From: Aliamphritea spongicola
Lineage (GTDB): Bacteria > Pseudomonadota > Gammaproteobacteria > Pseudomonadales > Balneatricaceae
Assembly (NCBI GenBank): GCA_024347235.1
Contig: AP025283.1
Coordinates: 2,170,001 to 2,234,000 of the forward strand
DNA: 64,000 nucleotides
Direction of reading: 5' to 3'
Shown here: one piece after another, positions 1-64,000 of the stretch
How positions within the stretch are numbered: position 1 is the stretch's first letter
How the letters are laid out: each line of letters begins with the position of its first letter
The notes under the pieces: generated by a model
What the model was told of the DNA's origin: nothing
Seen by the model: the letters and a program-made list of their open reading frames with translations, nothing else
Database searches by the model: none
Translations under genes and position numbers: made by a program

Positions 1-502
1 GGCCGTATCTCCTGGCTTTGGCAGAACTCCGAACTCCATAAAGAATGGCAGGTGGGGGCAATGTCCCGCTATGTACTTCCTGCCGTTGCTTCTAATCAGT
101 ATCTGATTATTGAGCATGAAGGTACCCCGGTGGCTTATTGCTCCTGGGCATTATTTGATGAGCAGGCCGAGTGAGTACGTGGTTGATCCGGCCAGCCTGT
201 CTCCCCAGCGTTGGAATTGCGGTGAAAGGCTCTGGTTTATCGACTGGATTTCGCCTTTTAATCCGCGTTTTACCTGGATGCTGCGGGCAGAACTGAATAA
301 CCGGTTTCCGGGGTATCTGGCCCGGGCAATGCGGGTTAAGAAAACCACGGATAAAGCCAGAATTGCATCCTTCTCCGGTAAGGGTCTCAGCAGAGAAGAA
401 AGCCATGCACTGCGCCGCCAGTACTTTGCCGATATGGTGGAAGGTGTGCAGGAAGTTCAGCAGGCCGGTGCTGATATCAACGTTCATACCATATCTGGCT
501 AG
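1..502 (+). CDS. HlyC-like toxin-activating lysine acyltransferase (5' end outside window)
   Basis: Members of this family move a fatty acyl group from acyl-ACP onto lysines of an RTX protoxin in the cytoplasm. Two reading frames join near base 172: the first ends in ...YCSWALFDEQAE, the second continues with YVVDPASLSP, then WNCGERLWFIDWISPF and RAMRVKKTTDKARIASFSGK. This matches the conserved HlyC order, including the RLWFIDWI block. About 166 residues are present against roughly 170 for the family, so the start lies just outside the window. The frame change needs two missing bases or one extra. Its position upstream of an ABC exporter and HlyD-type adaptor fits an RTX system, but no RTX toxin gene is in view. 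Family assignment is firm; the target protein is unknown. Confidence 0.8.
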
Positions 503-556
503 AACAGCCAGTGACCGGGCCACGGAAGGCTGTGTCTTTGCAGGTACCTGATCTAA

Positions 557-2282
557 ATGGCTTCACAAAAATACCTACCTCAGTGATGCGCTTAACCTCG
601 TTCGTGGTGCATTCTTCTCTGTAGCAGGCTTCAGCTGCTGCATAAACCTCCTGATGCTTGTCCCGGTTATTTACATGTTGCAGGTATATGACCGGGTGGT
701 TACCAGTGGCAGCCTCAGTACCTTGCTGATGTTAACCCTGATCATGGTTGCCTTGCTGCTTGCAATGGGGTGTCTGGAATGGTGCCGCTCAAAGATTCTG
801 ATCCGCGCCGGTGCCCGTTTCGACCGTTTACTGGCGGCTAAAACCTTTGACGTCGGGTTTAAGCAGTCATTGTATTCCGGGGCCGCAATAACACCGCTGG
901 CAGTATTCAGGACCTCAACGGGTTACGTAGTTTTATGTCCGGTAACGCATTGTTTGCATTCTTCGATGCCCCTGGATGCCCGTTTATATCGGTGTGATGT
1001 TTATATTCCATCCTTTGTATGGCTGGGTAGCGGTGTTCAGCGCGATAGTGCTGGGGGTGCTGGCTGTCATTAATGAAAAGCTTACCCGGAACCTGTTACA
1101 GGAAGCCGGTAAAGAAGTCAGCCTGGCCAACGAATCAGTGACCCGTACCTTGTCAAACGCTGAAGTGATTGAGTCCATGGGCATGCTTGGCCGTTTGCGT
1201 CAGCGCTGGCTGATGCGGCAGGACAAAGTCTTGCTATGGCAGAGCCGTGCGGCAGAGCGGGGTGCCAGCATTGCCTCGGTATCTAAAACCATCCGGATTA
1301 CGGTTCAGTCGCTGATCCTGGGGCTGGGAGCCTATCTGGTGATTCAGCAGGAAATTACCCCGGGCCTGATGGTTGCCGGTTCTATTCTGCTAGGCCGTGC
1401 CCTGGCTCCGATTGATCAGATGATTGGTGCCTGGAAAGGCTTTGTGATGGCGCGTTCGCAATATAACCGGCTGCGTGACGGCTTACAGAAACTGCTCCCG
1501 GAGCAGGAAAATATGGCGCTGCCAACCCCTGTTGGTGAAGTGAGCATTGAGCATTTATCTGTGACACCGCCCGGTGCAGCCAGCCCTATTCTTAAAGATA
1601 TTTCCTTAAAGGCATCTCCCGGAGAGGTGTGGGGAATACTGGGGCCAAGTGGTGCAGGAAAGTCTTCACTGGCCAGAGCCTTGCTGGGGATCTGGCCACC
1701 CTCTGCCGGTAAGGTACGGCTTGATCATGCGGATATATTTACCTGGGACAGAGAGGCGCTGGGGCCAGCGTCGGATATCTGCCACAGGATATAGAACTGT
1801 TTGATGGCACCGTAAGTGAGAATATCTCTCGCTTCGGTGAGATCGATTCTGAGCAGGTTGTGCAGGCGGCTCAGATCGCCGGGATGCATGAAATGATATT
1901 GTCCTTTCATGATGGCTATGACACCCGGATCGGTAAAGACGGCCTGATGCTTTCAGGCGGGCAGAGGCAAAGGCTTGGTCTGGCACGGGCTATTTACGGA
2001 TCGCCGGTATTGCTGGTACTGGATGAGCCTAATTCCAATCTGGATGATCTGGGAGAGCAGGCGTTAACCCGGGCATTGCAGACGGTTAAACAGCAGGGCA
2101 CAACCATATTTATTATTACGCACAGGCCCTCTGTGCTGGGGCAGGTTGATAAACTAATCATGCTCGCTAACGGTGCTGTTCAGTTACAGGGGCCGAGAGA
2201 CGAAGTGCTGAGCCGGCTTAAACAGGCACAGGCTGCGATGCAGCAGGTAGCACAGAATAATCAGGGGGCTGTTAATGGATAA
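557..2282 (+). CDS. Type I secretion ABC exporter (permease-ATPase, PrtD/HlyB family), frame-broken
   Basis: This is the inner-membrane half of a type I secretion channel and uses ATP to export an RTX-type protein. The restored protein starts with a membrane domain (LVRGAFFSVAGFS, LMLVPVIYMLQVYDRV) and ends with an ATPase carrying Walker A GPSGAGKSS, signature LSGGQRQRLGLARA, Walker B LLVLDEPN and a switch His in ITHRPS. There is no N-terminal C39 peptidase-like region, as in the PrtD/AprD type. Breaks lie near 572, 884, 967 and 1765; three fall in G or C runs (for example GGGGCC where GGGGGCC restores the frame). The likely start is ATG 557, since the clear frame has no ATG before the first membrane segment. 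The stop overlaps the downstream adaptor start by 8 bases. Confidence 0.88.
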
Positions 2283-3573
2283 GCCGGAACAGCAGGTTAA
2301 AACCGGAGACCGGTATATCCGTTTGTTTGGCCTGACGGTCATTGTTCTGACCTTCGGAGTATTTGGCAGCTGGGCGTTTCTGGCGCCACTGGACAGCGCC
2401 GCACTGGCACAGGGCGTGGTGAAAGTGGCTGGCAACCGCAAGACTATTCAGCATCTGGAAGGCGGCATCATTACAGACCTTTATGTGCGTGACGGTGACA
2501 GGGTTAAACCCGGTGATCCGTTAATCCAGCTCGATGCCACACAGTTTCAGTCGGAATTACAGGTGCTGAAAACCCAGTTGGTGATTTACCTTGCCAATGA
2601 GAGCCGCCTGCGGGCAGAAAGGGATGATACTGACAGTATCCGTTTCAGTTCTGAGCTGGATGATACTGATGCCCGTGTTATTGATGCCAAGCAGGCAGAA
2701 GTTCAACAGTTTGAGTCACGGCGGGCCGCCCGGTTAGGTGAAATTGATGTCTTCAGTCAGCGTATCCGGCAGCTTGAGGCACAGGTTGATGGCCTAAAGG
2801 GGCTGATTGCCAGTAAGCAGGCGCGGATTGCCTCCTATAACGATGAGATTGATGATTACCGTTCTCTGCAGAGCCAGGGGTATGTGGATGCTCGGCGCAT
2901 CCGGGAATTACGTCGCTTAAAAGAAGAAATTGCCGGTGAAGTGGCAGAACATCAGGCCGGTGTTGCCGGGGTAAAAGTACAGATTGGTGAAGCCCGGTTA
3001 CAGATCCTGCAGTCCAGTAAAGAATTCAATAAAGAAGTGGTTAACCAACTGGCGGATATACAGGCAAAGATTTTTGATATCCGTGAACGTGTGGTCGCCG
3101 TGGAAGATCAGGTGCGTCGAACGCTGATGATCGCCCCTGTGGAAGGCATTGTACTGGGGCTGGCTTTTCATACCATCGGCGGAGTGGTACCGCCGAGCAG
3201 TCCGGTACTGGATATTGTGCCCGAAACCAGTGAGCTGATAGTTGAGGCGCAGGTGTCCCCTATTGATATTGACCGGGTCTCAGTGGGAATGAAATCGGAT
3301 ATCCGTTTCAGTTCCTTCAAGAGTACCATTACGCCGGTGCTGACCGGTGAAGTGATCAATGTGTCTGCAGACAGTTTATCGGTAGAGGGTGAGGCGGCTT
3401 ATTACCGGGCTCAGGTAGCCATTAAAGACTCTCTTGAAAAGCTGCCTGCGAACACCCGTCTGGTACCGGGTATGCCTGCCGAAGTATTGATCAATACCGG
3501 CTCCGGGACATTGTTTGATTATCTGATGCAGCCGGCGACAGATGCCATTGCCCGGTCGTTTATTGAAGATTAG
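2275..3573 (+). CDS. HlyD/PrtE-family type I secretion periplasmic adaptor
   Basis: This membrane fusion protein bridges the ABC exporter and an outer-membrane TolC-type channel. The 432-residue frame is intact. It has a short cytoplasmic N terminus, one membrane segment (about residues 18-40, LTVIVLTFGVFGSWAFLAPL) and a lipoyl-like motif (HLEGGIITDLYVRDGDRV). A long coiled coil follows (about 90-290, rich in E, Q, R and L), then the returning lipoyl half (MIAPVEGIVLG) and a beta-barrel domain. Length and order match HlyD/PrtE/LapC. It overlaps the exporter stop, so the two are translationally coupled. No TolC-type gene is nearby; such a channel is often encoded elsewhere. Confidence 0.93.
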   Translation: MDKPEQQVKTGDRYIRLFGLTVIVLTFGVFGSWAFLAPLDSAALAQGVVKVAGNRKTIQHLEGGIITDLYVRDGDRVKPGDPLIQLDATQFQSELQVLKTQLVIYLANESRLRAERDDTDSIRFSSELDDTDARVIDAKQAEVQQFESRRAARLGEIDVFSQRIRQLEAQVDGLKGLIASKQARIASYNDEIDDYRSLQSQGYVDARRIRELRRLKEEIAGEVAEHQAGVAGVKVQIGEARLQILQSSKEFNKEVVNQLADIQAKIFDIRERVVAVEDQVRRTLMIAPVEGIVLGLAFHTIGGVVPPSSPVLDIVPETSELIVEAQVSPIDIDRVSVGMKSDIRFSSFKSTITPVLTGEVINVSADSLSVEGEAAYYRAQVAIKDSLEKLPANTRLVPGMPAEVLINTGSGTLFDYLMQPATDAIARSFIED

Positions 3574-3631
3574 CCCTGGGGTATGCTTCACCGGTAGCCG
3601 ACAATGACACAGCGGGATGCGGAGGATGATC

Positions 3632-4050
3632 GTGCAGACACCAGAAAATCATAAGCAGCAGGTACGCAAATTCTATGAAGTGCTCTGGGATGCCCATGAT
3701 AAACAGGCGATCCCTGAGGTATTGCATGAGGATTTTATATTCCGCGGTTCACTGGGGCAGGAGAAAACCGGCCATGCCGGCTTTGGGAATATGTCGACAT
3801 GGTGCATCTGGCGCTGGGTGAATATACCTGCATCATCGAAGAGCTGGTGGCAGAAGGGGATAAGGTGTTTGCCAAGATGTCCTTCACCGGCATCCATCGC
3901 AATGATTTTATGGGCTATGTCCCTACCGGGAAGCGTCTGACCTGGCACGGTTGCGCACTGTTTACCTTCAGGGGCAGTAAAATTGCTGAAACCTGGGTGC
4001 TGGGGGATCTGAAAACCCTTGAAAACCAGTTGGCACAGAACTTACAGTAA
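3632..4050 (+). CDS. SnoaL-like / NTF2-fold protein, frame-broken
   Basis: This is a small protein of the SnoaL/ester-cyclase-like alpha+beta barrel family, whose members range from polyketide cyclases to proteins with no known reaction. The N-terminal frame (QQVRKFYEVLWDAHD, VLHEDFIFRGSLGQEKTGHAGF) joins, after one missing base near 3787, to YVDMVHLALGEYTCIIEELVAEGDKVFAKMSFTG. The end is typical of the fold (GCALFTFRGSKIAETWVLGD). GTG 3632 is preferred as the start because an exact GGAGG lies 6 bases upstream; the in-frame ATGs at 3617 and 3626 lack a well-placed ribosome site. It follows the secretion genes by about 60 bases. No substrate can be inferred. Confidence 0.75.
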
Positions 4051-4083
4051 GTCTTGAGTTTTCTGCCTATTCAAAGGTTTTAT

Positions 4084-4579
4084 ATGTCTGCACCGGATAC
4101 CCTTCATACTCTTCAGTCACCCGAAATGTTACGTCATCTGGACAACGTAACAGCCAGCTATGCGCGGTTTTTAATGAGCCACTGATCAGTGAATTAACAG
4201 AAGAAAACGCAAGCATTGCTGAGCAACTCTGGCGGGCGGATTTTGTGTTGTTGTCCCATGGGGCGGTGCCGATCCGGTGTTTAATTTCGGTAACCGCATG
4301 GCGCTGGAGCTGTTCGAGATGGACTATGCCGCGCTGACTGCACTGCCTTCACGCAAATCTGCGGAGCCGGTTTCACAGGAAGAGCGAAATCATCTGCTGG
4401 CACAGGTCACTGAGTTTGGCTGTATTGATCATTACCGTGGCGTCAGAATCTCTGCTACCGGGAAGCGTTTTTATATTGAAAACGCCCGGGTCTGGAATCT
4501 GTATGACCCTGAGGGTATCTATACCGGGCAGGCCGCCATGTTCCGGGAATGGACACCGCTGGAAGATCAGCCGGCCTAA
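4084..4579 (+). CDS. MEKHLA-domain protein, frame-broken
   Basis: The C-terminal two-thirds (NRMALELFEMDYAALTALPSR, SAEPVSQEER, YRGVRISATGKRFYIENARVWNL, YTGQAAMF) match the MEKHLA domain, a PAS-like module also found alone in bacteria. Bacterial single-domain members have no established activity. The start codon ATG 4084 opens MSAPDTLHTLQSPEMLRHLD. Two single-base losses, near 4170 in a T run and near 4267, restore one protein of about 166 residues ending with the stop at 4579. It follows the SnoaL-like gene by 33 bases in the same direction, probably in one transcript. Its role beside secretion genes is unclear. Confidence 0.72.
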
Positions 4580-4647
4580 ACGCAGAACCGGCTGTTATCT
4601 AATGCTTACCTGTTACGGCGTGACCGCCTGCCGGCTTTTCAGCTGAC

Positions 4648-6098
4648 TCAGGCATAAATCAGAATGGAACCGACCGTCAGCGACAGCAGTGTCAGACTGA
4701 TTGGCCGGGTCAGGAAGATACTCAGGTCACCGTTGGATACTCCTAAAGCCTGTTTAAAGCGGGTCAGGAATACCGGCCCCAGCACCAGCCGAGAATGATC
4801 GGCACCGCCGGAATATCGTTTTTACGCAGCATATACCCGAAGACCGCAAAGCCCAGCGCGATCAGTGCATCGGAGAACTGATAGTTCTGGCTGTAACTGC
4901 CGATGAAGCCCAGTACCAGAATAAAGGCACCGATAAACCGGCCCCGGATGCGGGTCAGGTTGACGATCCAGCGGGTTGCCACGGACAGGTAAAGGAACAC
5001 GATCACGTTCATCATGAACAGGGAAATATACAAACCGGAAATGAACTCAGGCCGTTCGGCAAACAGGGTTGGCCCCGGAATGTAGTTGTGCACCATGAAC
5101 ACCGCCAGCAGCATGGCCATCAGCGCATCCGCGGGAATACCGAAGGCCAGCAGTGGAATCATTACCGACGCGGTGACCGCGTTGTTGGAGGTTTCTGAAG
5201 CAATCAGACCGGCCGGTTCGCCGTTACCGAAGTTTTCCGGATTATTGGAAAACTTCTGCGCCAGGGTATAGGAGAAAAACTGTGAGCCGAATTCCCTACG
5301 CCGGGTAACAGACCCATCACAACCCCAGTGTGGCGGAGCGGATCACGGTGATTTTATGTTTCAGCAGGGTCAGTGCGCCGCCGAAGAAGCCGTCGCCGGT
5401 GAGTTTAGTAACCTGTGAGTCGCCACCTTTCTGGGATAACAATACAAACGCCTGGGACATGGCAAACAGGCCGATAACCGCCGGTACCAGCGGAATGCCC
5501 CCAGCAGCCATTCCTGATTAAAGGTGTAGGTCTGGGTGTTATAGGAACGGTCTAAACCTACGGTGCCAAGAAAGATTCCCAGCCCCAGCATCATAGCGGC
5601 TTCGAGCACATGTTTACGGTGTGCAAGTACCACGAAGATCATCCCCAGTACCGCCAGCATGGCGAACTCGGCAGAGCCGAAATGGGTCGCGATCTGTGAC
5701 AACAGCGGCGCCAATAATACCAGAGATAAAACACTGATGACGCCGCCAACGAAAGAAGCCGTGTAGGCAATCGACAGGGCTTTCTTGCCTTCGCCCCGTT
5801 TGGCCATGGGGTAGCCGTCATAGGTGGTTAACACCGCTACCGGGGTGCCGGGGGTATTCATCAGAATGGCTGGAATTGCACCGCCGTACCAGGCACCGCC
5901 ATAAACCCCCAACAGCAGGGTAACGCCGGCCAGAGGTTCCATTGAAAAACTCAGTGGCAACAGAATGGCCATTACACCGGCGGGTTCCAGCCCGGGAATC
6001 GAGCCGATGGTGACGCCGATCAGCGCGCCGATAAGAATCGCCAGCAGCACATTCATGTTGCTGACTTCAGATAAACCGAGCAGTAAGGTTTCCATCAT
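4648..6098 (-). CDS. tctA: TctA-family large membrane subunit of a tripartite tricarboxylate transporter, frame-broken
   Basis: This is the large permease subunit of a TTT carboxylate uptake system. The N-terminal part carries the family signatures IGSIPGLEPAGVMAILLPLSF and YGGAWYGGAIPAILMNTPGTP, with many hydrophobic segments. Later pieces contain GLLPGVG (second repeat), SNNAVTASVMIPLLAFGIPADA and a C terminus ending in GSILIYA. Four missing bases (near 5505, 5320, 5305 and 4790) join the frames into about 484 residues; TctA proteins are usually close to 500. It is the last gene of the operon after tctB, separated by 14 bases. Substrate specificity lies in TctC and is not readable here. Confidence 0.9.
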
Positions 6099-6112
6099 AA
6101 ATCACCTGAACC

Positions 6113-6723
6113 TTATAAATACTGATTGGCAAAATTTGCCAGCTCTTCCGGTAACAGCTCATAGAGCCAAACATCCGGTAACCAGACACTGACGCCAACC
6201 CTGAAGATCAGAATCAGGGCGGTCACCGTGCCGAGGGTGCAGGCGAACCAGAACCGGTCCAGTAAGCGGCTGAGCCACAACAGGGTGGTGACGAACATCA
6301 GGGTCGCCAGGGCAAAACCGAATACCGAGAGGGTATTAATGTAAAGAAAGAATAATGCGCTGGAAAACAGGGCTACCCGGTAGTTACTGAGGGTAGCCAG
6401 CAGGCTGTCGATCGGATCAATGCTGCGTAACCAGATCAGCCGGAAGGAAATCATCAGCCGCACGGCAGTGAAAATCATCAGTACACTGAGGCCAATCGCC
6501 GGACCGATCATCGGTTGGGTATACCAGCCCCGTTTGGTGTTGACCCATTGGCTTCTTCGGGCAGCAGGATCAGCAGGGCAGCAGCCACGGCCAGTAACAG
6601 CCAGTAAATACCGAAAGTACGTTGTTCCACGAGCGGGGTGTCATGTTCAGCGCTGGCGGAATTGCTGGCATCACTGCTGGCAGGCCCGGCAGGTTTGTCT
6701 AAAGGGCTGTCTGTCGCGTTCAT
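6113..6723 (-). CDS. tctB: TctB-family small membrane subunit of a TTT transporter, frame-broken
   Basis: This is the small four-helix subunit paired with TctA. A polar N terminus of about 45 residues rich in S, P and A is followed by hydrophobic segments (YWLLLAVAAALLIL; IGLSVLMIFTAVRLMI; ALFSSALFFLYI; FALATLMFVTTLLW; LGTVTALILIF). One missing base near 6525 joins the frames. ATG 6723 is chosen because AGGAG lies about 10 bases upstream; an earlier start would have no ribosome site. It lies between tctC and tctA. Length and helix pattern, more than sequence motifs, support the family. Confidence 0.82.
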
Positions 6724-6772
6724 AGGCAGGTCGCTCCTGGCAGGGTAAATCAGACATAGCAGAAACAAACAG

Positions 6773-6813
6773 GCCTGCCGCCGGTTTTAACAGAGGGATA
6801 ACCGGCGGCAGGC
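6773..6813 (-). promoter_or_regulatory. Long intercistronic stem-loop after tctC
   Basis: The arms GCCTGCCGCCGGTT (6773-6786) and AACCGGCGGCAGGC (6800-6813) pair perfectly over 14 bp around a 13-base loop. It lies just after the tctC stop and before tctB. There is no T-run after it in the direction of transcription. It is more like an mRNA-stabilising or partially terminating hairpin that would leave the binding-protein message in excess over the membrane subunits. Confidence 0.75.
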
Positions 6814-6826
6814 GCTGCGTTTGCAG

Positions 6827-7786
6827 TTACTGCTTCATGAAGTCCAGCAGATCCTGAGCGGCATCGTAGTCGTCAGAGACAACCTGTTCCGCTTCCGCGC
6901 CGGCGATCCAGTACACACCAGCACCGGTGGTTTTCGCCAGTTCCTGAGCGCGGTCTGAGGCCATGGTTTTGGCGGCGATTTCAGCAATGCGTGCCTTGAT
7001 TTCAGGAGAGGTACCCTGTTTAACAAACAGGCCGTTCCAGGTGGTCTGGCTGACGCCGGTTTGCTCATTCAGAGTCGGTACTTCAGGGGCGATGCTCAGA
7101 CGGTCACGGGTGATGGCAGACAGCAGTTTTACATCACCGGATTTCAGGCAGGCAATGATCTGCTGAGTGGTGGTGTTAATCACGTCCGCATCGCCGTTAG
7201 CCAGGGTAGAGCAGTCGTTGGAATCAAAAGGTGCATCGGATGAGAACTTGATGCCGATTTTATCCGCCGCTTTAAAGGTAATAGCGGTTGGCAGGGCCTG
7301 ATAACCGAAGTGGCCCAGAGATACCGCGTTGTTTTGAGAGTATTCCGCCAGTTCGCCCATGGTGTTGTAAGGGGAATCCGCTTTGGTGGCGATAACAAAC
7401 GGGTAATCCAGGAAGATGCCGACAGGTTCAAAGGTTTCTTCATTAAACGGTGCATTGCCCGCCAGTACATGGGTGGTCAGGATATCAGCCACGAAAGAGC
7501 CGATAGTCAGGCCGTCAGCCCGGGCGCGGGATACATCAGATGCGCCCACCACGCCGGCACCGCCTGGCTTGTTGACCACGGAAGCCGGCTTACCGGTTTC
7601 TTTGGCCATGTCTTCGGCCACCATACGGGTGAGGATGTCTTCCAGGTCGCCGGCAGGCCATGGCACAACAAATTTCACCGGACGGTTAGGGTAATCGGCT
7701 GCCTGTGCCTGGGACATCAGTAAAGGGGTTGCAGATACACTGGCTGCAACAACAGCAGTAGAAACCAGATTTATTATTTTTTTCAT
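6827..7786 (-). CDS. tctC: TctC/Bug-family periplasmic solute-binding protein
   Basis: This periplasmic receptor delivers a carboxylate to TctAB. The 319-residue frame is intact. A Sec signal peptide (MKKIINLVSTAVVAASVSA, cleaved near AQAADYP) is followed by the Bug-family opening YPNRPVKFVVPWPAG. The ligand-loop region has VVNKPGGAGVVGASDVSRA, and GTSPEIKARIAEIAAKTM lies near the end. An internal Cys pair (NDCSTLANG, QIIACLKSG) may form a disulfide. It is the second gene of the operon, after uspA. The ligand cannot be told from sequence; Bug proteins bind diverse carboxylates. Confidence 0.92.
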   Translation of the reverse strand: MKKIINLVSTAVVAASVSATPLLMSQAQAADYPNRPVKFVVPWPAGDLEDILTRMVAEDMAKETGKPASVVNKPGGAGVVGASDVSRARADGLTIGSFVADILTTHVLAGNAPFNEETFEPVGIFLDYPFVIATKADSPYNTMGELAEYSQNNAVSLGHFGYQALPTAITFKAADKIGIKFSSDAPFDSNDCSTLANGDADVINTTTQQIIACLKSGDVKLLSAITRDRLSIAPEVPTLNEQTGVSQTTWNGLFVKQGTSPEIKARIAEIAAKTMASDRAQELAKTTGAGVYWIAGAEAEQVVSDDYDAAQDLLDFMKQ

Positions 7787-7843
7787 AATTACCTCTTCTT
7801 ATTATGGGGTTGCGCATCCTCGCTGCGCGTATGATTGAAACAG

Positions 7844-8334
7844 TTATTTTTCTTTTCTCAGGGGCACGATCAGCACCGGCACCTGGCTCTGATGGATAAC
7901 CTTCTGGGCAGTTGAACCCAGGAATATCCGCGAGATACTGTTGCTCTCGCGGTCGCCCATGACGATCATGTCTGCTGCCATGGTTTTGGCTTTATCCAGA
8001 ATGATTTTGTGAGGCTGACCGATGGATACTTTGATGATGGCCGGTTTGGGCAGGGATACACCGGCCTCCAGTTCACTCTGAACGAAGGATTCGATGCGTT
8101 CTGTGATCCGCTGCTTGCGACTTTGCATGATCTGCTCGCTGTGTTTTTTGCTGAGTTTTTCCGGCAGATAGTCTTCGATAATGTCTTCGGTGAGCTCGCT
8201 GATGGGCTCCACCGCATGTAAAAAATGATTTCAGCGTTGTGCTTAATGGCTTCATTCACCGCATAGCGGAATGCCGGCCGGCTGCCCTGGCCAAGGTCAG
8301 AGGCATAGAGAATTCGGTTAATGGTTTGCAGCAT
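7844..8334 (-). CDS. UspA-type universal stress protein linked to TTT transporter, frame-broken
   Basis: This cytoplasmic Usp-fold protein opens with INRILYASDLGQGSRPAFRYAV and ends with the nucleotide-binding signature MAADMIVMGDRESNSISRIFLGSTAQKVI and VPVLIVPLR. One missing base near 8218 joins the two halves. It is the first gene of the TTT operon. It closely resembles the protein at 31780-32262 beside the TRAP transporter (shared opening YASD-x4-GSRPA). In Halomonas the Usp protein TeaD regulates the TRAP transporter TeaABC, so a regulatory role for this copy is plausible by analogy. Confidence 0.85.
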
Positions 8335-8396
8335 GGTTATACCTTCGCAACGCTGAGTATCATTGCTATCTATTAGAGAGGATCGGTACCACAAAA

Positions 8397-8418
8397 ATAT
8401 CAACCGGATGGTTGATAT
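8397..8418. promoter_or_regulatory. Perfect inverted repeat upstream of the uspA-tct operon (candidate operator)
   Basis: Nine-base arms ATATCAACC (8397-8405) and GGTTGATAT (8410-8418) flank GGAT. The site is about 63 bases upstream of the uspA start. Nearly the same palindrome occurs at 11570-11587 and a degenerate copy at 16084-16101, each upstream of a catabolic operon. The protein that binds it is unknown; a LuxR-type regulator at 16133-16835 is one candidate. Confidence 0.6.
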
Positions 8419-8459
8419 GTGCAGATTCACGTGGTGCAGGCGAGGGCTTGATAAGGCAT

Positions 8460-8479
8460 AAAAAGGGCCCGAAGGCCCT
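8460..8479 (-). terminator. Rho-independent terminator of the aldehyde dehydrogenase operon
   Basis: Read on the minus strand, AGGGCC-TTCG-GGCCCT is followed directly by TTTTTATG, a stable tetraloop hairpin with a T-run. A second small hairpin (CTGCC/GGCAG, 8487-8500) precedes it. It lies about 220 bases after the dehydrogenase stop, so the transcript has an unusually long 3' untranslated part. Confidence 0.75.
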
Positions 8480-8534
8480 GAAAATACTGCCAGAAGGCAG
8501 TAGCAGATTTACCGGTTTGGAGATCAGTGCCAAT

Positions 8535-8570
8535 ACCTGTAACGGCACCTGTAAAGGTACCTGTAACGGG
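8535..8570. repeat. Three tandem 12-base repeats (ACCTGTAAMGGN)
   Basis: Copies ACCTGTAACGGC, ACCTGTAAAGGT and ACCTGTAACGGG follow each other without a gap in the 363-base stretch between uspA and the aldehyde dehydrogenase. That stretch also holds the operator-like palindrome (8397-8418) and the terminator (8460-8479); no convincing gene was seen in it. The function of the repeats is unknown. Confidence 0.6.
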
Positions 8571-8697
8571 GCAGTGCAGGCCCGGTTACCGCTGTATTGC
8601 CAGAGTGTATGTCTGAGGCCGGCCTGCGTGATGTGGTACCGGCCATACAAACTGTGCTGTGTTACTGCTGGCGCTCAGGGAACACAGCACAGGGTAA

Positions 8698-10109
8698 TTA
8701 CTTGTTGATGTTGATGATTTGCGGCACGGTGTACTCCAGCAGACCGTCTAGCCCGAATTCCACCCCGAAGCCAGACATCTTGCAGCCACCAAAGGGGGCA
8801 TGGGGCAGCACTTCTGCGTGGCCGTTAATCCACACGGTGCCGCATTCCAGCTGCGCCGCAATGGCCTGAGCCGCATCCAGATCTTTACCCCAGACAGAGC
8901 CCCTAAACCTACGGAGCAGTCGTTGGCCATGCGGATGGCATCGTCGACTTCGCTATAGGCGATAACCGGCAGGGCCGGGCCAAACTGTTCTTCATCCACC
9001 AGACGAGTGCCGTTGCTGACATTGGCAACAATGGTCGGCGGGTAAAAATAGCCGTCGCCGGACAGGGCTTCGCCGCCGCACAGAACCTTACCGCCATTCG
9101 CAGCTGCATCGGATACCAGTTCGCTGACGATCTTCAGTTGGTTGGCGTTCTGAACCGGACCGAAGGTGGTGGTGTCAGCCATACCATCGCCGACGGTCTG
9201 TGCCTGCGCCAGTTCAACCAGTTTGTCGCATACCGCCTGATATTGGCTTTCATGCACGTACAGGCGTTTCAGGCAGGCACAGGTCTGGCCCATATTCAGA
9301 AAGGCTGTCTGGAACAGGCCTTCAGCAATGGCGTCGATATCACTGTCTGGCAGGACGATCGCCGCATCATTACCACCGAGCTCAAGCGTCAGACGCTTAA
9401 GGTTGCCGGCGGCACTCTCCATGATGCGCTGACCGGTTGCCGTTGACCCGGTGAACACGACTTTCTGAATATCTTTATGGGCGCTGATGGCGTTACCGAT
9501 TTCCGCTTCACCGGTGACGATGTTCACCACTCCTGCAGGCAGCACTTCATTCATCAGTTCCACTAACCGCAGGGTATTCAGCGGTGTCAGGCCGGAAGGT
9601 TTACAGACAACTGTATTGCCTGAGCGCAGTGCCGGAATGATGTGCCAGATAGCAATCATCAGCGGCCAGTTCCACGGGGTGATGGAAGCCACCACACCCA
9701 GAGGCTTACGGTGATTCTCAATGCGCTTGTTGGGGCTGTCTTCAATTACTTCAACAGGAATGTCCAGATCCGCAGTGTAGCGAGCCCATGCCAGAGCACC
9801 CTGAACTTCCATATTGGCCAGAAACAGCGGTTTGCCCTGTTCCTGGACAATGATTTCAGCCAGTTCATCCCCGTGCTGCTCAATCTTATCGGCGATCTGA
9901 CGAATCAGTGTCTGACGGTTTTCATGGCTGCTGTGCTGCCAGGTTTTAAAGGCAGCACCGGCTGCTGCTACAGCTTCGTCCAGCTGGGCCACAGAGGCCA
10001 GCGGCGCCTGGGCAACCGTCAGTTCAGTAGCAGGGTTAATCACATCAAACTGGCCGGCGGCACCGGCAACAGAATGTCCGTTGATGGTCAGTTGAATTGC
10101 GTCAGACAT
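8698..10109 (-). CDS. NAD(P)-dependent aldehyde dehydrogenase, frame-broken near C terminus
   Basis: This ALDH-superfamily enzyme oxidises an aldehyde to its acid in the cytoplasm. Visible are the coenzyme motif ITPWNWPLMI, the VFTGSTATGQ loop, the general-base Glu in LTLELGGND and the catalytic Cys in NMGQTCACLKRLYV. One missing base near 8900 shifts the end; the restored C terminus reads ECGTVWINGHAEVLPHAPFG and ends in IININK at 8698. ATG 10109 is chosen because GGAG lies at the right distance upstream. Two more ALDHs with better-defined roles lie at 21729 and 26581. The co-directed porin, TTT operon and phospho-lyase module suggest a shared catabolic route; the substrate is unknown. Confidence 0.88.
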
Positions 10110-10189
10110 AGTTTTTCTCCCGGGTGACGGCCAGAACCTTATGAGGGAATCTGCAACTGGCGTCACCGTATTATGGTTGTTGTTAAGGA

Positions 10190-11476
10190 TCAGAAGGGCA
10201 CGATGGCCAGTAACTGGAAATAGGTGTTGGTATCGGTGTTATCGACCACGCTGGTTTTGCTGTCCGGGGTATAGAAGCCCAGCAGCGGGCTGATGATCAG
10301 ATGATCATTCACCACCCATTCGGCATAGAGGTTAACTTCCCGCGCGTCGGAACGTTCCGCCCGGCCGGTGGTGTCTTCAAAGTCGAAATACAGCGCACCG
10401 ACAGTCAGCGTGTCAGTTGGGTTGGCTTTCACGCCAATGTGATGAACATCAACGCCGGTGTTACCCGGGCCGGCTGCGGAGTAGTTGGCCCAGACTTCAC
10501 CCTGGAACCAGGTGCCGAAGCCACGGTTAAAACCGGTGAACAGGCTGTCGTAGCCCTTATCAAAAGTGCTGTAGCGGTAGTTCACACTTGGCGACCATGG
10601 CAGGTCGGCGAAGGTCCAACCGGCTTCCGTGTACCAGGCGTCGGCATCGGCGGTATTGTTGCCCTGTTCCTGGGTGGCGAACTCGGCGGACAGAAACAGA
10701 TTTTCTACTCCGGCGTTGCCCTGATAGCGCACACTCATGGTTTCCTGACCATCACGCTGCAGGTTATCGAAGTTACCGTCGGCAATGCCGGTAGGGTCGG
10801 TATCCAGTCCTTTCAGGTAAAACGCGCCAAAAGTGCCAATGTCGCTGACATGTTCAACATTGATACCGGCCATTTCCGGGCGGCCCTGAACCTTGTTATC
10901 AGATTCCAGCCAGAAAATATCAGAACGTAATCCTGTATCACCACCGAGTTTCAGTACGGCGGTTTTATCAAATGCCTTGCGGCCGGCCAGCCAGTAGGCA
11001 CCGCCACGGTTCAGGTCGGTATCGACGCCGTTACCGAAGTTGAGGGCGTCATCATTGAGAATGAAGCCGTCGCCGATGGTGATGATCTGACGGCCGATGG
11101 AGAAATCCACCATGTCATCACGCCAGCCACCGTATACCTCTTCAAAGCGGGTCTGACGTTCGTCACCCAGGGTGGTGCCGGAGGCTTCACCGTCACCCCA
11201 TGCGCCGGTGGTCAGAGCGTTGATCTTGCCGTAGAACTGGCTGTTGTTGCTGAGGGTGGTGTGCCCGGAAAAGCCGTATTTAATGGCCGCTTCCTGCCAC
11301 TGGGGACTGCTGTCCGCATTGCCGTATGACTGGTCACTGCTGAAAGTACCGAAAATGGCTTCGATATCCAGATTCAGCTGGTCACCGTCTTTGTCGATTA
11401 AATTAAGTGCATAGCCCGGGTGCTGATGGTTGCTGCTAACAGCAAAGATGAAAGGTAATGACCTTTTGCAGTCTCA
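10190..11476 (-). CDS. Outer-membrane beta-barrel porin (alginate-export/OprD-like), frame-broken in signal peptide
   Basis: The mature part is a long run of alternating polar and aromatic beta strands ending in the classical C-terminal Phe (YFQLLAIVPF), the BAM recognition signal. It contains EEVYGGWRDDMVDFSIGRQIITIGDGF, a motif region seen in alginate-export/DUF1302-like porins. The start ATG 11476 follows AGAGG and opens MRLQKVITF. Two missing bases between about 11455 and 11420 are needed to join a signal peptide (SLLLAATIS) to YALNLIDKDGDQLNLD. It lies 80 bases before the aldehyde dehydrogenase on the same strand and downstream of the 11570 palindrome. It probably admits the operon's substrate. 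Confidence 0.8.
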
Positions 11477-11569
11477 TCAAGTTTTAACCTCTGTCTTATT
11501 ATTGTTTGGTTAGCTGGCAGCAGGTACTGGCAGCCTGAGGTCTATTTAAGAGCAAAGCGTAAAGGGGTA

Positions 11570-11587
11570 ATCAACCAGATGGTTGAT
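11570..11587. promoter_or_regulatory. Inverted repeat ATCAACC-AGAT-GGTTGAT upstream of the porin (candidate operator)
   Basis: Perfect 7-base arms with a 4-base spacer lie 94 bases upstream of the porin start. The site shares its spacer pattern (NGAT) and arms with 8397-8418, pointing to one regulator for both operons. Confidence 0.6.
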
Positions 11588-11690
11588 CCGGGTGGATTTT
11601 TCCGGATGAAAGATTCGGTGGATGTTGAAGGTAAAGAGAGAGAGGAGGTTGCTGACCGGAGGGAATACCGGCCAGCAGAATCAGTTTGGC

Positions 11691-12605
11691 TTATTCTTTA
11701 CTGAGTTTTAGGTAGACGCCCAGTGCCATCAGCAGGGCGACAGCGGCCATCATCATCCATACGGCGTTGAGCACCTGGGTATCGCTTTCTGCCAGCAGGG
11801 ATTTAAACATCAGTAATAAGGATTCAATCGAGATCGCAATGACGATTGCCGACATAAACCGGGTAATGGTCCGCCGGGAGGTATCGTGGTGGTGGATGTC
11901 TTTGTTAGACAGCACTTCTTCTTCGAGGATGGTTTTGCCAAGGTCGAAAATAGCCAGCCCGAGGGTAATCAGGATGACGATACCAAAGGCGCCGGTAGTG
12001 ACGTCGCTGGTGAGCTGAAATACATCAAGTAATGATTTGCTCGCACCTGCCAGTAGCAGCAGGGAAACGATGACCAGCAGGCCGCCAATGATGGCGTATA
12101 CACCCTGAAAAGCCGGATGTACCCGCTCCCGTAACTGGTCTCCCTTGAGATAAGAAATCAGCCGCTGCAGGTTAAAATTCAGCACCACGTAGCCGGTGAC
12201 TTCGCCGTTGCTGTTCTGAATCGTTTGCACACAGGAGATGGCCAGCTGGTGGGTGGCGCTGGACAGATAGGGTTCCGTGACGCTGACTTCACGGTCCCGG
12301 TGTTGCAGGATCTGCATGTAGGGCCGCTGGCTGCGGTCGCGGCCTTTGCCGGGCTGGCGGCGCTTGCGGTAACTGACATGGGGGCTGAATACGGTATCCA
12401 TCAGCTGCACGCCGTGACTGTCCAAACTGTACATCAGTTCGATGAAGGGATAGTTCTTGCTCAGGCGCCGTACCGCCTGCTGTTGCTGTTCCTGATCAGA
12501 GAGCAGCTGTGCGCCGCTGAGGCTGGCCATCATGGATTCCATGAGGCTGTGCACAGCCTGTCTGTATTGCTGGTAGTGCTCCAGCAACCGTAAATGGTTC
12601 TGCAT
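11691..12605 (-). CDS. PDC-sensor-like integral membrane protein
   Basis: This intact 304-residue protein begins with a soluble region predicted to be extracytoplasmic-sensor-like (PDC/Cache: YPFIELMYSLDSHGVQLMDTVF, SQRPYMQIL, VTEPYLSSATHQLAISCVQTI, GEVTGYVVLNFNL). At least four hydrophobic segments follow (about 168-190, 205-225, 250-270 and 280-298). No kinase, GGDEF or methyl-accepting domain is attached, so how a signal would leave the protein is not visible. There is no cleavable signal peptide; the N terminus may be cytoplasmic or an export frame may be missing. It is monocistronic. The PDC call rests on pattern, not exact motifs. Confidence 0.6.
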   Translation of the reverse strand: MQNHLRLLEHYQQYRQAVHSLMESMMASLSGAQLLSDQEQQQQAVRRLSKNYPFIELMYSLDSHGVQLMDTVFSPHVSYRKRRQPGKGRDRSQRPYMQILQHRDREVSVTEPYLSSATHQLAISCVQTIQNSNGEVTGYVVLNFNLQRLISYLKGDQLRERVHPAFQGVYAIIGGLLVIVSLLLLAGASKSLLDVFQLTSDVTTGAFGIVILITLGLAIFDLGKTILEEEVLSNKDIHHHDTSRRTITRFMSAIVIAISIESLLLMFKSLLAESDTQVLNAVWMMMAAVALLMALGVYLKLSKE

Positions 12606-12671
12606 TGTATGTACTCTTCATTAAGCCCTCTGGCCGGATGGAAGGCCGAGTGCTGTGGGTCAAAGGTCCAA

Positions 12672-12848
12672 TTAGTTCAGTGAGAGTACAAAGCAGCGGT
12701 CGTCAGGCCAGATCTGCTGTCTGAGCCTTTCTTTGGTTGAAGAGGGTGAAGCGTTTTGAGAAGAGAGGGCCGGTTGCGCAGGAGCAGGTTCCGCAGGTTC
12801 TTCAGGGCTGGGTTCCGGCTGGTTTGGGGTAACAGTATTCTGTTGCAT
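12672..12848 (-). CDS. Small proline/glutamate-rich protein of unknown function
   Basis: This 58-residue frame opens MQQNTVTPNQPEPSPEEP. The first half is made mostly of P, E, A and Q, and the C terminus is KERLRQQIWPDDRCFVLSLN. ATG 12848 is preferred over 12863 because GGAG lies 7 bases before it. No family is recognised. Low-complexity composition and a good ribosome site support a real but disordered small protein. Confidence 0.45.
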   Translation of the reverse strand: MQQNTVTPNQPEPSPEEPAEPAPAQPALSSQNASPSSTKERLRQQIWPDDRCFVLSLN

Positions 12849-13052
12849 GGTGTAACTCCGCATAGATCTTTATTATTTTTGACAGCTGTTCATAGCCGCC
12901 TGATAAAAGCTTACCTCAGCCCGGATGGGCGATTGGCTTGAAATCGCGGCATCTGTGGCTGATTGAACTGAATTTATACTAACTAACCGGTACTAAAGTC
13001 TATTGATGAATATTTATTGGGAGATAAAGTTTTCTGATAAAGCTTGCGGAGA

Positions 13053-13078
13053 TAAAGCGGGCTCAAAAGGCCCGCTGG
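13053..13078 (-). terminator. Terminator after the 13102 gene
   Basis: Arms AGCGGGC (13056-13062) and GCCCGCT (13070-13076) form a hairpin. On the minus strand it is followed by TTTATCTCC. It lies 25-50 bases beyond the stop of the 92-residue gene. Confidence 0.65.
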
Positions 13079-13101
13079 AGAGATAAGGTCAGGTTGAAGT
13101 G

Positions 13102-13380
13102 TCATCCGGCCCTGCGCCTGCCACGGGAAGCAAACTCTCCCAGGGCGGCATTGGTCCGTAACAGAAGGGCGAGAAAATCCTCCTGAGACATAACATCTGC
13201 GATAGGTTCAGTGCCACGCTGAATATCGTCGACCTTGTCCAGCTGGCTGCCGTAAATTATGTAATCAGCAGGGTGGCCATAAGGAACCACCTGCAGTCTG
13301 CTTTGAGTGTACAGCGCGATTAAACGCTGAATTTGATCTGCGGGTACGCCAATAAGCGAAATGCGTTTGCCTTTGAGCAT
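13102..13380 (-). CDS. Small hypothetical protein (92 aa)
   Basis: The frame is intact: MLKGKRISLIGVPADQIQRLIALY opens it, and a basic tail (SRGRRRAG) closes it. The beginning resembles a single beta-alpha unit (KRISLIGVPADQIQRLI), followed by ADYIIYGSQLDKVDDI and a helical end. No family is recognised. It has its own terminator and stands alone between the sensor protein and the kinase gene. Coding is likely from length, start and terminator placement; function is unknown. Confidence 0.55.
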   Translation of the reverse strand: MLKGKRISLIGVPADQIQRLIALYTQSRLQVVPYGHPADYIIYGSQLDKVDDIQRGTEPIADVMSQEDFLALLLRTNAALGEFASRGRRRAG

Positions 13381-13610
13381 AATATATTCATCCTTGAATA
13401 GTTGTGTTTAAAGCGTCCCGGAAATGATAGGTGGCCTGTTACTTTGATGCAAAATAAATGTGCTACATATCTCTGCAAAATGGGTATTCGGGGCCTGTTT
13501 TTCCCGGGTTTTCGGGCTTTTTAAGACCATTGTATTAGAGTTATCAGGCGAAATTAGGTTCAGATGCTTGTTGCTGAAGAGAGATGAAGGGCGTGAAATC
13601 TGAGTAAGGA
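13381..13610. other. Non-coding gap between the 92-aa gene and the kinase terminator
   Basis: No convincing gene was found here. It is moderately AT-rich, presumably holds the promoter of the 92-residue gene at its left end, and leads into the hairpin at 13611-13638. Confidence 0.5.
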
Positions 13611-13638
13611 AACGCCGGTGGTAACTGTAACCGGCGTT
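13611..13638 (-). terminator. Hairpin terminator downstream of the kinase gene
   Basis: Arms AACGCCGGT and ACCGGCGTT (9 bp) surround a 10-base loop. On the minus strand it follows the kinase stop by about 50 bases and runs into TTCC. On the plus strand it is followed by GTTTTA, so it may work in both directions. Confidence 0.65.
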
Positions 13639-13688
13639 GTTTTATGAAGCTGTTGCTGGTCTAAGTGCTTTGGTTTAAGTGTTTTGGT

Positions 13689-14707
13689 TTAAGTGCTTTG
13701 TGAAAGGTACTTTTCAGCCTGATGGCAGGCCCGGCTGATCAGGTCAGTGGTCAGTTCCCGGGCGGTCTCTGTTTCCTGACGGTCCTGAATCCAGCCCAGA
13801 TAAGTGAAGCCCCGGGCAGTGAGGAAGGTTTCCAGTAACTGCAGGTCTTCGTGCTTCAGGAGGCGTAACTGGCAGTACCCTTCAGTCAGGGCGGTTTTTG
13901 CCGTTTCATAGTCCGGTTCCCGGAGCACAAAATACAGAGCGGTTGCCAGTTCAAACATATGCCAGCCGAAACCGGCATCGTCGAAATCCAGCAGGCGCAC
14001 AGTGTCACCGTCGGTCATCAGATTCTCCGGCACGAAGTCTGCGTGGATCAGGCTGTAGTTCCGGGGATTTTTCCAGCGTACACAGTACATTTCTGACTTT
14101 GTCTCTGGCCTGTAGCAACAGTGCCCGCTGATCCGGTGTAAGCTGCGGCAGCTCCCAGAAACGCCCCAGAAGGGCTGTTCCCCACCAGACCTTCCGCATC
14201 CCAGGCCTGCCGTTCAAAGCCGTCGGGCAATGGCCACTGGCTGGCCTGATTATGCAGCTGTGCGGCGATCAGGCCGATTTGTCGGTAGGTGCGGTGAATG
14301 CTTTCAGCATCTTTCCCCAGGCCGTGTTCAACACTGCCCAGCTGCTCGCCACTGATCCAGGCGAACAGATCAATACAGCGGGCTTCCGGCACGGCATCAG
14401 TCTGGACACTGACCAGTAGTTGTCCGTCGGCAGTGGGGATGACTTTGGGTACCGCGATGCCAGCTTCATCCAGCGCGGCCATCCACTGCAGTTCAGAGCG
14501 AAGCGCTGCACTGCTGTGATACCCCGGCCGGTGGATGCGCAGGGCGAAGGTGTTATCTGCGGTGATCACTTTAAAGACGGCATTTTCCCGGTATTTGATC
14601 AGGCTGATGCTTTCAGGCGTCAGATCCCAGTGTTGCAGGGCATGCCGGGCCAGCAGGGTGAGCCGCTCCGCCTGCTGGTCCGGGGTGAGTTGGTAAAAAT
14701 CATCCAT
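13689..14707 (-). CDS. APH/choline-kinase-fold kinase (hydroxylysine-kinase-like), frame-broken
   Basis: This is a small-molecule kinase of the aminoglycoside phosphotransferase fold. The N lobe reads LIKYRENAVFKVITADNTFALRIHRPGYHS (nucleotide-binding Lys/Arg region). The catalytic loop is SLIHADFVPENLM (the HxDxxxxN form, with Asp and Asn) and the metal motif is VRLLDFDDAGFG. Several missing bases lie near 14180, 14165 and 14075. Its start overlaps the stop of the phospho-lyase-like gene by 8 bases, so the two are coupled. In animals a kinase of this family (HYKK) phosphorylates 5-hydroxylysine, and an AGXT2L enzyme then removes phosphate and ammonia. The same pairing here suggests an amino-alcohol substrate; which one is inference. 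Confidence 0.8.
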
Positions 14708-16021
14708 GAGCCATTTCCTCCGAGACCTGCTGCAGCACCTTGTCCAGTGTGTGGATCAGCAGATCAGCGTGTTCCGGCTGAAAAGGCATGGGCGGGCGAA
14801 GTTTGAGAATAGAGTCATGTACGCCGATCACGCTGATCAGCACACCCTGTTCCTTCATAAGGTTGATGATGCGCCGGGCCTGTTTGTTTGCCGGCGTTTT
14901 GGTGACGGGGTCGGTGACCAGTTCAACCCCGAAGAACAGGCCCCGGTCACGAACTTCGCCGATAAGGGGATAACGGGTTTGTAAGCTGCGTAATCCTGCT
15001 GCGACGTATTCACCGGTACTGACGGCGTTGGCCAGCAGGTTATCCTGTTCAAGGGCATCCAGCACCGCCATACCCACGGCACAGGACACCGGGGTGCCGC
15101 CAAAGGTGTTGAAGTACATTGAATGCTCGGTAAAAGCATTTATCAGCTCACCGCGGGCAACCACACCTGCCAGCGGATGACCGTTGCCCATGGGTTTCCC
15201 CAGGGTGACGATGTCCGGTGTAATGTCGTACCACTGATGGGCCCACCAGTGTTTGCCGGTCCGGCCAAAGCCGGCCTGTACTTCGTCGGCAATCAGCACG
15301 CCACCAGCCTTGTGCACCAGCGCCGTGGCTTTTTCCATAAACCCGGCAGGGACGTTAAGCAGGCCTTCGTTGGCAAAATCCGGGCAGACCAGCATGCCGG
15401 CAAACGGGATACCTTCAGCGGCGAATTCATCAATGGCGCGGGCGATTTGTGCGGCATAGGCATCCGCCAGCTGATCTTCTGTTACACCGTCGATACCCCT
15501 ATAGCTGTCCGGAATGGCGAAGGCTTTTACCCGTTTGGTATGACGGGCTTCCGGCATGAAGCCGGTGCCGATTTCGGCTACCGCTTCGGTGTTTCCGTGG
15601 TAGGCAAAATCCGTGACGATAATGCCCTGGCCACCGGTGTAATGCCGGGCCATGCGCAGGGCCAGTTCGTTAGCTTCACTGCCGGTGCAGGTCAGCATGG
15701 CCATGTTAAGGGTATCCGCGAAGGTGGCGCTGAGCCGCTCGGTGTAATCAATGATGTTGTTGTGCAGATAGCGGGTGTGCACATTCAGAGTGCTGGCTTG
15801 GCGGTGCATGGCTTCCACTACCCGTGGGTTACAGTGGCCCACGTGGGGAACATTGTTATAAACATCCAGATAACGTTTGCCGCTGTGGTCATACAGCCAG
15901 ACATCTTCTCCGCGGACCAGATGAAGTGGCTCGTCGTAAAACAGGGGAGTATGGGGGCCGAGGATATTTTTCTGCGGGCCAGCAGTTCCTGAGCTGCAGA
16001 ATACGAAGGGGAGTTTTGCAT
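14700..16021 (-). CDS. Class III PLP enzyme, AGXT2L/phospho-lyase type, frame-broken near N terminus
   Basis: This fold-type I PLP enzyme has the Lys region ADEVQAGFGRTGKHWWAHQ ... IVTLGKPMGNGHPLAGV, where the Lys in GKPMGNG binds PLP. It resembles ethanolamine-phosphate and phosphohydroxylysine phospho-lyases (LDVYNNVPHVGHC, RYLHNNIIDYTERLSAT, YFNTFGGTPVSCAVG) more than GABA transaminases. The true start is ATG 16021 (MQNSPSYSAAQELLARRK), joined to NILGPHTPLFYDEP after one missing base near 15972. The alternative ATG 16085 gives an N terminus unlike the family. It overlaps the kinase gene downstream. Phospho-lyase is favoured, but a plain aminotransferase cannot be excluded. Confidence 0.82.
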
Positions 16022-16083
16022 AACAGATACCGTCAAACTGTTGAATCAGCGTTCGAGTATCCGCTTTATTCTGTCTGAGAAGC

Positions 16084-16101
16084 ATCCATCAGATGGTTGA
16101 G
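16084..16101. promoter_or_regulatory. Degenerate copy of the ATCAACC-NGAT-GGTTGAT palindrome
   Basis: ATCCATCAGATGGTTGAG matches the 11570 site at 15 of 18 positions and lies 63 bases upstream of the phospho-lyase start. That is the same distance as the 8397 site from uspA. One arm is intact (GGTTGA) and the other is weak. Confidence 0.4.
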
Positions 16102-16132
16102 AGTGGGGTTTAATATAGTTTAACGGAGAGGA

Positions 16133-16835
16133 TCAGCTGGCCTGTAAAAGTTGCAGGCTGCGGCTGACCAGTTCTGCCCGTGACTGTACGCCGGTTTTCT
16201 GAAAAATGTGGTGCAGGTGGGTTTTACCGTGGCCAGACCCAGGTTAAGTTCCGTGGCAATTTGCTTGTTATTGGCACCGCTCATCAGCAGTTCCAGTACA
16301 TCCAGTTCCCGTTCGGTAAGCTGATACTGCTGGTGGAACCCCTGACGCTCCTGTTGCCGGCGGGGCAGATACACCGTATTCAGGCTGTACTCCATGAAGG
16401 GCTGAACACTGTTGAGCAGTTCCAGTTCGGAAGCTGTGAAATTGCCCAGGCTTTCCGCCCGCAGGATACTGAGAATGGCGACGATCGTGCCCTCAAGGCG
16501 GAAGAACATGTCTGCCACGTAGCGATGTTCATTGGGCAGCATGAATTCCTGATAGTAGCGGCTCTGTTTCAGCAGGTGTGGGGCAATCTGAGAGTCCAGC
16601 GTGGCGACCCGGGTGTCTTTGTCGCGGAAGCGGTCCGGGCTGAGTGGGTCCATAGTACTGTACTTCTGGGTGTACTGCTTCTCCATATCCTGAGCGCCGT
16701 TGAAGATCACCGCCCCCGGTGCTGCATACCCGGTTCAACCAGAAAGAAAACCGCATTGCTGACCGGTAACAGACTGCTGATCAGGGACAGGCTCTGGTGC
16801 TGGAACTGATGGGGAATAAGCGGGGATGCAGTCAT
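16133..16835 (-). CDS. LuxR-family transcriptional regulator, frame-broken
   Basis: The C-terminal helix-turn-helix is clear: YQLTERELDVLELLMSGANNKQIATELNLGLATVK, then after repair HLHHIFQKTGVQSRAELVSR. The N-terminal 160 residues (SLSLISSLLPVSNAVFFLVEPGMQH, MFFRLEGTIVAILSILRAE) look like a ligand-binding alpha/beta domain but are not an obvious AHL-binding domain. Missing bases near 16718 and 16228 restore about 234 residues. ATG 16835 opens MTASPLIPHQFQHQS. It precedes the phospho-lyase/kinase pair on the same strand and is the natural candidate regulator of that operon. An HpaR-like palindrome lies 40 bases upstream. Confidence 0.82.
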
Positions 16836-16874
16836 ACAGACATACCTGACCGGGATTAAACAGATAATAATTCG

Positions 16875-16889
16875 GTTAACATATTAACT
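16875..16889. promoter_or_regulatory. HpaR-like palindrome upstream of the LuxR gene
   Basis: GTTAACATATTAAC contains TTAACATATTAA, identical in core to the site before dctP at 28761. It lies about 40 bases upstream of the LuxR-type regulator start. Confidence 0.6.
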
Positions 16890-16922
16890 ATGTTTGCGGA
16901 TTGCAAGATTAATAACCGAAAG

Positions 16923-16945
16923 ATTCCCCGCGCAAGGCGGGGAAT
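16923..16945 (-). terminator. Hairpin downstream of the C1 reductase gene
   Basis: Arms ATTCCCCGC and GCGGGGAAT (9 bp) enclose a 5-base loop, about 30 bases after the reductase stop on the minus strand. The T-run after it is weak (TCTTTCGG). Confidence 0.6.
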
Positions 16946-16972
16946 AGTGACAGTGCTTTTAAGAGAGTGCTT

Positions 16973-17911
16973 TTACAGCTTATCGATCAGTTGCTTCAGC
17001 TGGCTCTTCAATGTCGCCGTTTGCTGTGGGCTCAGGTCGCTGAGCAGCTTCGCTTCTTCTTCCAGTGCCAGCTTCTGCAGGCGGCGGGCCATCTCTGCAC
17101 CGGATTCAGTGGCTTTAAGGGTGTCTTTGTCTTTGTACTGAATCAGGCCTTTTTCCATCATCCAGTCGGCGGTCTGGCGCAGGCTGATTTCCGGCTGCAT
17201 AACCAGATCGGTTAACTGGTCGATGGCGACTTCAGGCTGGTTCACCATGCGGGCCAGGATGCGCCATTCTTCCGGGGTGACATCGCATTCATGGTTCAGT
17301 TTCGGATACAGCTGGGCGCTGAAACGCTGGTAAGTTTCCCGTACCAGATATAACAGATAGTCTCCCACAAAGTCGTTTTCCGGGGCGGTAACCGTTTCGG
17401 CCTGGTTCTGCATCATTTCTGGGTGCTGGGCAGAGACTGCATAGCTGCCACGGGCAAATACCAGCGGCTCGGTTTCACTGTGGTGGCGGTATTCTTTAAC
17501 TTCACCTACCAGAATCAGGTGGTCGCCGCCTTCGTAAACTGCCCAGGTATTACATTCAAACTGAGCGGCGTAGTCGTCCAGCAGCGGTACACCGCCAATG
17601 CCGGTGTGATACTCAGCGTTGGCAAACTTGTCTTCACCGCGGCTGGCAAAGTTATTAGACGTGCTGACCTGTTCGCGGCCCAGTACGTTTACCGCAAAGT
17701 GCTTGGCATTCTGAAACGCGCTCAGGCTGTTGGCGCCTTTATCGATACTCCACAGAACCAGTGCCGGTTCAATGGATACAGAGTTGAAGCTGCTGGCGGT
17801 GACGCCAACCGGATTGCCGGACTCATCCAGCGTGGTAATAACGGTGACGCCGGTGGGGAACTGGCCCAGTGCACGGCGGAAATCTTTAGCATCGAAACCT
17901 GAAGCAGACAT
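16973..17911 (-). CDS. hpaC: 4-HPA 3-hydroxylase flavin reductase with C-terminal MarR-like domain (C1 type)
   Basis: This protein reduces FMN with NADH and supplies reduced flavin to the oxygenase at 19364. Residues about 8-165 form the flavin-reductase fold (FRRALGQFPTGVTVITT, GVTASSFNSVSIEPALVLWSIDKGANS, FECNTWAVYEGGDHLILVGEV). Residues about 180-312 form a MarR-like winged-helix domain (TYQRFSAQLYPKLN, TPEEWRILARMVNQPEVAIDQLTDLV, LIQYKDKDTLKATESG). This two-domain plan and the 312-residue length match the Acinetobacter baumannii C1 reductase, where HPA binding to the C-terminal domain stimulates flavin reduction. The frame is intact. It is the last gene on its strand after hpaA. Confidence 0.92.
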   Translation of the reverse strand: MSASGFDAKDFRRALGQFPTGVTVITTLDESGNPVGVTASSFNSVSIEPALVLWSIDKGANSLSAFQNAKHFAVNVLGREQVSTSNNFASRGEDKFANAEYHTGIGGVPLLDDYAAQFECNTWAVYEGGDHLILVGEVKEYRHHSETEPLVFARGSYAVSAQHPEMMQNQAETVTAPENDFVGDYLLYLVRETYQRFSAQLYPKLNHECDVTPEEWRILARMVNQPEVAIDQLTDLVMQPEISLRQTADWMMEKGLIQYKDKDTLKATESGAEMARRLQKLALEEEAKLLSDLSPQQTATLKSQLKQLIDKL

Positions 17912-18066
17912 AGATATTACTCATTATTGTAGTTAGTTGGGCGGTCTGATGTGGCTGGCTGATACCCGTTCAGGTCAGCATGGCTGTGTAAAGCACCAGA
18001 ATACGCATTACCTGAGAAAATTATAGGCCCGTTGTGAAATCTATGAATATAATTTTCATGGCTTCA

Positions 18067-18116
18067 CTGGTACTTTTCATGTGGGTGCGTTTTGCCGAAG
18101 CTGCAAAAAGTACCAG
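18067..18116. promoter_or_regulatory. Inverted pair of AAAAGTACCAG elements between hpaA and the reductase gene
   Basis: CTGGTACTTTT (18067-18077) and AAAAGTACCAG (18106-18116) are exact reverse complements with 28 bases between them. They lie 155-205 bases upstream of the reductase start. Related elements lie upstream of the oxygenase (19236) and of hpaD (36814 and 36835), so an HpaA (AraC-type) binding role is proposed. Confidence 0.5.
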
Positions 18117-18141
18117 ATTTTAAAACGGTATCCATCTGTAT

Positions 18142-19064
18142 TTACAGGTTTTTACGTTTGTCACGGTATTCGCTGGCAGTAACGCCTGTATTTCTGCGAA
18201 AGAAACGGGCGAAATACGCCGGGTCTTTGAATCCCAGGTGATAGCCGATTTCCGTCACCGGTGCAGTTGAATAGGTCAGCAGGCGGCGGGCTTCCTGCAC
18301 CAGCCGGTCCATAATCAGCCGTTTTGAAGGCTGACCCGCAAGGCGGCGACAGATGTTATTCAACCGGGCTTCGGTAACGCCTATCTGATCCGCGTAGTGG
18401 TCCAGCGTCAGGTGTTCCCGGAAATGGTTTTCGATCAGTTCATTGAAACGGTGAAACACCCGCACATCTTCCTTTTGGGTATTCTGTTGCGGCTGGCCCT
18501 GATCCGCCAGGCGGGATATATCTATCAGTACCAGCTGCAGCAGGGCCTGCTGGGCCCGGGCGTGTTGCAGGCTGTCCGGGTTGTTCTCGGCAGACATCAT
18601 TTCAAGCAGCTGCAGCATACGGCTGGCGGCCGCATCATTACCGGACGTTTGCAGTTCAACACATAAAGGCTGGCTCATTACCCCCTGGCTGTTTGGCTGG
18701 TCGATTCCCCGAGCATTTCCCAGATCAGTTGCTGACGAACGGTAATCACATGGCCGCTGGCCTGATCATCAGTAATAAAAGCGTGCGGAACAGTGGGCGG
18801 GGTGAGAAAGAACATTGGTGCCCGGGCGCTGTAACTGACTTCATCCAGATGGACCCGCACGGTACCGCTGAGCACCACGTGTAACTGGTAGAAACGGTCG
18901 TGATAATGCACCGGCATATTCCGGCCAAAGAAGTCCGCCAGATTTTCCAGACGTTCATAATGAATGTCCGCTTCTATGTAGCGCTGATCATATACCTGAC
19001 CAATATGGATGTTGGGAATAGCATCCTTCTGGCGGGTTTTGAGGGCAGTGGTCCGGGTATTCAT
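18142..19064 (-). CDS. hpaA: HpaA, AraC-family activator of HPA catabolism, frame-broken
   Basis: The N-terminal cupin effector domain (IHIGQVYDQRYIEADIHYERLENLADFFGRNMPVHYHDRFYQLH) is followed by a C-terminal AraC DNA-binding domain with two helix-turn-helices. The second is YHLGFKDPAYFARFFRRNTGVTASEYR. The N-terminal motif HYHDRFYQLH is characteristic of HpaA, which binds HPA and activates the hydroxylase genes in E. coli. One missing base near 18683 joins the halves into about 307 residues. It is divergent from the C2 oxygenase gene, with two HpaR-like palindromes between them. Confidence 0.9.
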
Positions 19065-19146
19065 GGTTCGCTGTAAAGTCCTGTCAGACGTTTTTCTAAC
19101 CTATATTTGTGCAAGCTGATGATTCAGGGTTTTGTAAGCAATTCTT

Positions 19147-19160
19147 GTTAACTTATTAAA
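19147..19160. promoter_or_regulatory. HpaR-like site in the hpaA/C2 divergent region (1)
   Basis: GTTAACTTATTAAA matches the TTAANATRTTAA consensus, with TT instead of AT at the centre. It lies about 85 bases upstream of hpaA. Confidence 0.5.
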
Positions 19161-19207
19161 ATATAGGGTTTTTATGTTTTTAGATAGAGCTTGTAGTATC
19201 TGTTTTT

Positions 19208-19222
19208 ATTAACATGTTAAGT
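19208..19222. promoter_or_regulatory. HpaR-like site in the hpaA/C2 divergent region (2)
   Basis: ATTAACATGTTAAGT contains the perfect palindrome TTAACATGTTAA (19209-19220), about 145 bases upstream of the oxygenase start. An HpaA-like element, AAAAGTACAAC, follows at 19236-19246. Confidence 0.65.
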
Positions 19223-19363
19223 TCTGTGTCTTATCAAAAGTACAACAAAGCCACTGAAAGATCCATTCTCCTGAGTGACTGTGCGTTGCAAACTGTCATC
19301 ATCACGCAGCAACCGTTGCCCGGTGACTGCCTAAAACAAGAATCACAGGAAGGTAGCAATATC

Positions 19364-20534
19364 ATGCACAGGCCAAACCCATTACTCGACAAGCTTCAGG
19401 AAATTCTGCCGCGGATTGCGGAGAATGCAGCACAGGCTGAAGAAGCCCGTACCGTGCCGGACGAGAACATCCGTCTGCTTAAGTCCATTAAGTTTCACCG
19501 GGCGCTGCAGCCTAAAGCCTATGGCGGTCTGGAAATTTCCCTGCCGGAACTGACCGACTGCATCGCGGCCATTGCCGGTGCCTGTGGCGGTACTGCCTGG
19601 GCAGGCAGCCTGCTGGCAACCCACAGCCATCAGATGGCGATGTTCTCCAAACAGGCTCAGGACGAGTTCTGGGAGATGATCCGGATGCGACTGCCAGCAG
19701 CAGTATCGCACCGTTCGGTAAGGTAAAGGAGACCGAAGGCGGGGTGCTGTTCAATGGCGATATGAAGTGGAGCTCCGGCTGTGATCATGCGGAGTGGGCC
19801 ATTCTCGGCTTCCTGCGGGACGGCGAAAACGGCGAGAAAATATATAGTTTCGGTGTGGTGTCCCGGGATGACTACGAAATTGAGGACGACTGGTATGCCG
19901 CCGGCATGCGTTCCAGCGGTACCAAGACCCTGAAGATCAAACCGGATACCTTCATTCCTGAACACCGTATTGAAGCGGCCAAAGATATGATGACCGGCAA
20001 GTCCGCAGGTTTTGGCCTCTATCCGGACAGTAAGATCTTTTATGCGCCTTACCGGCCGTACTTTGCCTGTGGCTTTGCGGCCATCGGTCTGGGCATTGCC
20101 GAGCGAATGCTTGAGGTATACCGCAATATCACTAAAAACCGGGTGCGTGCCTATACCGGTGCCAAAGTAGGGCATGCCACTCCGGCGCTGATGCGTCTGG
20201 CAGAGTCCACCCATCAGGTGGCAGCAGCCCGGGCCTTCATGGAAAAACCTGGGATGAACATAAGGAAATGGGTGAGCTTAAGCAGTATCCGACGGATGAG
20301 CAGCTGGCCTTCTGGCGCACCAATCAGGCCTATGCGGTGAAGATGTGCATTGAAGCGGTAGATCGTGTCTTTGAAGTGGCCGGTGGCAGCTGCTGGTTCA
20401 GCGATAACGAAGCCCAGCGTCTGTTCCGGGATTCCCATATGACCGCTGCCCATGCCTACACCGACTATGACGTCTGTAAACAGATTCTGGGCCGTTCCCT
20501 GATGGGGCTGGAGCCGGACCCAACCATGGTCTGA
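19364..20534 (+). CDS. 4-hydroxyphenylacetate 3-monooxygenase, oxygenase component (C2 type), frame-broken
   Basis: This enzyme uses reduced flavin and oxygen to convert HPA to 3,4-dihydroxyphenylacetate. It has the acyl-CoA-dehydrogenase fold and is very similar to A. baumannii C2: VPDENIRLLKSIKFHRALQP, ACGGTAWAGSLLATHSHQ, NPDATASSSIAPFGKV, WSSGCDHAEWAI, KSAGFGLYPDSKIFYAPYRPY, LMRLAESTHQVAAARA and a C-terminal LMGLEPDPTMV. Missing bases lie near 19682 and 20247. ATG 19364 follows AGGAAGG; the frame is open further upstream but without a better ribosome site, giving about 390 residues against 422 in C2. It pairs with the reductase at 16973. Confidence 0.93.
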
Positions 20535-20555
20535 TTCATTCTAAATCTGTAAAGA

Positions 20556-20588
20556 AAACCCGCGGCTCGAAAGAGTCTGCGGGTTTTT
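20556..20588 (+). terminator. Rho-independent terminator after the C2 oxygenase gene
   Basis: AAACCCGC and GCGGGTTT arms with an inner GCTC/GAGT pairing are followed by TTTTT. The hairpin lies 22 bases after the stop, so the oxygenase is probably transcribed on its own. Confidence 0.8.
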
Positions 20589-20618
20589 GCGTCGGTAAAT
20601 TTTCAGGAAATCTCTGAT

Positions 20619-21568
20619 ATGCAGGATTTTACTTACATTCTTTCACTCACCAGCCCGACATTCTTGCTGATTGGACTGGGCTTTCTGGTGGTCCGGCTGG
20701 GGTATCTCAGCCGGGATGCAATCCGTACCTTTGGCTGGTTTGTTATCAATATCGGTTTGCCGGCGGCGATGTTCAAAGCGCTCAGTTCCCGGTCGTTTCA
20801 GGATATTCTGCATTTTGATTATCTGCTGATTTTTGGCCTGGGTTCGCTGTTGTCATTTCTGACGCTGTTTGGCATCGCCCGTTTACGGTGTAAGTCACTC
20901 ACTGAATGCGCCATGTTTGGCCTGGGCGGCAGCTTGTCGAACAGTCTGATGATCGGTTTTCCCATCATTATGCAGCTGTTTGGCGAAGCCGCGCTGGTGC
21001 CGTTTGCTCTGACGCTTATCGTTGAGAACTTCTTTATCCTGCCATTGGCGCTGGCACTGGCGGATACCGGCCAGCAAAGCAGTGATGGCTTCTTCCGCTC
21101 ACTGGGCGCAGCACTGCCGCAGTTGCTTAAAAATCCGGTGGTAATGTCCATCGGGGTAGGGCTGGCCAGTGCGCTGACCGGGCTGCAGCCACCGGAATTC
21201 GTGGACAGGGCAATCGATATACTGGCAATGACAGTTGGTGGTCTGGCCCTGTTCACTATCGGTGGCATGCTGGTGGGGCTGCGGCCGGCGGGTATGGTGA
21301 CGGATATTTCGGTCATTGTGCTCGGTAAACTGGTTCTTCACCCTTTATGCATTGTACTGATGATCCTTCTGATGCCACCCATGCCGGCACTGTTTCAGTC
21401 GGTGGCGCTGGTACTGGCCTGTATGCCTATGTTCAGCATCTATGCGGTGTTTGGTCTGAGATACAACATGGGGAGCTGTGTTCTGCGGTGTTGTTGCCGG
21501 CAACCTTGCTGGCATTTTTCAGCATTAATCTGATGATCTGGATCGTGGATGTGACAGCGACTTCATAG
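20619..21568 (+). CDS. AEC (auxin efflux carrier) family permease, frame-broken at the C terminus
   Basis: This membrane protein has about ten hydrophobic segments in the AEC arrangement (SPTFLLIGLGFLVVRLGYLS; FGWFVINIGLPAAMFKAL; LGGSLSNSLMIGFPIIMQLFG; IVENFFILPLALAL; LLKNPVVMSIGVGLAS; LALFTIGGMLVGL). One missing base near 21473 restores the last helix (AVLLPATLLAFFSINLMIWIV). AEC members move organic acids such as malonate or malate. Placement between the oxygenase and gabD suggests uptake or release of an HPA-pathway acid; direction and substrate are not known. Confidence 0.85.
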
Positions 21569-21604
21569 CTCGTCGTTCGCCTTTATGATGAATATTATAA
21601 AATT

Positions 21605-21620
21605 AGTTAACTTGTTAACT
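21605..21620. promoter_or_regulatory. HpaR-like site upstream of the succinate-semialdehyde dehydrogenase gene
   Basis: AGTTAAC-TT-GTTAACT is a perfect 16-base inverted repeat about 108 bases before the start at 21729. Confidence 0.65.
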
Positions 21621-21728
21621 AGTTTTAATTAGAGTACCCTGCAGTAAATACAAAAACGCTTATCAGTGGGCAGCCAGAATATTATCGGTTGCCGGCTAAG
21701 ATGATAAATAAATGAATACGGGTAAGTT

Positions 21729-23186
21729 ATGAAATTAGAATTACAGGACAGCACACTGCTGAAAACCCAGGCCTTCATTAACGGTGAATGGGTGAACGGT
21801 GATGAGGGTAAGAGTTTCGCGGTATACAACCCGGCCAACGGTGAGAAAATTGCCGACGTTGCCAGTGTGGGTCAGGCGGAAACCCGCCGTGCGATTGAGG
21901 CAGCAGAAGCAGCAATGCAGAGCTGGAAAGCCCTGTCAGCGGCACAGCGTTCTGCTGTACTGGAAGCATGGCATGGCCTGATTCTGGAAAATCAGCAGGA
22001 TCTGGCGGCGCTGATGACCCTTGAGCAGGGTAAGCCGCTGTTCGAATCGGTGGGTGAGGTTGCTTACGGCGCGTCTTACCTGAAGTGGTTTGCTGAAGAA
22101 GGCAAGCGGGTGTATGGCGATATTATTCCGACCCCGCAAACTAACCGCCGCGGTGTGGTGGTTAAACAGCCGGTAGGGGTGGTTGCTGCAATTACACCCT
22201 GGAACTTCCCGAATGCAATGATCGCCCGTAAGGTGGCCCCGGCCCTGGCGGTGGGTTGTGCCATTGTGCTGAAGCCGGCGGCGGAAACGCCACTGTCGGC
22301 ACTGGCGCTGGCTGAGCTGGCGAAGCGTGCCGGTCTGCCGGATGGCCTGTTTGCTGTGCTGCCATCATCAGATGCAGCGGCGGTGGGCGGTGAAATGACT
22401 TCCAACCCGGTGGTGAAAAAGTGACCTTCACCGGTTCAACCCCGGTGGGCAAACTTCTGATGAAACAGTGTGCGGATACCGTTAAGCGTACCTCTATGGA
22501 ACTGGGCGGTAATGCGCCGGTGATCATCTTTGACGACGCAGATCTGGATGCGGCCATCGAAGGGGCACTGGTGTCCAAGTACCGTAACTCGGGCCAGACC
22601 TGTATCTGTGCCAACCGCCTGCTGGTGCAGGAAGGTATTTACGACGCTTTCGTTGAGAAGTTTACCGCTGCCGTGAATGGCTTCCGTCTGGGGCAGGGAT
22701 TTGATAAAGAAACCACCCATGGCCCGGTGATCACTGAAAAGCACTGAACGACATTCATGCCAAGGTAGAGAACGCCGTGGCGGAAGGGGCAACTGTGGTC
22801 ACCGGCGGTAAGCCATCTGAGCTGGGAGGTAACTTCTATGAGCCTACAGTGCTGACGGATGTGAATACCGACATGCGGGTGTTCCGCGAAGAGATCTTTG
22901 GTCCGGTTGCACCGGTGTTTAAGTTCTCTACGGAAGAGGAAGCCATCGCGATGGCTAACGATACTGAGTTTGGTCTGGCGGCCTATGTGTATACCCAGAA
23001 TATCGGCCGTGTGTGGCGGGTATCAGAAGGCATCGACTACGGCATGGTGGGGGTGAATGAAACCGCTATCAGTTCTGAAGTCATCCCGTTTGGCGGAGTG
23101 AAAGAATCCGGCCAGGGCCGTGAAGGTTCAAGTACGGTCTGGACGATTATCTGGAAACCAAATACATCTGTATGGGTGGTCTGTAA
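21729..23186 (+). CDS. gabD: Succinate-semialdehyde dehydrogenase (GabD type), frame-broken
   Basis: This ALDH-superfamily enzyme shows FINGEWVNGDEGKSFAVYNPANGE, EQGKPLFESVGEVAYGASYLKWFAEE (typical of GabD), ITPWNFPNAMIARK, the Glu motif SMELGGNAP and the catalytic Cys in NSGQTCICANRLLV. Missing bases near 22422, 22744 and 23135 restore about 486 residues ending DDYLETKYICMGGL. HpaI aldol cleavage in the same cluster yields succinate semialdehyde, which this enzyme would turn into succinate for the TCA cycle. It has its own HpaR-like site upstream. Confidence 0.9.
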
Positions 23187-23293
23187 GCATCGCCTGATGC
23201 ACAGCCTGGTGTCAGTGCCGGGCTGATCCGTTTTATCTCTTACTGAGCGTATCTGTATAACCCCTTTGTGGGGATGGCCAGTTTTATATAAAT

Positions 23294-23309
23294 ACTTAAT
23301 ATATTAATT
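23294..23309. promoter_or_regulatory. HpaR-like site upstream of hpaH (1 of 3)
   Basis: TTAATATATTAA (23296-23307) is the first of three tandem TTAA-type palindromes within 75 bases upstream of the hpaH-hpaI-hpaG-hpaE operon. Confidence 0.6.
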
Positions 23310-23320
23310 AGTAGAAATTG

Positions 23321-23334
23321 ATTAAGATGTTAAG
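23321..23334. promoter_or_regulatory. HpaR-like site upstream of hpaH (2 of 3)
   Basis: TTAAGATGTTAA (23322-23333) matches the consensus with G at position 5. It is 26 bases downstream of the first copy. Confidence 0.58.
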
Positions 23335-23351
23335 TATATTCAGTTAAAGAT

Positions 23352-23366
23352 AGTTAAGATGTTATC
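23352..23366. promoter_or_regulatory. HpaR-like site upstream of hpaH (3 of 3)
   Basis: AGTTAAGATGTTATC is an imperfect copy 31 bases after the second. It lies about 95 bases before the hpaH start. Confidence 0.5.
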
Positions 23367-23461
23367 TATTTGTTGGGCAGATGAAGCACTCAGCACAGAT
23401 AACCGGCCGGCAACTGTTGTGTGCCAGGCCTGAAAACAAACATATTTTAAAGGGCACATAT

Positions 23462-24265
23462 ATGTTAACTCCGGAACAGATCAGCGATGCCGCTGAACGC
23501 CTTTATAACGCAGAGAACGGCCGGCAGCAGATCCCGGCACTCACCCTGGATTACCCCGGGATGGATATGGACGATGCTTACAAAATTCAGAAAACCTGGG
23601 TAGACCGTAAGATCGAAGAGGGTGCCAGCGTTAAGGGTTACAAGATTGGCCTGACATCCCGTGCCATGCAGATGGCCGTGAACATTGATCAGCCGGACTA
23701 CGGCGTGCTGCTGGATGACATGTTCTTTGCGGATGGTGCAGAAATTAAGGTCGATGACTTCCTTGATCCGCGCATCGAAGTTGAACTGGCATTTGTGCTT
23801 AAAGACTGTCTGGAAGGTGACAATATCACTATCTTTGATGTGCTTAATGCCACGGATTATGTGGTACCTGCGCTGGAGCTGATTGCTGCCCGTTGCCACC
23901 GTACTGATCCTGAAACCGGCTACACCCGCAAGGTACTGGATACCATTTCAGACAACGCTGCTAATGCCGGCATTATTCTCGGTGGTCGCCCGATCAAGCC
24001 TATGGAAATTGACCTGCGCTGGGCCGGTTCACTGTTGTACCTCAATGGTCAGATCGAAGAAACCGGCATCGCCGCCGGGGTGCTGGGTCATCCGGCGAAC
24101 GGTATTTGCTGGGTGTGCAAGCGCTTTGCCCCTCACGGCGTCGCGCTGGAACCGGGTCAGGTGATTCTGTCCGGATCTTTCACCCGTCCGGTACCGGTAA
24201 AAGCCGGTGATACCGTGCATGCAGATTACGGCCCGCTGGGCGGTATCTCTGTGAAGTTTGTCTGA
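23462..24265 (+). CDS. hpaH: HpaH, 2-oxo-hept-4-ene-1,7-dioate hydratase
   Basis: This enzyme adds water to the enol/keto diacid formed after decarboxylation, giving 4-hydroxy-2-oxoheptanedioate for HpaI. The 267-residue frame is intact. Family motifs are [40 protein letters not shown], the metal-site region [12 protein letters not shown] (acidic residues), ALELIAARC and GILLG-like IILGGRPI. The end [21 protein letters not shown] is typical. ATG 23462 is the first of the operon; the next gene starts 11 bases after the stop. Confidence 0.95.
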
Positions 24266-24275
24266 GGATCGGCTT

Positions 24276-25114
24276 ATGTCTTCAGAGTTGCAAAGCAATT
24301 ACAGCACTCAGTTGCCGGTCAATGCATTCAAGCAGGGTCTCAAAGGCGACCAGCCTTTGTGGGGGCTCTGGCTTGGGCTGCCGGATTCAAGCTGTGCTGA
24401 AATCCTGGCCGGTGCCGGTTTCGACTGGTTGCTGATCGACGGTGAACACGCGCCGTTCGAACTGGACAGCACCATGCGTCACCTGCAGGCAATGGCCCCG
24501 TATCCGGTATCGGCCATTGTGCGACCGGAAGAGGGCGCACTGCGTTACTGAAACGCCTGCTGGATATCGGCGCACAAACCCTGCTGATTCCCATGTGTGA
24601 CACCGCTGAACAGGCCCGAGAACTGGTGCAGGCGGTGAAGTATCCGCCGCAGGGCATCCGTGGTCTGGGCAGTTCACTGGCCCGTGCCGCCAAATGGAAT
24701 AACGTGCCGGGCTATCTGCAAAAAGCCAACGATGAGATCTGTCTGATCGTTCAGGCAGAAACCACCACCGCCATGGGAAACCTCGCTGAAATTGCCGCGG
24801 TTGATGGGGTGGATGCGGTGTTTATCGGGCCGTCTGATCTCTCTGCCTCTATGGGGTACGTGGGTAATCCGGACCACCCGGAAGTGGTTGCCACCATTGA
24901 GCAGGGCATCGCCACCATCAATGCCGCCGGTAAAGCCGCAGGTCTGTTGTGTATCAATCCGGCGAAAGCCAATGACTATGTCGCCAAAGGGGCCCGTTTT
25001 GTGGGCATTGGCGTAGATACCCTGTTGCTGGGCAATGCCGCCCGGCAGTTAGCGAAAAGTTTTAAAAACTGCACTGCAGGCAGTGCTGACGCTGGCCAGT
25101 CCAGCGGTTACTAA
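24276..25114 (+). CDS. hpaI: HpaI, 4-hydroxy-2-oxoheptanedioate aldolase, frame-broken
   Basis: This class II metal-dependent aldolase splits 4-hydroxy-2-oxoheptanedioate into pyruvate and succinate semialdehyde. Visible are [47 protein letters not shown], the [15 protein letters not shown] loop, [11 protein letters not shown] (metal Glu) and [16 protein letters not shown] (metal Asp). One missing base near 24540 joins the halves into about 280 residues. It lies between hpaH and hpaG1 at short spacing. The assignment is supported both by motif content and by position. Confidence 0.94.
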
Positions 25115-25129
25115 TCAGGTACAGAAACG

Positions 25130-25779
25130 ATGAATAGCAATCCGATTATTAAAGGCAAGCTGGTCTGTGTGGCATTAAATGACGCACAGCAGCTGGCCGC
25201 CATGCAGGCTGAATTCAACCAGCCGCCTTATAAAGCAGCACCGACTCAGCCGGTACTGTATTTCAAGCCTCATAACACCTGGAATACCGACGGTGCTGCT
25301 ATCGAGTGGCCAGCCGGTGAGACTGACATGGTCGTGGGTGCCAGCCTGGCGGTGGTGATCGGTCAGGAATGCTGTCGGGTCAGCACAGAAGATGCCCTGA
25401 ACTACGTTGGCGGCTACACCCTGTTACATGATTTCTCTCTGCCGGAAAAAGCTATTACCGCCCGGACATCAAGGGCAAATGCCTGGACGGGAGTGCGCCG
25501 GTCGGTGCAGCGGTAGTGGCTGCGGATCAGGTGGCTGACCCTGCTGCGCTGACCGTTGTTACTCAGGTGAATGGCGAGACTGTCAGTGAATTGCCAATGA
25601 CCCAGCTGGAACGCAGCGTGCCGGAACTAATCAGCATCATTTCCTGCATCATGACCCTGCAGGCCGGTGATGTATTGGCGGTGGGCTTCCGCGGTGAGCG
25701 TACGCCTGTACAGCGCGGCGACCGCGTCACCTCGGCAATCGCCGGTGTGGCAGAACTGAATAACCAATTGGCTGATTAA
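25130..25779 (+). CDS. hpaG1: HpaG1, FAH-family isomerase/decarboxylase subunit, frame-broken
   Basis: This is the N-terminal-half equivalent of E. coli HpaG, which decarboxylates 5-oxopent-3-ene-1,2,5-tricarboxylate and isomerises the product. The motifs are QPVLYFKPHNTWNTDGAAIEWP, VVGASLAVVIGQECCRV, NYVGGYTLLHDFSLPE, CLDGSAPVGAAVV and QLERSVPELISIIS. One missing base near 25457 joins the frames. In E. coli the two halves are one fused protein; here they are separate genes, with hpaG2 starting 10 bases later. Which half is catalytic cannot be settled by eye. Confidence 0.9.
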
Positions 25780-25789
25780 GGGGCAGACG

Positions 25790-26559
25790 ATGAAACACGC
25801 ACGCGTATTACATAACGGTGTTGAGCTGGATATCACCGTAGATGATGCTGACCGTCTGTTACTGGCGGATGGCACCGAACTGAATGAAACCGAAGTGACC
25901 TGGCTGTGCCCGGTTAAGCAGCCGGGAACGATTTTCGCGCTGGGACTTAACTATGCGGATCACGCTTCTGAACTGGCCTTCGAGCCGCCAACCGAGCCGC
26001 TGGTGTTCTTAAAGGTGCCAATACCCTGACCGGTCATAAGCAGCCGTCTTACCGCCCGGATGATATCGAATTTCAGCACTATGAATGTGAGCTGGTGGCA
26101 GTGATTGGCAAAGAAGGGAAGAACATCGCCCGTGAAGATGCCATGGACTACATCGCCGGTTACACCGTCTGTAATGACTTCGCCATCCGCGATTATCTGG
26201 AAAACTACTACCGGCCGAACCTGCGGGTGAAAAGCCGCGATTCCCTGTGCCCGATCGGCCCGTGGCTGATCGATAAAGACGATGTGGGCGATATCAGCAA
26301 CCTGAAACTGACCACCCGTGTTAACGGTGAGCTGACGCAGGAAGGCACCACCGCAGACATGATTTTCGATGTGCCGTTCCTGGTGGAATACCTGAGCAAG
26401 ATCATGACTCTGCAACCGGGCGACATGATTGCCACCGGTACCCCTAAGGGCCTGAAGGATATGCAGCCCGGTGATGTGGTGGTGTGTGAGATCGAAAAGG
26501 TTGGCGCACTTGAAACCCATATCGTGTCGGAACAGCAGTTCTATGGCGACAAGTATTAA
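25790..26559 (+). CDS. hpaG2: HpaG2, FAH-family isomerase/decarboxylase subunit, frame-broken
   Basis: This is the second FAH-fold half of HpaG. It carries IFALGLNYADHASEL, ANTLTGHKQPSYRP after repair, the metal-site motif YECELVAVIGKEGKNI (acidic residues), DYIAGYTVCNDFAIRDY, DSLCPIGPWLID and ATGTPKGLKDMQPGDVV. One missing base near 26016 restores about 256 residues. The conserved FAH metal ligands (E-x-E-like in YECEL) are in this subunit. It sits between hpaG1 and hpaE with short gaps, as in other HPA clusters. Confidence 0.92.
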
Positions 26560-26580
26560 TTAAGACCCGGAGACATAACG

Positions 26581-28103
26581 ATGAGCGAAGCATTACAGCA
26601 AAACATTGCCAAAGCCGAAGGCTACCTGGCACGTTTTAAAGACAACACTCTGGGTCACTACATCAACGGTGAATGGACCCAGGGGCAGAAGGCCAGACCT
26701 TCGAAAACACGACGCCGACCGATAACACTTCACTGGGGTATGTGGTGAAAGGCACTGAGGCGGATGTCAACGCGGCCTGTGAAGCAGCCCGTAAAGCCTC
26801 CGCTGAATGGGCTGAAATGCCTGGCGCTGCCCGTAAGAAAATTCTCCATAAACTGGCGGATGAAATTGAAAAACGTGCGGAAGAGATTGCCCTGGTTGAG
26901 TCCATGGACTGTGGTCAGGCGTTGCGCTTTATGCGTCAGGCGGCGGTGCGCGGTGCGGCTAACTTCCGGTTCTTTGCAGACAAGGCCCCGGAAGCCCGTA
27001 ACGGTTTATCCCTGCATCAGGATCAGCACACTAACTTTACGGTGCGTAACCCCATCGGCCCGGTGGCGGTGATTACCCCGTGGAACACACCGTTCATGCT
27101 GTCTACCTGGAAGATCGCCCCGGCGCTGGCGGCGGGCTGCACCGTGGTACACAAGCCTGCAGAACTGAGCCCGCTGACCGGTGCGATTCTGGCGGAATGC
27201 GCGGAAGCGGCAGGCTTGCCAAAAGGTGTCTGGAACATGGTGAACGGTTTCGGCACAGAAGTGGGTAAGGCGTTGACTGAGCACCCGGCCATTAAAGCCG
27301 TTGCGCTGGTGGGCGACTCCGCCACCGGTAAGCTGATTCAGGCACAGACCGCCTCAACCCTGAAGCGTCTGCATCTGGAGCTGGGCGGTAAAAACCCGGT
27401 AATCGTGTTTGATGATGCTGATTTCGACCGTGCACTGGATGCCGTGGTGTTCATGATTTACAGCCTGAACGGCCAGCGTTGCACCAGCTCCAGCCGTTTA
27501 CTGGTGCAGAGTGGTATTAAAGACAAATTCATGGCGGCGCTGAAAGAACGGGTTGCCAATCTAAAGGTGGGTCATTCACTGGATCCGGAAACCGAAGTGG
27601 GTCCGCTGGTACACACCGGTCACTACGCCAAAGTCACCGGCTACTTTGAAACTGCTAAAGACGATGGCGCAACCGTGGCGGTGGGCGGCCATTCCCTGCG
27701 TGACGAACTCGGCCCGGGTAACTATGTCGCCCCGACCCTGTTTGTGGATGCCAATAACAGCATGCGCATTGCTCAGGAAGAGATCTTTGGCCCGGTATTA
27801 ACCGCCATTGAATTCGATACCGAAGAGCAGGCAATTGAGCTGGCAAACGACACCATTTACGGCCTGGCCGGTTACATCTGGACGGCTAACACCGGTCGCG
27901 CCATGCGCATGGCTAACAAGGTTGATGCCGGCATGCTGTGGGTCAACTCGGAAAACAACCGTAACCTGCCATCGCCGTTTGGCGGTGTGAAGATGTCCGG
28001 TGTGGGCCGTGACGGTGGTGACTGGAGTTTCGATTTCTACATGGAAACCAAGAACGTCTGTATCGCTCACGACCTGCACAACGTGCCGGTACTGGGGCGT
28101 TAA
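26581..28103 (+). CDS. hpaE: HpaE, 5-carboxymethyl-2-hydroxymuconate semialdehyde dehydrogenase, frame-broken near N terminus
   Basis: This enzyme oxidises the ring-cleavage product of HpaD to 5-carboxymethyl-2-hydroxymuconate using NAD. The start is ATG 26581 (MSEALQQNIAKAEGYLARFKD); one missing base near 26690 joins it to QTFENTTPTDNTSLGYV. Visible are ITPWNTPFMLSTWKIAP, the Glu motif HLELGGKNP, the catalytic Cys in LNGQRCTSSSRLLV and a C terminus ending FDFYMETKNVCIAHDLHNVPVLGR. Length is about 507 residues. It is the last tightly packed gene before hpaF, which starts 95 bases later. Confidence 0.95.
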
Positions 28104-28197
28104 TGCAGCCTGTATGAACGGGGTTTGGCAGCCTGCCTAATCGTGGGATTGGCTGCCGGGTTTAACCTGTCATTATGAGGCTTAACAGGAGGCAAGC

Positions 28198-28583
28198 ATG
28201 CCACATTTTATTATGGAGTATTCAGCCAATCTGGACGACGATCTGGACATTCCGGCGTTATTTGAACAGCTGAATGACACGGCGATCGCCACTGGGGTAT
28301 TTCCCATTGGTGGCATCCGTACCCGGGCTATCCGCTGCGAATATTACCGTATCGGAGAGGGGATCCGGAGAACACCTTTGTGCACCTGACGGCCAAAGTG
28401 GGCTCGGGGCGTGAACCGGAAGTGCTGAAAGCTGCGGCAGATAAGGTGTTTGCTACCTTCACTGAATGCCTGCAGCCGGTGTTCGATAAGCGCTACATGA
28501 GCATCGGTTTTGAGATGACTGAGCTGCATCCGGTGCTGAATTACAAACAGAACAATATCCATCAGAAACTGGCCAGCCGCTGA
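28198..28583 (+). CDS. hpaF: HpaF, 5-carboxymethyl-2-hydroxymuconate delta-isomerase, frame-broken
   Basis: This small tautomerase-fold enzyme begins MPHFIMEYSAN, with the catalytic Pro directly after the initiator Met as the family requires. It continues GVFPIGGIRTRAIRCEYYRIGEG and ends ISFEMTELHPVLNYKQNNIHQKL-like (here SIGFEMTELHPVLNYKQNNI). One missing base near 28366 joins the halves into about 128 residues. It isomerises the HpaE product before HpaG. A clear AGGAGG-like site (ACAGGAGGC) precedes the start. Confidence 0.94.
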
Positions 28584-28759
28584 GGCGCTGGCTGATCCTC
28601 TGAGGATGCTGTGATTGACCAACCGCCTGTGCTGAAACGCAGGTGGGAAGCAGGATTCTGAGTACCTGCCGGGAGCAGAAAAAGACCCATAAGAAGAGCC
28701 TTTAGCAGATTGGGCCTTGGTCGTATTTCTTCTCACTGTCAGGCACATAGAATTGAATA

Positions 28760-28774
28760 ATTAACATATTAACT
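28760..28774. promoter_or_regulatory. HpaR-like site upstream of dctP
   Basis: ATTAACATATTAACT contains TTAACATATTAA (28761-28772), 47 bases before the dctP start. This suggests that the TRAP transporter is controlled with the HPA genes. Confidence 0.65.
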
Positions 28775-28818
28775 TTATAAGTGTGCGAAAGCTGAAATAC
28801 ATCTTTGAGGACAGAATA

Positions 28819-29827
28819 ATGAGTATAAAAACTTCTCACAGCAGGATTACTGAGCGCACTGGCCAGCGTTGCCAGCGCAGAAACAACTTTACGGGTGGCG
28901 AGCTGGTTACCGCCGACCCATACCCAGAATACCGTTGTCTGGCCGACCTGGGCCAAGTGGGTGGAAGATGCCACCGAAGGCCGGGTAAAGGTTGTGGTTG
29001 AATACGGCATGGGCCACCCGAAAACCATGTTTGAGCTGGTAGAAGATGGCGTGGTGGATGCCTCTTTCAGCTATCACGGCTATGTACCGGGCCGTTTCAA
29101 ATTAACCCAGATGGTTGAACAACCATTGCTGGGCACCAATGCCGAAGCCGCCTCCGTGGCGCACTGGCGGATTCATCAGAAGTATCTGGCCGAGGCGAAT
29201 GAGCATGATGGTCTGGAAGTGATCGGTCTGTTTACCCACGGCCCGGGTCAGATTCAGCTGGTGGAACCGATTGAATCCCTGACGGAACTGAAAGGTAAGA
29301 AGATCCGTCTGGGTGGCGGTGTGCAGGGGGAAATCGGCCATCGCATGGGTGTGACCGCTGTTGGTGCACCGGCACCAAAAGTGTATGAAATGATGCAGCA
29401 GGGCGTAATTGACGGCGTATTTATCCCGCTCATTGACCAGAAAGGCCTGCGTCTGAAAGAAGTGGCCCGCAATGTTGTCGCACTGCCAGGTGGCATGTAC
29501 ATGGGTAGCTTCTCTATCTTCATGAATCCGGACTTCCTGGATGATCTTGATCCGCAGGACCGTCAGGCGATTCTGGATGTGTCCGGTGAAAAACTGTCAG
29601 CAATGGCCGGTCGTGCCTGGGATGCCGGTGACAAAGATGGTCTGGCCGCTGCTCAGGAAGCCGGTGTTAACGTCATCATGGTGAAGCCGGATGATGCATT
29701 CGCACAGGAATTCGTCACTCTGACCAAAGGCATGGACGATGCCTTCATCGAATCGGTTGCAGACCGCGGTGTGGATACCCGCAGTGCGCTGCAGGAGCTG
29801 CGTGAAGTAGCCCGTACCTATAAGTAA
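28819..29827 (+). CDS. dctP: DctP-type TRAP transporter substrate-binding protein, frame-broken in signal peptide
   Basis: This periplasmic receptor feeds a TRAP importer. The start ATG 28819 opens MSIKT; two missing bases between about 28840 and 28890 restore a signal peptide (LLSALASVASAETTLRVASWLPP). The mature part shows WPTWAKWVEDATEGRVKVVVEYGM, a PMRLGGGVQGEI-like specificity region (KKIRLGGGVQGEIGHRMGVTAVG) with the conserved Arg, and EMMQQGVIDGVFIP. It starts a four-gene unit, dctP-dctQ-dctM-uspA. The HpaR-like site upstream suggests an aromatic acid such as HPA as ligand; that is inference. Confidence 0.92.
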
Positions 29828-29859
29828 TACGTGTAACCGACAGATGTGAGGTAACTCCT

Positions 29860-30374
29860 ATGGCATTAACTGCCTGGGTGAACGCGCATTACGAAGAGCA
29901 GGGGCCGGTTATCTGGCTGGCCTTTGCGCTTGAGCTGATTGCAGCCGTTACCCTGTTTTTCTGATGGCGCTGACCTGCGCCGATGTGATTGGCCGTTATT
30001 TCTTTGCGGATGCAGTAGACGGCACCACTGAACTGACTGAAATGGCCATTGCTGTGCTGGTATTTGCTGAAATGCCGGTGGTCACCTGGCGTGGCGGCCA
30101 CGTGGTGGTGGACATTCTCGACCGCTGGCTGGGCAGCCGGATGATTCAGATACTGGGTCTGGTATCAGTCTTACTGATCAGCGGCTCGCTGTATTTTCTG
30201 GCGGTACGGATCTGGGAGCTGGCGGCCCGTTCAATACGTCGTGGTGAAGTCACTGAGTACTTGCAGGTGCCGGTGGGCTATGTGGTGGAATACATTGCCA
30301 TCATGAGCTGGATAACCGCTGCAGCAATGCTTACCTACGGTGCCTACCGGCTGATTACTCAGCCCCGTGATTAA
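29860..30374 (+). CDS. dctQ: DctQ-type TRAP transporter small membrane subunit, frame-broken
   Basis: This is a four-helix subunit. ATG 29860 opens MALTAWVNAHYEEQGPVIWLAFALELIAAVTLF. One missing base near 29957 joins to MALTCADVIGRYFF, then ELTEMAIAVLVFAEMPVVTWRGGHVVVDIL (family motif), LVSVLLISGSLYFLAV and a last helix YIAIMSWITAAAMLTYG. It lies 32 bases after dctP. Length after repair, about 172 residues, is normal for DctQ. Confidence 0.9.
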
Positions 30375-30433
30375 GATAGGCATTAAGGCAGACAGTTCAG
30401 AATTAGCGCCACTGGCGCATGGGGTATTCACTC

Positions 30434-31759
30434 ATGATGATTGCATTAACCGGCTTTTTATCCTGCTGGCGATGATCGTTATCGTCCGGGTACCCATTGC
30501 ATTTGCGATGGGGCTGGTGGGTTTTTCGGCTTTGCATTTCTGCAGGGCCTGACGTTCGACAATATGCTGGATTTCCGCTGGACCGGCGCGTTATCCATGG
30601 CTTCTAAGCGGGTAATTGATACGGCACAGGAATACAGCCTGTCCGTGATTCCGCTGTTTATTCTGATGGGCAACCTGGTGACGAAATCAGGTCTGTCTCA
30701 GGAACTGTACCGGGCATCTTAGGCCTTTCTGGGCCACCGTAAGGGCGGCCTTTCAATGGCGACGGTGGTTGCCTGTGGGGATTCTCGGCGATCTGTGGCT
30801 CCAGTCTGGCGACCTCGGCGACCATGGCTAAGGTTGCCATGCCGCCAATGCGTCAGTATGGCTATGCGGATTCACTGGCCACCGCTTCGATTGCTGCCGG
30901 TGGCACCTTGGGCATTCTGATTCCTCCCAGTGTAATTCTGGTGATTTATGGCCTGCTGACAGAAACGAGTATCCGCGAGCTGTTTGCCGCTGGCTTTATA
31001 CCCGGCATGTTGGGCATTCTGTTGTATTTGGGTGCGGTGCGGTACGTAGTCTGGCGTGATCCGGAGGCGGGCCCCTGTGGCGAGAAATTCAGCTGGCCTG
31101 AACGGCTGGAAGCATTGAATGGCGTCTGGGGTGTGCTGATTCTGTTCAGCGTGGTGATGGGCGGTATTTATCTGGGCATCTTCACCCCAACAGAAGCGGC
31201 AGGCATCGGTGCCGGTGGTGCATTTCTGATTGCTTTAATGCGCCGCAGCCTTAACTGGGGCAGCCTGTTTGAGATTCTTACGGATACAGCGCGTACCTCA
31301 GCCATGTTGTTTGCGGTATTAATCGGCGCGCTGATTTTCTCCAACTTCATTAACCGTGCGGGATTGCCCGCAGACTTGCTGGCCATGGTGAACAGTCTGG
31401 AGCTGTCTCCGATGCTGGTGATCGTGTTTATTCTGCTGATCTACATTGTGCTGGGTATGGTGTTCGAAAGTCTCTCGATGCTGTTGCTGACGGTGCCGAT
31501 CTTCTTCCCGCTGGTGCAAAGCATGGGCTTTGATCTGGTGTGGTTCGGCATCGTAGTGGTGGTGGTTACTGAAATCAGCCTGATAACGCCACCGGTAGGG
31601 ATGAACGTGTTTGTGCTCAGTGCGGTATTAAGGGACGTGAAGGCCGGTACCATTTTCAAAGGGGTTACCCCGTTCTGGTGTGCCGACATTATCCGTCTGG
31701 TGCTCATTACTGCCGTTTCATCCGTTGCACTGTTCCTGCCGGAACTGCTGTACCGCTAG
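30434..31759 (+). CDS. dctM: DctM-type TRAP transporter large membrane subunit, frame-broken and with an in-frame TAG
   Basis: This is the main permease subunit. Repaired pieces carry ILLAMIVIVRVPIAFAMGLVG, YSLSVIPLFILMGNLVTKSG, FSAICGSSLATSATMAKVAMPPM (family signature), AAGGTLGILIPPSVILVIYGL and EISLITPPVGMNVFVL. Missing bases lie near 30455, 30527 and 30780. In addition a TAG at 30720-30722 interrupts ELYRAS-stop-AFLGHRKGG, a conserved block where relatives have an amino acid. That needs a base change, not a deletion. The restored length of about 442 residues is slightly above the usual DctM size. Confidence 0.9.
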
Positions 31760-31779
31760 CAGCACAAAAGGAGTGATAC

Positions 31780-32262
31780 ATGATTAACCGAATGAAAAAG
31801 GTGCTGTATGCATCGGATATGGAAGAAGGCTCCCGGCCGGCACTGCGGGCAGCAGTGGCGGTGACCGGCGGCCATCCGGCGGAAATTACCTATCTGCACG
31901 TGCTGGCGTCCACCCATAAAGACAACATGGTACTGCAGACGTTGCTGAAAGATGACGACATGCGGGACATGTACCAGCAGAGCCTGACGGACCTGAAGCA
32001 CAAGCTGGAACAGCGGATTGCGGGTTTTCTGGCGGATGAGTCTGCCGACAGCCCGTTGCCTGATGCACTGGAAGTGAACTCAGTCATCACTGAAGGCACA
32101 CCGTGGAAAGCTATCGTTAAGCAGGCGGCTGCCATGGAGGCAGATGTGATTGTGATGGGAACCCGTACTCATTCCACCCTGGGCAGGGTGATCCTGGGTT
32201 CAACCGCTACCAAGGTGATGCAGAATGCCGGGCGACCGGTATTAATTGTGCCGCTGGATTAG
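31780..32262 (+). CDS. UspA-type protein linked to the TRAP transporter
   Basis: The intact 160-residue frame opens INRMKKVLYASDMEEGSRPALRAAVAV. It contains a coiled central part (RDMYQQSLTDLKHKLEQRIAGF) and ends with MEADVIVMGTRTHSTLGRVILGSTATKVM and PVLIVPLD, the Usp ATP-binding signature G-x2-G-x9-G-(S/T). It starts 20 bases after dctM. Usp proteins attached to TRAP operons (TeaD in Halomonas) bind ATP and modulate transport; the same is inferred here. It is the better-preserved relative of the protein at 7844. Confidence 0.9.
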   Translation: MINRMKKVLYASDMEEGSRPALRAAVAVTGGHPAEITYLHVLASTHKDNMVLQTLLKDDDMRDMYQQSLTDLKHKLEQRIAGFLADESADSPLPDALEVNSVITEGTPWKAIVKQAAAMEADVIVMGTRTHSTLGRVILGSTATKVMQNAGRPVLIVPLD

Positions 32263-32371
32263 TCGTTGTAAGCCATTTTGTTCCGGCCTTTTCAGGCTGT
32301 GCTATGTTTAATACTGTTCATTTGGAGCACATAAATTGCCCGGTGAGCGGTATTTAACATAGTGGCGCAAG

Positions 32372-33189
32372 ATGGAATCGATGGTTATGGATGACTTCAG
32401 AGCAACAGCTAAACTCCCCGTCTTAGAAATTTTTCACCGTGCGTTTGCATTGCCAGTCACGCATTTCAAAATGCTGTTACTGTACGGTATGCCGGCTATT
32501 CTGTGCATTGTGGTTGCTCAGTTTGCTATTGCCACTCTCCATGAACTGAGTAGCTCCAGTTCACTCTTCATATATATTTTCATAGGTTTGTTGATACTAA
32601 ACCTTAGCATTCCTCTGGTCGTGGTCAGTTATCACCGGATTTTTCTGCTTGATGAAGAAGTCGCTTCTAAAGCAAGAGTATTCCGCTGGACCATGACCGA
32701 GATGCGATTTGTCATCTGGTGGGTGTTAATTGGAATTGCTGCAATGGTGGTTACTTCACCTTTATGATGTTGATACTTCCGGTTATGACCGGTGTTTGGA
32801 ATCCGCTATCCGGTAACTTGTATGTTCTCTGGTTACAGACATATCTTATCTATCTGCCTTTTATTTATCTGTTCGTCCGCTGTGTACTGATATTCCCGGC
32901 AATTGCTATAGATGCGGAGGAGCGGGGGCCAGTAATGGCCTGGAGGTTGAGCAAAGGGAATGGCTGGCGTTTAGTTTTCCTGATTGCTTTGTTACCGATG
33001 CTGACTGATCTTCTTGGCATAGCGCTGCTGGATTACGCCGGAGCAGTGGCAGAAGCGTTACAGATAGTTGTCTGGGCTGTGTGTGGGGTAATAGAAGTAG
33101 GCCTGATATCTCTCAGTTATGCCTGGCTTCGGGATAACAATTCAACAGCTGAAGATGAGGTGCTGCATGATATTGCTGACTCGGTTTAA
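32372..33189 (+). CDS. Multi-pass membrane protein of unknown function, paralogue 1, frame-broken
   Basis: About six hydrophobic segments are visible (MLLLYGMPAILCIVVAQFAI; LFIYIFIGLLILNLSIPLVVV; VIWWVLIGIAAMVV; LWLQTYLIYLPFIYLFV; LVFLIALLPMLTDLLGIALL; ALQIVVWAVCGVIEVGLISLSY). The end is SYAWLRDNNS. Motifs shared with the next gene are HRIFLLDEEV, RVFRWTMTEMRF, RC/WVLI-PAIAID, NGWRL and SYAWLRD. One missing base near 32757 joins the frames into about 273 residues. The start could be ATG 32372 or 32387. No transport or enzyme family is recognised. It probably arose with the next gene by tandem duplication. Confidence 0.7.
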
Positions 33190-33339
33190 GAACCTGACAC
33201 AGAAGAAAACTGTTTTGCAGCTGATCAAATATATAACCGTTAGATAACTATGCCGCTTTATTGGTCTTCTCTGGCATGAAGACAGGTCACGTAAGGAAGC
33301 TGTTTGTGACCGGGTAACGGCAAAGGACAATTGTGACTC

Positions 33340-34111
33340 ATGGACAATATCAGGAAATCTAAAAACTGCCGGTTCTGGCAATCTTCTGTGAAGCACTTCT
33401 TCTGCCTCAAAAACATTTTAATTTGTTGATTCGTTATGGTCTGCCGGTCCTGATTTTAGGGATCCTGTCGGCAACAGTGTCGTCATTCAGTTCTTACGGT
33501 GGAAGCGATATAGGATTCTTTGAGGGCATCTTCAGCCTGGGGTTCGCTCTGAGTCTGGTGATGGGGGTGTGAGTTGTCACCGGGTCTTTTATTGGATCGC
33601 GATGTTGTGCTTAAAACCCCAGTGTTACGTTGGACCATGCGGGAAACACGCTATTTAATTGGCTGGATTACGATTGGTGTGATCGCGTTAGCCATAGGGC
33701 TGTCGGTAATGCCACTTGTTGTACCAATGCTGGATAACCTTTCAAATTCCGCTGGCAATGATGGAGTTCAGTACTGGTTAGTTTCCAATGTTCTGTATCT
33801 GCCCCTGATGTATATTGTTTCCCGCTGGATGCTGATACTTCCAGCCATTGCCGTTGACTCCTCAAGACAGAGAATGGGGCTGCATGGGCGCTAAGCAAAA
33901 ATAACGGCTGGCGTCTGACAGTATTGATTTGTTTACCGGCTTTTTGTCTGGTCAGTTGTTCACCCTGCTTGAGTCGTTTGAAACTTTTACGCTGTATATT
34001 CTGCAATATTTCTTATGGTTATTTCTGGGGGTGATTGAACTGGGAATTCTGTCACTCAGCTATGCCTGGCTCCGGGATAAAAGTTCACTTGAAGCACAAA
34101 AACACGGTTGA
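33340..34111 (+). CDS. Multi-pass membrane protein of unknown function, paralogue 2, heavily frame-broken
   Basis: Five missing bases (near 33366 in an A run, 33570, 33588, 33877 and 33945) restore a protein co-linear with the preceding gene. It reads LPVLAIFCEALLLPQKHFNLLIRYGLPVL, SCHRVFLLDRDVVLKTPVLRWTMRETRYLIGW, YLPLMYIVSRWMLILPAIAVDS, GAAWALSKNNGWRL and SLSYAWLRDKSSLEAQKHG. ATG 33340 opens MDNIRKSKK. Break density here is high even for this window, so a true pseudogene is possible, though each break fits a simple missing base. Function is unknown. Confidence 0.62.
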
Positions 34112-34126
34112 TGCTCAAAAGCCGGT

Positions 34127-35327
34127 TTAATGATTCCGGCTAAGCAGAAAGGCTCCCGCAACAAACATCACCAGCGTGGCTGCCAGCCATACTGTTCCCA
34201 GTTCTAAAATCAGTGACGCAATCTGGGTGACCAGCGCGCCGGTGATCAGTTGTATAAAGCCCAGTAAACCGGAAGCTGCTCCCGGGGCGATGTCGCTGCT
34301 GGCAATGGCGGCGGACTGGTTATTGGGCTGACTGAGCCCGCGGCCATAGGTATAGAGCGCCATCGGCAGGAAGAGTAGAAGATAGCTGAGTGTGGCGGCT
34401 GAAAGACCTGCGATCATTAATCCTGCTAACAGGCTGAGCGCCGCACAGCCTGAAACAGCATTCCCCAGAAATATCATCCGTGCAATGCCAAGGTTTGCCG
34501 AGAGTCTTGCGGCGGTAAAGCTACCTGCCATAAAGCCCAGCGCGACGATTAAAAACCAGTTACCGAAGTCCGCTGAAGTACCCTGCATCTGGTTGGCAAC
34601 TATGTAGGGGTAGTCCCGATGAACAGGTAAAAACCGCAGGCAATCAGGGTGGCTGAGGCACTGTAACGGAGGTAGCTGCGGTTACAGATCAGTTGCTTAT
34701 AGCGCTGTAAAACAGTGCTGATTCGAATGCTGGTGGTCAGGTTGATGGCGGTTTCAGGAATGATGAGTAATACGATAAGCCAGGAGACACTGCTCAGCAA
34801 CAGTGAGAAGTGAAACAGCACCTGCCAGCCAAACAGTAGGTTAAGCTGGCCGCCCAGTGTCGGGGCAACGGCCTGTGCCAGTGCAATAGACAGGGTGATG
34901 TAGCCAATCTTGCCGGCTGCCTGGGAGCGGCTGTAACAATCCAGCATGATGGTGCGAGCGAGCACCATGCCGGTACAGCCCCGGCGGCCTGTAACACCCG
35001 GGCGAGCAGTAACGACTGCAGGTCATCAGCAAATGCCCCCAGCAAACAGCCAACGAAGTGCAGGGCGATGCCGGCTAGCAATACAGGTTTTCGGCCAAAG
35101 CGGTCTGCCAGCGGGCCACAGATTAACTGGCCGAATGCCAGAGTCAGCAGATACAGGGTCAGGCTGAGCTGCACTTCATCGGTACTGACATTCAGGTCGG
35201 CAGCAATGTCCGGCAGGGCGGGCATCAAAATGTTCAGCGCCACCGGGCTGACCATCGACATGACTGTAAACCAGGCGATACCGGGGAGTTGTCCGGTTGC
35301 CGGGTTTTGTTGTGTCGCCGTGGTCAT
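34127..35327 (-). CDS. MFS drug-resistance-type transporter (Bcr/CflA family), frame-broken
   Basis: Twelve-helix MFS features are visible: the N-terminal SPVALNILMPALPDIAADLNVSTDEVQ, QLICGPLADRFGRKPVLLAGI (motif A between helices 2 and 3), LLLARVLQAAG and ALAQAVAPTLGGQL. The last half is YIVANQMQGTSADFGNWFLIVALGFMAGS. Missing bases near 34978 and 34600 restore about 400 residues. Its start is just 2 bases before the GlcG-like stop, so the genes are coupled in an hpaD-glcG-MFS unit. A role in exporting an aromatic acid or toxic intermediate is inferred from position. Confidence 0.88.
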
Positions 35328-35328
35328 A

Positions 35329-35755
35329 TCATTGGCTCTGTAATTCAGGAAGGGCAGCGATGCCGGCAGCGGCACAGGCCTGATCCTGGGCTTCACTGGC
35401 GCCGGATACGCCAACAGCACCAACCAACTGACCGTTGTACGTTACAGGCAGGCCGCCGCCGAACAACACCATGTCTGGCTGTTGGGTAAGGCCGGATAGC
35501 AGGTGGGGTTTATCCGCCAGCCGCTGTTGCCACAGGTGGGTACCGAAGCCAAAACTGACGGCGGTGTATGCCTTTACGTGCGATGTCTGTGGATGGCAGC
35601 GGGGCGTGATTAATCCGTTGCATGGCCAGCGGGTTGCCGTGTCGGTCCAGTACACACACGCAGATTTTCAGATTATGTTCGCTGGCATACCGGCAGGTGG
35701 CCTGGCAGATCTGTGAGGCACTTTCCCAGCTAAGGGATGTTTCTTCGGTGAGCAT
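35329..35755 (-). CDS. GlcG/HbpS-family small protein, frame-broken
   Basis: Two halves, LSWESASQICQATCRYASEHNLKICVCVLDRHGNPLAMQRINHA and KAYTAVSFGFGTHLWQQRL ... FGGGLPVTYNGQLVGAVGVSGAS, join after two missing bases near 35585 (DIARRKAYTAVSF is expected). About 143 residues matches the GlcG/HbpS/PduO-C family. Some members bind haem or cobalamin and others have no defined activity. It sits directly between hpaD and the MFS gene. Its role in HPA metabolism is unknown. Confidence 0.8.
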
Positions 35756-35819
35756 GACTGTTTCCACGTATAAAAATGGCCGGGCAGTCAGGCTGGCCGG
35801 CCATTCAGTGTTGTATGTA

Positions 35820-36668
35820 TTACAGGCTGAATACGACGTTCACCTGACCGGTACCGGAGCTTGGGAAGTATTCACCGATGACTTCGCCTTTACCCTGATA
35901 TTCATCCCAACCCAGTGCGCCGAACAGCATGGCGGTGTCGTGCATGCCACCTTCACCGGAACACAGTTGGGCATAATCAGGCAGCATCTTCAGGAAAGTG
36001 CTGATGTCACCCTGTTGCCACAGATCCAGTACCCGCAGATCCACCTGACGGTTGAATTCTTTAGAGATGGTGAAGGTGCCGTTGTTGGCTTCGTAATCGT
36101 CATTGTCCCAGATCCGGTGAGACAGGGAACCGGAGGCCAGCAGCATGACGTTGCTGTCACTGGCTTCAATGGCTTCACGAATGGCTTCACCCAGAAGCTT
36201 GGAAGATTCCAGGCTGTGTACGGTACACCAGCCGGCAACTGAAACCACTTTAAGGTCTGATTCCGGGTTCATAGCGCATCGGCACTAAGGTGCCGTATTC
36301 CAGATCCAGTGTTTCTACCTGATGTGACAGGGTAAATACGCCTTTTTCGGTGGCTTTTTCGGCGATCAGGTCGCCAAGTGCCGGGTTACCCTTGTATTCG
36401 TATTCCAGGTTCTGAATGAAGTGCGGGAACTCGTGGCTGGTGAAGCTGCCTTTGAAGTGTTCCCTGAATTTACGTGATAGCCGGCATTTACCAGCCAGTG
36501 AGTGTCTATGACCACAACGGTGTCAGCACCGGCTTCGCGGGCGCGGCGGGCAATTTCTTTGTGGCCGTCAATGGCTTGCTGGCGGCAGCCTTCCAGTTTA
36601 CCCGGACGTTCAGAAAGCAGCATGGTTGGAACATGGGTGATTTTTGCCGCGAGTACAATTTTTCCCAT
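35820..36668 (-). CDS. hpaD: HpaD, 3,4-dihydroxyphenylacetate 2,3-dioxygenase (LigB superfamily), frame-broken
   Basis: This non-haem iron extradiol enzyme opens the ring of homoprotocatechuate. The start reads MGKIVLAAKITHVPTMLLSERPGK, with the active-site His in KITHVP, then AIDGHKEIARR and VVIDTHWLVN. After repair come FTSHEFPHFIQNLEYEYKGNP, ASGSLSHRIWD and GEGGMHDTAMLFGALGWDEYQG, ending SSGTGQVNVVFSL. All match E. coli HpaD in order. One base is missing near 36475 and two near 36275 (TATATG reduced to TATG). ATG 36668 is the first of a three-gene unit and lies 79 bases from an HpaR-like palindrome. Confidence 0.94.
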
Positions 36669-36746
36669 TGGAGACCTCTCAATCGTGTTTATTCTTTTAA
36701 AAGTAGTGTCAAAGGGTGACAAGTTAAAATCAGTATATAGTTATTA

Positions 36747-36762
36747 AGTTAATATGTTAACT
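36747..36762. promoter_or_regulatory. HpaR-like site upstream of hpaD
   Basis: AGTTAATATGTTAACT holds TTAATATGTTAA (36749-36760), about 80 bases before the hpaD start. Confidence 0.65.
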
Positions 36763-36813
36763 AATTTTATATAGTCAACGATCTGAAAATTGATCTGCAT
36801 TAGTAATTCAGGG

Positions 36814-36847
36814 AAAAGTACAAGAGATAAGGCTGAAAGTACCAAAG
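36814..36847. promoter_or_regulatory. Direct repeats AAAAGTACAAG / GAAAGTACCAA upstream of hpaD (candidate HpaA site)
   Basis: The two copies start at 36814 and 36835, a 21-base step (two helical turns) typical of AraC-family direct repeats. They resemble elements at 18067, 18106 and 19236. They lie upstream of the HpaR-like site, where an activator would be expected. Confidence 0.5.
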
Positions 36848-36874
36848 GCGCGGGTACCGGTGATTGGTAAGGCT

Positions 36875-36903
36875 ACCATCCGGTTGTGAAACAGCCGGAT
36901 GGT
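36875..36903. terminator. Strong hairpin downstream of hpaR
   Basis: ACCATCCGGTTGT and ACAGCCGGATGGT pair over 13 positions (one T-G) around a GAA loop. It lies 40 bases after the hpaR stop on the minus strand. No T-run follows on either strand, so termination is probable but not proven. Confidence 0.5.
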
Positions 36904-36941
36904 TGGGCGGAGGTGAGCCTGAACGGGATGTCGTAGCTGAT

Positions 36942-37364
36942 TCAGGGCTCCAACTCAGAAAGCTCTTTAAGCATGCTCATCAGTTCTTCCAGTTTTTCTT
37001 CGCTGTAGCGGTTAATGAATGCAGCATAAGCGGCTTCCACTTCAGGGCTCAGGCGTTCGAACAGGTCATAGGCTTTGTCAGTCAGGCTGATCAGCGCCCG
37101 GCGCTGGTCTTCATGGCATTTACGGCGCTGGATATAACCCTGCTGGGCCAGGCGTTTCAGAATACCGGTCAGGCTGGGGCTGAGAATGCAGCAACGTTTG
37201 GCCAGTTCCTTGGACTCCAGCTCCTTATAGTTATACAGCGCCCGCAGGATTCGCCATTGCTGTTCCGTTAAAGAGTTGTCATGTAACAGCGGGCGGAAAA
37301 ACAGCATGGTGGCTTCCCGTGCCCGGAGAAGTTGAAGGGGTAATGAGTCTTCAAACTTGCGCAT
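36942..37364 (-). CDS. hpaR: HpaR, MarR-family repressor of the HPA degradation genes
   Basis: The intact 140-residue winged-helix protein begins LPLQLLRAREATMLFFRPLLHDNSLTEQQWRILRALY. Its recognition region is ELAKRCCILSPSLTGILKRLAQQGYIQRRKCHEDQRRALISLT, typical of HpaR/HomR, which releases DNA when HPA-pathway aromatics bind. It is monocistronic. Its promoter carries TTAATGTATTAAC 20 bases upstream of the start, consistent with autoregulation. Ten more copies of that motif occur across the cluster. Confidence 0.93.
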   Translation of the reverse strand: MRKFEDSLPLQLLRAREATMLFFRPLLHDNSLTEQQWRILRALYNYKELESKELAKRCCILSPSLTGILKRLAQQGYIQRRKCHEDQRRALISLTDKAYDLFERLSPEVEAAYAAFINRYSEEKLEELMSMLKELSELEP

Positions 37365-37383
37365 ATGTCATCGCTTAAAAGTA

Positions 37384-37397
37384 ATTAATGTATTAAC
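37384..37397. promoter_or_regulatory. HpaR-like site upstream of hpaR
   Basis: ATTAATGTATTAAC, about 20 bases before the hpaR start codon, is well placed for autorepression. Confidence 0.6.
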
Positions 37398-37569
37398 AAA
37401 GATGGTATCGGGGCCACTCTTCAAAGTAAACGGCACCGGGCGGTGGGAGCCGGTATAAATGGTCGTAATGGTGAATAAATCCGCATTTTTATATGTATGG
37501 CGCATGATGGAAATAATCATTATGCATTAGATGAATGTTCAGTCAGTGGATACAGTGAATACTGAACTA

Positions 37570-37583
37570 CTTAATATATTTAC
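37570..37583. promoter_or_regulatory. Weaker HpaR-like site at the start of the second dioxygenase gene
   Basis: TTAATATATTTA (37571-37582) matches at 11 of 12 core positions. It lies 14 bases before the preferred start ATG 37597. Confidence 0.4.
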
Positions 37584-37596
37584 TGATGAGGTGCTT

Positions 37597-38528
37597 ATGC
37601 CTGTATCCCGCCGTTGTTTTACCGGCCTGGCCGGCCTTTGGGCTGCGTTATCTGCTTTGCCTGCCTGGGGTGCTAAACAAACAGGTACTGACGCGGGAGC
37701 TGATAGCGGTTCCGCTTCAGAAGTGACAGGGCGAAGGGCACCGGCACTGTTCATTGGTCACGGTGATCCGATGAATATCCTGCAGGATAACCGCTTCACC
37801 CGGGACTGGGATGCGCTGGCTGAACGCTTTGGAGCGGCTGCGACAAAGCCCCGTGCCATTCTGATGGTATCTGCCCACTGGGAAACCCGCGGTGTTGCGG
37901 TTTCAGTGGCAGAAAAGCCCGCCATGATTTACGACTTTTACGGTTTCCCGGATGAAATGTATCAGCAGAATTATCCGGCTCCCGGTGCCCCGGAAATCGC
38001 CGGTAGCCTGACAAAAGCACAATTCTCTCAACGGATCATTGCTGATGCTGGTCAGGGGCTGGATCATGGTGCCTGGTGTGTGCTGATGCGCCTGTTCCCT
38101 AAGGCGGATGTGCCGGTGTTTCAGTTTAGCCTGTCCCGTAGTATGAATGCAGCAGAGCACTTTGCGCTGGGGCAGGAGCTTCGCCAGTTGCGGGAGCAGG
38201 GGTGATGATCATCGGTTCGGGCAACATCACCCATAACATGCGTAGCTGGCAGCAGGATTACCGCATGGGCCGCACCCATCTGGTACATGACTGGGCAAAG
38301 TATTTTGATGCGAAAGTGACAGACCGGATCAATAACCGTGAGTACGCAGCTCTGGCGGATTATCTTCAGTATGGCCGGGCAGCGCAGATGTCGGTACCCA
38401 CGCCTGAGCACTATCTGCCGTTATTGTACGTGGCAGCCAGTGCTTATGCATCGGAGAAGGCGGAGTATTACGCAGAAGGATTTGAGGCGGGGTCGTTTTC
38501 GATGCGTTCGGTGCTGTTTAATGGCTGA
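37597..38528 (+). CDS. LigB-family extradiol dioxygenase (DODA/YgiD type) with Tat-like signal, frame-broken
   Basis: Class III extradiol fold features are visible: APALFIGHGDPMNIL (active-site His), RAILMVSAHWETRGV, FYGFPDEMYQQNYPAPG, QGLDHGAWCVLMRLFP, then after one missing base near 38200 VMIIGSGNITHNMR. This matches YgiD/4,5-DOPA dioxygenase. Unlike E. coli YgiD it has about 38 extra N-terminal residues, including SRRCFTGLAGLWAALSALPAWG, a twin-Arg plus hydrophobic segment resembling a Tat signal. ATG 37597 gives MPVSRRCF; the frame is open back to 37531. It is next to hpaR and divergent from it. A periplasmic location is inferred. Confidence 0.82.
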
Positions 38529-38603
38529 AGCTTTGGGCTAACAGAGGTTTCCGTTAGCCTTTACACAGCTCTTTATTTGCAGAGCCCTTTATTTACAGAC
38601 TCT

Positions 38604-39356
38604 TTATTTGCAGAGCTTTGCCTTCTCTTTCGAATCCGGCAGCTTGTCACACAGCAGGGCAGTTTGATTGACCTGCGTGGCAATGTTGCGAATTTCTTTA
38701 TAGTTACGCTTCAGGCCGCGGTCGATGTTGGCAAGTACGGCTTCCTGCTGTGCCTGTGGCAGGTAGCGCCAGCTGAGTAGCCCAGCTTCAGCAATGCTGA
38801 TGTTCACGGCATTTTCCCACGGGCCATAGAGTACAGAGTTATCGATTGCCTGAAAAAGCTCTTCATCCATCTGGCTGAGTTTGGCTTTGCTCAGTGCCAG
38901 CCCGGCCCAGCTGTAAGGCCAGTGGGGGCGCAGCGTGCTTGCCTGCCGGTAAAGATCGAGACTCTGGCTCATTAACTGGCCGTAATCCCGCCAGCGGTTT
39001 TCATTCTGAGCATGCAATGCCTGATAGTAGCTCAGGCTGGCTTTAATATCGTAGTAATCACCGTGATCAGGCCGCCAGCTTATAGAACGGTCGATAGATG
39101 CCTGAGCCCGTTCAAGCTTTCGGCCGGGACCAGTTTCGTCGGGTCCTGCTGGTTGATCAGTGCGTTACGGGCAGGGTAGCTGTTAATGTCTGCCATCATC
39201 CAGCGAATACTGTAATACGCCATCACCGTGAGCAGCACAATTCCGATAAGTGCCAGCGTTTTACCCAGGGGCCAGGCTTTTTCGGGATGAGCGGCGCGAA
39301 GAGTGCCGGGAGCGGTCAGCAGAGGATGTTTCAGAAAATGAGGCGTCTGTGGTCAT
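38604..39356 (-). CDS. VpsP-like polysaccharide-locus membrane protein, frame-broken
   Basis: Restored, the protein has a polar start (MTTDASFSETSSADRSRHSS), one membrane segment (LGKTLALIGIVLLTVMAYYSI), then ARNALINQQDP, YYDIKASLSYYQALHAQNENRW, a helical repeat-like region (LDLYRQASTLRPHWPYSWAGLALSKAKL) and RNIATQVNQTALLCDKLPDSKEKAKLC. The pattern (membrane anchor plus TPR-like repeats, last gene of a Wza/Wzc operon) fits VpsP-like exopolysaccharide proteins of Vibrio and relatives. Breaks lie near 39290 and 39118. The VpsP name is tentative; the role in export is unknown. Confidence 0.62.
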
Positions 39357-39409
39357 GTTGTTCAGTGATCCGGGAGTGGCTGTATCAGAGTCGCTGCTAA
39401 GAATGGCTG

Positions 39410-40127
39410 TTAATGCAGGCCAATCAGTCTGGCAGGGTTGTCATACACCAGTTGACGGGCAGTGGCTTCACCAACAACCTCTGTAGCAGCATGCATCCCT
39501 TCAGAAAGCACTGGCGGGCGGCGGTTGGTATTGTGAGCATCGGTAGCAATGATGGTCGCCCAGCCATTTTGCAGAATCTCCAGCGCCCGTTCGTGGGCAA
39601 CATCTCCAAACTTACCGGCAACAGACATGGAGGTTAACTGGAACAGGCAGCCACGGCTGACGAAGGGTTCTATCTTTTCCAGCTTATGCATGATGTCTTT
39701 GTTGCGCTCCGGGTGGGCGATCATCGGCAGAATGTCCCGGGCCAGCAGCCAGTCCACCAGTTTGTCGCAACCGGGGGATGTGGCTGTGAGGTAATTCCAG
39801 CAGCAGAACTTTGCGACCTTCCCATTCACCCAGAAATGGAATCTGGTTGGTGGGAATCATCGCCAGCATCTCTACTGAAATCCGCACTTCTGCAGCCATA
39901 CCCAGTTCCAGCGGGATGTTACGTTCAACGATGGCGTTCTTCAGGGCTTCATAGGCAGGGGTGATGCTATGGATGTTATTGTCATAGCGGCCCGGATGGA
40001 TGTGCGGGGTGGCAACGGCATGGGTAATACCGTCGGCAGCCGCCATGGCTGCCAGCTCTACCGCCTCTTCCAGGCTGGCCGGGCCATCGTCGATGCCCGG
40101 CAGTAAATGACAATGCAGATCAATCAT
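39410..40127 (-). CDS. CpsB/CapC-family PHP-type tyrosine phosphatase, frame-broken
   Basis: This is a manganese-dependent PHP-domain phosphatase acting on the tyrosine cluster of Wzc-type kinases. The opening MIDLHCHLLPGIDDGPASLEEAVELA has the metal-binding HCH and D motifs. Further ligands lie in ATPHIHPGRYDN, LLLELPHSHIPPG (restored), PMIAHPERNKDI and IIATDAHNTNRRPP. Two bases are missing near 39778 in C/G runs. About 239 residues is normal. It follows the Wzc-like gene by 36 bases, so kinase and phosphatase are co-expressed. Confidence 0.92.
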
Positions 40128-40163
40128 TCGTTACCCTGTATTTAAGTACTGAACGGCGGCAGA

Positions 40164-42391
40164 TCAGTTACCGCCGGTGTAGCCGTAGCTGTCGTAGTAG
40201 CCGGAATAGTCGTAGCCGTACTTTTCAGCTTTCTTCACATCCAGCTGGTTAAGCACCACACCGATCACCGGTGCATTGGCTTCTTTCAGGCGCTTCAGGC
40301 CGTTTTTAGCCAGCTGCTGGTTGGTAGAGTCGGCCTTAACGGTGTAGATCATTGCGCCAACGATCTTACCGATCATCAGGGCATCACTTACCGCCTGCGT
40401 TGGGGCTGTATCAATTACGATGCGGTCGTAACGGCCTTCCAGCTGTTCAATGACCTTAGCGAACTTCTGGGAAGACAGCAGCTCCAGCGGGTTAGGCGGA
40501 ATAATACCGGCGGTCAGTACATCAATGTTAGCGTCTTCGATGGTGTGAATGCATTCTTCAACATCCGCCGTGCCGGCAACCAGGTTAGAAAGCCCAGCCG
40601 CTTTTCCATCAATGCCCATCGCTTTGGCAATGGAAGGGCGGCGCATGTCAGCATCAATCAGCAGGACTTTTTCCATCTGGCCCAGTGAGTAAGCCAGGCT
40701 TAGAGATGTTGAGATTTTACCTTCACCTGGAATGGAAGAGGTCACACACAGTGTTTTGTGCGGATTATCCAGCGCAGATAGCACCACTCCGGTACGGATA
40801 GTACGAACCGCTTCTGCAAAGGCAGACTGCGGCTCCTGCAGATACTGAGTGTAGCTTGGGTGCGCATGTTTACGGCGCTTAGGCAGCAATGGCAGCAGAC
40901 CCAGCAGGGTAGCGTGAAGTTTTTCTTCCACGTCTTTCGCCGACATGATGGTGTTGTTTAGTGCCTGAAGTAAGAAAGCAACCATGATGCCGAACATAAT
41001 GCTTACTATGAATGCCAGTGCAACAATCAGTGCTTTCTTAGGTTTAGCCGGTTTACGGGGGCAATGGCCGGGTCTGAAATACGGGCATTGGCACTCTGTA
41101 AATCGCCGGTAGCATTGGTCTCGTTCAGGCGGCTGAAGAAGGTATCATAAAGCTGGCGGTTGGCTTCCACTTCCTGCTCCAGTTCCTTCAGGCCGTATTC
41201 TTTACGGTTGATCGACTGCAGTTCAGACTTGGTTTGGTTAACCGCAGATTTCAGAGAACCTTCGCTGGCAACCGCTGCACGGTATTCGCTTTCGATACCG
41301 TTGACGACTGCCAGAATTTGGCTGTTCAGGCTGCGGCGGGCGTTATCCAGTTCAGACTGTGCAGCCTGCATTTTAGGATGCTTAGCGCCGTAACGTTTAG
41401 CCAGTTCAGACTTTTTCAGCTCAACAACCAGAACCGAACCTTTCAGGCTCTGTACCAGAGGGTGCTGCAGTACAGCAGGGATACGTTCAAAGGCAGAAGG
41501 GTTGTTCTTGCTGATGGCACGAACCTGGCGGTACACACTTTCCAGTGCAAGTCGGTCACGGCGCGCATCAACTAACTTATCAGAAACCAGTTCCAGTTCG
41601 GTATTGGCAATATCAAGGCCGCCGTCCTGGCCAACAATGCCCTGGGAGTCGCGGTATTCCTGTAAGCGGCGTTCAGAAGCCTTAAGGGTTTCACGCAGGC
41701 CACTCAGTTGTACAGTTAACCATTCAGACGCTTTTGAGGTAAGAGCCAGGCGGGCTTCGAGGTCGTTATCAATGTATGCATCAGCAATAGCATTAGCAAT
41801 TGTTGCAGACAAAAGACGGTCATGTGCTTCGAAGCTGATCTTAACTAACTGAGTTTTACGGACAGGAGAGACGTTCAGTTTCTTCAAAAACTCATCCGTC
41901 ACTTCCTGAAAATGTTCAGCGGCCAGCTCTTCATCGGTTAGTTCGACCTGAACGATATTTAAATGATCTTCAAGTAATTGATTAATACCCAGACTTTCGC
42001 GCAGTTCTGCCACTTTACTGCTTATAAAACTCGGTTCCGGATTGAACTCCGGATTGTTTAGCAGGTTTAGCTCGGTAATAACCTTTTCGGCCAACTGGCG
42101 TGATTTAAGAATTTCGAACTGGGTGAGGTAGTACTCGTTGTTAGAAGAATCGACCCCGTAGACCTCTTCAATGGATACAACGTTTGCCTGCTGCGCTTCA
42201 ATCAGAAGGGTAGTGGTAGCCCGATAAGTCGGTTTAATGCTGAATACCACCATAATGGTCAGCAGGGTCACTACCAGAGCGAAGCTTAAAATACTCCATT
42301 TGCGCTGCATAATGGTCCGCCAGTATTGGCGAAGGTCGATGGTTTCTTCTTCAATGACAGGTGCAGCAAATTGATTATTCATTGTATCCAT
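40164..42391 (-). CDS. Wzc-type chain-length determinant / tyrosine autokinase, frame-broken
   Basis: This inner-membrane copolymerase sets polymer length and links to the Wza export channel. The N-terminal Wzz domain has ETIDLRQYWRTIMQRKWSILS followed by a membrane helix. A long periplasmic coiled coil and the second membrane segment (KKALIVALAFIVSIMFGIMVAF) follow. The cytoplasmic kinase shows Walker A SSIPGEGKISTS, Walker A' VLLIDADMRRPS and Walker B IVIDTAP. The tail carries seven Tyr within 14 residues. In Walker A the residue after Lys is Ile, where Ser/Thr is usual. One missing base near 41058 joins two long frames into about 742 residues. Confidence 0.92.
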
Positions 42392-42416
42392 ACTTTTTAT
42401 ATCTGTTAAAGCGGCA

Positions 42417-42446
42417 AAACCGGATCACTTTTGGGTGATCCGGTTT
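42417..42446 (-). terminator. Terminator-like hairpin between the export-lipoprotein and Wzc-like genes
   Basis: AAACCGGATCAC and GTGATCCGGTTT form a perfect 12-bp stem with a 6-base loop. On the minus strand the stem runs into TTTT. It lies inside the exopolysaccharide operon, 26 bases before the Wzc-like start region, so it may act as an attenuator or partial terminator. Confidence 0.75.
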
Positions 42447-42471
42447 CAGAAGGAGCTGATTCTGCAGTTAA

Positions 42472-43004
42472 TCAGAAAAAGCTCTCTTCAATGGTAATAA
42501 TGTCACCGGGCTGAATAGTCGCGTTTAGTTTTACCCGGTTTGGTTCACCGTTCTGGTCTTCACGGGCAACAAACAGTTTGGTTTTCGAAGCCCGCTCGGT
42601 AAAGCCGCCGGCAATAGCGACGGCTTTTGCAGAGTTAAGCCTGGCTGGTAAGGGTAGCCGCCGGGTTCTTCCACTTCACCGTTAATGAAAAACTCACGGT
42701 ATTCCGCAACGGTAATGCTGACGGTTGGGTTAATCAGGTAGCCATCCGCCAAGCCTGCTTTTATGGTGTCTGTTAATTCACCAACGGTGTTACCCAGCGC
42801 ATTCAGCTCACCCAGAAACGGGTAAGGGATAGTACCGGCATCACTGAGGCGGACTTCCATACTCAGTTCTTCTTCGCCATATACCTGAATGCTCAGCAGA
42901 TCACCGCTGCCAATGCGGTAATTAGACAAGTCTGAAGCGTTGGCAGACTGAAGGGTAAACAGGAGTACACACAAACTGCTAAGCAGCGACAGCAAACTAC
43001 GCAT
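42472..43004 (-). CDS. Short Wza-type polysaccharide export protein, frame-broken
   Basis: Signal peptide MRSLLSLLSSLCVLLFTLQSANA is followed by the Poly_export domain (YRIGSGDLLSIQVYGEEELSMEVRLSDAGTIPYPFLGELNALG, then INPTVSITVAEYREFFINGEVEEPGGYPYQPGLTLRKAVAIAGGFT after repair). The end is GDIITIEESFF. One base is missing near 42648. It has about 178 residues and lacks the long C-terminal part of E. coli Wza. It has no lipobox Cys at the cleavage site, like the short VpsM-type proteins. The neighbouring outer-membrane barrel may supply the missing pore function; that is inference. Confidence 0.87.
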
Positions 43005-43023
43005 AGTAACTACCATTTCTATA

Positions 43024-44220
43024 TTACAGAGACGCATCAACAGTAAAGAAGATAACGTTCTTGTCAAAGCTCACACCGCTGATGTTAGAGCTGGTGTCGT
43101 TATAGGTATAAGACAGACCCAGTGATAACCAGCGACGCATGTCATAGTTAAAACCGGCACTGTAGCTTTTAACTTTATCTTCACGGTTATTAGCGTCGCC
43201 TTCATAGGTTTCTGTGGCATGGCTAATACCCAGGTCTGTGCTGACAAAGTCATTCCATTCATGGTTCCAGTCTAAACGTACAATTTCGGCATTAATAAAG
43301 TTACCGGTACCGTTACTTTCTTTGTCTTCCTGACCGGTGGTAAGCGTGAACACTGAATAGGTCCTAGGCGCCCATTTTACAGCCGCTTCCCAGCTCACAC
43401 CGTCATCATCTTTACGGGATGAATCGTCGAAGTCTTTATCGAAGTGACCAATCTTAACCGTACCAGTCGTCTTCGCGGTGGACTCCCAGGTCGCACCCAC
43501 AAAATAACGCCAGGTGTTGCTGTCCAGAGTGGTAGTGGACAGATCGTAATCGACATCTTTGTTACGGGCTTCAAACAGTAATGAAGTTTTCGGTGCTACA
43601 CGGTAGTAGAAGATAGCGCCGGCAGTACGTTCCTGGTTGTCACGGCCTTCAGTAATGCTGCGGAAGTTCTGGTATTCACGATCCAGTAACTCACCGTAGA
43701 GCTCAATACGGCCTGTGGCTTCGTCACCGCCAAACTGATAGTTGAAAGAAACTGCTTTGGTATCGTATTCCAGTGGCTCAGTTACAGCATTGGCAATACC
43801 GCCGTTGGCACTCAGGCCGGTACCCCGTGCTTCATGGCCACGGTTATATTCAGCACGTAAGTCCAGTTTGTTGCGGGAGTTAAATTCCAGATGTGCATCC
43901 AGTGCGAAGTTGTGATCCAGGTAGTTATCTTCGGTGCTGTCGGCAAATACACCCTTGCTCAGGGTATAGCTCATGCGGTAAGCATTAAGGCCCTGCTCGG
44001 CAACCAGCTGAACGCTTGGCGACAGAACAGTAACCATGCTTGAAATTTCATCAGTGTTTGCGCTGAGGATGTTATCGTCGTAGCCAATTTGCATATTAAC
44101 TGTTGGTACCAGTTCCATTTCACCAACCTCAATGGAAGCCGGTTCAATAGCTGCAAAAGCAGGGTTACAGAGCGCAGAGATTGCGATGGTTAGAGGAAGA
44201 ATTTTGCCTGGAAAGCTCAT
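43024..44220 (-). CDS. Outer-membrane beta-barrel protein of the exopolysaccharide operon
   Basis: The intact frame begins with a signal peptide (MSFPGKILPLTIAISALCNPAFA). The mature protein opens IEPASIEVGEMELVPTVNMQIGYDDNILSANTDE and is then a chain of amphipathic strands ending in ISGVSFDKNVIFFTVDASL. The GYDDNIL region and overall plan match the BBP2_2 family found first in VpsL/Wza-type operons. ATG 44220 is chosen because AAGGAC lies 8 bases upstream; an ATG at 44253 is also in frame. It is the first gene of a minus-strand run through the CpsB-type gene. It may form or brace the secretion pore. Confidence 0.85.
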   Translation of the reverse strand: MSFPGKILPLTIAISALCNPAFAAIEPASIEVGEMELVPTVNMQIGYDDNILSANTDEISSMVTVLSPSVQLVAEQGLNAYRMSYTLSKGVFADSTEDNYLDHNFALDAHLEFNSRNKLDLRAEYNRGHEARGTGLSANGGIANAVTEPLEYDTKAVSFNYQFGGDEATGRIELYGELLDREYQNFRSITEGRDNQERTAGAIFYYRVAPKTSLLFEARNKDVDYDLSTTTLDSNTWRYFVGATWESTAKTTGTVKIGHFDKDFDDSSRKDDDGVSWEAAVKWAPRTYSVFTLTTGQEDKESNGTGNFINAEIVRLDWNHEWNDFVSTDLGISHATETYEGDANNREDKVKSYSAGFNYDMRRWLSLGLSYTYNDTSSNISGVSFDKNVIFFTVDASL

Positions 44221-44589
44221 TGCAAATGTCCTTTTAGTTTTAATGATTGCCATACAGTCGGCTGACGATGGTATAAACCACTAAATGTCACGTCCTGTGT
44301 GCTCTGTAATCAGATTTGAGTTGGCGCATATTAGCACATCACATAATGTGAGCTACAGTCCTTGACACACAATTCTTAAAAAAACTTAAACGATTTTGTT
44401 AAGACGCTGTCGCAAAGAAAAATTTCAGTAAAAAGCCGTAAGTTATTCAAAAATATGTCAACTTGGGTAGTCGTTGTAGTTTACTTTTCAGGTTTTAAGT
44501 TACAGGTATGAAACATATGCTGATCTGGCAAAGGTTAGCCTGAAGGTAATTGGTTTGATAACATGCAGCACAATTGTGTCGTGGCATAG
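44221..44589. promoter_or_regulatory. Divergent promoter region between the barrel gene and the SH3 gene
   Basis: No gene lies in this AT-rich 369-base gap. It contains TTGACA at 44362-44367, a possible -35 element, followed by an A-rich tract. It also has a perfect 13-base palindrome TCACAT-A-ATGTGA at 44339-44351. It must hold the start of the exopolysaccharide operon on the minus strand and of the SH3 gene on the plus strand. Confidence 0.5.
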
Positions 44590-45129
44590 ATGAGGTGGGT
44601 AGTGAATAAGTTTACCGGACTGGTTTGTTCAGTGTTGTTGGCAGGATTGCCAGTATTAGCGCACGCAATTGATTCCTTCAGCATGAAACAGTCCAGTGCT
44701 GTGAGTGCAGAGCCAAACAGTAACAGTGATGTCCTTGCGCAATTGCGTGCCGGCCAGGTAGTTTTGAAAATTCAGCAGTCTGAAGGCTGGGCGCAGGTAT
44801 TCTTTATGAGCGACATTGACGAGCCCGTGAAGGGCTGGGTGCCTGCTACCATGTTGGCTGTGATTGGTGAAGCAACAGGTGAGTCTGCGCTCTATGTACC
44901 AAAAGTGCCCGACGACATCGGTGCAGAAGCCTATAACAGCAGAGTAACGGCAAACAGTTTGCGGGTGCGGGCTGGAGCAGGCACGAGTTTTGGTGTGATA
45001 GGTCGGCTGGTCAATGATCAGCAGGTGATACGCCTTAAGCAAAATGCGGACTGGTCGAATATCCGTTTTAAAGAGAATGGTGTCTGGCAGGAAGGCTGGG
45101 TGGCCAGCAAGTATCTGGCTGCGATGTAA
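44590..45129 (+). CDS. Secreted bacterial SH3-domain protein
   Basis: The intact 179-residue protein starts MRWVVNKFTGLVCSVLLAGLPVLAHA, a Sec signal peptide. Two SH3b repeats follow: one around residues 33-80 (AVSAEPNSNSDVLAQLRAGQVVLKI, GWAQVFF, GWVPATML) and one around 118-178 (RVTANSLRVRAGAGTSFGVIGRLVNDQQVIRL, NGVWQEGWVASKYL). Such proteins act in the periplasm, often near peptidoglycan. It is monocistronic with its own terminator and divergent from the exopolysaccharide operon. Confidence 0.87.
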   Translation: MRWVVNKFTGLVCSVLLAGLPVLAHAIDSFSMKQSSAVSAEPNSNSDVLAQLRAGQVVLKIQQSEGWAQVFFMSDIDEPVKGWVPATMLAVIGEATGESALYVPKVPDDIGAEAYNSRVTANSLRVRAGAGTSFGVIGRLVNDQQVIRLKQNADWSNIRFKENGVWQEGWVASKYLAAM

Positions 45130-45145
45130 TTCAGTATCAAGTAAT

Positions 45146-45170
45146 AAACGCCGCATTAGCGGCGTTTTTG
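45146..45170. terminator. Bidirectional terminator between the SH3 gene and the O-antigen-ligase-like gene
   Basis: ACGCCGC-ATTA-GCGGCGT is followed by TTTTT on the plus strand. On the minus strand it runs into TTATTAC. It sits 17 bases after the SH3 stop and 23 bases beyond the convergent ligase-like stop. Confidence 0.85.
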
Positions 45171-45192
45171 TGGGTGTCTTTTACTCTGCGAC

Positions 45193-46517
45193 TTAGCGTG
45201 AAGTCTTCTTCTTATAAAGCGCAATGTAGCCACAGCTTAAAAGCACAATAAAGGTTAACGCGTTAGCCGGAATTTGCAGGTTAAAGTCAACCGTGGAGTG
45301 GATGGCTAAAGCAATAATTGCCATTAAACAGCTAAAGGCAATGCCACGGAGCAAAGGGTCTTTGCGGGTACGCATTGCCTGCATGGCGGTAAAGGCACAC
45401 AGCCCAACAGCGAACAGCAATAATACAGTAATGGGGATCCCGTATTCACTGGCAAACTGGAAGTAGTCATTATGGGCTTCTGCGTAAAAATATCACCTAC
45501 ATTAAAGTCACGGTGTTTTGGGAAGTCGGTATAGAAGGTGCCTGCGCCACTACCGGTCAAAATGTGCTCATTAATGGCATTTAAGGTATAGCTGTTAACT
45601 TCATCGCGGGTTTCTGTGTTGGCGGAGGTATTGCTTAGCCGCTCGGCGACCTTATCAACCCCAAAGAAAGTACCTACAACGAATATATCGATAATGATCA
45701 GGCTGGTGATCAGGATCATTACAGACTTAAGGCTGCTTTTAAGAAGAATAAGCGCCAGCACTCCGGTAATTGAAAGGCTGGCAAAGAAGGCGGTGTTACC
45801 CATTCGGGAATGGGTCATAACCAGGCCGGCTACCATAATAATCAGTATCAGCCGCAGGCTGGCTTTGCTGCTAAGCAGGGTTGTTAGCAGGCGTTTTGCT
45901 CGTGCCCGCCAGTTTTGCTCACTGTTGAAATTCAGTTTAGCGATCATCATGCCAACGCCGAGCGAGAGGGTAAGTACCAGATATCCGGCTAAGTGATTAC
46001 GATTGATGAATGTGCCTGTGGCAACGCCTGTGTAGGTATCTTTTGGTACAAAGAACAGGTACTCAATACCCGTTAAAGTCATCAGGCTACCGTATACCGC
46101 CTGAAATAGGCCACTGCCAACCAGGGTGTAGCAAAGCAGCTTAATCCTTCGGGTGGAGGTGCATAGCAGGAGGCACAAGTTAAATGCCAGTAACAATGCG
46201 AACCCCAGCAGCATGTTGTTAAAGCTGTTTGATGATGAAAGGCTGAGTGACGGTAGCGAGCCCTGCGTTCCTGCCCATAGCGGTGTAAGTATTAATATTA
46301 GGCTAACAGGCCAGGCTTTTTACATGCCTGATTTATTTGTGTCTTTCGAACGCGAAGAGAGTAAGCCAACTGATGGCCGTTATGATAAGTAAAAATGAAA
46401 CGAGGCTTAGTGACCACTCCCGGTTGCTACCAAGGGGAGTGGTACCCATACAAGGATAAAGAGGAAAAAGTAAAACAGAGGGCTGTTTGCTGTTTTGCGG
46501 CTTGTAGATGGTGCCAT
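45193..46517 (-). CDS. O-antigen ligase/polymerase family (Wzy_C) membrane protein, frame-broken
   Basis: This polytopic protein carries the Wzy_C signature in GVATGTFINRNHLAGYLVLTLSLGVGM and MTHSRMGNTAFFASL. A large periplasmic loop follows (NTETRDEVNSYTLNAINEHILTGSGAGTFYTDFPKHRDF, then YAEAHNDYFQFASEYGIP after repair). The end is ALYKKKTSR. ATG 46517 (MAPSTSRKTANSPLFYFFLF) is the restored start, with breaks near 46432, 46330 and 45485. It follows the secreted Gly/Ser-rich gene after that gene's terminator. It is either the polymerase or the ligase of the polysaccharide; a second polymerase-like gene lies at 49070. Confidence 0.83.
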
Positions 46518-46557
46518 TCAAAAAATCCGGAAAGCTGATTGGATATATTGCAGCAAC

Positions 46558-46583
46558 AAAAAAGCGCAATTAAGCGCTTTTTT
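46558..46583 (-). terminator. Terminator after the Gly/Ser-rich secreted protein gene
   Basis: AAAAAAGCGC-AATTAA-GCGCTTTTTT is a perfect intrinsic terminator. The undisturbed reading frame of the upstream gene would run straight through it, which supports a missing base before the true stop. Confidence 0.88.
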
Positions 46584-46607
46584 ATGTGTGATGCAAAATT
46601 AACTGGG

Positions 46608-47116
46608 CTAGCGGTTCCACCACCGCCGGAGCCGCTGCTGGAACCGTAAGAAGGCGTGTTGTTCAGGGTGTTACCTGTGTTTCCAGAAGGGATACCTGAA
46701 CCGGTGTTGCCACCTTCGTTACCGGCCGCTGTGGCACCAAGTACATCAGTGGAATCAACATTAGCTGCGAAAGACGCTGCTGCTACTGTACCCAGAGGTA
46801 CGTTCGCAGAGCTTGCCGCACGGCCGATAGCTGCCTGTACAGCTGGGTTTGAGCTGTTCAGGCCCAGCGCTGCAGTAATAACTGCCTGTTGTTGTGCTTC
46901 AGGAGTTGAAGACAGCAGGGTTTGCATCGCCGTCTGAATTGCTTCAGGAGTTGTAGCGCCGTCCAGCGCCTGTGCAACACTTGCAACGATGTCCTGAGAA
47001 ATGCCTGTATCCAGTGCGGCTGCTTCAACGGCTTGCTGATCAACGGCTGCAATGGCTGTTGCGGCTGGTAGAGTTAGGGTAGCTGCGATCGCAACAGCTA
47101 ACAGTGAACGGCGCAT
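46608..47116 (-). CDS. Small secreted Ala/Gly/Ser-rich protein, frame-broken at its end
   Basis: Signal peptide MRRSLLAVAIAATLTLPAATAIA is followed by VDQQAVEAAALDTGISQDIVASVAQALDG and Ala/Gln-rich helical repeats (TPEAIQTAMQTLLSS, TPEAQQQAVITAALG). A Gly/Ser/Asn tail follows (NEGGNTGSGIPSG, GSSSGSGGGG). As written, the frame continues through a terminator into the next gene. One missing base near 46620 instead ends it at TAG 46608-46610 (GGGNR). A GGAG site precedes ATG 47116. Its place beside WcaJ suggests a role in the exopolysaccharide system; the family is not recognised. Confidence 0.65.
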
Positions 47117-47623
47117 ATTTTATCGCTCCATGAATTAAATTGTGTCGTGTACTGCCTGAATAAATCAACACGTATTGGTTTAGCGCAACTTTAGAGTAAG
47201 TTATGTTGGAATTCAAACGGTTTTGTCGCTTTTGTTTGAAATAATTACTGAAGTTTCAGGTCTGTGCTGTAGCGCAAGGGTTGAGTGTTGCAGGGCTGCG
47301 CAATGGCGTCGCAGATTACCAGTGCGAAAAAGGTTTGTATGAATTATTCAGCAAAAGTTCAGAAAAATAGAAGAAACTTTGTTTTGACTTTGTTAATATG
47401 CGCGCTCTTCGGGGAGAAAACGTTCTGCAAGCTAAGGCTTGTGCTGGCTGATATGTTCATATCAGGCATCTTTCCCCGCGACTAAAGGTTGATACGAGTG
47501 TTAAGTTTCAAACGGTTTGAAGCTTTCGTAGTCGCTAAAGAATTCGTATTGTAAGGAATCATTTGCCCAAGGGTCTCGACGGGCGAGCTGCATTGTTATG
47601 CAGCAATGATGCAAGGAAAACGC
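47117..47623. promoter_or_regulatory. Long divergent intergenic region before the WcaJ-like gene
   Basis: No convincing gene was found in these 507 bases; a short open frame at 47285-47485 has no recognisable features. A perfect inverted repeat, CTGATATG-TT-CATATCAG, lies at 47448-47465. The stretch CATTGTTATGCAGCAATG near 47592 could form a small hairpin. The region must contain promoters for both flanking genes. No JUMPstart/ops element was seen. Confidence 0.45.
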
Positions 47624-49068
47624 CATGACTGCGCACATTAATACCATACAGGTATCACGCTCGCACGCACGTAAAAACGTTTGCTGAGCAATCATCGTTC
47701 CCTGGCCCACTGGGTGCAGATTCTTGCTGACCTTTGTGTGATTGTGGCCAGCTTACTTTTTCTTACCTATCTGAAACATTCTGCAATTAGCAGCGAATAC
47801 CGTGTACTGGCGACGGTGTCAGTACTGTTAATGTTTATTGTTTACCCTACTCAGGGTTTATATCGTCGTTCTGGTGGGCATCTGAACAACCTAATGCGAT
47901 TAGGTGTGGCCTGGGGGCTGGTTTGTCTCTTACTGGCGCTGGCAGGTTTTGTCACAAAACCAGCGAAATGTTCTCCCGTGAAGTGCTGTTGCAATGGGCA
48001 GTGGTTGCTTATCTGCTACAGGGTATCAACCACATTGTTTTACGTACTTTGTACAAACACTACAAAGTAATGTTTGCCCGAGAGATTCCAACCCTTGTAG
48101 TTGGTACAGGAGATTTAGCAAAACACCTGGTCAATAACCTGAATTCAAATAACTGGTTGCCAGATCGTGTTTCTGGTTTTGTGTTTGTTAACGACAAGCC
48201 CCGTGATTCTGAAATTCAGGAAGCTTTTTCCTTACCCATTCTTGGTCATGTTGATGAGCTGCGGCAGATCATAAAGCAGCAGAATATCCGCCGTGTATAC
48301 ATCGCCTTACCGGTGAAGTCCTCAGAAACCATTGAAGCGCTTCACATCGACTTGCTGGATATGAATGTAGATGTGATATGGGTGCCGGATATTTTTGCGA
48401 TGAGCTTATTAAACCATTCAGTACGGGAGGTGGCAGGTATGCCGCTTATATCGTTGAATGAAAGCCCAATGACATCCAGTAAAACATCCATTTTTATGAA
48501 AGGCGTGATGGACCGTTCAATTGCGCTTATCAGCCTTATTCTGCTTAGCCCTGTATTTATGGCGGTAGCGATTGCAGTGAAGCGATCTTCACCTGGCCCC
48601 GTATTCTTCAAACAGGAACGCCATGGTTGGGATGGCAAGGTAATTAAAGTCTGGAAGTTTCGAAGTATGAAGCTTCATGAAGATGCCGAAGTAAAACAAG
48701 CAACTAAGGGTGATAGCCGTATCACAAAAGTAGGTGCTTTTATCCGTCGTACCTCAATTGATGAGCTTCCTCAGCTTATAAACGTATTGCAGGGAACTAT
48801 GTCGCTTGTAGGTCCTCGCCCCCATGCGGTTGCTCATAACGAATATTACTCTGGCAAGGTAGATGCCTATTTGGCACGCCACCGCATCAAGCCTGGCATT
48901 ACAGGCCTTGCACAAATTAGTGGCTGCCGTGGTGAAACAGAAACGATCGATAAAATGCAGAAACGTGTGGAGTTTGATCTTAGTTATATCAATAACTGGT
49001 CTTTGATGGGCGATATAAAAATCCTAATCAAAACGCCATTAAGCTTGTTGAGTAAAGATATTTATTAA
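47624..49068 (+). CDS. Undecaprenyl-phosphate sugar-1-phosphate transferase (WcaJ family), frame-broken
   Basis: This membrane enzyme starts the repeat unit by moving a hexose-1-phosphate onto undecaprenyl phosphate. Four N-terminal helices and a Rossmann-like CoA-binding domain (PTLVVGTGDLAKHLVNNLN) precede the catalytic domain: KGVMDRSIALISLILLSPVF, KRSSPGPVFFKQERHGWDGKVIKVWKFRSM, FIRRTSIDELPQLINVLQG, SLVGPRPHAVAHNEYY and KPGITGLAQISGCRGET. ATG 47624 with AAGGA upstream is the likely start (MTAHINTIQVSRSHARKN); missing bases lie near 47678 and 47955. It opens the plus-strand assembly operon. Length after repair is about 480 residues. Confidence 0.9.
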
Positions 49069-49069
49069 T

Positions 49070-50206
49070 ATGGAAGATGTTTTGAAAAAGGTTTGCTATG
49101 TAAGGCGATTATTTATGCATACATATTTGTCTACTTTTATGCTTAAATCTTTTGAGTTTAATTACTTTGGGAGTTATCAGGAGGTTTCATATTCGCTAGG
49201 GCCGTGGTTTTTGCAGCGGTATATATTATTAGTAGTTAATGTTTTTTTGTCTTTTGTATCTTTATTTCTACGGTTCTGATCGTAAAATTTATATTTGGAT
49301 CAGTATTGCTATGTCGATTTGTTTGATTCAGATTTATTATGAAGAATATACAGGGTTGTATGTGATAGCTGGTGGTTTGGCTGCAGTATGTTTGATTAAT
49401 GGAGCAAAGTATATAAGATTTAATCGATTAGAAAACTTTGTTTTAATCGTTTTTGGTTTCATATACGCTTCAATACTTGGTTTTTAGAATAAATGATCGC
49501 GTTACTGGTTCATATTTAGATCCAAATATATCGGGTTATTATTTGTTTCTTGTGTATCTTGTTGTACGAATGAAAGAAATTAAAACGGTATCTATCTATA
49601 TATTGGTTGTAGGTTTGATCAGTTTAAGCAGAAATTTTATATTGGCTGTGATGCTATTTGAATTGTTGAGTGTTTTAAATCGATCACAAAAATAAGAAGA
49701 GTGTTTGAGTGTTTTTCAATAAGGCTTATAACACTTTTAAGTATTGGTGCTATTACTGGTTTATCCTACTTTTATGTAGGATTTGTTGATTTTAGAGAAG
49801 ATATAGGAGGGTCGAAGGAGAGGCTTACTACTATCGCTGATTCTTCAAATTATCTTAGGTTTGCAGCTAACATAGATTTTATTGACCGGGTTGCTGAAGG
49901 TGATTTTATAATTGTTGGTAACGGATCTAATATCGATGATAGAACCTCCCATAGACCGCATAATGCATTTTTCAGAGCAGGGTATAGGTATGGTATTTTA
50001 CTAAGTATTTTAGCTGTGTTTATATATTTTTATGTTGTAAAAAATACTACAGGGAAACTATACCAGTAATATGGTCACTGTTTGCTTACTACTCGTTTCT
50101 TAATGATTTTATAACTGGTAACGAAATTGTATTACTTGTGGTGATTTTAGTGATTATATTACAAAGGGATGCCGAGAGACATGAATGTTCTAATAAATAT
50201 ATCTAA
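49070..50206 (+). CDS. Wzy-like polysaccharide polymerase, AT-rich and frame-broken
   Basis: Successive pieces give a polytopic protein: LGPWFLQRYILLVVNVF, SFVSLFLYFYGSDRKIYIWISI, LYVIAGGLAAVCLI, RVTGSYLDPNISGYYLFLVYLVV, ISLSRNFILAVMLFELLSVL, a soluble loop (REDIGGSKERLTTIADSSNYLRFAANIDFI), then HNAFFRAGYRYGILLSILAVFIYFY and the last helices. The arrangement and the HNAF(F)RAGYRYG motif are typical of Wzy-type polymerases. Breaks lie near 49260, 49485, 49697 and 50058. Base composition is much more AT-rich than upstream. It overlaps the next gene by about 25 bases. Confidence 0.75.
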
Positions 50207-51363
50207 CCCAGAAGACTATAAGTTTTTGCTAGAATGAATGACTATTTTGATGAGAATGGTTGGAATGTCGAATACTTAGCAAATAATTTAGCTATTTGGT
50301 TTTACTTGAAAATTAATTTTAAGAAAGTATATGTATTAAAAAAAGTAAAAATACAAAATACACAAGACTTTAGTCAAAGTTTTTCTGCTCTTACAGGGCG
50401 GTTGACTGCTGATGAATGTGGTGTTGTGTATAATTCATATTATGATTTCTTATCTGAAAAATATAAGTCTAGAAAGTGGGATGTTATCGTTATACCCAGT
50501 GGTAGATTGATAGGGCAGTTAGCTATCAAGGATTTTTCTAAAAATATAAGATTAAAACAATATATGTAGGCTATGGGAATATTCCAAATAGGACATTCGT
50601 AGATCCTGCGGGAACAGATATGCAAAGCTATTTATATAAATATCCCGAGATACTAGATGAATATGATTTAGATTATAAGGAATATGAAAATTGGAAAAAC
50701 ACTTATTTGAAGAATAAGTTTGAGCAGCATGTTATTGGTCAGGCTCGCAAAATTAATGTTGGTTTTTACTTGAAGAAAGTCATTCAAGTCGTAGCTTGTT
50801 ATTTAGAAAGGTGGTTTCAGCTAACATCAGAAAACTCTTATACGTATAAGAATATTTTTGATGTAAAGAAAGTGAGTCATAAATTTGATGAGTTAGATCC
50901 TTCTTGTGAATATTATTTTTTTCCGATGCAGGTAAGTACAGATGCTCAAATTATATTGAATTATGATAAGGATTCAGTTATTGAAGCATTAAAGGAAGCT
51001 ATTAATATGGCTTCTAAAGATAAAGTAAAATTAATTGTAAAACCTCATCCAGCTGAGATTGATTATAAAACTTTATCTGAATTAAAAGAAATGCATGAGA
51101 ATAAGTTATTCACGTTAGTAAATGATAATACTTTTGAATTAATTAAAGGTGCTAAAAGAGTTATTACGGTAAACTCAACTGTAGGACTAGAAAGTATGAT
51201 TGTTGGTACGCCAGTAACCTTCTTGGGTAATTCTTTTTATTCGTCATTTGATCATGACAGGCTAGCTCGATATGTAATGAATTATTTGATAAAAATAGAA
51301 TATTTTTCTAGTAATAAGATATCGAATAATGATGTGAATCATTTCTTTTCAAGAGCTAAGTAA
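50181..51363 (+). CDS. KpsS-like capsule biosynthesis protein (possible Kdo transferase), frame-broken
   Basis: The protein opens MNVLINISNPEDYKFF. Its C-terminal part contains CEYYFFPMQVSTDAQIILNY, VKLIVKPHPAEIDYKTLSEL, ELIKGAKRVITVNSTVGLESMIVGTPVTFLGNSFYSS. This FFP(L/M)QV-(S/T)DAQI and VNS(T)VG(L)E pattern is the hallmark of the Capsule_synth family (KpsC/KpsS), whose studied members transfer Kdo. Missing bases lie near 50233 and 50562. Four Kdo-synthesis genes follow within 2.1 kb, which supports Kdo as donor. About 395 residues matches KpsS length. Confidence 0.78.
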
Positions 51364-51369
51364 GAATAG

Positions 51370-52443
51370 ATGAACATGAAAAATAATATATCTGTTATTC
51401 ATGTCGTTGAGGCGACAGCTACAGGAACGCTATCAATGGTCAGTTTGTTAGCAAATATCCAAGTACGCCAAGGATATAGTGTTTCTGTTATATATTCGTT
51501 AAGAAGTGAGTCTCCAAAAATATAGCTGATTATTTTGATTCTTCTGTCAGTCTGCATCAGATTCAAATGTCTAGTCCTTTTCTCAAATTATTAAGCTTCT
51601 TTAAAATAAGAAGGGGCTTGTTATATAAGAATGCCGATCATATTTTCTTACATTCTTCTTTTGCTGGTTTTATAGGAAGGGTGGCATCAATAGGTATAAA
51701 CGGTAATTATTATTATATTCCTCATTGCATTTCATTTATGAGGAAAGATTTGTCAAAAAATAAAAGGAAGGTGTTTGTATTTCTAGAAAAACTGGCTAAT
51801 TTGAAAAAATGCACCTACCTTGCTTGTTCAAATAGTGAAAGAGAAGAAATACAAAAGGAGATACCTAACGCCTCGGTATTATTACTCGAAAATGCTGTAG
51901 ATGTGCCGTTTTGGGAGAGTACAAGGGATAGCGAGAGAGAAAATATTATAATAAATGTAGGTCAAATACGGATACAAAAACCCAGTTATGTTTGCAGAAA
52001 TTTGTAAGCTAACTAAAAGCTAAATAAAGATGTACGGTTTTTGGGTGGGTGATGGTGATGAATATTATAAACAAGTTTTGGTGGATTCGGGAGTAGAAGT
52101 CTTAGGTTGGAAATCAAAAGATGAAGTAAAGGACTTACTCGAAAAATCAAAAATTTACTTGTCTACATCTTTATGGGAGGGCCTTCCTGTATCACCAATT
52201 GAAAGTATGATAGCCGGTGCCGTACCTGTTTTGTCTGATTGCTCTGGAAACAAAGATTTAATTTCTAATGGTATAAATGGATTTACATTTGAAGCTGCAC
52301 AGAAAGCAGTGGATCATATTGTACGACTTATTGATAATGAGGAGTTGTTTAATAGTATATCCTTTGAAGCCGAAGGTACCAGTAAAAATCGGTATTCCAT
52401 AGAGCGATATCAAAATCAAATTACAGATATTATGGGAGTATAG
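51370..52443 (+). CDS. GT4-family glycosyltransferase, frame-broken
   Basis: This GT-B retaining glycosyltransferase shows N-terminal ISVIHVVEATATGTLSMVSLLANIQVRQGYSVSVIY and HIFLHSSFAGFIGRVASIGI, then YYIPHCISFM. C-terminal motifs are NVGQIRIQK-NPVMFAEI, FLWVGDGDEYYKQVL, LGWKSKDEVKDLLEKSKIYLSTSLWEGLPVSPIESMIAGAVPVLSD (E-x7-E donor site), CSGNKDLI and NGFTF. Missing bases lie near 51525, 51980 and 52020. It probably adds one sugar of the repeat unit; donor and acceptor are unknown. It starts 6 bases after the KpsS-like stop. Confidence 0.85.
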
Positions 52444-52445
52444 AT

Positions 52446-53453
52446 ATGGCTGATGGTTGTGCTGTTATTTTTGGTGGATCTGGTTTTATAGGTTCTCATT
52501 TTTCTCAATACCTTTTGGATAATCATATAGTTAGTAAGGTATTAGTATTTGATATAGAACCGTTAGATATTGAAAGAACAACATTAGAGTATAAATTGTT
52601 TGTTGAAAGCGAAAAATCGAATATCAATATTGCGATGTTCGAGCTGAAATTGATTTACATGCTGAGAATGTAGAGCTTGTAGCAAACTTTGCAGCTGTTC
52701 ATCGTGAGCCTGGTCATCAAAACAATGAATACTATGAAACCAATCTTTAGGAGCAGAAAATGTCTGTTCTTGGGCTGAAAAACTGGATGTGAAAGCATTA
52801 TATTTACAAGCAGTATAGCGCCGTATGGACCGTCCGAGGCTGTCAAAGATGAAGAGTCTGTGCCTGCTCCAGTCACTGCGTATGGTGCATCTAAATTAGC
52901 AGCGGAAAAATTCATCAAGCTTGGCTTTGTAAAGATATCACTAATAGAAAACTTGTGATTGTTAGACCTGGAGTGGTTTTTGGAGCCGGAGAAGGTGGTA
53001 ACGTCTCTAGACTAATCAAAGCTACACTGAAAAATTCTTTTTATATGGGTAACAGAGATACCAGAAAAGCTGGCGTTTACGTAAAAGAATTGTGTAATGC
53101 AATGATTTGGGTATTAAATAACAAAACATCTAATGGGTTTGCATTATTTAATATGTCTATGAACCCGGACCTACAATACAAGAGTATGTTCAAATAATCT
53201 GCGAGACCGCTGAAGTTGAACGATTTGTTCCTAGCGTTCCATATTGGTGTATGCTTTCAATTTCTTATCCTATTGATATTCTGGCCAAGCTTTTTGGAAT
53301 TAATCAACCTATCAGTCCTGTTAGAATTAAAAAGCTAGTAAGGTCTAATAATATTCGTCCTGCTTTTTGTATGATAATGAATACCAATATAAATATACTT
53401 TTTCGCAAGCTATGTTGGACTGGAAAAGAGATAAACCATCTGAATGGAATTAG
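52446..53453 (+). CDS. NAD-dependent epimerase/dehydratase (SDR), heavily frame-broken
   Basis: An extended SDR with GGSGFIGSH (NAD motif), NFAAVHREPGH, TNLLGAENVCSWAEKLDVK, IFTSSIAPYGPSEAV, TAYGASKLAAEK (catalytic Tyr-x3-Lys), VIVRPGVVFGAGEGGNV and a C terminus DWKRDKPSEWN. At least five missing bases (near 52630, 52748, 52798, 52920 and 53165) plus one near 53365 restore about 336 residues. It supplies a modified nucleotide sugar to the polymer, but the substrate cannot be told. The stop at 53453 is 2 bases before kdsA. Confidence 0.78.
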
Positions 53454-53455
53454 AT

Positions 53456-54283
<828 letters not shown>

Positions 54284-54284
<1 letters not shown>

Positions 54285-54825
54285 TGAGTAATTTCCAGAA
54301 CTTAAAGCTTGTTCTGTTTGATGTTGACGGTGTGCTCACGAATGGTGATATTTACATTAATGAAAATGGGGAAGCATTCAAACAGTTCAATGTTAAAGAT
54401 GGTATTGCCATTTCTCTTTTAAAAGCTCACGGCATTATGACAGGTGTGGTTTCAGGAAAGAAAGTCTTTCTTTAAAGAAGCGTTGTGATCAGCTTGGATT
54501 TGATGTGGTATATACCGGATGCAGTAATAAAATAGAAGCATTAAAGCTTATTTCCAAGAAATATTCATTAACATATGAGGAAATAGCTTTCGTTGGTGAT
54601 GATATCATAGATATGCTGGTTTTAAGATCTGTTGGTTTTAGTTTTTCACCCAGTGATGCTCATCCTTCAATTAAAAATTGTGTAGATCATTTGATGAATT
54701 TGCCAGGCGGTAGAGGAGTGGCGCGGGAAATAGCAGATTATATCTTATTGAATAGAGGTCTTAATTTGGAACAGGCATATAAGCCTTTACTTGATCAATG
54801 GAACAATTTGGATGTAGTTCAATGA
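54284..54825 (+). CDS. kdsC: KdsC, Kdo-8-phosphate phosphatase, frame-broken
   Basis: This HAD-superfamily tetrameric phosphatase has the catalytic motif LVLFDVDGVLTNGDIYI, then FNVKDGIAISLLKAHGIMTGVVSGK, the third motif Lys region CSNKIEALKLI and the metal motif VGDDIIDMLVL. The end GGRGVAREIADYILL is characteristic of KdsC. One missing base near 54465 joins the frames into about 181 residues. The ATG overlaps the kdsA stop (TAATG), and the TGA overlaps the kdsB start. Confidence 0.92.
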
Positions 54826-55586
54826 TTGATTATTCAAATGTTCATATAGTTATTCCTGCTCGGTTTTTATCTAGTCGTTTGCCGGGTAAGCTTGTTGCAG
54901 ATGTTGCAGGTAAACCGTTGATTGTGCGAGTTTACGAGAATGTTATTTCAGCTACCTCCAAGATTGATGTTATTGTGGCTGTAGATGACATAAGAATTGC
55001 AGATATTTTAACTACTTATAATATTCCTTGGTGTATGACTTCAAGCAGTCATGACTCTGGGACAGACAGGATAGCTGAAGTTTGCTCTAGCATGGGGTGG
55101 CCGGAAACTGATTTAGTTATTAATGTTCAAGGTGACGAACCTTTATTGCCCAAAGGTGTTATTAATGACTTTATTAGTTTTTGTAAAGAGAATGATAACT
55201 TTGAAATGGCAACGATTACTTCGCCCTTTGGTGACCTAGACGATATATTTGATACTAATGTAGTTAAAGTCATTTCAAATAAAAATAATTTTGCAAACTA
55301 TTTCTCCAGAAGTGTCATTCCGTTTGATAGAGACTCTATTCTAAGTCAAGAATATATCCAAAGTTATCAGAAACATATTGGCGTGTACGCTTATAATGTT
55401 GCTACTTTATTTGAGATAACAAACTCAGAGTCAGTTGCAAATGAGAATCTAGAAAAATTGGAACAATTACGTGCTTTATGGTTGGGTATTTCTATCAAAA
55501 TTATGAATGTAGATTGCCAAATTCCACATGGCGTAGATACTTCTGAAGACTTGCAAAAGGTAGTTGAATTCTTTAAGGATAAGTGA
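54822..55586 (+). CDS. kdsB: KdsB, CMP-Kdo synthetase
   Basis: This enzyme activates Kdo with CTP to CMP-Kdo. The 254-residue frame is intact: VHIVIPARFLSSRLPGKLVADVAGKPLIVRVYE, VAVDDIRIADILTTY, SSSHDSGTDRIAEV, LVINVQGDEPLLPKGVI (metal-binding Asp), KHIGVYAYNVATL and EKLEQLRALWLGISI. It starts inside the kdsC stop (ATGA overlap). The donor CMP-Kdo would serve the KpsS-like protein at 50181 and/or lipid A; a dedicated polysaccharide role is inferred from location. Confidence 0.95.
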   Translation: MIDYSNVHIVIPARFLSSRLPGKLVADVAGKPLIVRVYENVISATSKIDVIVAVDDIRIADILTTYNIPWCMTSSSHDSGTDRIAEVCSSMGWPETDLVINVQGDEPLLPKGVINDFISFCKENDNFEMATITSPFGDLDDIFDTNVVKVISNKNNFANYFSRSVIPFDRDSILSQEYIQSYQKHIGVYAYNVATLFEITNSESVANENLEKLEQLRALWLGISIKIMNVDCQIPHGVDTSEDLQKVVEFFKDK

Positions 55587-55594
55587 TTTTTAAT

Positions 55595-56515
55595 ATGGAT
55601 TATTCAAGCATAGCAATTAAGGTTTTTGAAATTGAGTCTCAGGCGGTTTTGGATTTAAGTAAAAATTGAACTCTGACTTTGATCGCTCAATACGTAAAAT
55701 TATAGACACTTCTGGTCGTGTGATAATTTGCGGAATGGGAAAGTCAGGAATTATCGGGAAAAAGATAGCAGCTACATTAGCGAGCACAGGGACTCCCAGT
55801 TTCTTTATGCATCCTGGTGAAGCGTTTCATGGAGACCTTGGTATGGTGACTAGTAATGATGTTTTCATTGCTATTTCCAACTCAGGCGAAACAGATGAAG
55901 TGCTTAAGCTCATTCCGTTCCTTAAAGATAATGGAAACTTTATCATTTCTTTAACAGGAAGCCCGTCCTCTACACTCGCTTTATCGTCTGATAGCCACTT
56001 AAATGTTGGCGTTTCGGAAGAGGCTTGCCCCTTAAGTTAGCCCCTACATCATCAACTACAGCAACACTTGCAATGGGAGATGCATTAGCAGTCACTTTAA
56101 TGAAGGCGAGAAATTTTCAACCAGAAAATTTTGCAAGGTTTCATCCTGGAGGCTCATTAGGACGGCGTTTATTATCTCGCGTAAGTGACGAAATGTACTC
56201 GAAAACTTACCATTTATTGACTCTTCGGCTTCTTCCAGTGAGCTTATAAGTGTAATGACTGAAGGACGGTTAGGCATTGCAATTGTTCAAGATGCCAATT
56301 GTATGGCAATAGTCACAGATGGAGATGTGCGACGTTCTATCGAAATTTATAATGAAAAGTTTTTCAAAACGCGTCTCCGATTTAATGACATCTAATCCTC
56401 AATGTATTAGCAGTACAGCAAGGGTTGAGGATGCATTAGTTTTGATGGAAGCAAGTAGTATCACCACTTTGTTAGTGACAGAGGGAGTGATATTGTTGGA
56501 GTGTTCAAAAAGTAA
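55595..56515 (+). CDS. kdsD: KdsD, arabinose-5-phosphate isomerase, frame-broken
   Basis: This enzyme turns ribulose 5-phosphate into arabinose 5-phosphate for KdsA. The SIS domain shows VIICGMGKSGIIGKKIAATLASTGTPSFFMHPGEAFHGDLGM, AISNSGETDEVLKLIPFL, LAPTSSTTATLAMGDALAV and FARFHPGGSLGRRL. Two CBS domains follow (SVMTEGRLGIAIVQDANCMAIVTDGDVRR; MTSNPQCISSTARVEDALVLM). Missing bases lie near 55668, 56033, 56200 and 56484. About 307 residues. The reading frame ends at TAA 56513-56515, one base before the flippase start. Confidence 0.93.
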
Positions 56516-56516
56516 C

Positions 56517-57767
56517 ATGAGCTTCGATTTTATAAAGCATGTTTTAGTTGTAGTGTTTGCGCGAGGGCTTGGTGCTATTTCAATGTTTTTATTAAACTTT
56601 GTTGTAGCTTATACCATGCCCTTGAAAGAAGCAGGAGTTTTCTTTTTCTCTCTAACAATTTTGATGGTCTTAGCGCCAATATCCTTGCTAGGTTTGCAAC
56701 AAACGGCAGTTAAAATTGTTGGGGCTTCATTTGAGCAGAACGACTGGTCCAAGATAAATTCTTTTTAAATTGAGTATTAAGTACTCTTTAATGTGCTTGC
56801 TAGGGCTCTCAGCGGCTATCTTGCTTTTATTCGAGCCCTTGATAAGTCATTTATTTGTTAAAGAGTTCACTAAATTACATTTGTTTTTGCTGCCAATTGT
56901 TACTGTGTTTGGTATCACTATTTTAATAGCACATCACTTTCAGGGGATAAAACTACCTCTGTATGCTGTATTCCTTTCATCTATATGTGTGCAGTTTGTT
57001 GCATCAATTTTAATTTTTCTTTTGGTGTAGATTCAGCGTTAGAGGGTCTTTACTGCCTCTTTGTTAGCTCTTTATTGTCTTTTGTTCTAGCTTTATATCT
57101 TTGGATAAGTAAATCACAAAGTCATGGAGGGTCTGGTGAGAACTTAACAACTAAGTATATCTTTGAGAGTGCAACTCCGCTTTGGGTTGTTGTTGCAATG
57201 AATCTCTCTGTGCAATGGGGAAGTCAACTTGTAGCAGGCATTTTTATCAGTCCCGAAGATTTAGCCCTTTTGTCAGTTGCTCAAAGAATAGCGAATTTAG
57301 TCAGCTTTGTATTAATAGCTTTAAATTTGGTTGTCAGTCCTAAATTTTCAGCTTTAAATGTAGAAAAAAGTATAGTGATTTAACTTCCTTAATGTATAAA
57401 TCATCACTTTTTTAATCGTTATAACCACGCCTGTTATAGTCTTTATTGCTATATATCCAGAGTTATTACTTGGAGTGTTTGGTAATGAATTTATTCAAGC
57501 CGGAAATATTCTTATTATATTATCTGTAGGTCAGTTTGCGAGCGTGATTGTCGGGCCTACGAATATGTTTTTGGCTATGACTGGTAATGAAAAAAATTAC
57601 GAAACATTACTGTTTTAAGTGGTTCTGTTTCAATCATATTTTCGTTTGTTTTTATTTATAGCTTTGGGGTGGTTGGCGCTGCTTTTGCAACGCTATCTGC
57701 CTTGTTAATCCAAAGTATATTGTCCTTTGTGTATGTCCAAAAGTATTTGAGAAGTCTCACTGTTTAG
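56517..57767 (+). CDS. Wzx-type flippase (polysaccharide transporter), heavily frame-broken
   Basis: The pieces add up to a 12-helix MOP-superfamily protein: FIKHVLVVVFARGLGAISMFLLNFVVAYTMPLKEAGVFFFSLTIL, LGLQQTAVKIVG, FLLPIVTVFGITILIAHHFQG, SATPLWVVVAMNLSVQWGSQLVAG, LALLSVAQRIANLVSFVLIALNLVVSPKFSAL, IAIYPELLLGVFGNEF, GQFASVIVGPTNMFLAMTGNE and SFGVVGAAFATLSALLIQSILSFVYV. Five or so missing bases (near 56766, 57025, 57375, 57410 and 57595). It moves lipid-linked repeat units across the inner membrane. It is the last plus-strand gene of the AT-rich island. Confidence 0.83.
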
Positions 57768-57786
57768 TTGACGAAATAATATGTTC

Positions 57787-58803
57787 TTAATACCCCATAG
57801 GATTCTGTTTCTGCCAGTTCCAGTGGTCTCTTACCATTTCTTCCAGTGAGTACTTGGTTTTCCAGCCCAACTCTTTCTCGGTAAATGTCGGATCAGCAAA
57901 GAATTCAGCGATATCACCGGCACGGCGTTCTGCGAACTTATAACTGATAGTTTGTTCTGTCACGCGCTGGAATGTATTTACAACGTCCAGAACCGAGTAG
58001 CCATGACCCGTTCCCAGGTTATAGGCAACGCAACCATGTTTACCTGAGTCTTTAGTGATCTTTTGCAGCGCTGTCAGATGGCCCTGTGCCAGGTCCACGA
58101 CATGGATGTAATCGCGGATACCTGTGCCATCCGGAGTAGGGTAGTCGTTGCCAAAGATACTCAGGCATTCGAGTTTACCGCTGGCAACCTGTGCAACATA
58201 AGGCATCAGGTTGTTTGGTATACCTTCCGGATCTTCACCAATTTTACCTGTATGGTGCGCGCCAACCGGATTGAAGTAACGCAGTAAGGCTGTATCCCAA
58301 CGTTTGTCTGCCATGGCTGCGTCGCGAAGTACTTCTTCTACCATGAATTTTGTGCGGCCGTAGGTATTAGCTGGTCGCAGTGGGAAGTCTTCCCTCAGTG
58401 CCGGCGTATCAGGTTCGCCGTATACAGTGGCCGACGAGCTGAAAACAAACTTAAAGCATTCATGTGCGGCCATTACCTCACACAGTGTAATGGTCGCAGC
58501 CAGGTTGTTTTGGTAATACTTCAGCGGAAACGCCATGGATTCACCCACCGCTTTATAACCTGCAAAATGAATGACTGCTTCGATGTCATTTTCTCTGAAG
58601 ATGATGTTCAGCAGTTCAGCATCCGCGACGTCGCCTTTGGCAAGTCCCGGGCGGGTGCCGGTGATGGTTTCGATGCGGTTAAGGACTTCCGGTTTGGCAT
58701 TACTGAAGTTGTCGAGAATGAGTACGTCGTAGCCTGCCTGAATGAGTTCTACACAGGTGTGGCTGCCAATGTAGCCGGCGCCGCCGGTAACCAGAATTGT
58801 CAT
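57787..58803 (-). CDS. galE: GalE, UDP-glucose 4-epimerase
   Basis: This enzyme interconverts UDP-glucose and UDP-galactose and supplies sugars to the polysaccharide. The 338-residue frame is intact: ILVTGGAGYIGSHTCVELI (NAD motif), VIHFAGYKAVGESM, FVFSSSATVYGEP, TYGRTKFMVEEVL (catalytic Tyr-x3-Lys), LRYFNPVGAHHTGKIGEDP and IRDYIHVVDLAQGH. It faces the flippase gene tail to tail with 19 bases between, and its base composition returns to the window average. It marks the edge of the AT-rich island. Confidence 0.96.
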   Translation of the reverse strand: MTILVTGGAGYIGSHTCVELIQAGYDVLILDNFSNAKPEVLNRIETITGTRPGLAKGDVADAELLNIIFRENDIEAVIHFAGYKAVGESMAFPLKYYQNNLAATITLCEVMAAHECFKFVFSSSATVYGEPDTPALREDFPLRPANTYGRTKFMVEEVLRDAAMADKRWDTALLRYFNPVGAHHTGKIGEDPEGIPNNLMPYVAQVASGKLECLSIFGNDYPTPDGTGIRDYIHVVDLAQGHLTALQKITKDSGKHGCVAYNLGTGHGYSVLDVVNTFQRVTEQTISYKFAERRAGDIAEFFADPTFTEKELGWKTKYSLEEMVRDHWNWQKQNPMGY

Positions 58804-58881
58804 TTTGTATCCTTATACCTTGAGTGTGTTATCCGTTTTCTTGAGCAAAATTATACAGGTGTTTCGTGCCACTGATAATTG

Positions 58882-59776
58882 CTATATCAACGATAACAGC
58901 CACTTTCTGAAATACTCTGCGCCTTGTTTGGGGCGGGCGGTTTGTTCTGGTTCCAGCATCAGGAACTGGGAGGTGGTTTCTACGCTGGTGCTGACGGGTT
59001 TGATTAACAGGCCGCTGGCCAGGTAGTCATCGACCAGGTTTTCCCAGCCCAGTGCCAGGCCCTGGCCGTTCAGTGCTGACTGTATTACCAGCAGGTAGTT
59101 GTTGATGTTCATCCGCGGGCCCGCGTCTGCTTTGTACTCAATGTTGCAGGCCCGGAACCATGCTTGCCAGCTGAGCCATTCTTCACCGACTTCCAGCGTG
59201 AGCAGGGTGCCTTTGAGCATGTCTTCGGTGTGTTGGATATGCGGATTCTTTTCCAGATAGCCCGGGCTGCACACCGGGAATACGTTTTCTGCAAACAGTG
59301 GGGTAGCGGTGAGATCTGCTGGCGCTTCGTGACAGAAGAACAGGGCGATATCGAATTCGTTATGGCGGATGTCTTTTAGGAGTCGACCGCCAGTATGCGT
59401 ACGTCTATATCCGGGTGGAGTTCCTGAAAGGCGTTAAACCGGGGCAGTAACCAGAAGGAAGCCATCGCATGGGTGGTAACGACGGTGACCTGTTGGTCGC
59501 CTTGCCATTGCAGGATGTTCCCGGTTGCACCTGCCACCAGTAACAGGGACTGTTGAATGCTGTCGTAGTATTCCATCCCTGTGCTGGTGAGGCTGAGGCT
59601 GCGTTTATCGCGGATAAACAGCTTGCGGCCCAGGTAATCTTCCAGATGGCGAATCTGGCGGCTGATGGCACCCTGGGTAACGTTAAGTTCGTCAGCGGCA
59701 CGGGTGAAGCTCAGATGCCGGGCGGCGGATTCAAATACCACTAGGCTGTTCAGCGGTGGCAGGGGCTGATACGCAT
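58882..59776 (-). CDS. LysR-family regulator (GcvA-like), frame-broken
   Basis: The N-terminal helix-turn-helix is LPPLNSLVVFESAARHLSFTRAADELNVTQGAISRQIRHLEDYLGRKLF. The effector domain includes VVTTHAMASFWLLPRFNAFQELHPDIDVRI, then FDIALFFCHEAPADL and PLFAENVFPVCSPGYLEKNP. The true start is ATG 59776 (MRISPLPPLNSL) after one base missing in a C run near 59762. A second break is near 59385. It is divergent from the Rieske oxygenase gene, the usual LysR arrangement, so it likely controls the oxygenase-dehydrogenase-rubredoxin operon. Confidence 0.88.
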
Positions 59777-60134
59777 AGAATTCTACAGGCTCTTATTGTT
59801 ATTTTTGTAATAGATCGTGGCCGTTTTTATATTTTTCAGTACCTGAAGAAGGTTCTTATGTCGGTACTGTTAGCCATATATCCTTTTATAATCCGGCAAT
59901 TTAGAGGCTTTCTTCCGGTTTTTCAATGTTGTTTGTTATGTATTACATTTTGTAATGAGTTGAGAGCGAATAAGTCGTTTGTCAGCTTTCCCGCTGCGCC
60001 GCTACTATTGACGGATAAACAGGGTATGCTTTGGCCATCCATCAGCAGTGCAACACTGCAAGGCTTAACAGCGTGCCTGAAAATAAGAATCCACCGGTTG
60101 TTGTATGTTTGCCGGTTCTGTTGAGAGCACACTT
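59777..60134. promoter_or_regulatory. Divergent promoter region, LysR / Rieske oxygenase
   Basis: This 358-base AT-rich gap has no convincing gene. It should hold LysR binding sites and promoters for both directions. No exact T-N11-A palindrome could be picked with confidence. Confidence 0.4.
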
Positions 60135-61315
60135 ATGACTGATTCAATGCAGCAAATCCCTCTGGCGACTCTGGACGCCGTGCGTAAACCGATCGCTGAA
60201 GCCAATGGCATGCCGAATGCGGTGTATGACGATCCGGCGATGTTTGAATACGAGCGCGATAACGTGCTGGGTAAAACCTGGGCGGGTCTGGCATTTGGCA
60301 GCGAGTTACCGAAAAAGGCTTTGCGAAACCAGTTGATTTCATGGGCTTGCCGCTGGCGATCATGCGCAACCGCGATGGCGAAATCAATGTGTTCCATAAC
60401 ATCTGCAGCCACCGGGGTATGATTCTGCTGCGGGAAGAAACCGAAGTGGAAGGTATGGTGCGTTGTCCGTATCACTCTTGGACATATGATCTGAACGGTA
60501 ACCTGAAAGGCACCCCACACATCGGCGGTGTTGGCGTACATAAGGCGGAAGGGTTTGTGTGTGAAAAGCACGGTCTGCGTAAGGTACGTTCAGCCATGTG
60601 GAATGACATTATCTTCATTAACCTGTCCGGTGACGGTGTACCGTTTGAAGAGTTTATTACCCCGTTGGTACAGCGCTGGGAAGAGTTCACCGGTAAAGGT
60701 GGCTTTGACAAGGTTCATGTAGCGCCGACTGGCAGCGCAATGGAACTGACAGTAATGGCGAACTGGAAGCTGGCGGTTGAAAACTACTGTGAAGCGTACC
60801 ACCTACCATGGGTTCACCCGAGCCTGAATACCTATTCACCGCTGGATCAGCACTACAACCTGATTGTGAATGACAATATGTCCGGGCAGGGTAGCTACAC
60901 CTATAACCTGTCTGACGTTGCCGGCACCAGCCTGCCACAGTTCACCGACTGGCCGCAGGATAAGATCCGTCAGGCAGAGTATGTGTCTCTGTATCCAAAC
61001 GTGCTGTTAGGTGTACAGGCGGATCACGTTTTCTCCATTATTCTGCAACCGCAGGCGAATAATAAGACCCTGGAAAAACTGCAGCTGGCTTACGTGGGTG
61101 AAGAAGCCTGCGGTGATAAGTATGCTGCTTGCCGTACCTCCGTGCTGGAAAGCTGGAAGGTGGTATTCGGTGAAGATGTATTTGCTGTGGAAGGTATGCA
61201 GAACGGCCGTAAATCGCCGGCGTTTGAAGGCGGTGTATTCTCTCCGGTACTGGATGGTCCGACCCATCACTTCCACCAGTGGGTGGCGAACCGTTATGCT
61301 GAGTCGATGGCCTGA
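60135..61315 (+). CDS. Rieske non-haem iron oxygenase, alpha subunit, frame-broken
   Basis: The N-terminal Rieske domain has the [2Fe-2S] ligands in NICSHRGMIL and RCPYHSWTYDLNGNLKG (C-x-H ... C-x2-H). The catalytic domain has NWKLAVENYCEAYHLPWVHPSL, giving the two iron His residues, and the fold ends near FSPVLDGPTHHFHQWVANRY. One missing base near 60320 joins two frames (SELPKKGFAKPVDFMGLPLAI expected). About 393 residues. Downstream are an aldehyde dehydrogenase and a rubredoxin-reductase fusion. Relatives include aromatic-ring and N-demethylating (betaine, stachydrine, carnitine) oxygenases. Release of an aldehyde would explain the next gene, but the substrate is unknown. Confidence 0.88.
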
Positions 61316-61336
61316 TCAGACTGACTGGAGTAAATC

Positions 61337-62770
61337 ATGACAGAAGTGAAACACTGGCAGAATTTTATTGCTGGCGAATGGGTTGATGGCAGTGAAAGCA
61401 TTGACGTATACGACCCGGCAACCGGAGAAGTATTTGCCAGCATGGCGGCTGCTGATGCCGCTGATATCGACCGGGCAGTTCAGGCTGCCCGGGCCTGTGT
61501 TGCCAGCGGTGAACTGACGGACTGCCGCCCGGCAGTTCGCGCTGAAATGCTGCATCGCATTGCCGCTGAGATCCGGGCGCTGGCGGAAGAGGGCGCGCCG
61601 CTGCTGGTGCAGGAGAGCGGAAAATCCCTAGACGATGCCATGGGTGAGTTCACCACCGCGGCCCGTTACTTTGAATACTATGCCGGTATGGCGGATAAGA
61701 TCGAAGGTAAATCCATTCCACTGGGTAATGACTACGTCGATTTCACCTATTACGAACCGATGGGTGTATCTGCACAGATAGTCCCGTGGAATTTCCCGGT
61801 AGATATCTGCGCCCGTTCACTGGCCCCCGCACTGGCAGCCGGTAATGCGGTGGTCGTGAAAACACCGGAAAACACACCGCTGGCAATGCTGTTGCTGGCG
61901 AAAGCCTGCCAGAATGCCGGCCTGCCGGACGGTGCTCTGAGCATCATCAACGGTTACGGCCACAGTACTGGCGCACAGCTGGTGGCGCATCCTGGCATCG
62001 ACCAGATCGTGTTTACCGGTTCAGTAGCCACCGGGCAGGCTATTCTGCGCTGCGCCGCAGACCGCGCGCTGCCATGCGTAATGGAGCTGGGCGGTAAGTC
62101 TGCCGCCGTGGTGTTTAATGATGCGGATATGGATCAGCTGTTAAGCAGCGTGAAGTGGGGCATCTTCTTCAATGCCGGGCAAGTATGTTCTGCTATGTCG
62201 CGCATGCTGGTGCAGCGGGCTATTTATGATCAGGTGGTTGCAGCGGTTAAAGATCTGTCCGAAAGTTTGCAAATGGGCGCTGGTATGGACAATGCCGACC
62301 TGACGCCACTGGCCTCTGCGGATCAGCAAAACCGGGTTGCCAGTATTGTTAACCGCGCTAAAGAAGAAGGGGCGCGTCTGGTGACGGGCGGCGATGTACC
62401 ACAACGGGCCGGTTACTTCTTTGAAGCCACCGTGTTTGCTGATGTGACCCCTGACATGAGCATCTTCCGGGACGAAGTGTTTGGCCCGGTACTGGCTATC
62501 ACACCGTTTGATACCGAAGAAGAAGCCTGGGAACTGGCGAACGGCACCGAGTTTGGTTTGGTTGCCGGTGTATTCACCCACGACCTTACCCGTGCCATGC
62601 GGGCAAGCCGCAAGCTGCAGGCCGGTCAGGTGTTCGTTAACGAGTGGTATGCCGGTGGGATCGAAACGCCGTTTGGTGGCATTAAGTTATCCGGTTATGG
62701 CCGTGAAAAAGGCCAGGAAGCACTGTACAGCTACGTACATACCAAGAACGTGGCAATCCGTGTGACCTGA
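61337..62770 (+). CDS. Aldehyde dehydrogenase of the Rieske operon
   Basis: The intact 477-residue frame opens KHWQNFIAGEWVDGSESIDVYDPATGEVF. It has QIVPWNFPVDICARSLAPALAAGNAVVVKTPENTPLAML, the VFTGSVATGQ loop, the Glu motif VMELGGKSAAV, the catalytic Cys in NAGQVCSAMSRMLV and a C-terminal ETPFGGIKLSGYGREKGQEAL. It starts 21 bases after the oxygenase stop, so the two are co-transcribed, and ends at a strong terminator. By neighbourhood its aldehyde is a product of the Rieske reaction. Confidence 0.93.
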   Translation: MTEVKHWQNFIAGEWVDGSESIDVYDPATGEVFASMAAADAADIDRAVQAARACVASGELTDCRPAVRAEMLHRIAAEIRALAEEGAPLLVQESGKSLDDAMGEFTTAARYFEYYAGMADKIEGKSIPLGNDYVDFTYYEPMGVSAQIVPWNFPVDICARSLAPALAAGNAVVVKTPENTPLAMLLLAKACQNAGLPDGALSIINGYGHSTGAQLVAHPGIDQIVFTGSVATGQAILRCAADRALPCVMELGGKSAAVVFNDADMDQLLSSVKWGIFFNAGQVCSAMSRMLVQRAIYDQVVAAVKDLSESLQMGAGMDNADLTPLASADQQNRVASIVNRAKEEGARLVTGGDVPQRAGYFFEATVFADVTPDMSIFRDEVFGPVLAITPFDTEEEAWELANGTEFGLVAGVFTHDLTRAMRASRKLQAGQVFVNEWYAGGIETPFGGIKLSGYGREKGQEALYSYVHTKNVAIRVT

Positions 62771-62776
62771 TGTGAC

Positions 62777-62808
62777 AGCCCGGCGGTTTTACCCGCGCCG
62801 GGCTTTTG
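62777..62808 (+). terminator. Rho-independent terminator after the aldehyde dehydrogenase
   Basis: AGCCCGGCG and CGCCGGGCT arms (9 bp) with a 10-base loop are followed by TTTT, starting 6 bases after the stop. The rubredoxin-reductase gene therefore probably has its own promoter in 62809-62913. Confidence 0.85.
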
Positions 62809-62913
62809 TGTATTAACGCCATGTTTTGAACAGTTGATTGTTTTAACTGGCGAAAAGGGCAATTGTTAGTTTTAATCAGAGGAAACAGGGGTTTCCGGGG
62901 AGAGGAGTAGCGC

Positions 62914-64000
62914 GTGAGAAAATGGCTCTGTGTGGTGTGTGGTTTGATTTACGACGAGGCCACAGGCTGGCCGGATGATGGCATTATGGCGGGTACCCGC
63001 TGGGAAGACGTCCCCGATGACTGGCTGTGCCCGGATTGTGGCGTCGGTAAAGCCGACTTCGAAATGATTGAAATCACTGAGTCACCGGTAGCTGCTGCCG
63101 CTGCGCCTGCTGAATCTGTTTCTGAATCCCCAATGGCTGCTGTGCTGAACGATGAGCCGCCGGTTGTGATCGTTGGCAGTGGTTTTGCCGGTTATACACT
63201 GGCAGAAACCCTGCGCGAAAAAGCCCCGCAGAAACCAATTATTGTTTTCACCTCTGATGACGGTGCTAACTATTCCAAGCCGGGCCTTTCTAACGCCCTG
63301 ACCCGCGGTAAAACTGCACCCGAGCTGGTGACGGAAACCGCGCTGCAAATCGAGCAGCGGCTCAACATTCGCGTTTACACCCGTGTTCAGGCTGAACGCA
63401 TCGATGCTGATGCCCATGTGCTGCACACGGATATTGGCGAACAGGTCTACAGCAAGCTGATTCTGACCACCGGCGCGGCACCAATACGTTTACCGCTGGC
63501 AGGCACTGGCGCGTCAGATGTGCTGAGTGTTAACGACCTGACGGACTACCGGGTGATGCGTGCCCGCCTGGAAGGAGCCAAAAGGTATGCATTATCGGTA
63601 ATGGCCTGATTGGCTGTGAGTTTGCCAATGACCTGAGTAATCAGGGGCTGGATGTCACCGTAGTCGGCCTGGGTGATTGGGCCATGCAGGGCCTGATTCC
63701 CCAGCAGGTGGGTGAAGCATTGCAGGCGAAGCTTTCGGCTCAGGGTGTCAGCTGGCAGCTGCAAACCAGTGTTGAGATTGTTGACCAGGCAGCATCCGGT
63801 TACCGCCTGACCCTGACCAGCGGCGAAATTGTTGAGGCCGATCTGGTTATTTCCGCAGTAGGCCTTAAACCGCGTACTGAACTGGCACAAACCGCCGGTG
63901 TCGACTGTGGCCGGGGCATTAAGGTGAACGGTGGTCTGCGCACAAATGTTGCCGATATCTATGCACTGGGTGATTGTGCTGAACTGCAGGGTAAAGTGCT
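62914..64000 (+). CDS. Rubredoxin fused to FAD/NAD rubredoxin reductase (3' end outside window), frame-broken
   Basis: Residues 1-50 are a complete rubredoxin: KWLCVVCGLIYDEATGWPDDGI (C-x2-C) and WLCPDCGVGKADFE (C-x2-C). A linker of about 30 residues rich in A, E, S and P follows. Then comes a pyridine-nucleotide disulfide oxidoreductase-type FAD enzyme: PVVIVGSGFAGYTLAETLREK (FAD motif), NYSKPGLSNALTRGKT, ILTTGAAPIRL, the NAD motif VIGNGLIGCEFANDL after one base missing near 63592, and LGDCAELQG. Separate rubA and rubredoxin reductase genes are the usual arrangement. It may power the Rieske oxygenase upstream or an alkane/other oxygenase; that link is inference. Confidence 0.88.

Follow-up and report, generated by a model that had tools for sequence, protein, structure and literature searches.

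Known phospho-lyase systems

The module described here shares the logic of a kinase and a PLP-dependent phospho-lyase with human ETNPPL/AGXT2L1 and with the pair formed by PHYKPL and hydroxylysine kinase. The bacterial protein A1RDF1 (Paenarthrobacter aurescens TC1; 5g4i/5g4j) and ETNPPL both act on phosphoethanolamine, and in the phospho-lyase chemistry known so far the carbon that bears the phosphate must have a free primary amine beside it. PRK06148 and PRK06149 proteins are APH-M23-aminotransferase fusions. Pseudomonas aeruginosa is said (Cuskey et al. 1987) to have an octopamine hydrolyase activity (EC 4.2.1.87), described as a hydro-lyase. Its overall conversion, of octopamine to 4-hydroxyphenylacetaldehyde and ammonia, is the one proposed for the module; we know of neither an ATP step nor a gene on record for it.

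The window, a stretch of 64,000 nucleotides from the marine bacterium Aliamphritea spongicola, carries a lyase/kinase gene pair. Judging from the gene neighbours here and in several unrelated bacteria, its products probably convert aromatic amino-alcohols of the octopamine kind to aldehydes, which would enter the adjoining 4-hydroxyphenylacetate (HPA) pathway. The reaction class of the kinase and the vitamin-B6 lyase is already known; the proposed use on arylethanolamines did not turn up in searches of one open library.

Gene organization of the module

The module comprises the following features:

16120..16835, minus strand: LuxR/GerE-type regulator, in pieces (GerE match in ORF 16120-16710)
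14700..16085, minus strand: predicted PLP-dependent phospho-lyase, class III aminotransferase fold (Pfam, solved-protein search, alignment)
14048..14707, minus strand: APH-fold kinase, N-terminal piece (KYRENAVF; Pfam APH)
13689..14090, minus strand: APH-fold kinase, C-terminal piece in another frame (HADFVPEN and DFDD motifs; Pfam APH)
10190..11113, minus strand: outer-membrane porin, C-terminal part (Alginate_exp-like, weak Pfam match)
8748..10166, minus strand: aldehyde dehydrogenase (ALDH), putatively arylacetaldehyde-type by its relatives (family search; L067 orthologue)
7844..8430, minus strand: universal stress protein, two overlapping ORFs (Pfam)
6827..7786, minus strand: TctC solute receptor (Pfam on orthologue)
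6113..6511, minus strand: TctB-like subunit (orthologue under Pfam cut-off)
5370..6098, minus strand: TctA subunit, part (Pfam on orthologue)

The stop of the lyase gene and the ATG of the kinase gene overlap by 8 bases (14700-14707), and the overlapping ORFs bear out both the overlap with an APH-fold kinase and the kinase-then-lyase layout put forward in the initial annotation. The LuxR-type regulator lies directly upstream as stated there, although it is frame-broken here, with its N-terminal part in another frame, to about 16835; in the relative G001 it is a single ORF of 234 aa. The kinase is likewise split over two ORFs, each matching Pfam APH and, weakly, PRK06148, with the APH motifs recognisable in the window pieces. 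Relatives carry an unbroken kinase and an unbroken LuxR gene; Marinobacterium stanieri and Amphritea opalescens are examples for the kinase and the lyase. The frame breaks are likely draft errors, because the completeness of the window genome is 78%, against 99% for G001. Kinase residues H224, D226, N231, D243 and D245, which form the HxD...N and DFD motifs, are invariant in 19 rows. By Pfam and motifs the protein is an APH-fold small-molecule kinase, and it may phosphorylate arylethanolamines.

The uptake system adjoining the porin is of the tripartite tricarboxylate type (Pfam TctA and TctC on orthologues, TctB being weak). A TRAP identity for these genes was dropped, as Pfam gave TctA and TctC. 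Tct transporters usually carry anions; octopamine is a cation.

The lyase belongs with phospho-lyases

The lyase ORF encodes 461 aa with a Pfam Aminotran_3 domain, and its true start is probably downstream of the ORF start, since the matches of most relatives begin at about residue 38-41. Its best solved match is A1RDF1 (5g4i, E 4e-125, 421 bits), followed by human ETNPPL (6tor, E 7e-115, 388 bits) and then by an epimerase (E 2.5e-53, 185 bits). In sequence this class III PLP enzyme resembles known phospho-lyases more than it does transaminases, in agreement with the initial annotation. The class III core residues and the PLP lysine of phospho-lyases are present (K297 in ORF numbering), and K297, D267, E268 and Q270 are invariant in 29 alignment rows; the enzyme is predicted to release phosphate and ammonia without transamination. 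Among its best 25 NCBIfam matches the lyase reaches the cut-off of no model, which fits the earlier statement that this is not a standard annotated pathway. The best two are the PRK06148 and PRK06149 fusions, with scores far under the model cut-offs (501.3 against 1128 bits for the PRK06148-type, and 391 against 973 bits). Homologues with open frames sized like such fusions (~1000 aa) are the tree neighbours of ETNPPL and fall in a different clade from the window lyase. L189-L193 are not part of the tree.

Positions P235, N239, E240 and H283 are candidate specificity positions, offered as a lead only. E240 does not vary within clades A and B; ETNPPL has G at this position. Positions 1-27 and 461 were disregarded in this list, the alignment there being taken as resting on few rows.

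A common operator

The palindrome TCAACCANNTGGTTGA is common to three window operons, namely lyase/kinase, porin/ALDH and uptake. An operator shared by the lyase and ALDH operons had been noticed before; it is real and extends further than claimed. The copies are (no strand assigned):

16085..16100: 2 mismatches to TCAACCANNTGGTTGA, before the lyase-kinase operon
11571..11586: perfect copy of TCAACCANNTGGTTGA, before the porin-ALDH operon
8400..8415: 1 mismatch to TCAACCANNTGGTTGA, before UspA-TctC-TctB-TctA

An operator-like site at 29103 (2 mismatches) was discounted, as it lies inside a TRAP receptor gene. Sites across loci are suggestive only, because each is the top site in 180 bases of its locus, scored against plain shuffles.

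One other perfect copy exists in the 4.99 Mb genome, between an omega-transaminase gene and an extra tyrosyl-tRNA synthetase gene (TyrS), with SDRs nearby. These neighbours would also fit a related aromatic substrate with a tyrosine-like head, such as a beta-hydroxytyrosine derivative or an N-methylated amine, for which octopamine would be simply an analogue; locus L035, which also holds DAO, RidA and ornithine-cyclodeaminase-like genes, points the same way. We give this reading a slim chance, as octopamine directly meets the primary-amine requirement of phospho-lyase chemistry.

The adjoining HPA cluster

The HPA cluster begins one gene away from the module. Its features are:

16973..17911, minus strand: p-hydroxyphenylacetate 3-hydroxylase reductase-like component (best family of the L067 orthologue, under cut-off, 255/340 bits)
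18142..19064, minus strand: HpaA regulator, two ORFs (L067 orthologue over TIGR02297 cut-off)
19214..20340, plus strand: p-hydroxyphenylacetate 3-hydroxylase oxygenase component, two ORFs (L067 orthologue over NF045920 cut-off)
23381..24265, plus strand: HpaH 2-oxo-hept-4-ene-1,7-dioate hydratase (over TIGR02312 cut-off)
24593..25114, plus strand: HpaI aldolase, part (fragment, under cut-off)
25130..25516, plus strand: HpaG N-terminal subunit, part (fragment, under cut-off)
26673..28103, plus strand: HpaE 5-carboxymethyl-2-hydroxymuconate semialdehyde dehydrogenase (793 bits against a cut-off of 638)

Thus HpaE and HpaH of the HPA (homoprotocatechuate) pathway are over cut-off in the window itself, and HpaA and the C2 oxygenase in the L067 orthologues. 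The initial annotation did not contain this connection. It had proposed that the ALDH oxidises the lyase product, and this is a plausible next step; the two genes are about 4.5 kb apart. The ALDH orthologue is 48, 51 and 57% identical to ALDHs of plasmid pTC2 and Phyllobacterium (48% to the pTC2 protein annotated maoB/feaB), against 36% to SSADH and 34% to HpaE. The L067 orthologue is under the cut-off of NCBIfam StyD, phenylacetaldehyde dehydrogenase (407/850 bits), and rhizobial ALDHs have only 36% identity to the window-type ALDH.

Gene neighbourhoods in other genomes

A1RDF1 falls in clade A together with the window lyase, and its locus on pTC2 has an adjoining kinase and ALDH, with HPA genes and maoB/feaB beside it. 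It is 44-47% identical to the window lyase and sits on a long branch. Its locus differs in having the kinase on the opposite strand and an amino-acid permease and TetR in place of TctABC and LuxR. Part of the module's clade has HPA or phenylacetate genes close by, in gamma- and alphaproteobacteria and one actinobacterium. HPA genes lie near clade members in the window group, a Cellvibrionales MAG, Rhizobium, Agrobacterium, three genomes of family f89 and Sphingobium, while paa genes do so in Mesorhizobium and G227. In Phyllobacterium the kinase/lyase pair has an ALDH and a gene annotated as tyramine oxidase (a copper amine oxidase by Pfam) in its vicinity.

The count of aryl genes within ~10 kb covers 62 of the 63 non-own places in an even sample of 397 genomes: 4 of the 13 places in clades A/B have them, against none of the 49 remaining places (p 0.0013, uncorrected for kinship). 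HpaH or PaaA occurs anywhere in the genome in 12/13 A/B genomes, 15/34 other carriers and 98/396 genomes, and HpaH alone in 8/13 against 11/34 (p 0.07), both again uncorrected for kinship. The aryl counts do not include L061/L183 (a single HpcB-like match 5.1 kb off) or L066. For many clade members no aryl genes were seen close by: of 32 clade A rows, mostly read for 8 kb on each side, only 9 contain markers, and at some loci of clade B the stretch read has none. Neighbourhoods outside clades A and B contained no aryl genes.

These distributions bear on two other substrates. The hydroxylysine or plain amino-alcohol substrate of the initial annotation is not supported, as the human protein compared (ETNPPL) groups elsewhere in the tree, and aryl genes lie near part of the module's own clade but near no place seen outside clades A and B. 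For hydroxylysine breakdown as in mammals the enzyme pairing would in principle be the same, but aryl genes and no lysine or aminoadipate genes were recognised among the partially annotated neighbours, and we regard it as highly improbable. Breakdown of ethanolamine or 1-aminopropan-2-ol, by an amino-alcohol kinase and phospho-lyase with the ALDH oxidising the aldehyde, would suit the phosphoethanolamine activity of the nearest solved relatives, A1RDF1 and ETNPPL. This too appears unlikely, given the place of ETNPPL in the tree, and it leaves the linkage to HPA/paa genes, the annotated tyramine oxidase and the feaB-annotated ALDH without a reason. No EutB was found in the window genome or three close relatives. 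Of the 14 module-bearing genomes, seven (G000, G001, G002, G012 and three more) yielded none, as ethanolamine use through the module would allow, but it was present in the other 7, and we treat its distribution as neutral.

Proposed pathway

The most credible reading, in which we have reasonable confidence, is a catabolic module for arylethanolamines (beta-hydroxylated phenethylamines), with octopamine as the most likely substrate here and phenylethanolamine or norepinephrine in relatives. It is supported directly by the sequence clade and the catalytic motifs, by the linkage and co-occurrence of the genes, and by the common operator; all substrates, the order of the reactions, transport and regulator binding are inferred. 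The porin and TctABC would take up the substrate, and the kinase would phosphorylate the side-chain hydroxyl of Ar-CH(OH)-CH2-NH2 in an ATP-dependent step. The PLP enzyme would then eliminate phosphate and ammonia to give Ar-CH2-CHO, which the ALDH would oxidise from arylacetaldehyde to arylacetate. From there the HPA hydroxylase and meta-cleavage pathway of the adjoining cluster may complete the breakdown, and the LuxR protein may bind TCAACCANNTGGTTGA-like sites and co-regulate the three operons.

A wider proposal, to which we give slightly less than an even chance, is that the kinase and lyase genes are the missing pair for the breakdown of phenylethanolamines (octopamine, norepinephrine, phenylethanolamine) in bacteria, that octopamine hydrolyase is an ATP-dependent kinase plus a phospho-lyase, that clades A and B are arylethanolamine-phosphate lyases, and that the extra TyrS shields protein synthesis from a tyrosine-like substrate. 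In one open library, no bacterial arylethanolamine kinase/phospho-lyase was among the literature matches listed, and octopamine together with phospholyase gave no match. If correct, the arylethanolamine pathway would suggest a physiological substrate class for the crystallised A1RDF1, would correct the generic 'aspartate aminotransferase family' label of these widespread genes for clade A and B homologues only, and would give a gene pair with which the breakdown of octopamine- and noradrenaline-like amines by bacteria can be tested. A homologue of the lyase at E 1e-60 or better is carried by 383 plasmid records.

Gene organization of the module

The class III PLP enzyme and APH-fold kinase of the window adjoin a 4-hydroxyphenylacetate (HPA) cluster. 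Judged from sequence, this module probably serves to break down arylethanolamines. Its genes are as follows.

14700-16085, minus strand: class III PLP enzyme, overlapping the kinase by 8 bases
14048-14707 and 13689-14090, minus strand: APH-type kinase, two ORFs in different frames
just upstream of the PLP gene, minus strand: GerE/LuxR regulator, frame-broken

The initial annotation had the PLP gene overlapping an APH-fold kinase and a LuxR-type regulator directly upstream; both features are present, the first with the kinase split over two ORFs. In the relative G001 the kinase and the LuxR regulator (234 aa) are each one ORF. Since the window genome has a completeness score of 78% vs 99% for G001, the kinase and LuxR breaks look like draft errors. 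In the G001 locus L067, the kinase, LuxR, HpaA, hydroxylase oxygenase and SSADH, which are split between frames in the window (13689-25516), are all single ORFs. Among loci bearing names, those nearest to the window module are from an Oceanospirillaceae MAG and Amphritea. The protein between porin and kinase (11691-12605) is conserved in loci L067, L068 and L032, with a sub-threshold dCache match and no NCBIfam match. Part of a type I secretion ATPase and an HlyD-family adaptor lie at 976-3573.

Reaction class

Among all PDB sequences, the PLP enzyme best matches A1RDF1, a bacterial phospho-lyase (5g4i, 421 bits), and human ETNPPL (6tor, 388 bits); the third match, an isoleucine epimerase, has 185 bits, which upholds the likeness to phospho-lyases proposed at the outset. 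No NCBIfam model passed its cut-off among the best 25 listed, PRK06148 and PRK06149 being at the top. Across 29 relatives the lyase residues K297, D267, E268 and Q270 do not vary, and the same holds for the kinase residues H224, D226, N231, D243 and D245 across 19. The PDB ranking and these residues make predicted kinase-then-phospho-lyase chemistry well supported at the sequence level, and the PLP enzyme itself very likely works as a phospho-lyase. The reaction class is ordinary, and the pathway use is probably new, according to a literature check in one open library.

Adjoining genes

The next gene past LuxR is a reductase; its L067 orthologue is nearest to the p-hydroxyphenylacetate 3-hydroxylase reductase but, at 255 of 340 bits, stays under the cut-off. 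HpaA and the hydroxylase oxygenase follow, and farther along HpaH, fragments of HpaI and HpaG, and HpaE; this run of genes places the module against an HPA cluster. Curated cut-offs were passed by the window's own HpaH and HpaE and by the L067 orthologues of HpaA and the oxygenase. TRAP transporter genes (28895-31759) are found after HpaE.

The L067 orthologue of the aldehyde dehydrogenase (ALDH) encoded with the porin is 57% identical to a Phyllobacterium ALDH, 48 and 51% to two on plasmid pTC2, 36% to SSADH and 34% to HpaE; it scores 407 bits where the StyD cut-off is 850. Its identity to rhizobial ALDHs is only 36%; the ALDH of those clade B loci is therefore of a different kind.

Operator and candidate regulon

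A palindromic operator precedes three operons.

11571: operator TCAACCANNTGGTTGA, perfect, before the porin-ALDH operon
8400: copy with one mismatch, before UspA-TctCBA
16085: copy with two mismatches, before the lyase

The ALDH thus does share a candidate operator with the module, as had been noted. The whole genome has 2 perfect sites, and 61 with up to two mismatches vs 24 for a reversed control. The regions upstream of the lyase were scanned in 32 loci. In 17 of them, all marine-gamma, a LuxR match precedes the homology start by 142-194 bases (L040 with a 45-residue piece only), and all 17 carry, between -107 and -138, a sequence resembling the site (2-5 mismatches) that was matched by at most 6% of shuffles. 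At L042 a comparable sequence stands at -76, with no LuxR match; in L049 and L059 LuxR is nearly 1 kb off and there is no good site. No site was seen in the remaining 12, which lack a LuxR match within 1.5 kb (two hold less than 700 bases upstream). The pattern suggests that LuxR-type proteins may bind these operator-like sites.

The second perfect operator, at genome position 2159736, has a class III omega-transaminase on one side and a tyrosyl-tRNA synthetase (TyrS) on the other, with a second LuxR and TctA near.

L215 13357-14703: omega-transaminase, PRK07481
L214 9363-10652 (own genome about 2159862-2161151) and L215 14931-16214: extra TyrS

The transaminase, read in G001, scores 763 bits vs a cut-off of 575. 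Among the loci searched, relatives at 42% identity or more occur only in clade A/B loci (the lyase tree groups described below), Roseateles, the L061/L183 contig and the window's own genus. In that genus TyrS stands besides another copy in 8/8 tested module-bearing genomes (in the window genome the other copy is in pieces), and the extra TyrS is found in three of six tested genomes without a lyase of at least 60% identity. It lies about 17-27 kb from HpaH in genomes G006, G007 and G011. A phenethylamine transaminase, a phenethanolamine kinase-lyase pair and an additional TyrS would fit together as a set dealing with tyrosine-like amines. Upstream of transaminase and lyase in clade B, a Tm-1-like ATP-binding protein and a HAD hydrolase recur (L080 6692-8598, L082 6695-8595).

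Distribution of the lyase and aryl markers

Of 397 Pseudomonadota genomes sampled evenly, the window genome included, 48 have homologues (E 1e-105 or better), at 64 places. Apart from the window's own there are 63 places; neighbourhoods of up to 20 kb were read for 62 of these, and HPA or phenylacetate (paa) markers occur at four, L118-L121, the four top scorers.

In a 123-row tree, whose deepest branches are ordered only tentatively, clade A (32 rows, SH-aLRT 94) holds the window enzyme, A1RDF1 (on a long branch), Mesorhizobium, Sphingobium, L118 and marine gammas, and clade B (17 rows, support 100) holds rhizobial, f89 and f93 family members. ETNPPL and long, fusion-sized homologues fall outside both. 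All 14 labelled aryl rows are within A or B. By place, aryl markers occur at 4/13 in these clades vs 0/49 elsewhere (p 0.0013, relatedness ignored), and inside the stretch read in 9 of the 32 clade A rows. In G205 (clade B), HpaH is about 17 kb from the lyase, beyond that stretch.

HpaH or PaaA passed the cut-off in 12/13 clade A/B genomes, 15/34 other carriers and 98/396 sample genomes; for A/B vs other carriers, p is 0.003 when either marker counts, while PaaA by itself gives 0.016 and HpaH by itself 0.07, ignoring relatedness. HpaH did so in 11/11 genomes with a lyase of at least 60% identity vs 33/95 relatives overall (relatedness again ignored). The clade A enzyme occurs in 30 genomes (G024 by partial match only), and 27 have HpaH or PaaA over cut-off, the PaaA search covering part of them; under the same coverage, G485, G496 and G497 have neither. 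On the contigs checked, markers share the lyase contig in G487 (25 kb off), G488 (29 kb), G498 (HpaH 33 kb, PaaA 10 kb) and G502 (24 and 11 kb); they do so also in G008, G009 and G010 (26-36 kb) and in G501 (20 kb, taken as the same contig from its length). Clade A loci without aryl markers, as read, include L033, L036, L037, L041, L042, L044 and L045.

Plasmid records

Fourteen plasmid stretches were read, chosen by eye and not drawn, and seven of these hold annotated HPA, phenylacetate or tyramine-oxidase genes. A1RDF1 has a 100% match on pTC2, with hpaE, a hydratase, HpaI, SSADH and a maoB/feaB phenylacetaldehyde dehydrogenase nearby, along with an amino-acid permease and a kinase that carries a homoserine kinase annotation. 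Agrobacterium leguminum and Rhizobium binae have hpa genes next to the pair, and Mesorhizobium has paaX and paaABCDE there; hpcB and hpaR are close by in Sphingobium, and in Roseateles hpaD is about 4 kb away. Near the pair in Phyllobacterium are an ALDH, a permease and an annotated tyramine oxidase, which is a copper amine oxidase by Pfam and falls short of the cut-off for the NCBIfam primary-amine oxidase. The stretches read from two Shinella plasmids have no HPA, paa or tyramine-oxidase genes and hold a decarboxylase, an ALDH and a permease instead; those from Pseudomonas shirazica, Klebsiella, P. mandelii, Chelatococcus and E. coli have no such aryl genes. Other lyase clades may serve other hydroxy-amines; in Chelatococcus (L191 7850-10233), a kinase and phospho-lyase-like pair adjoins an ectoine/hydroxyectoine utilisation cluster.
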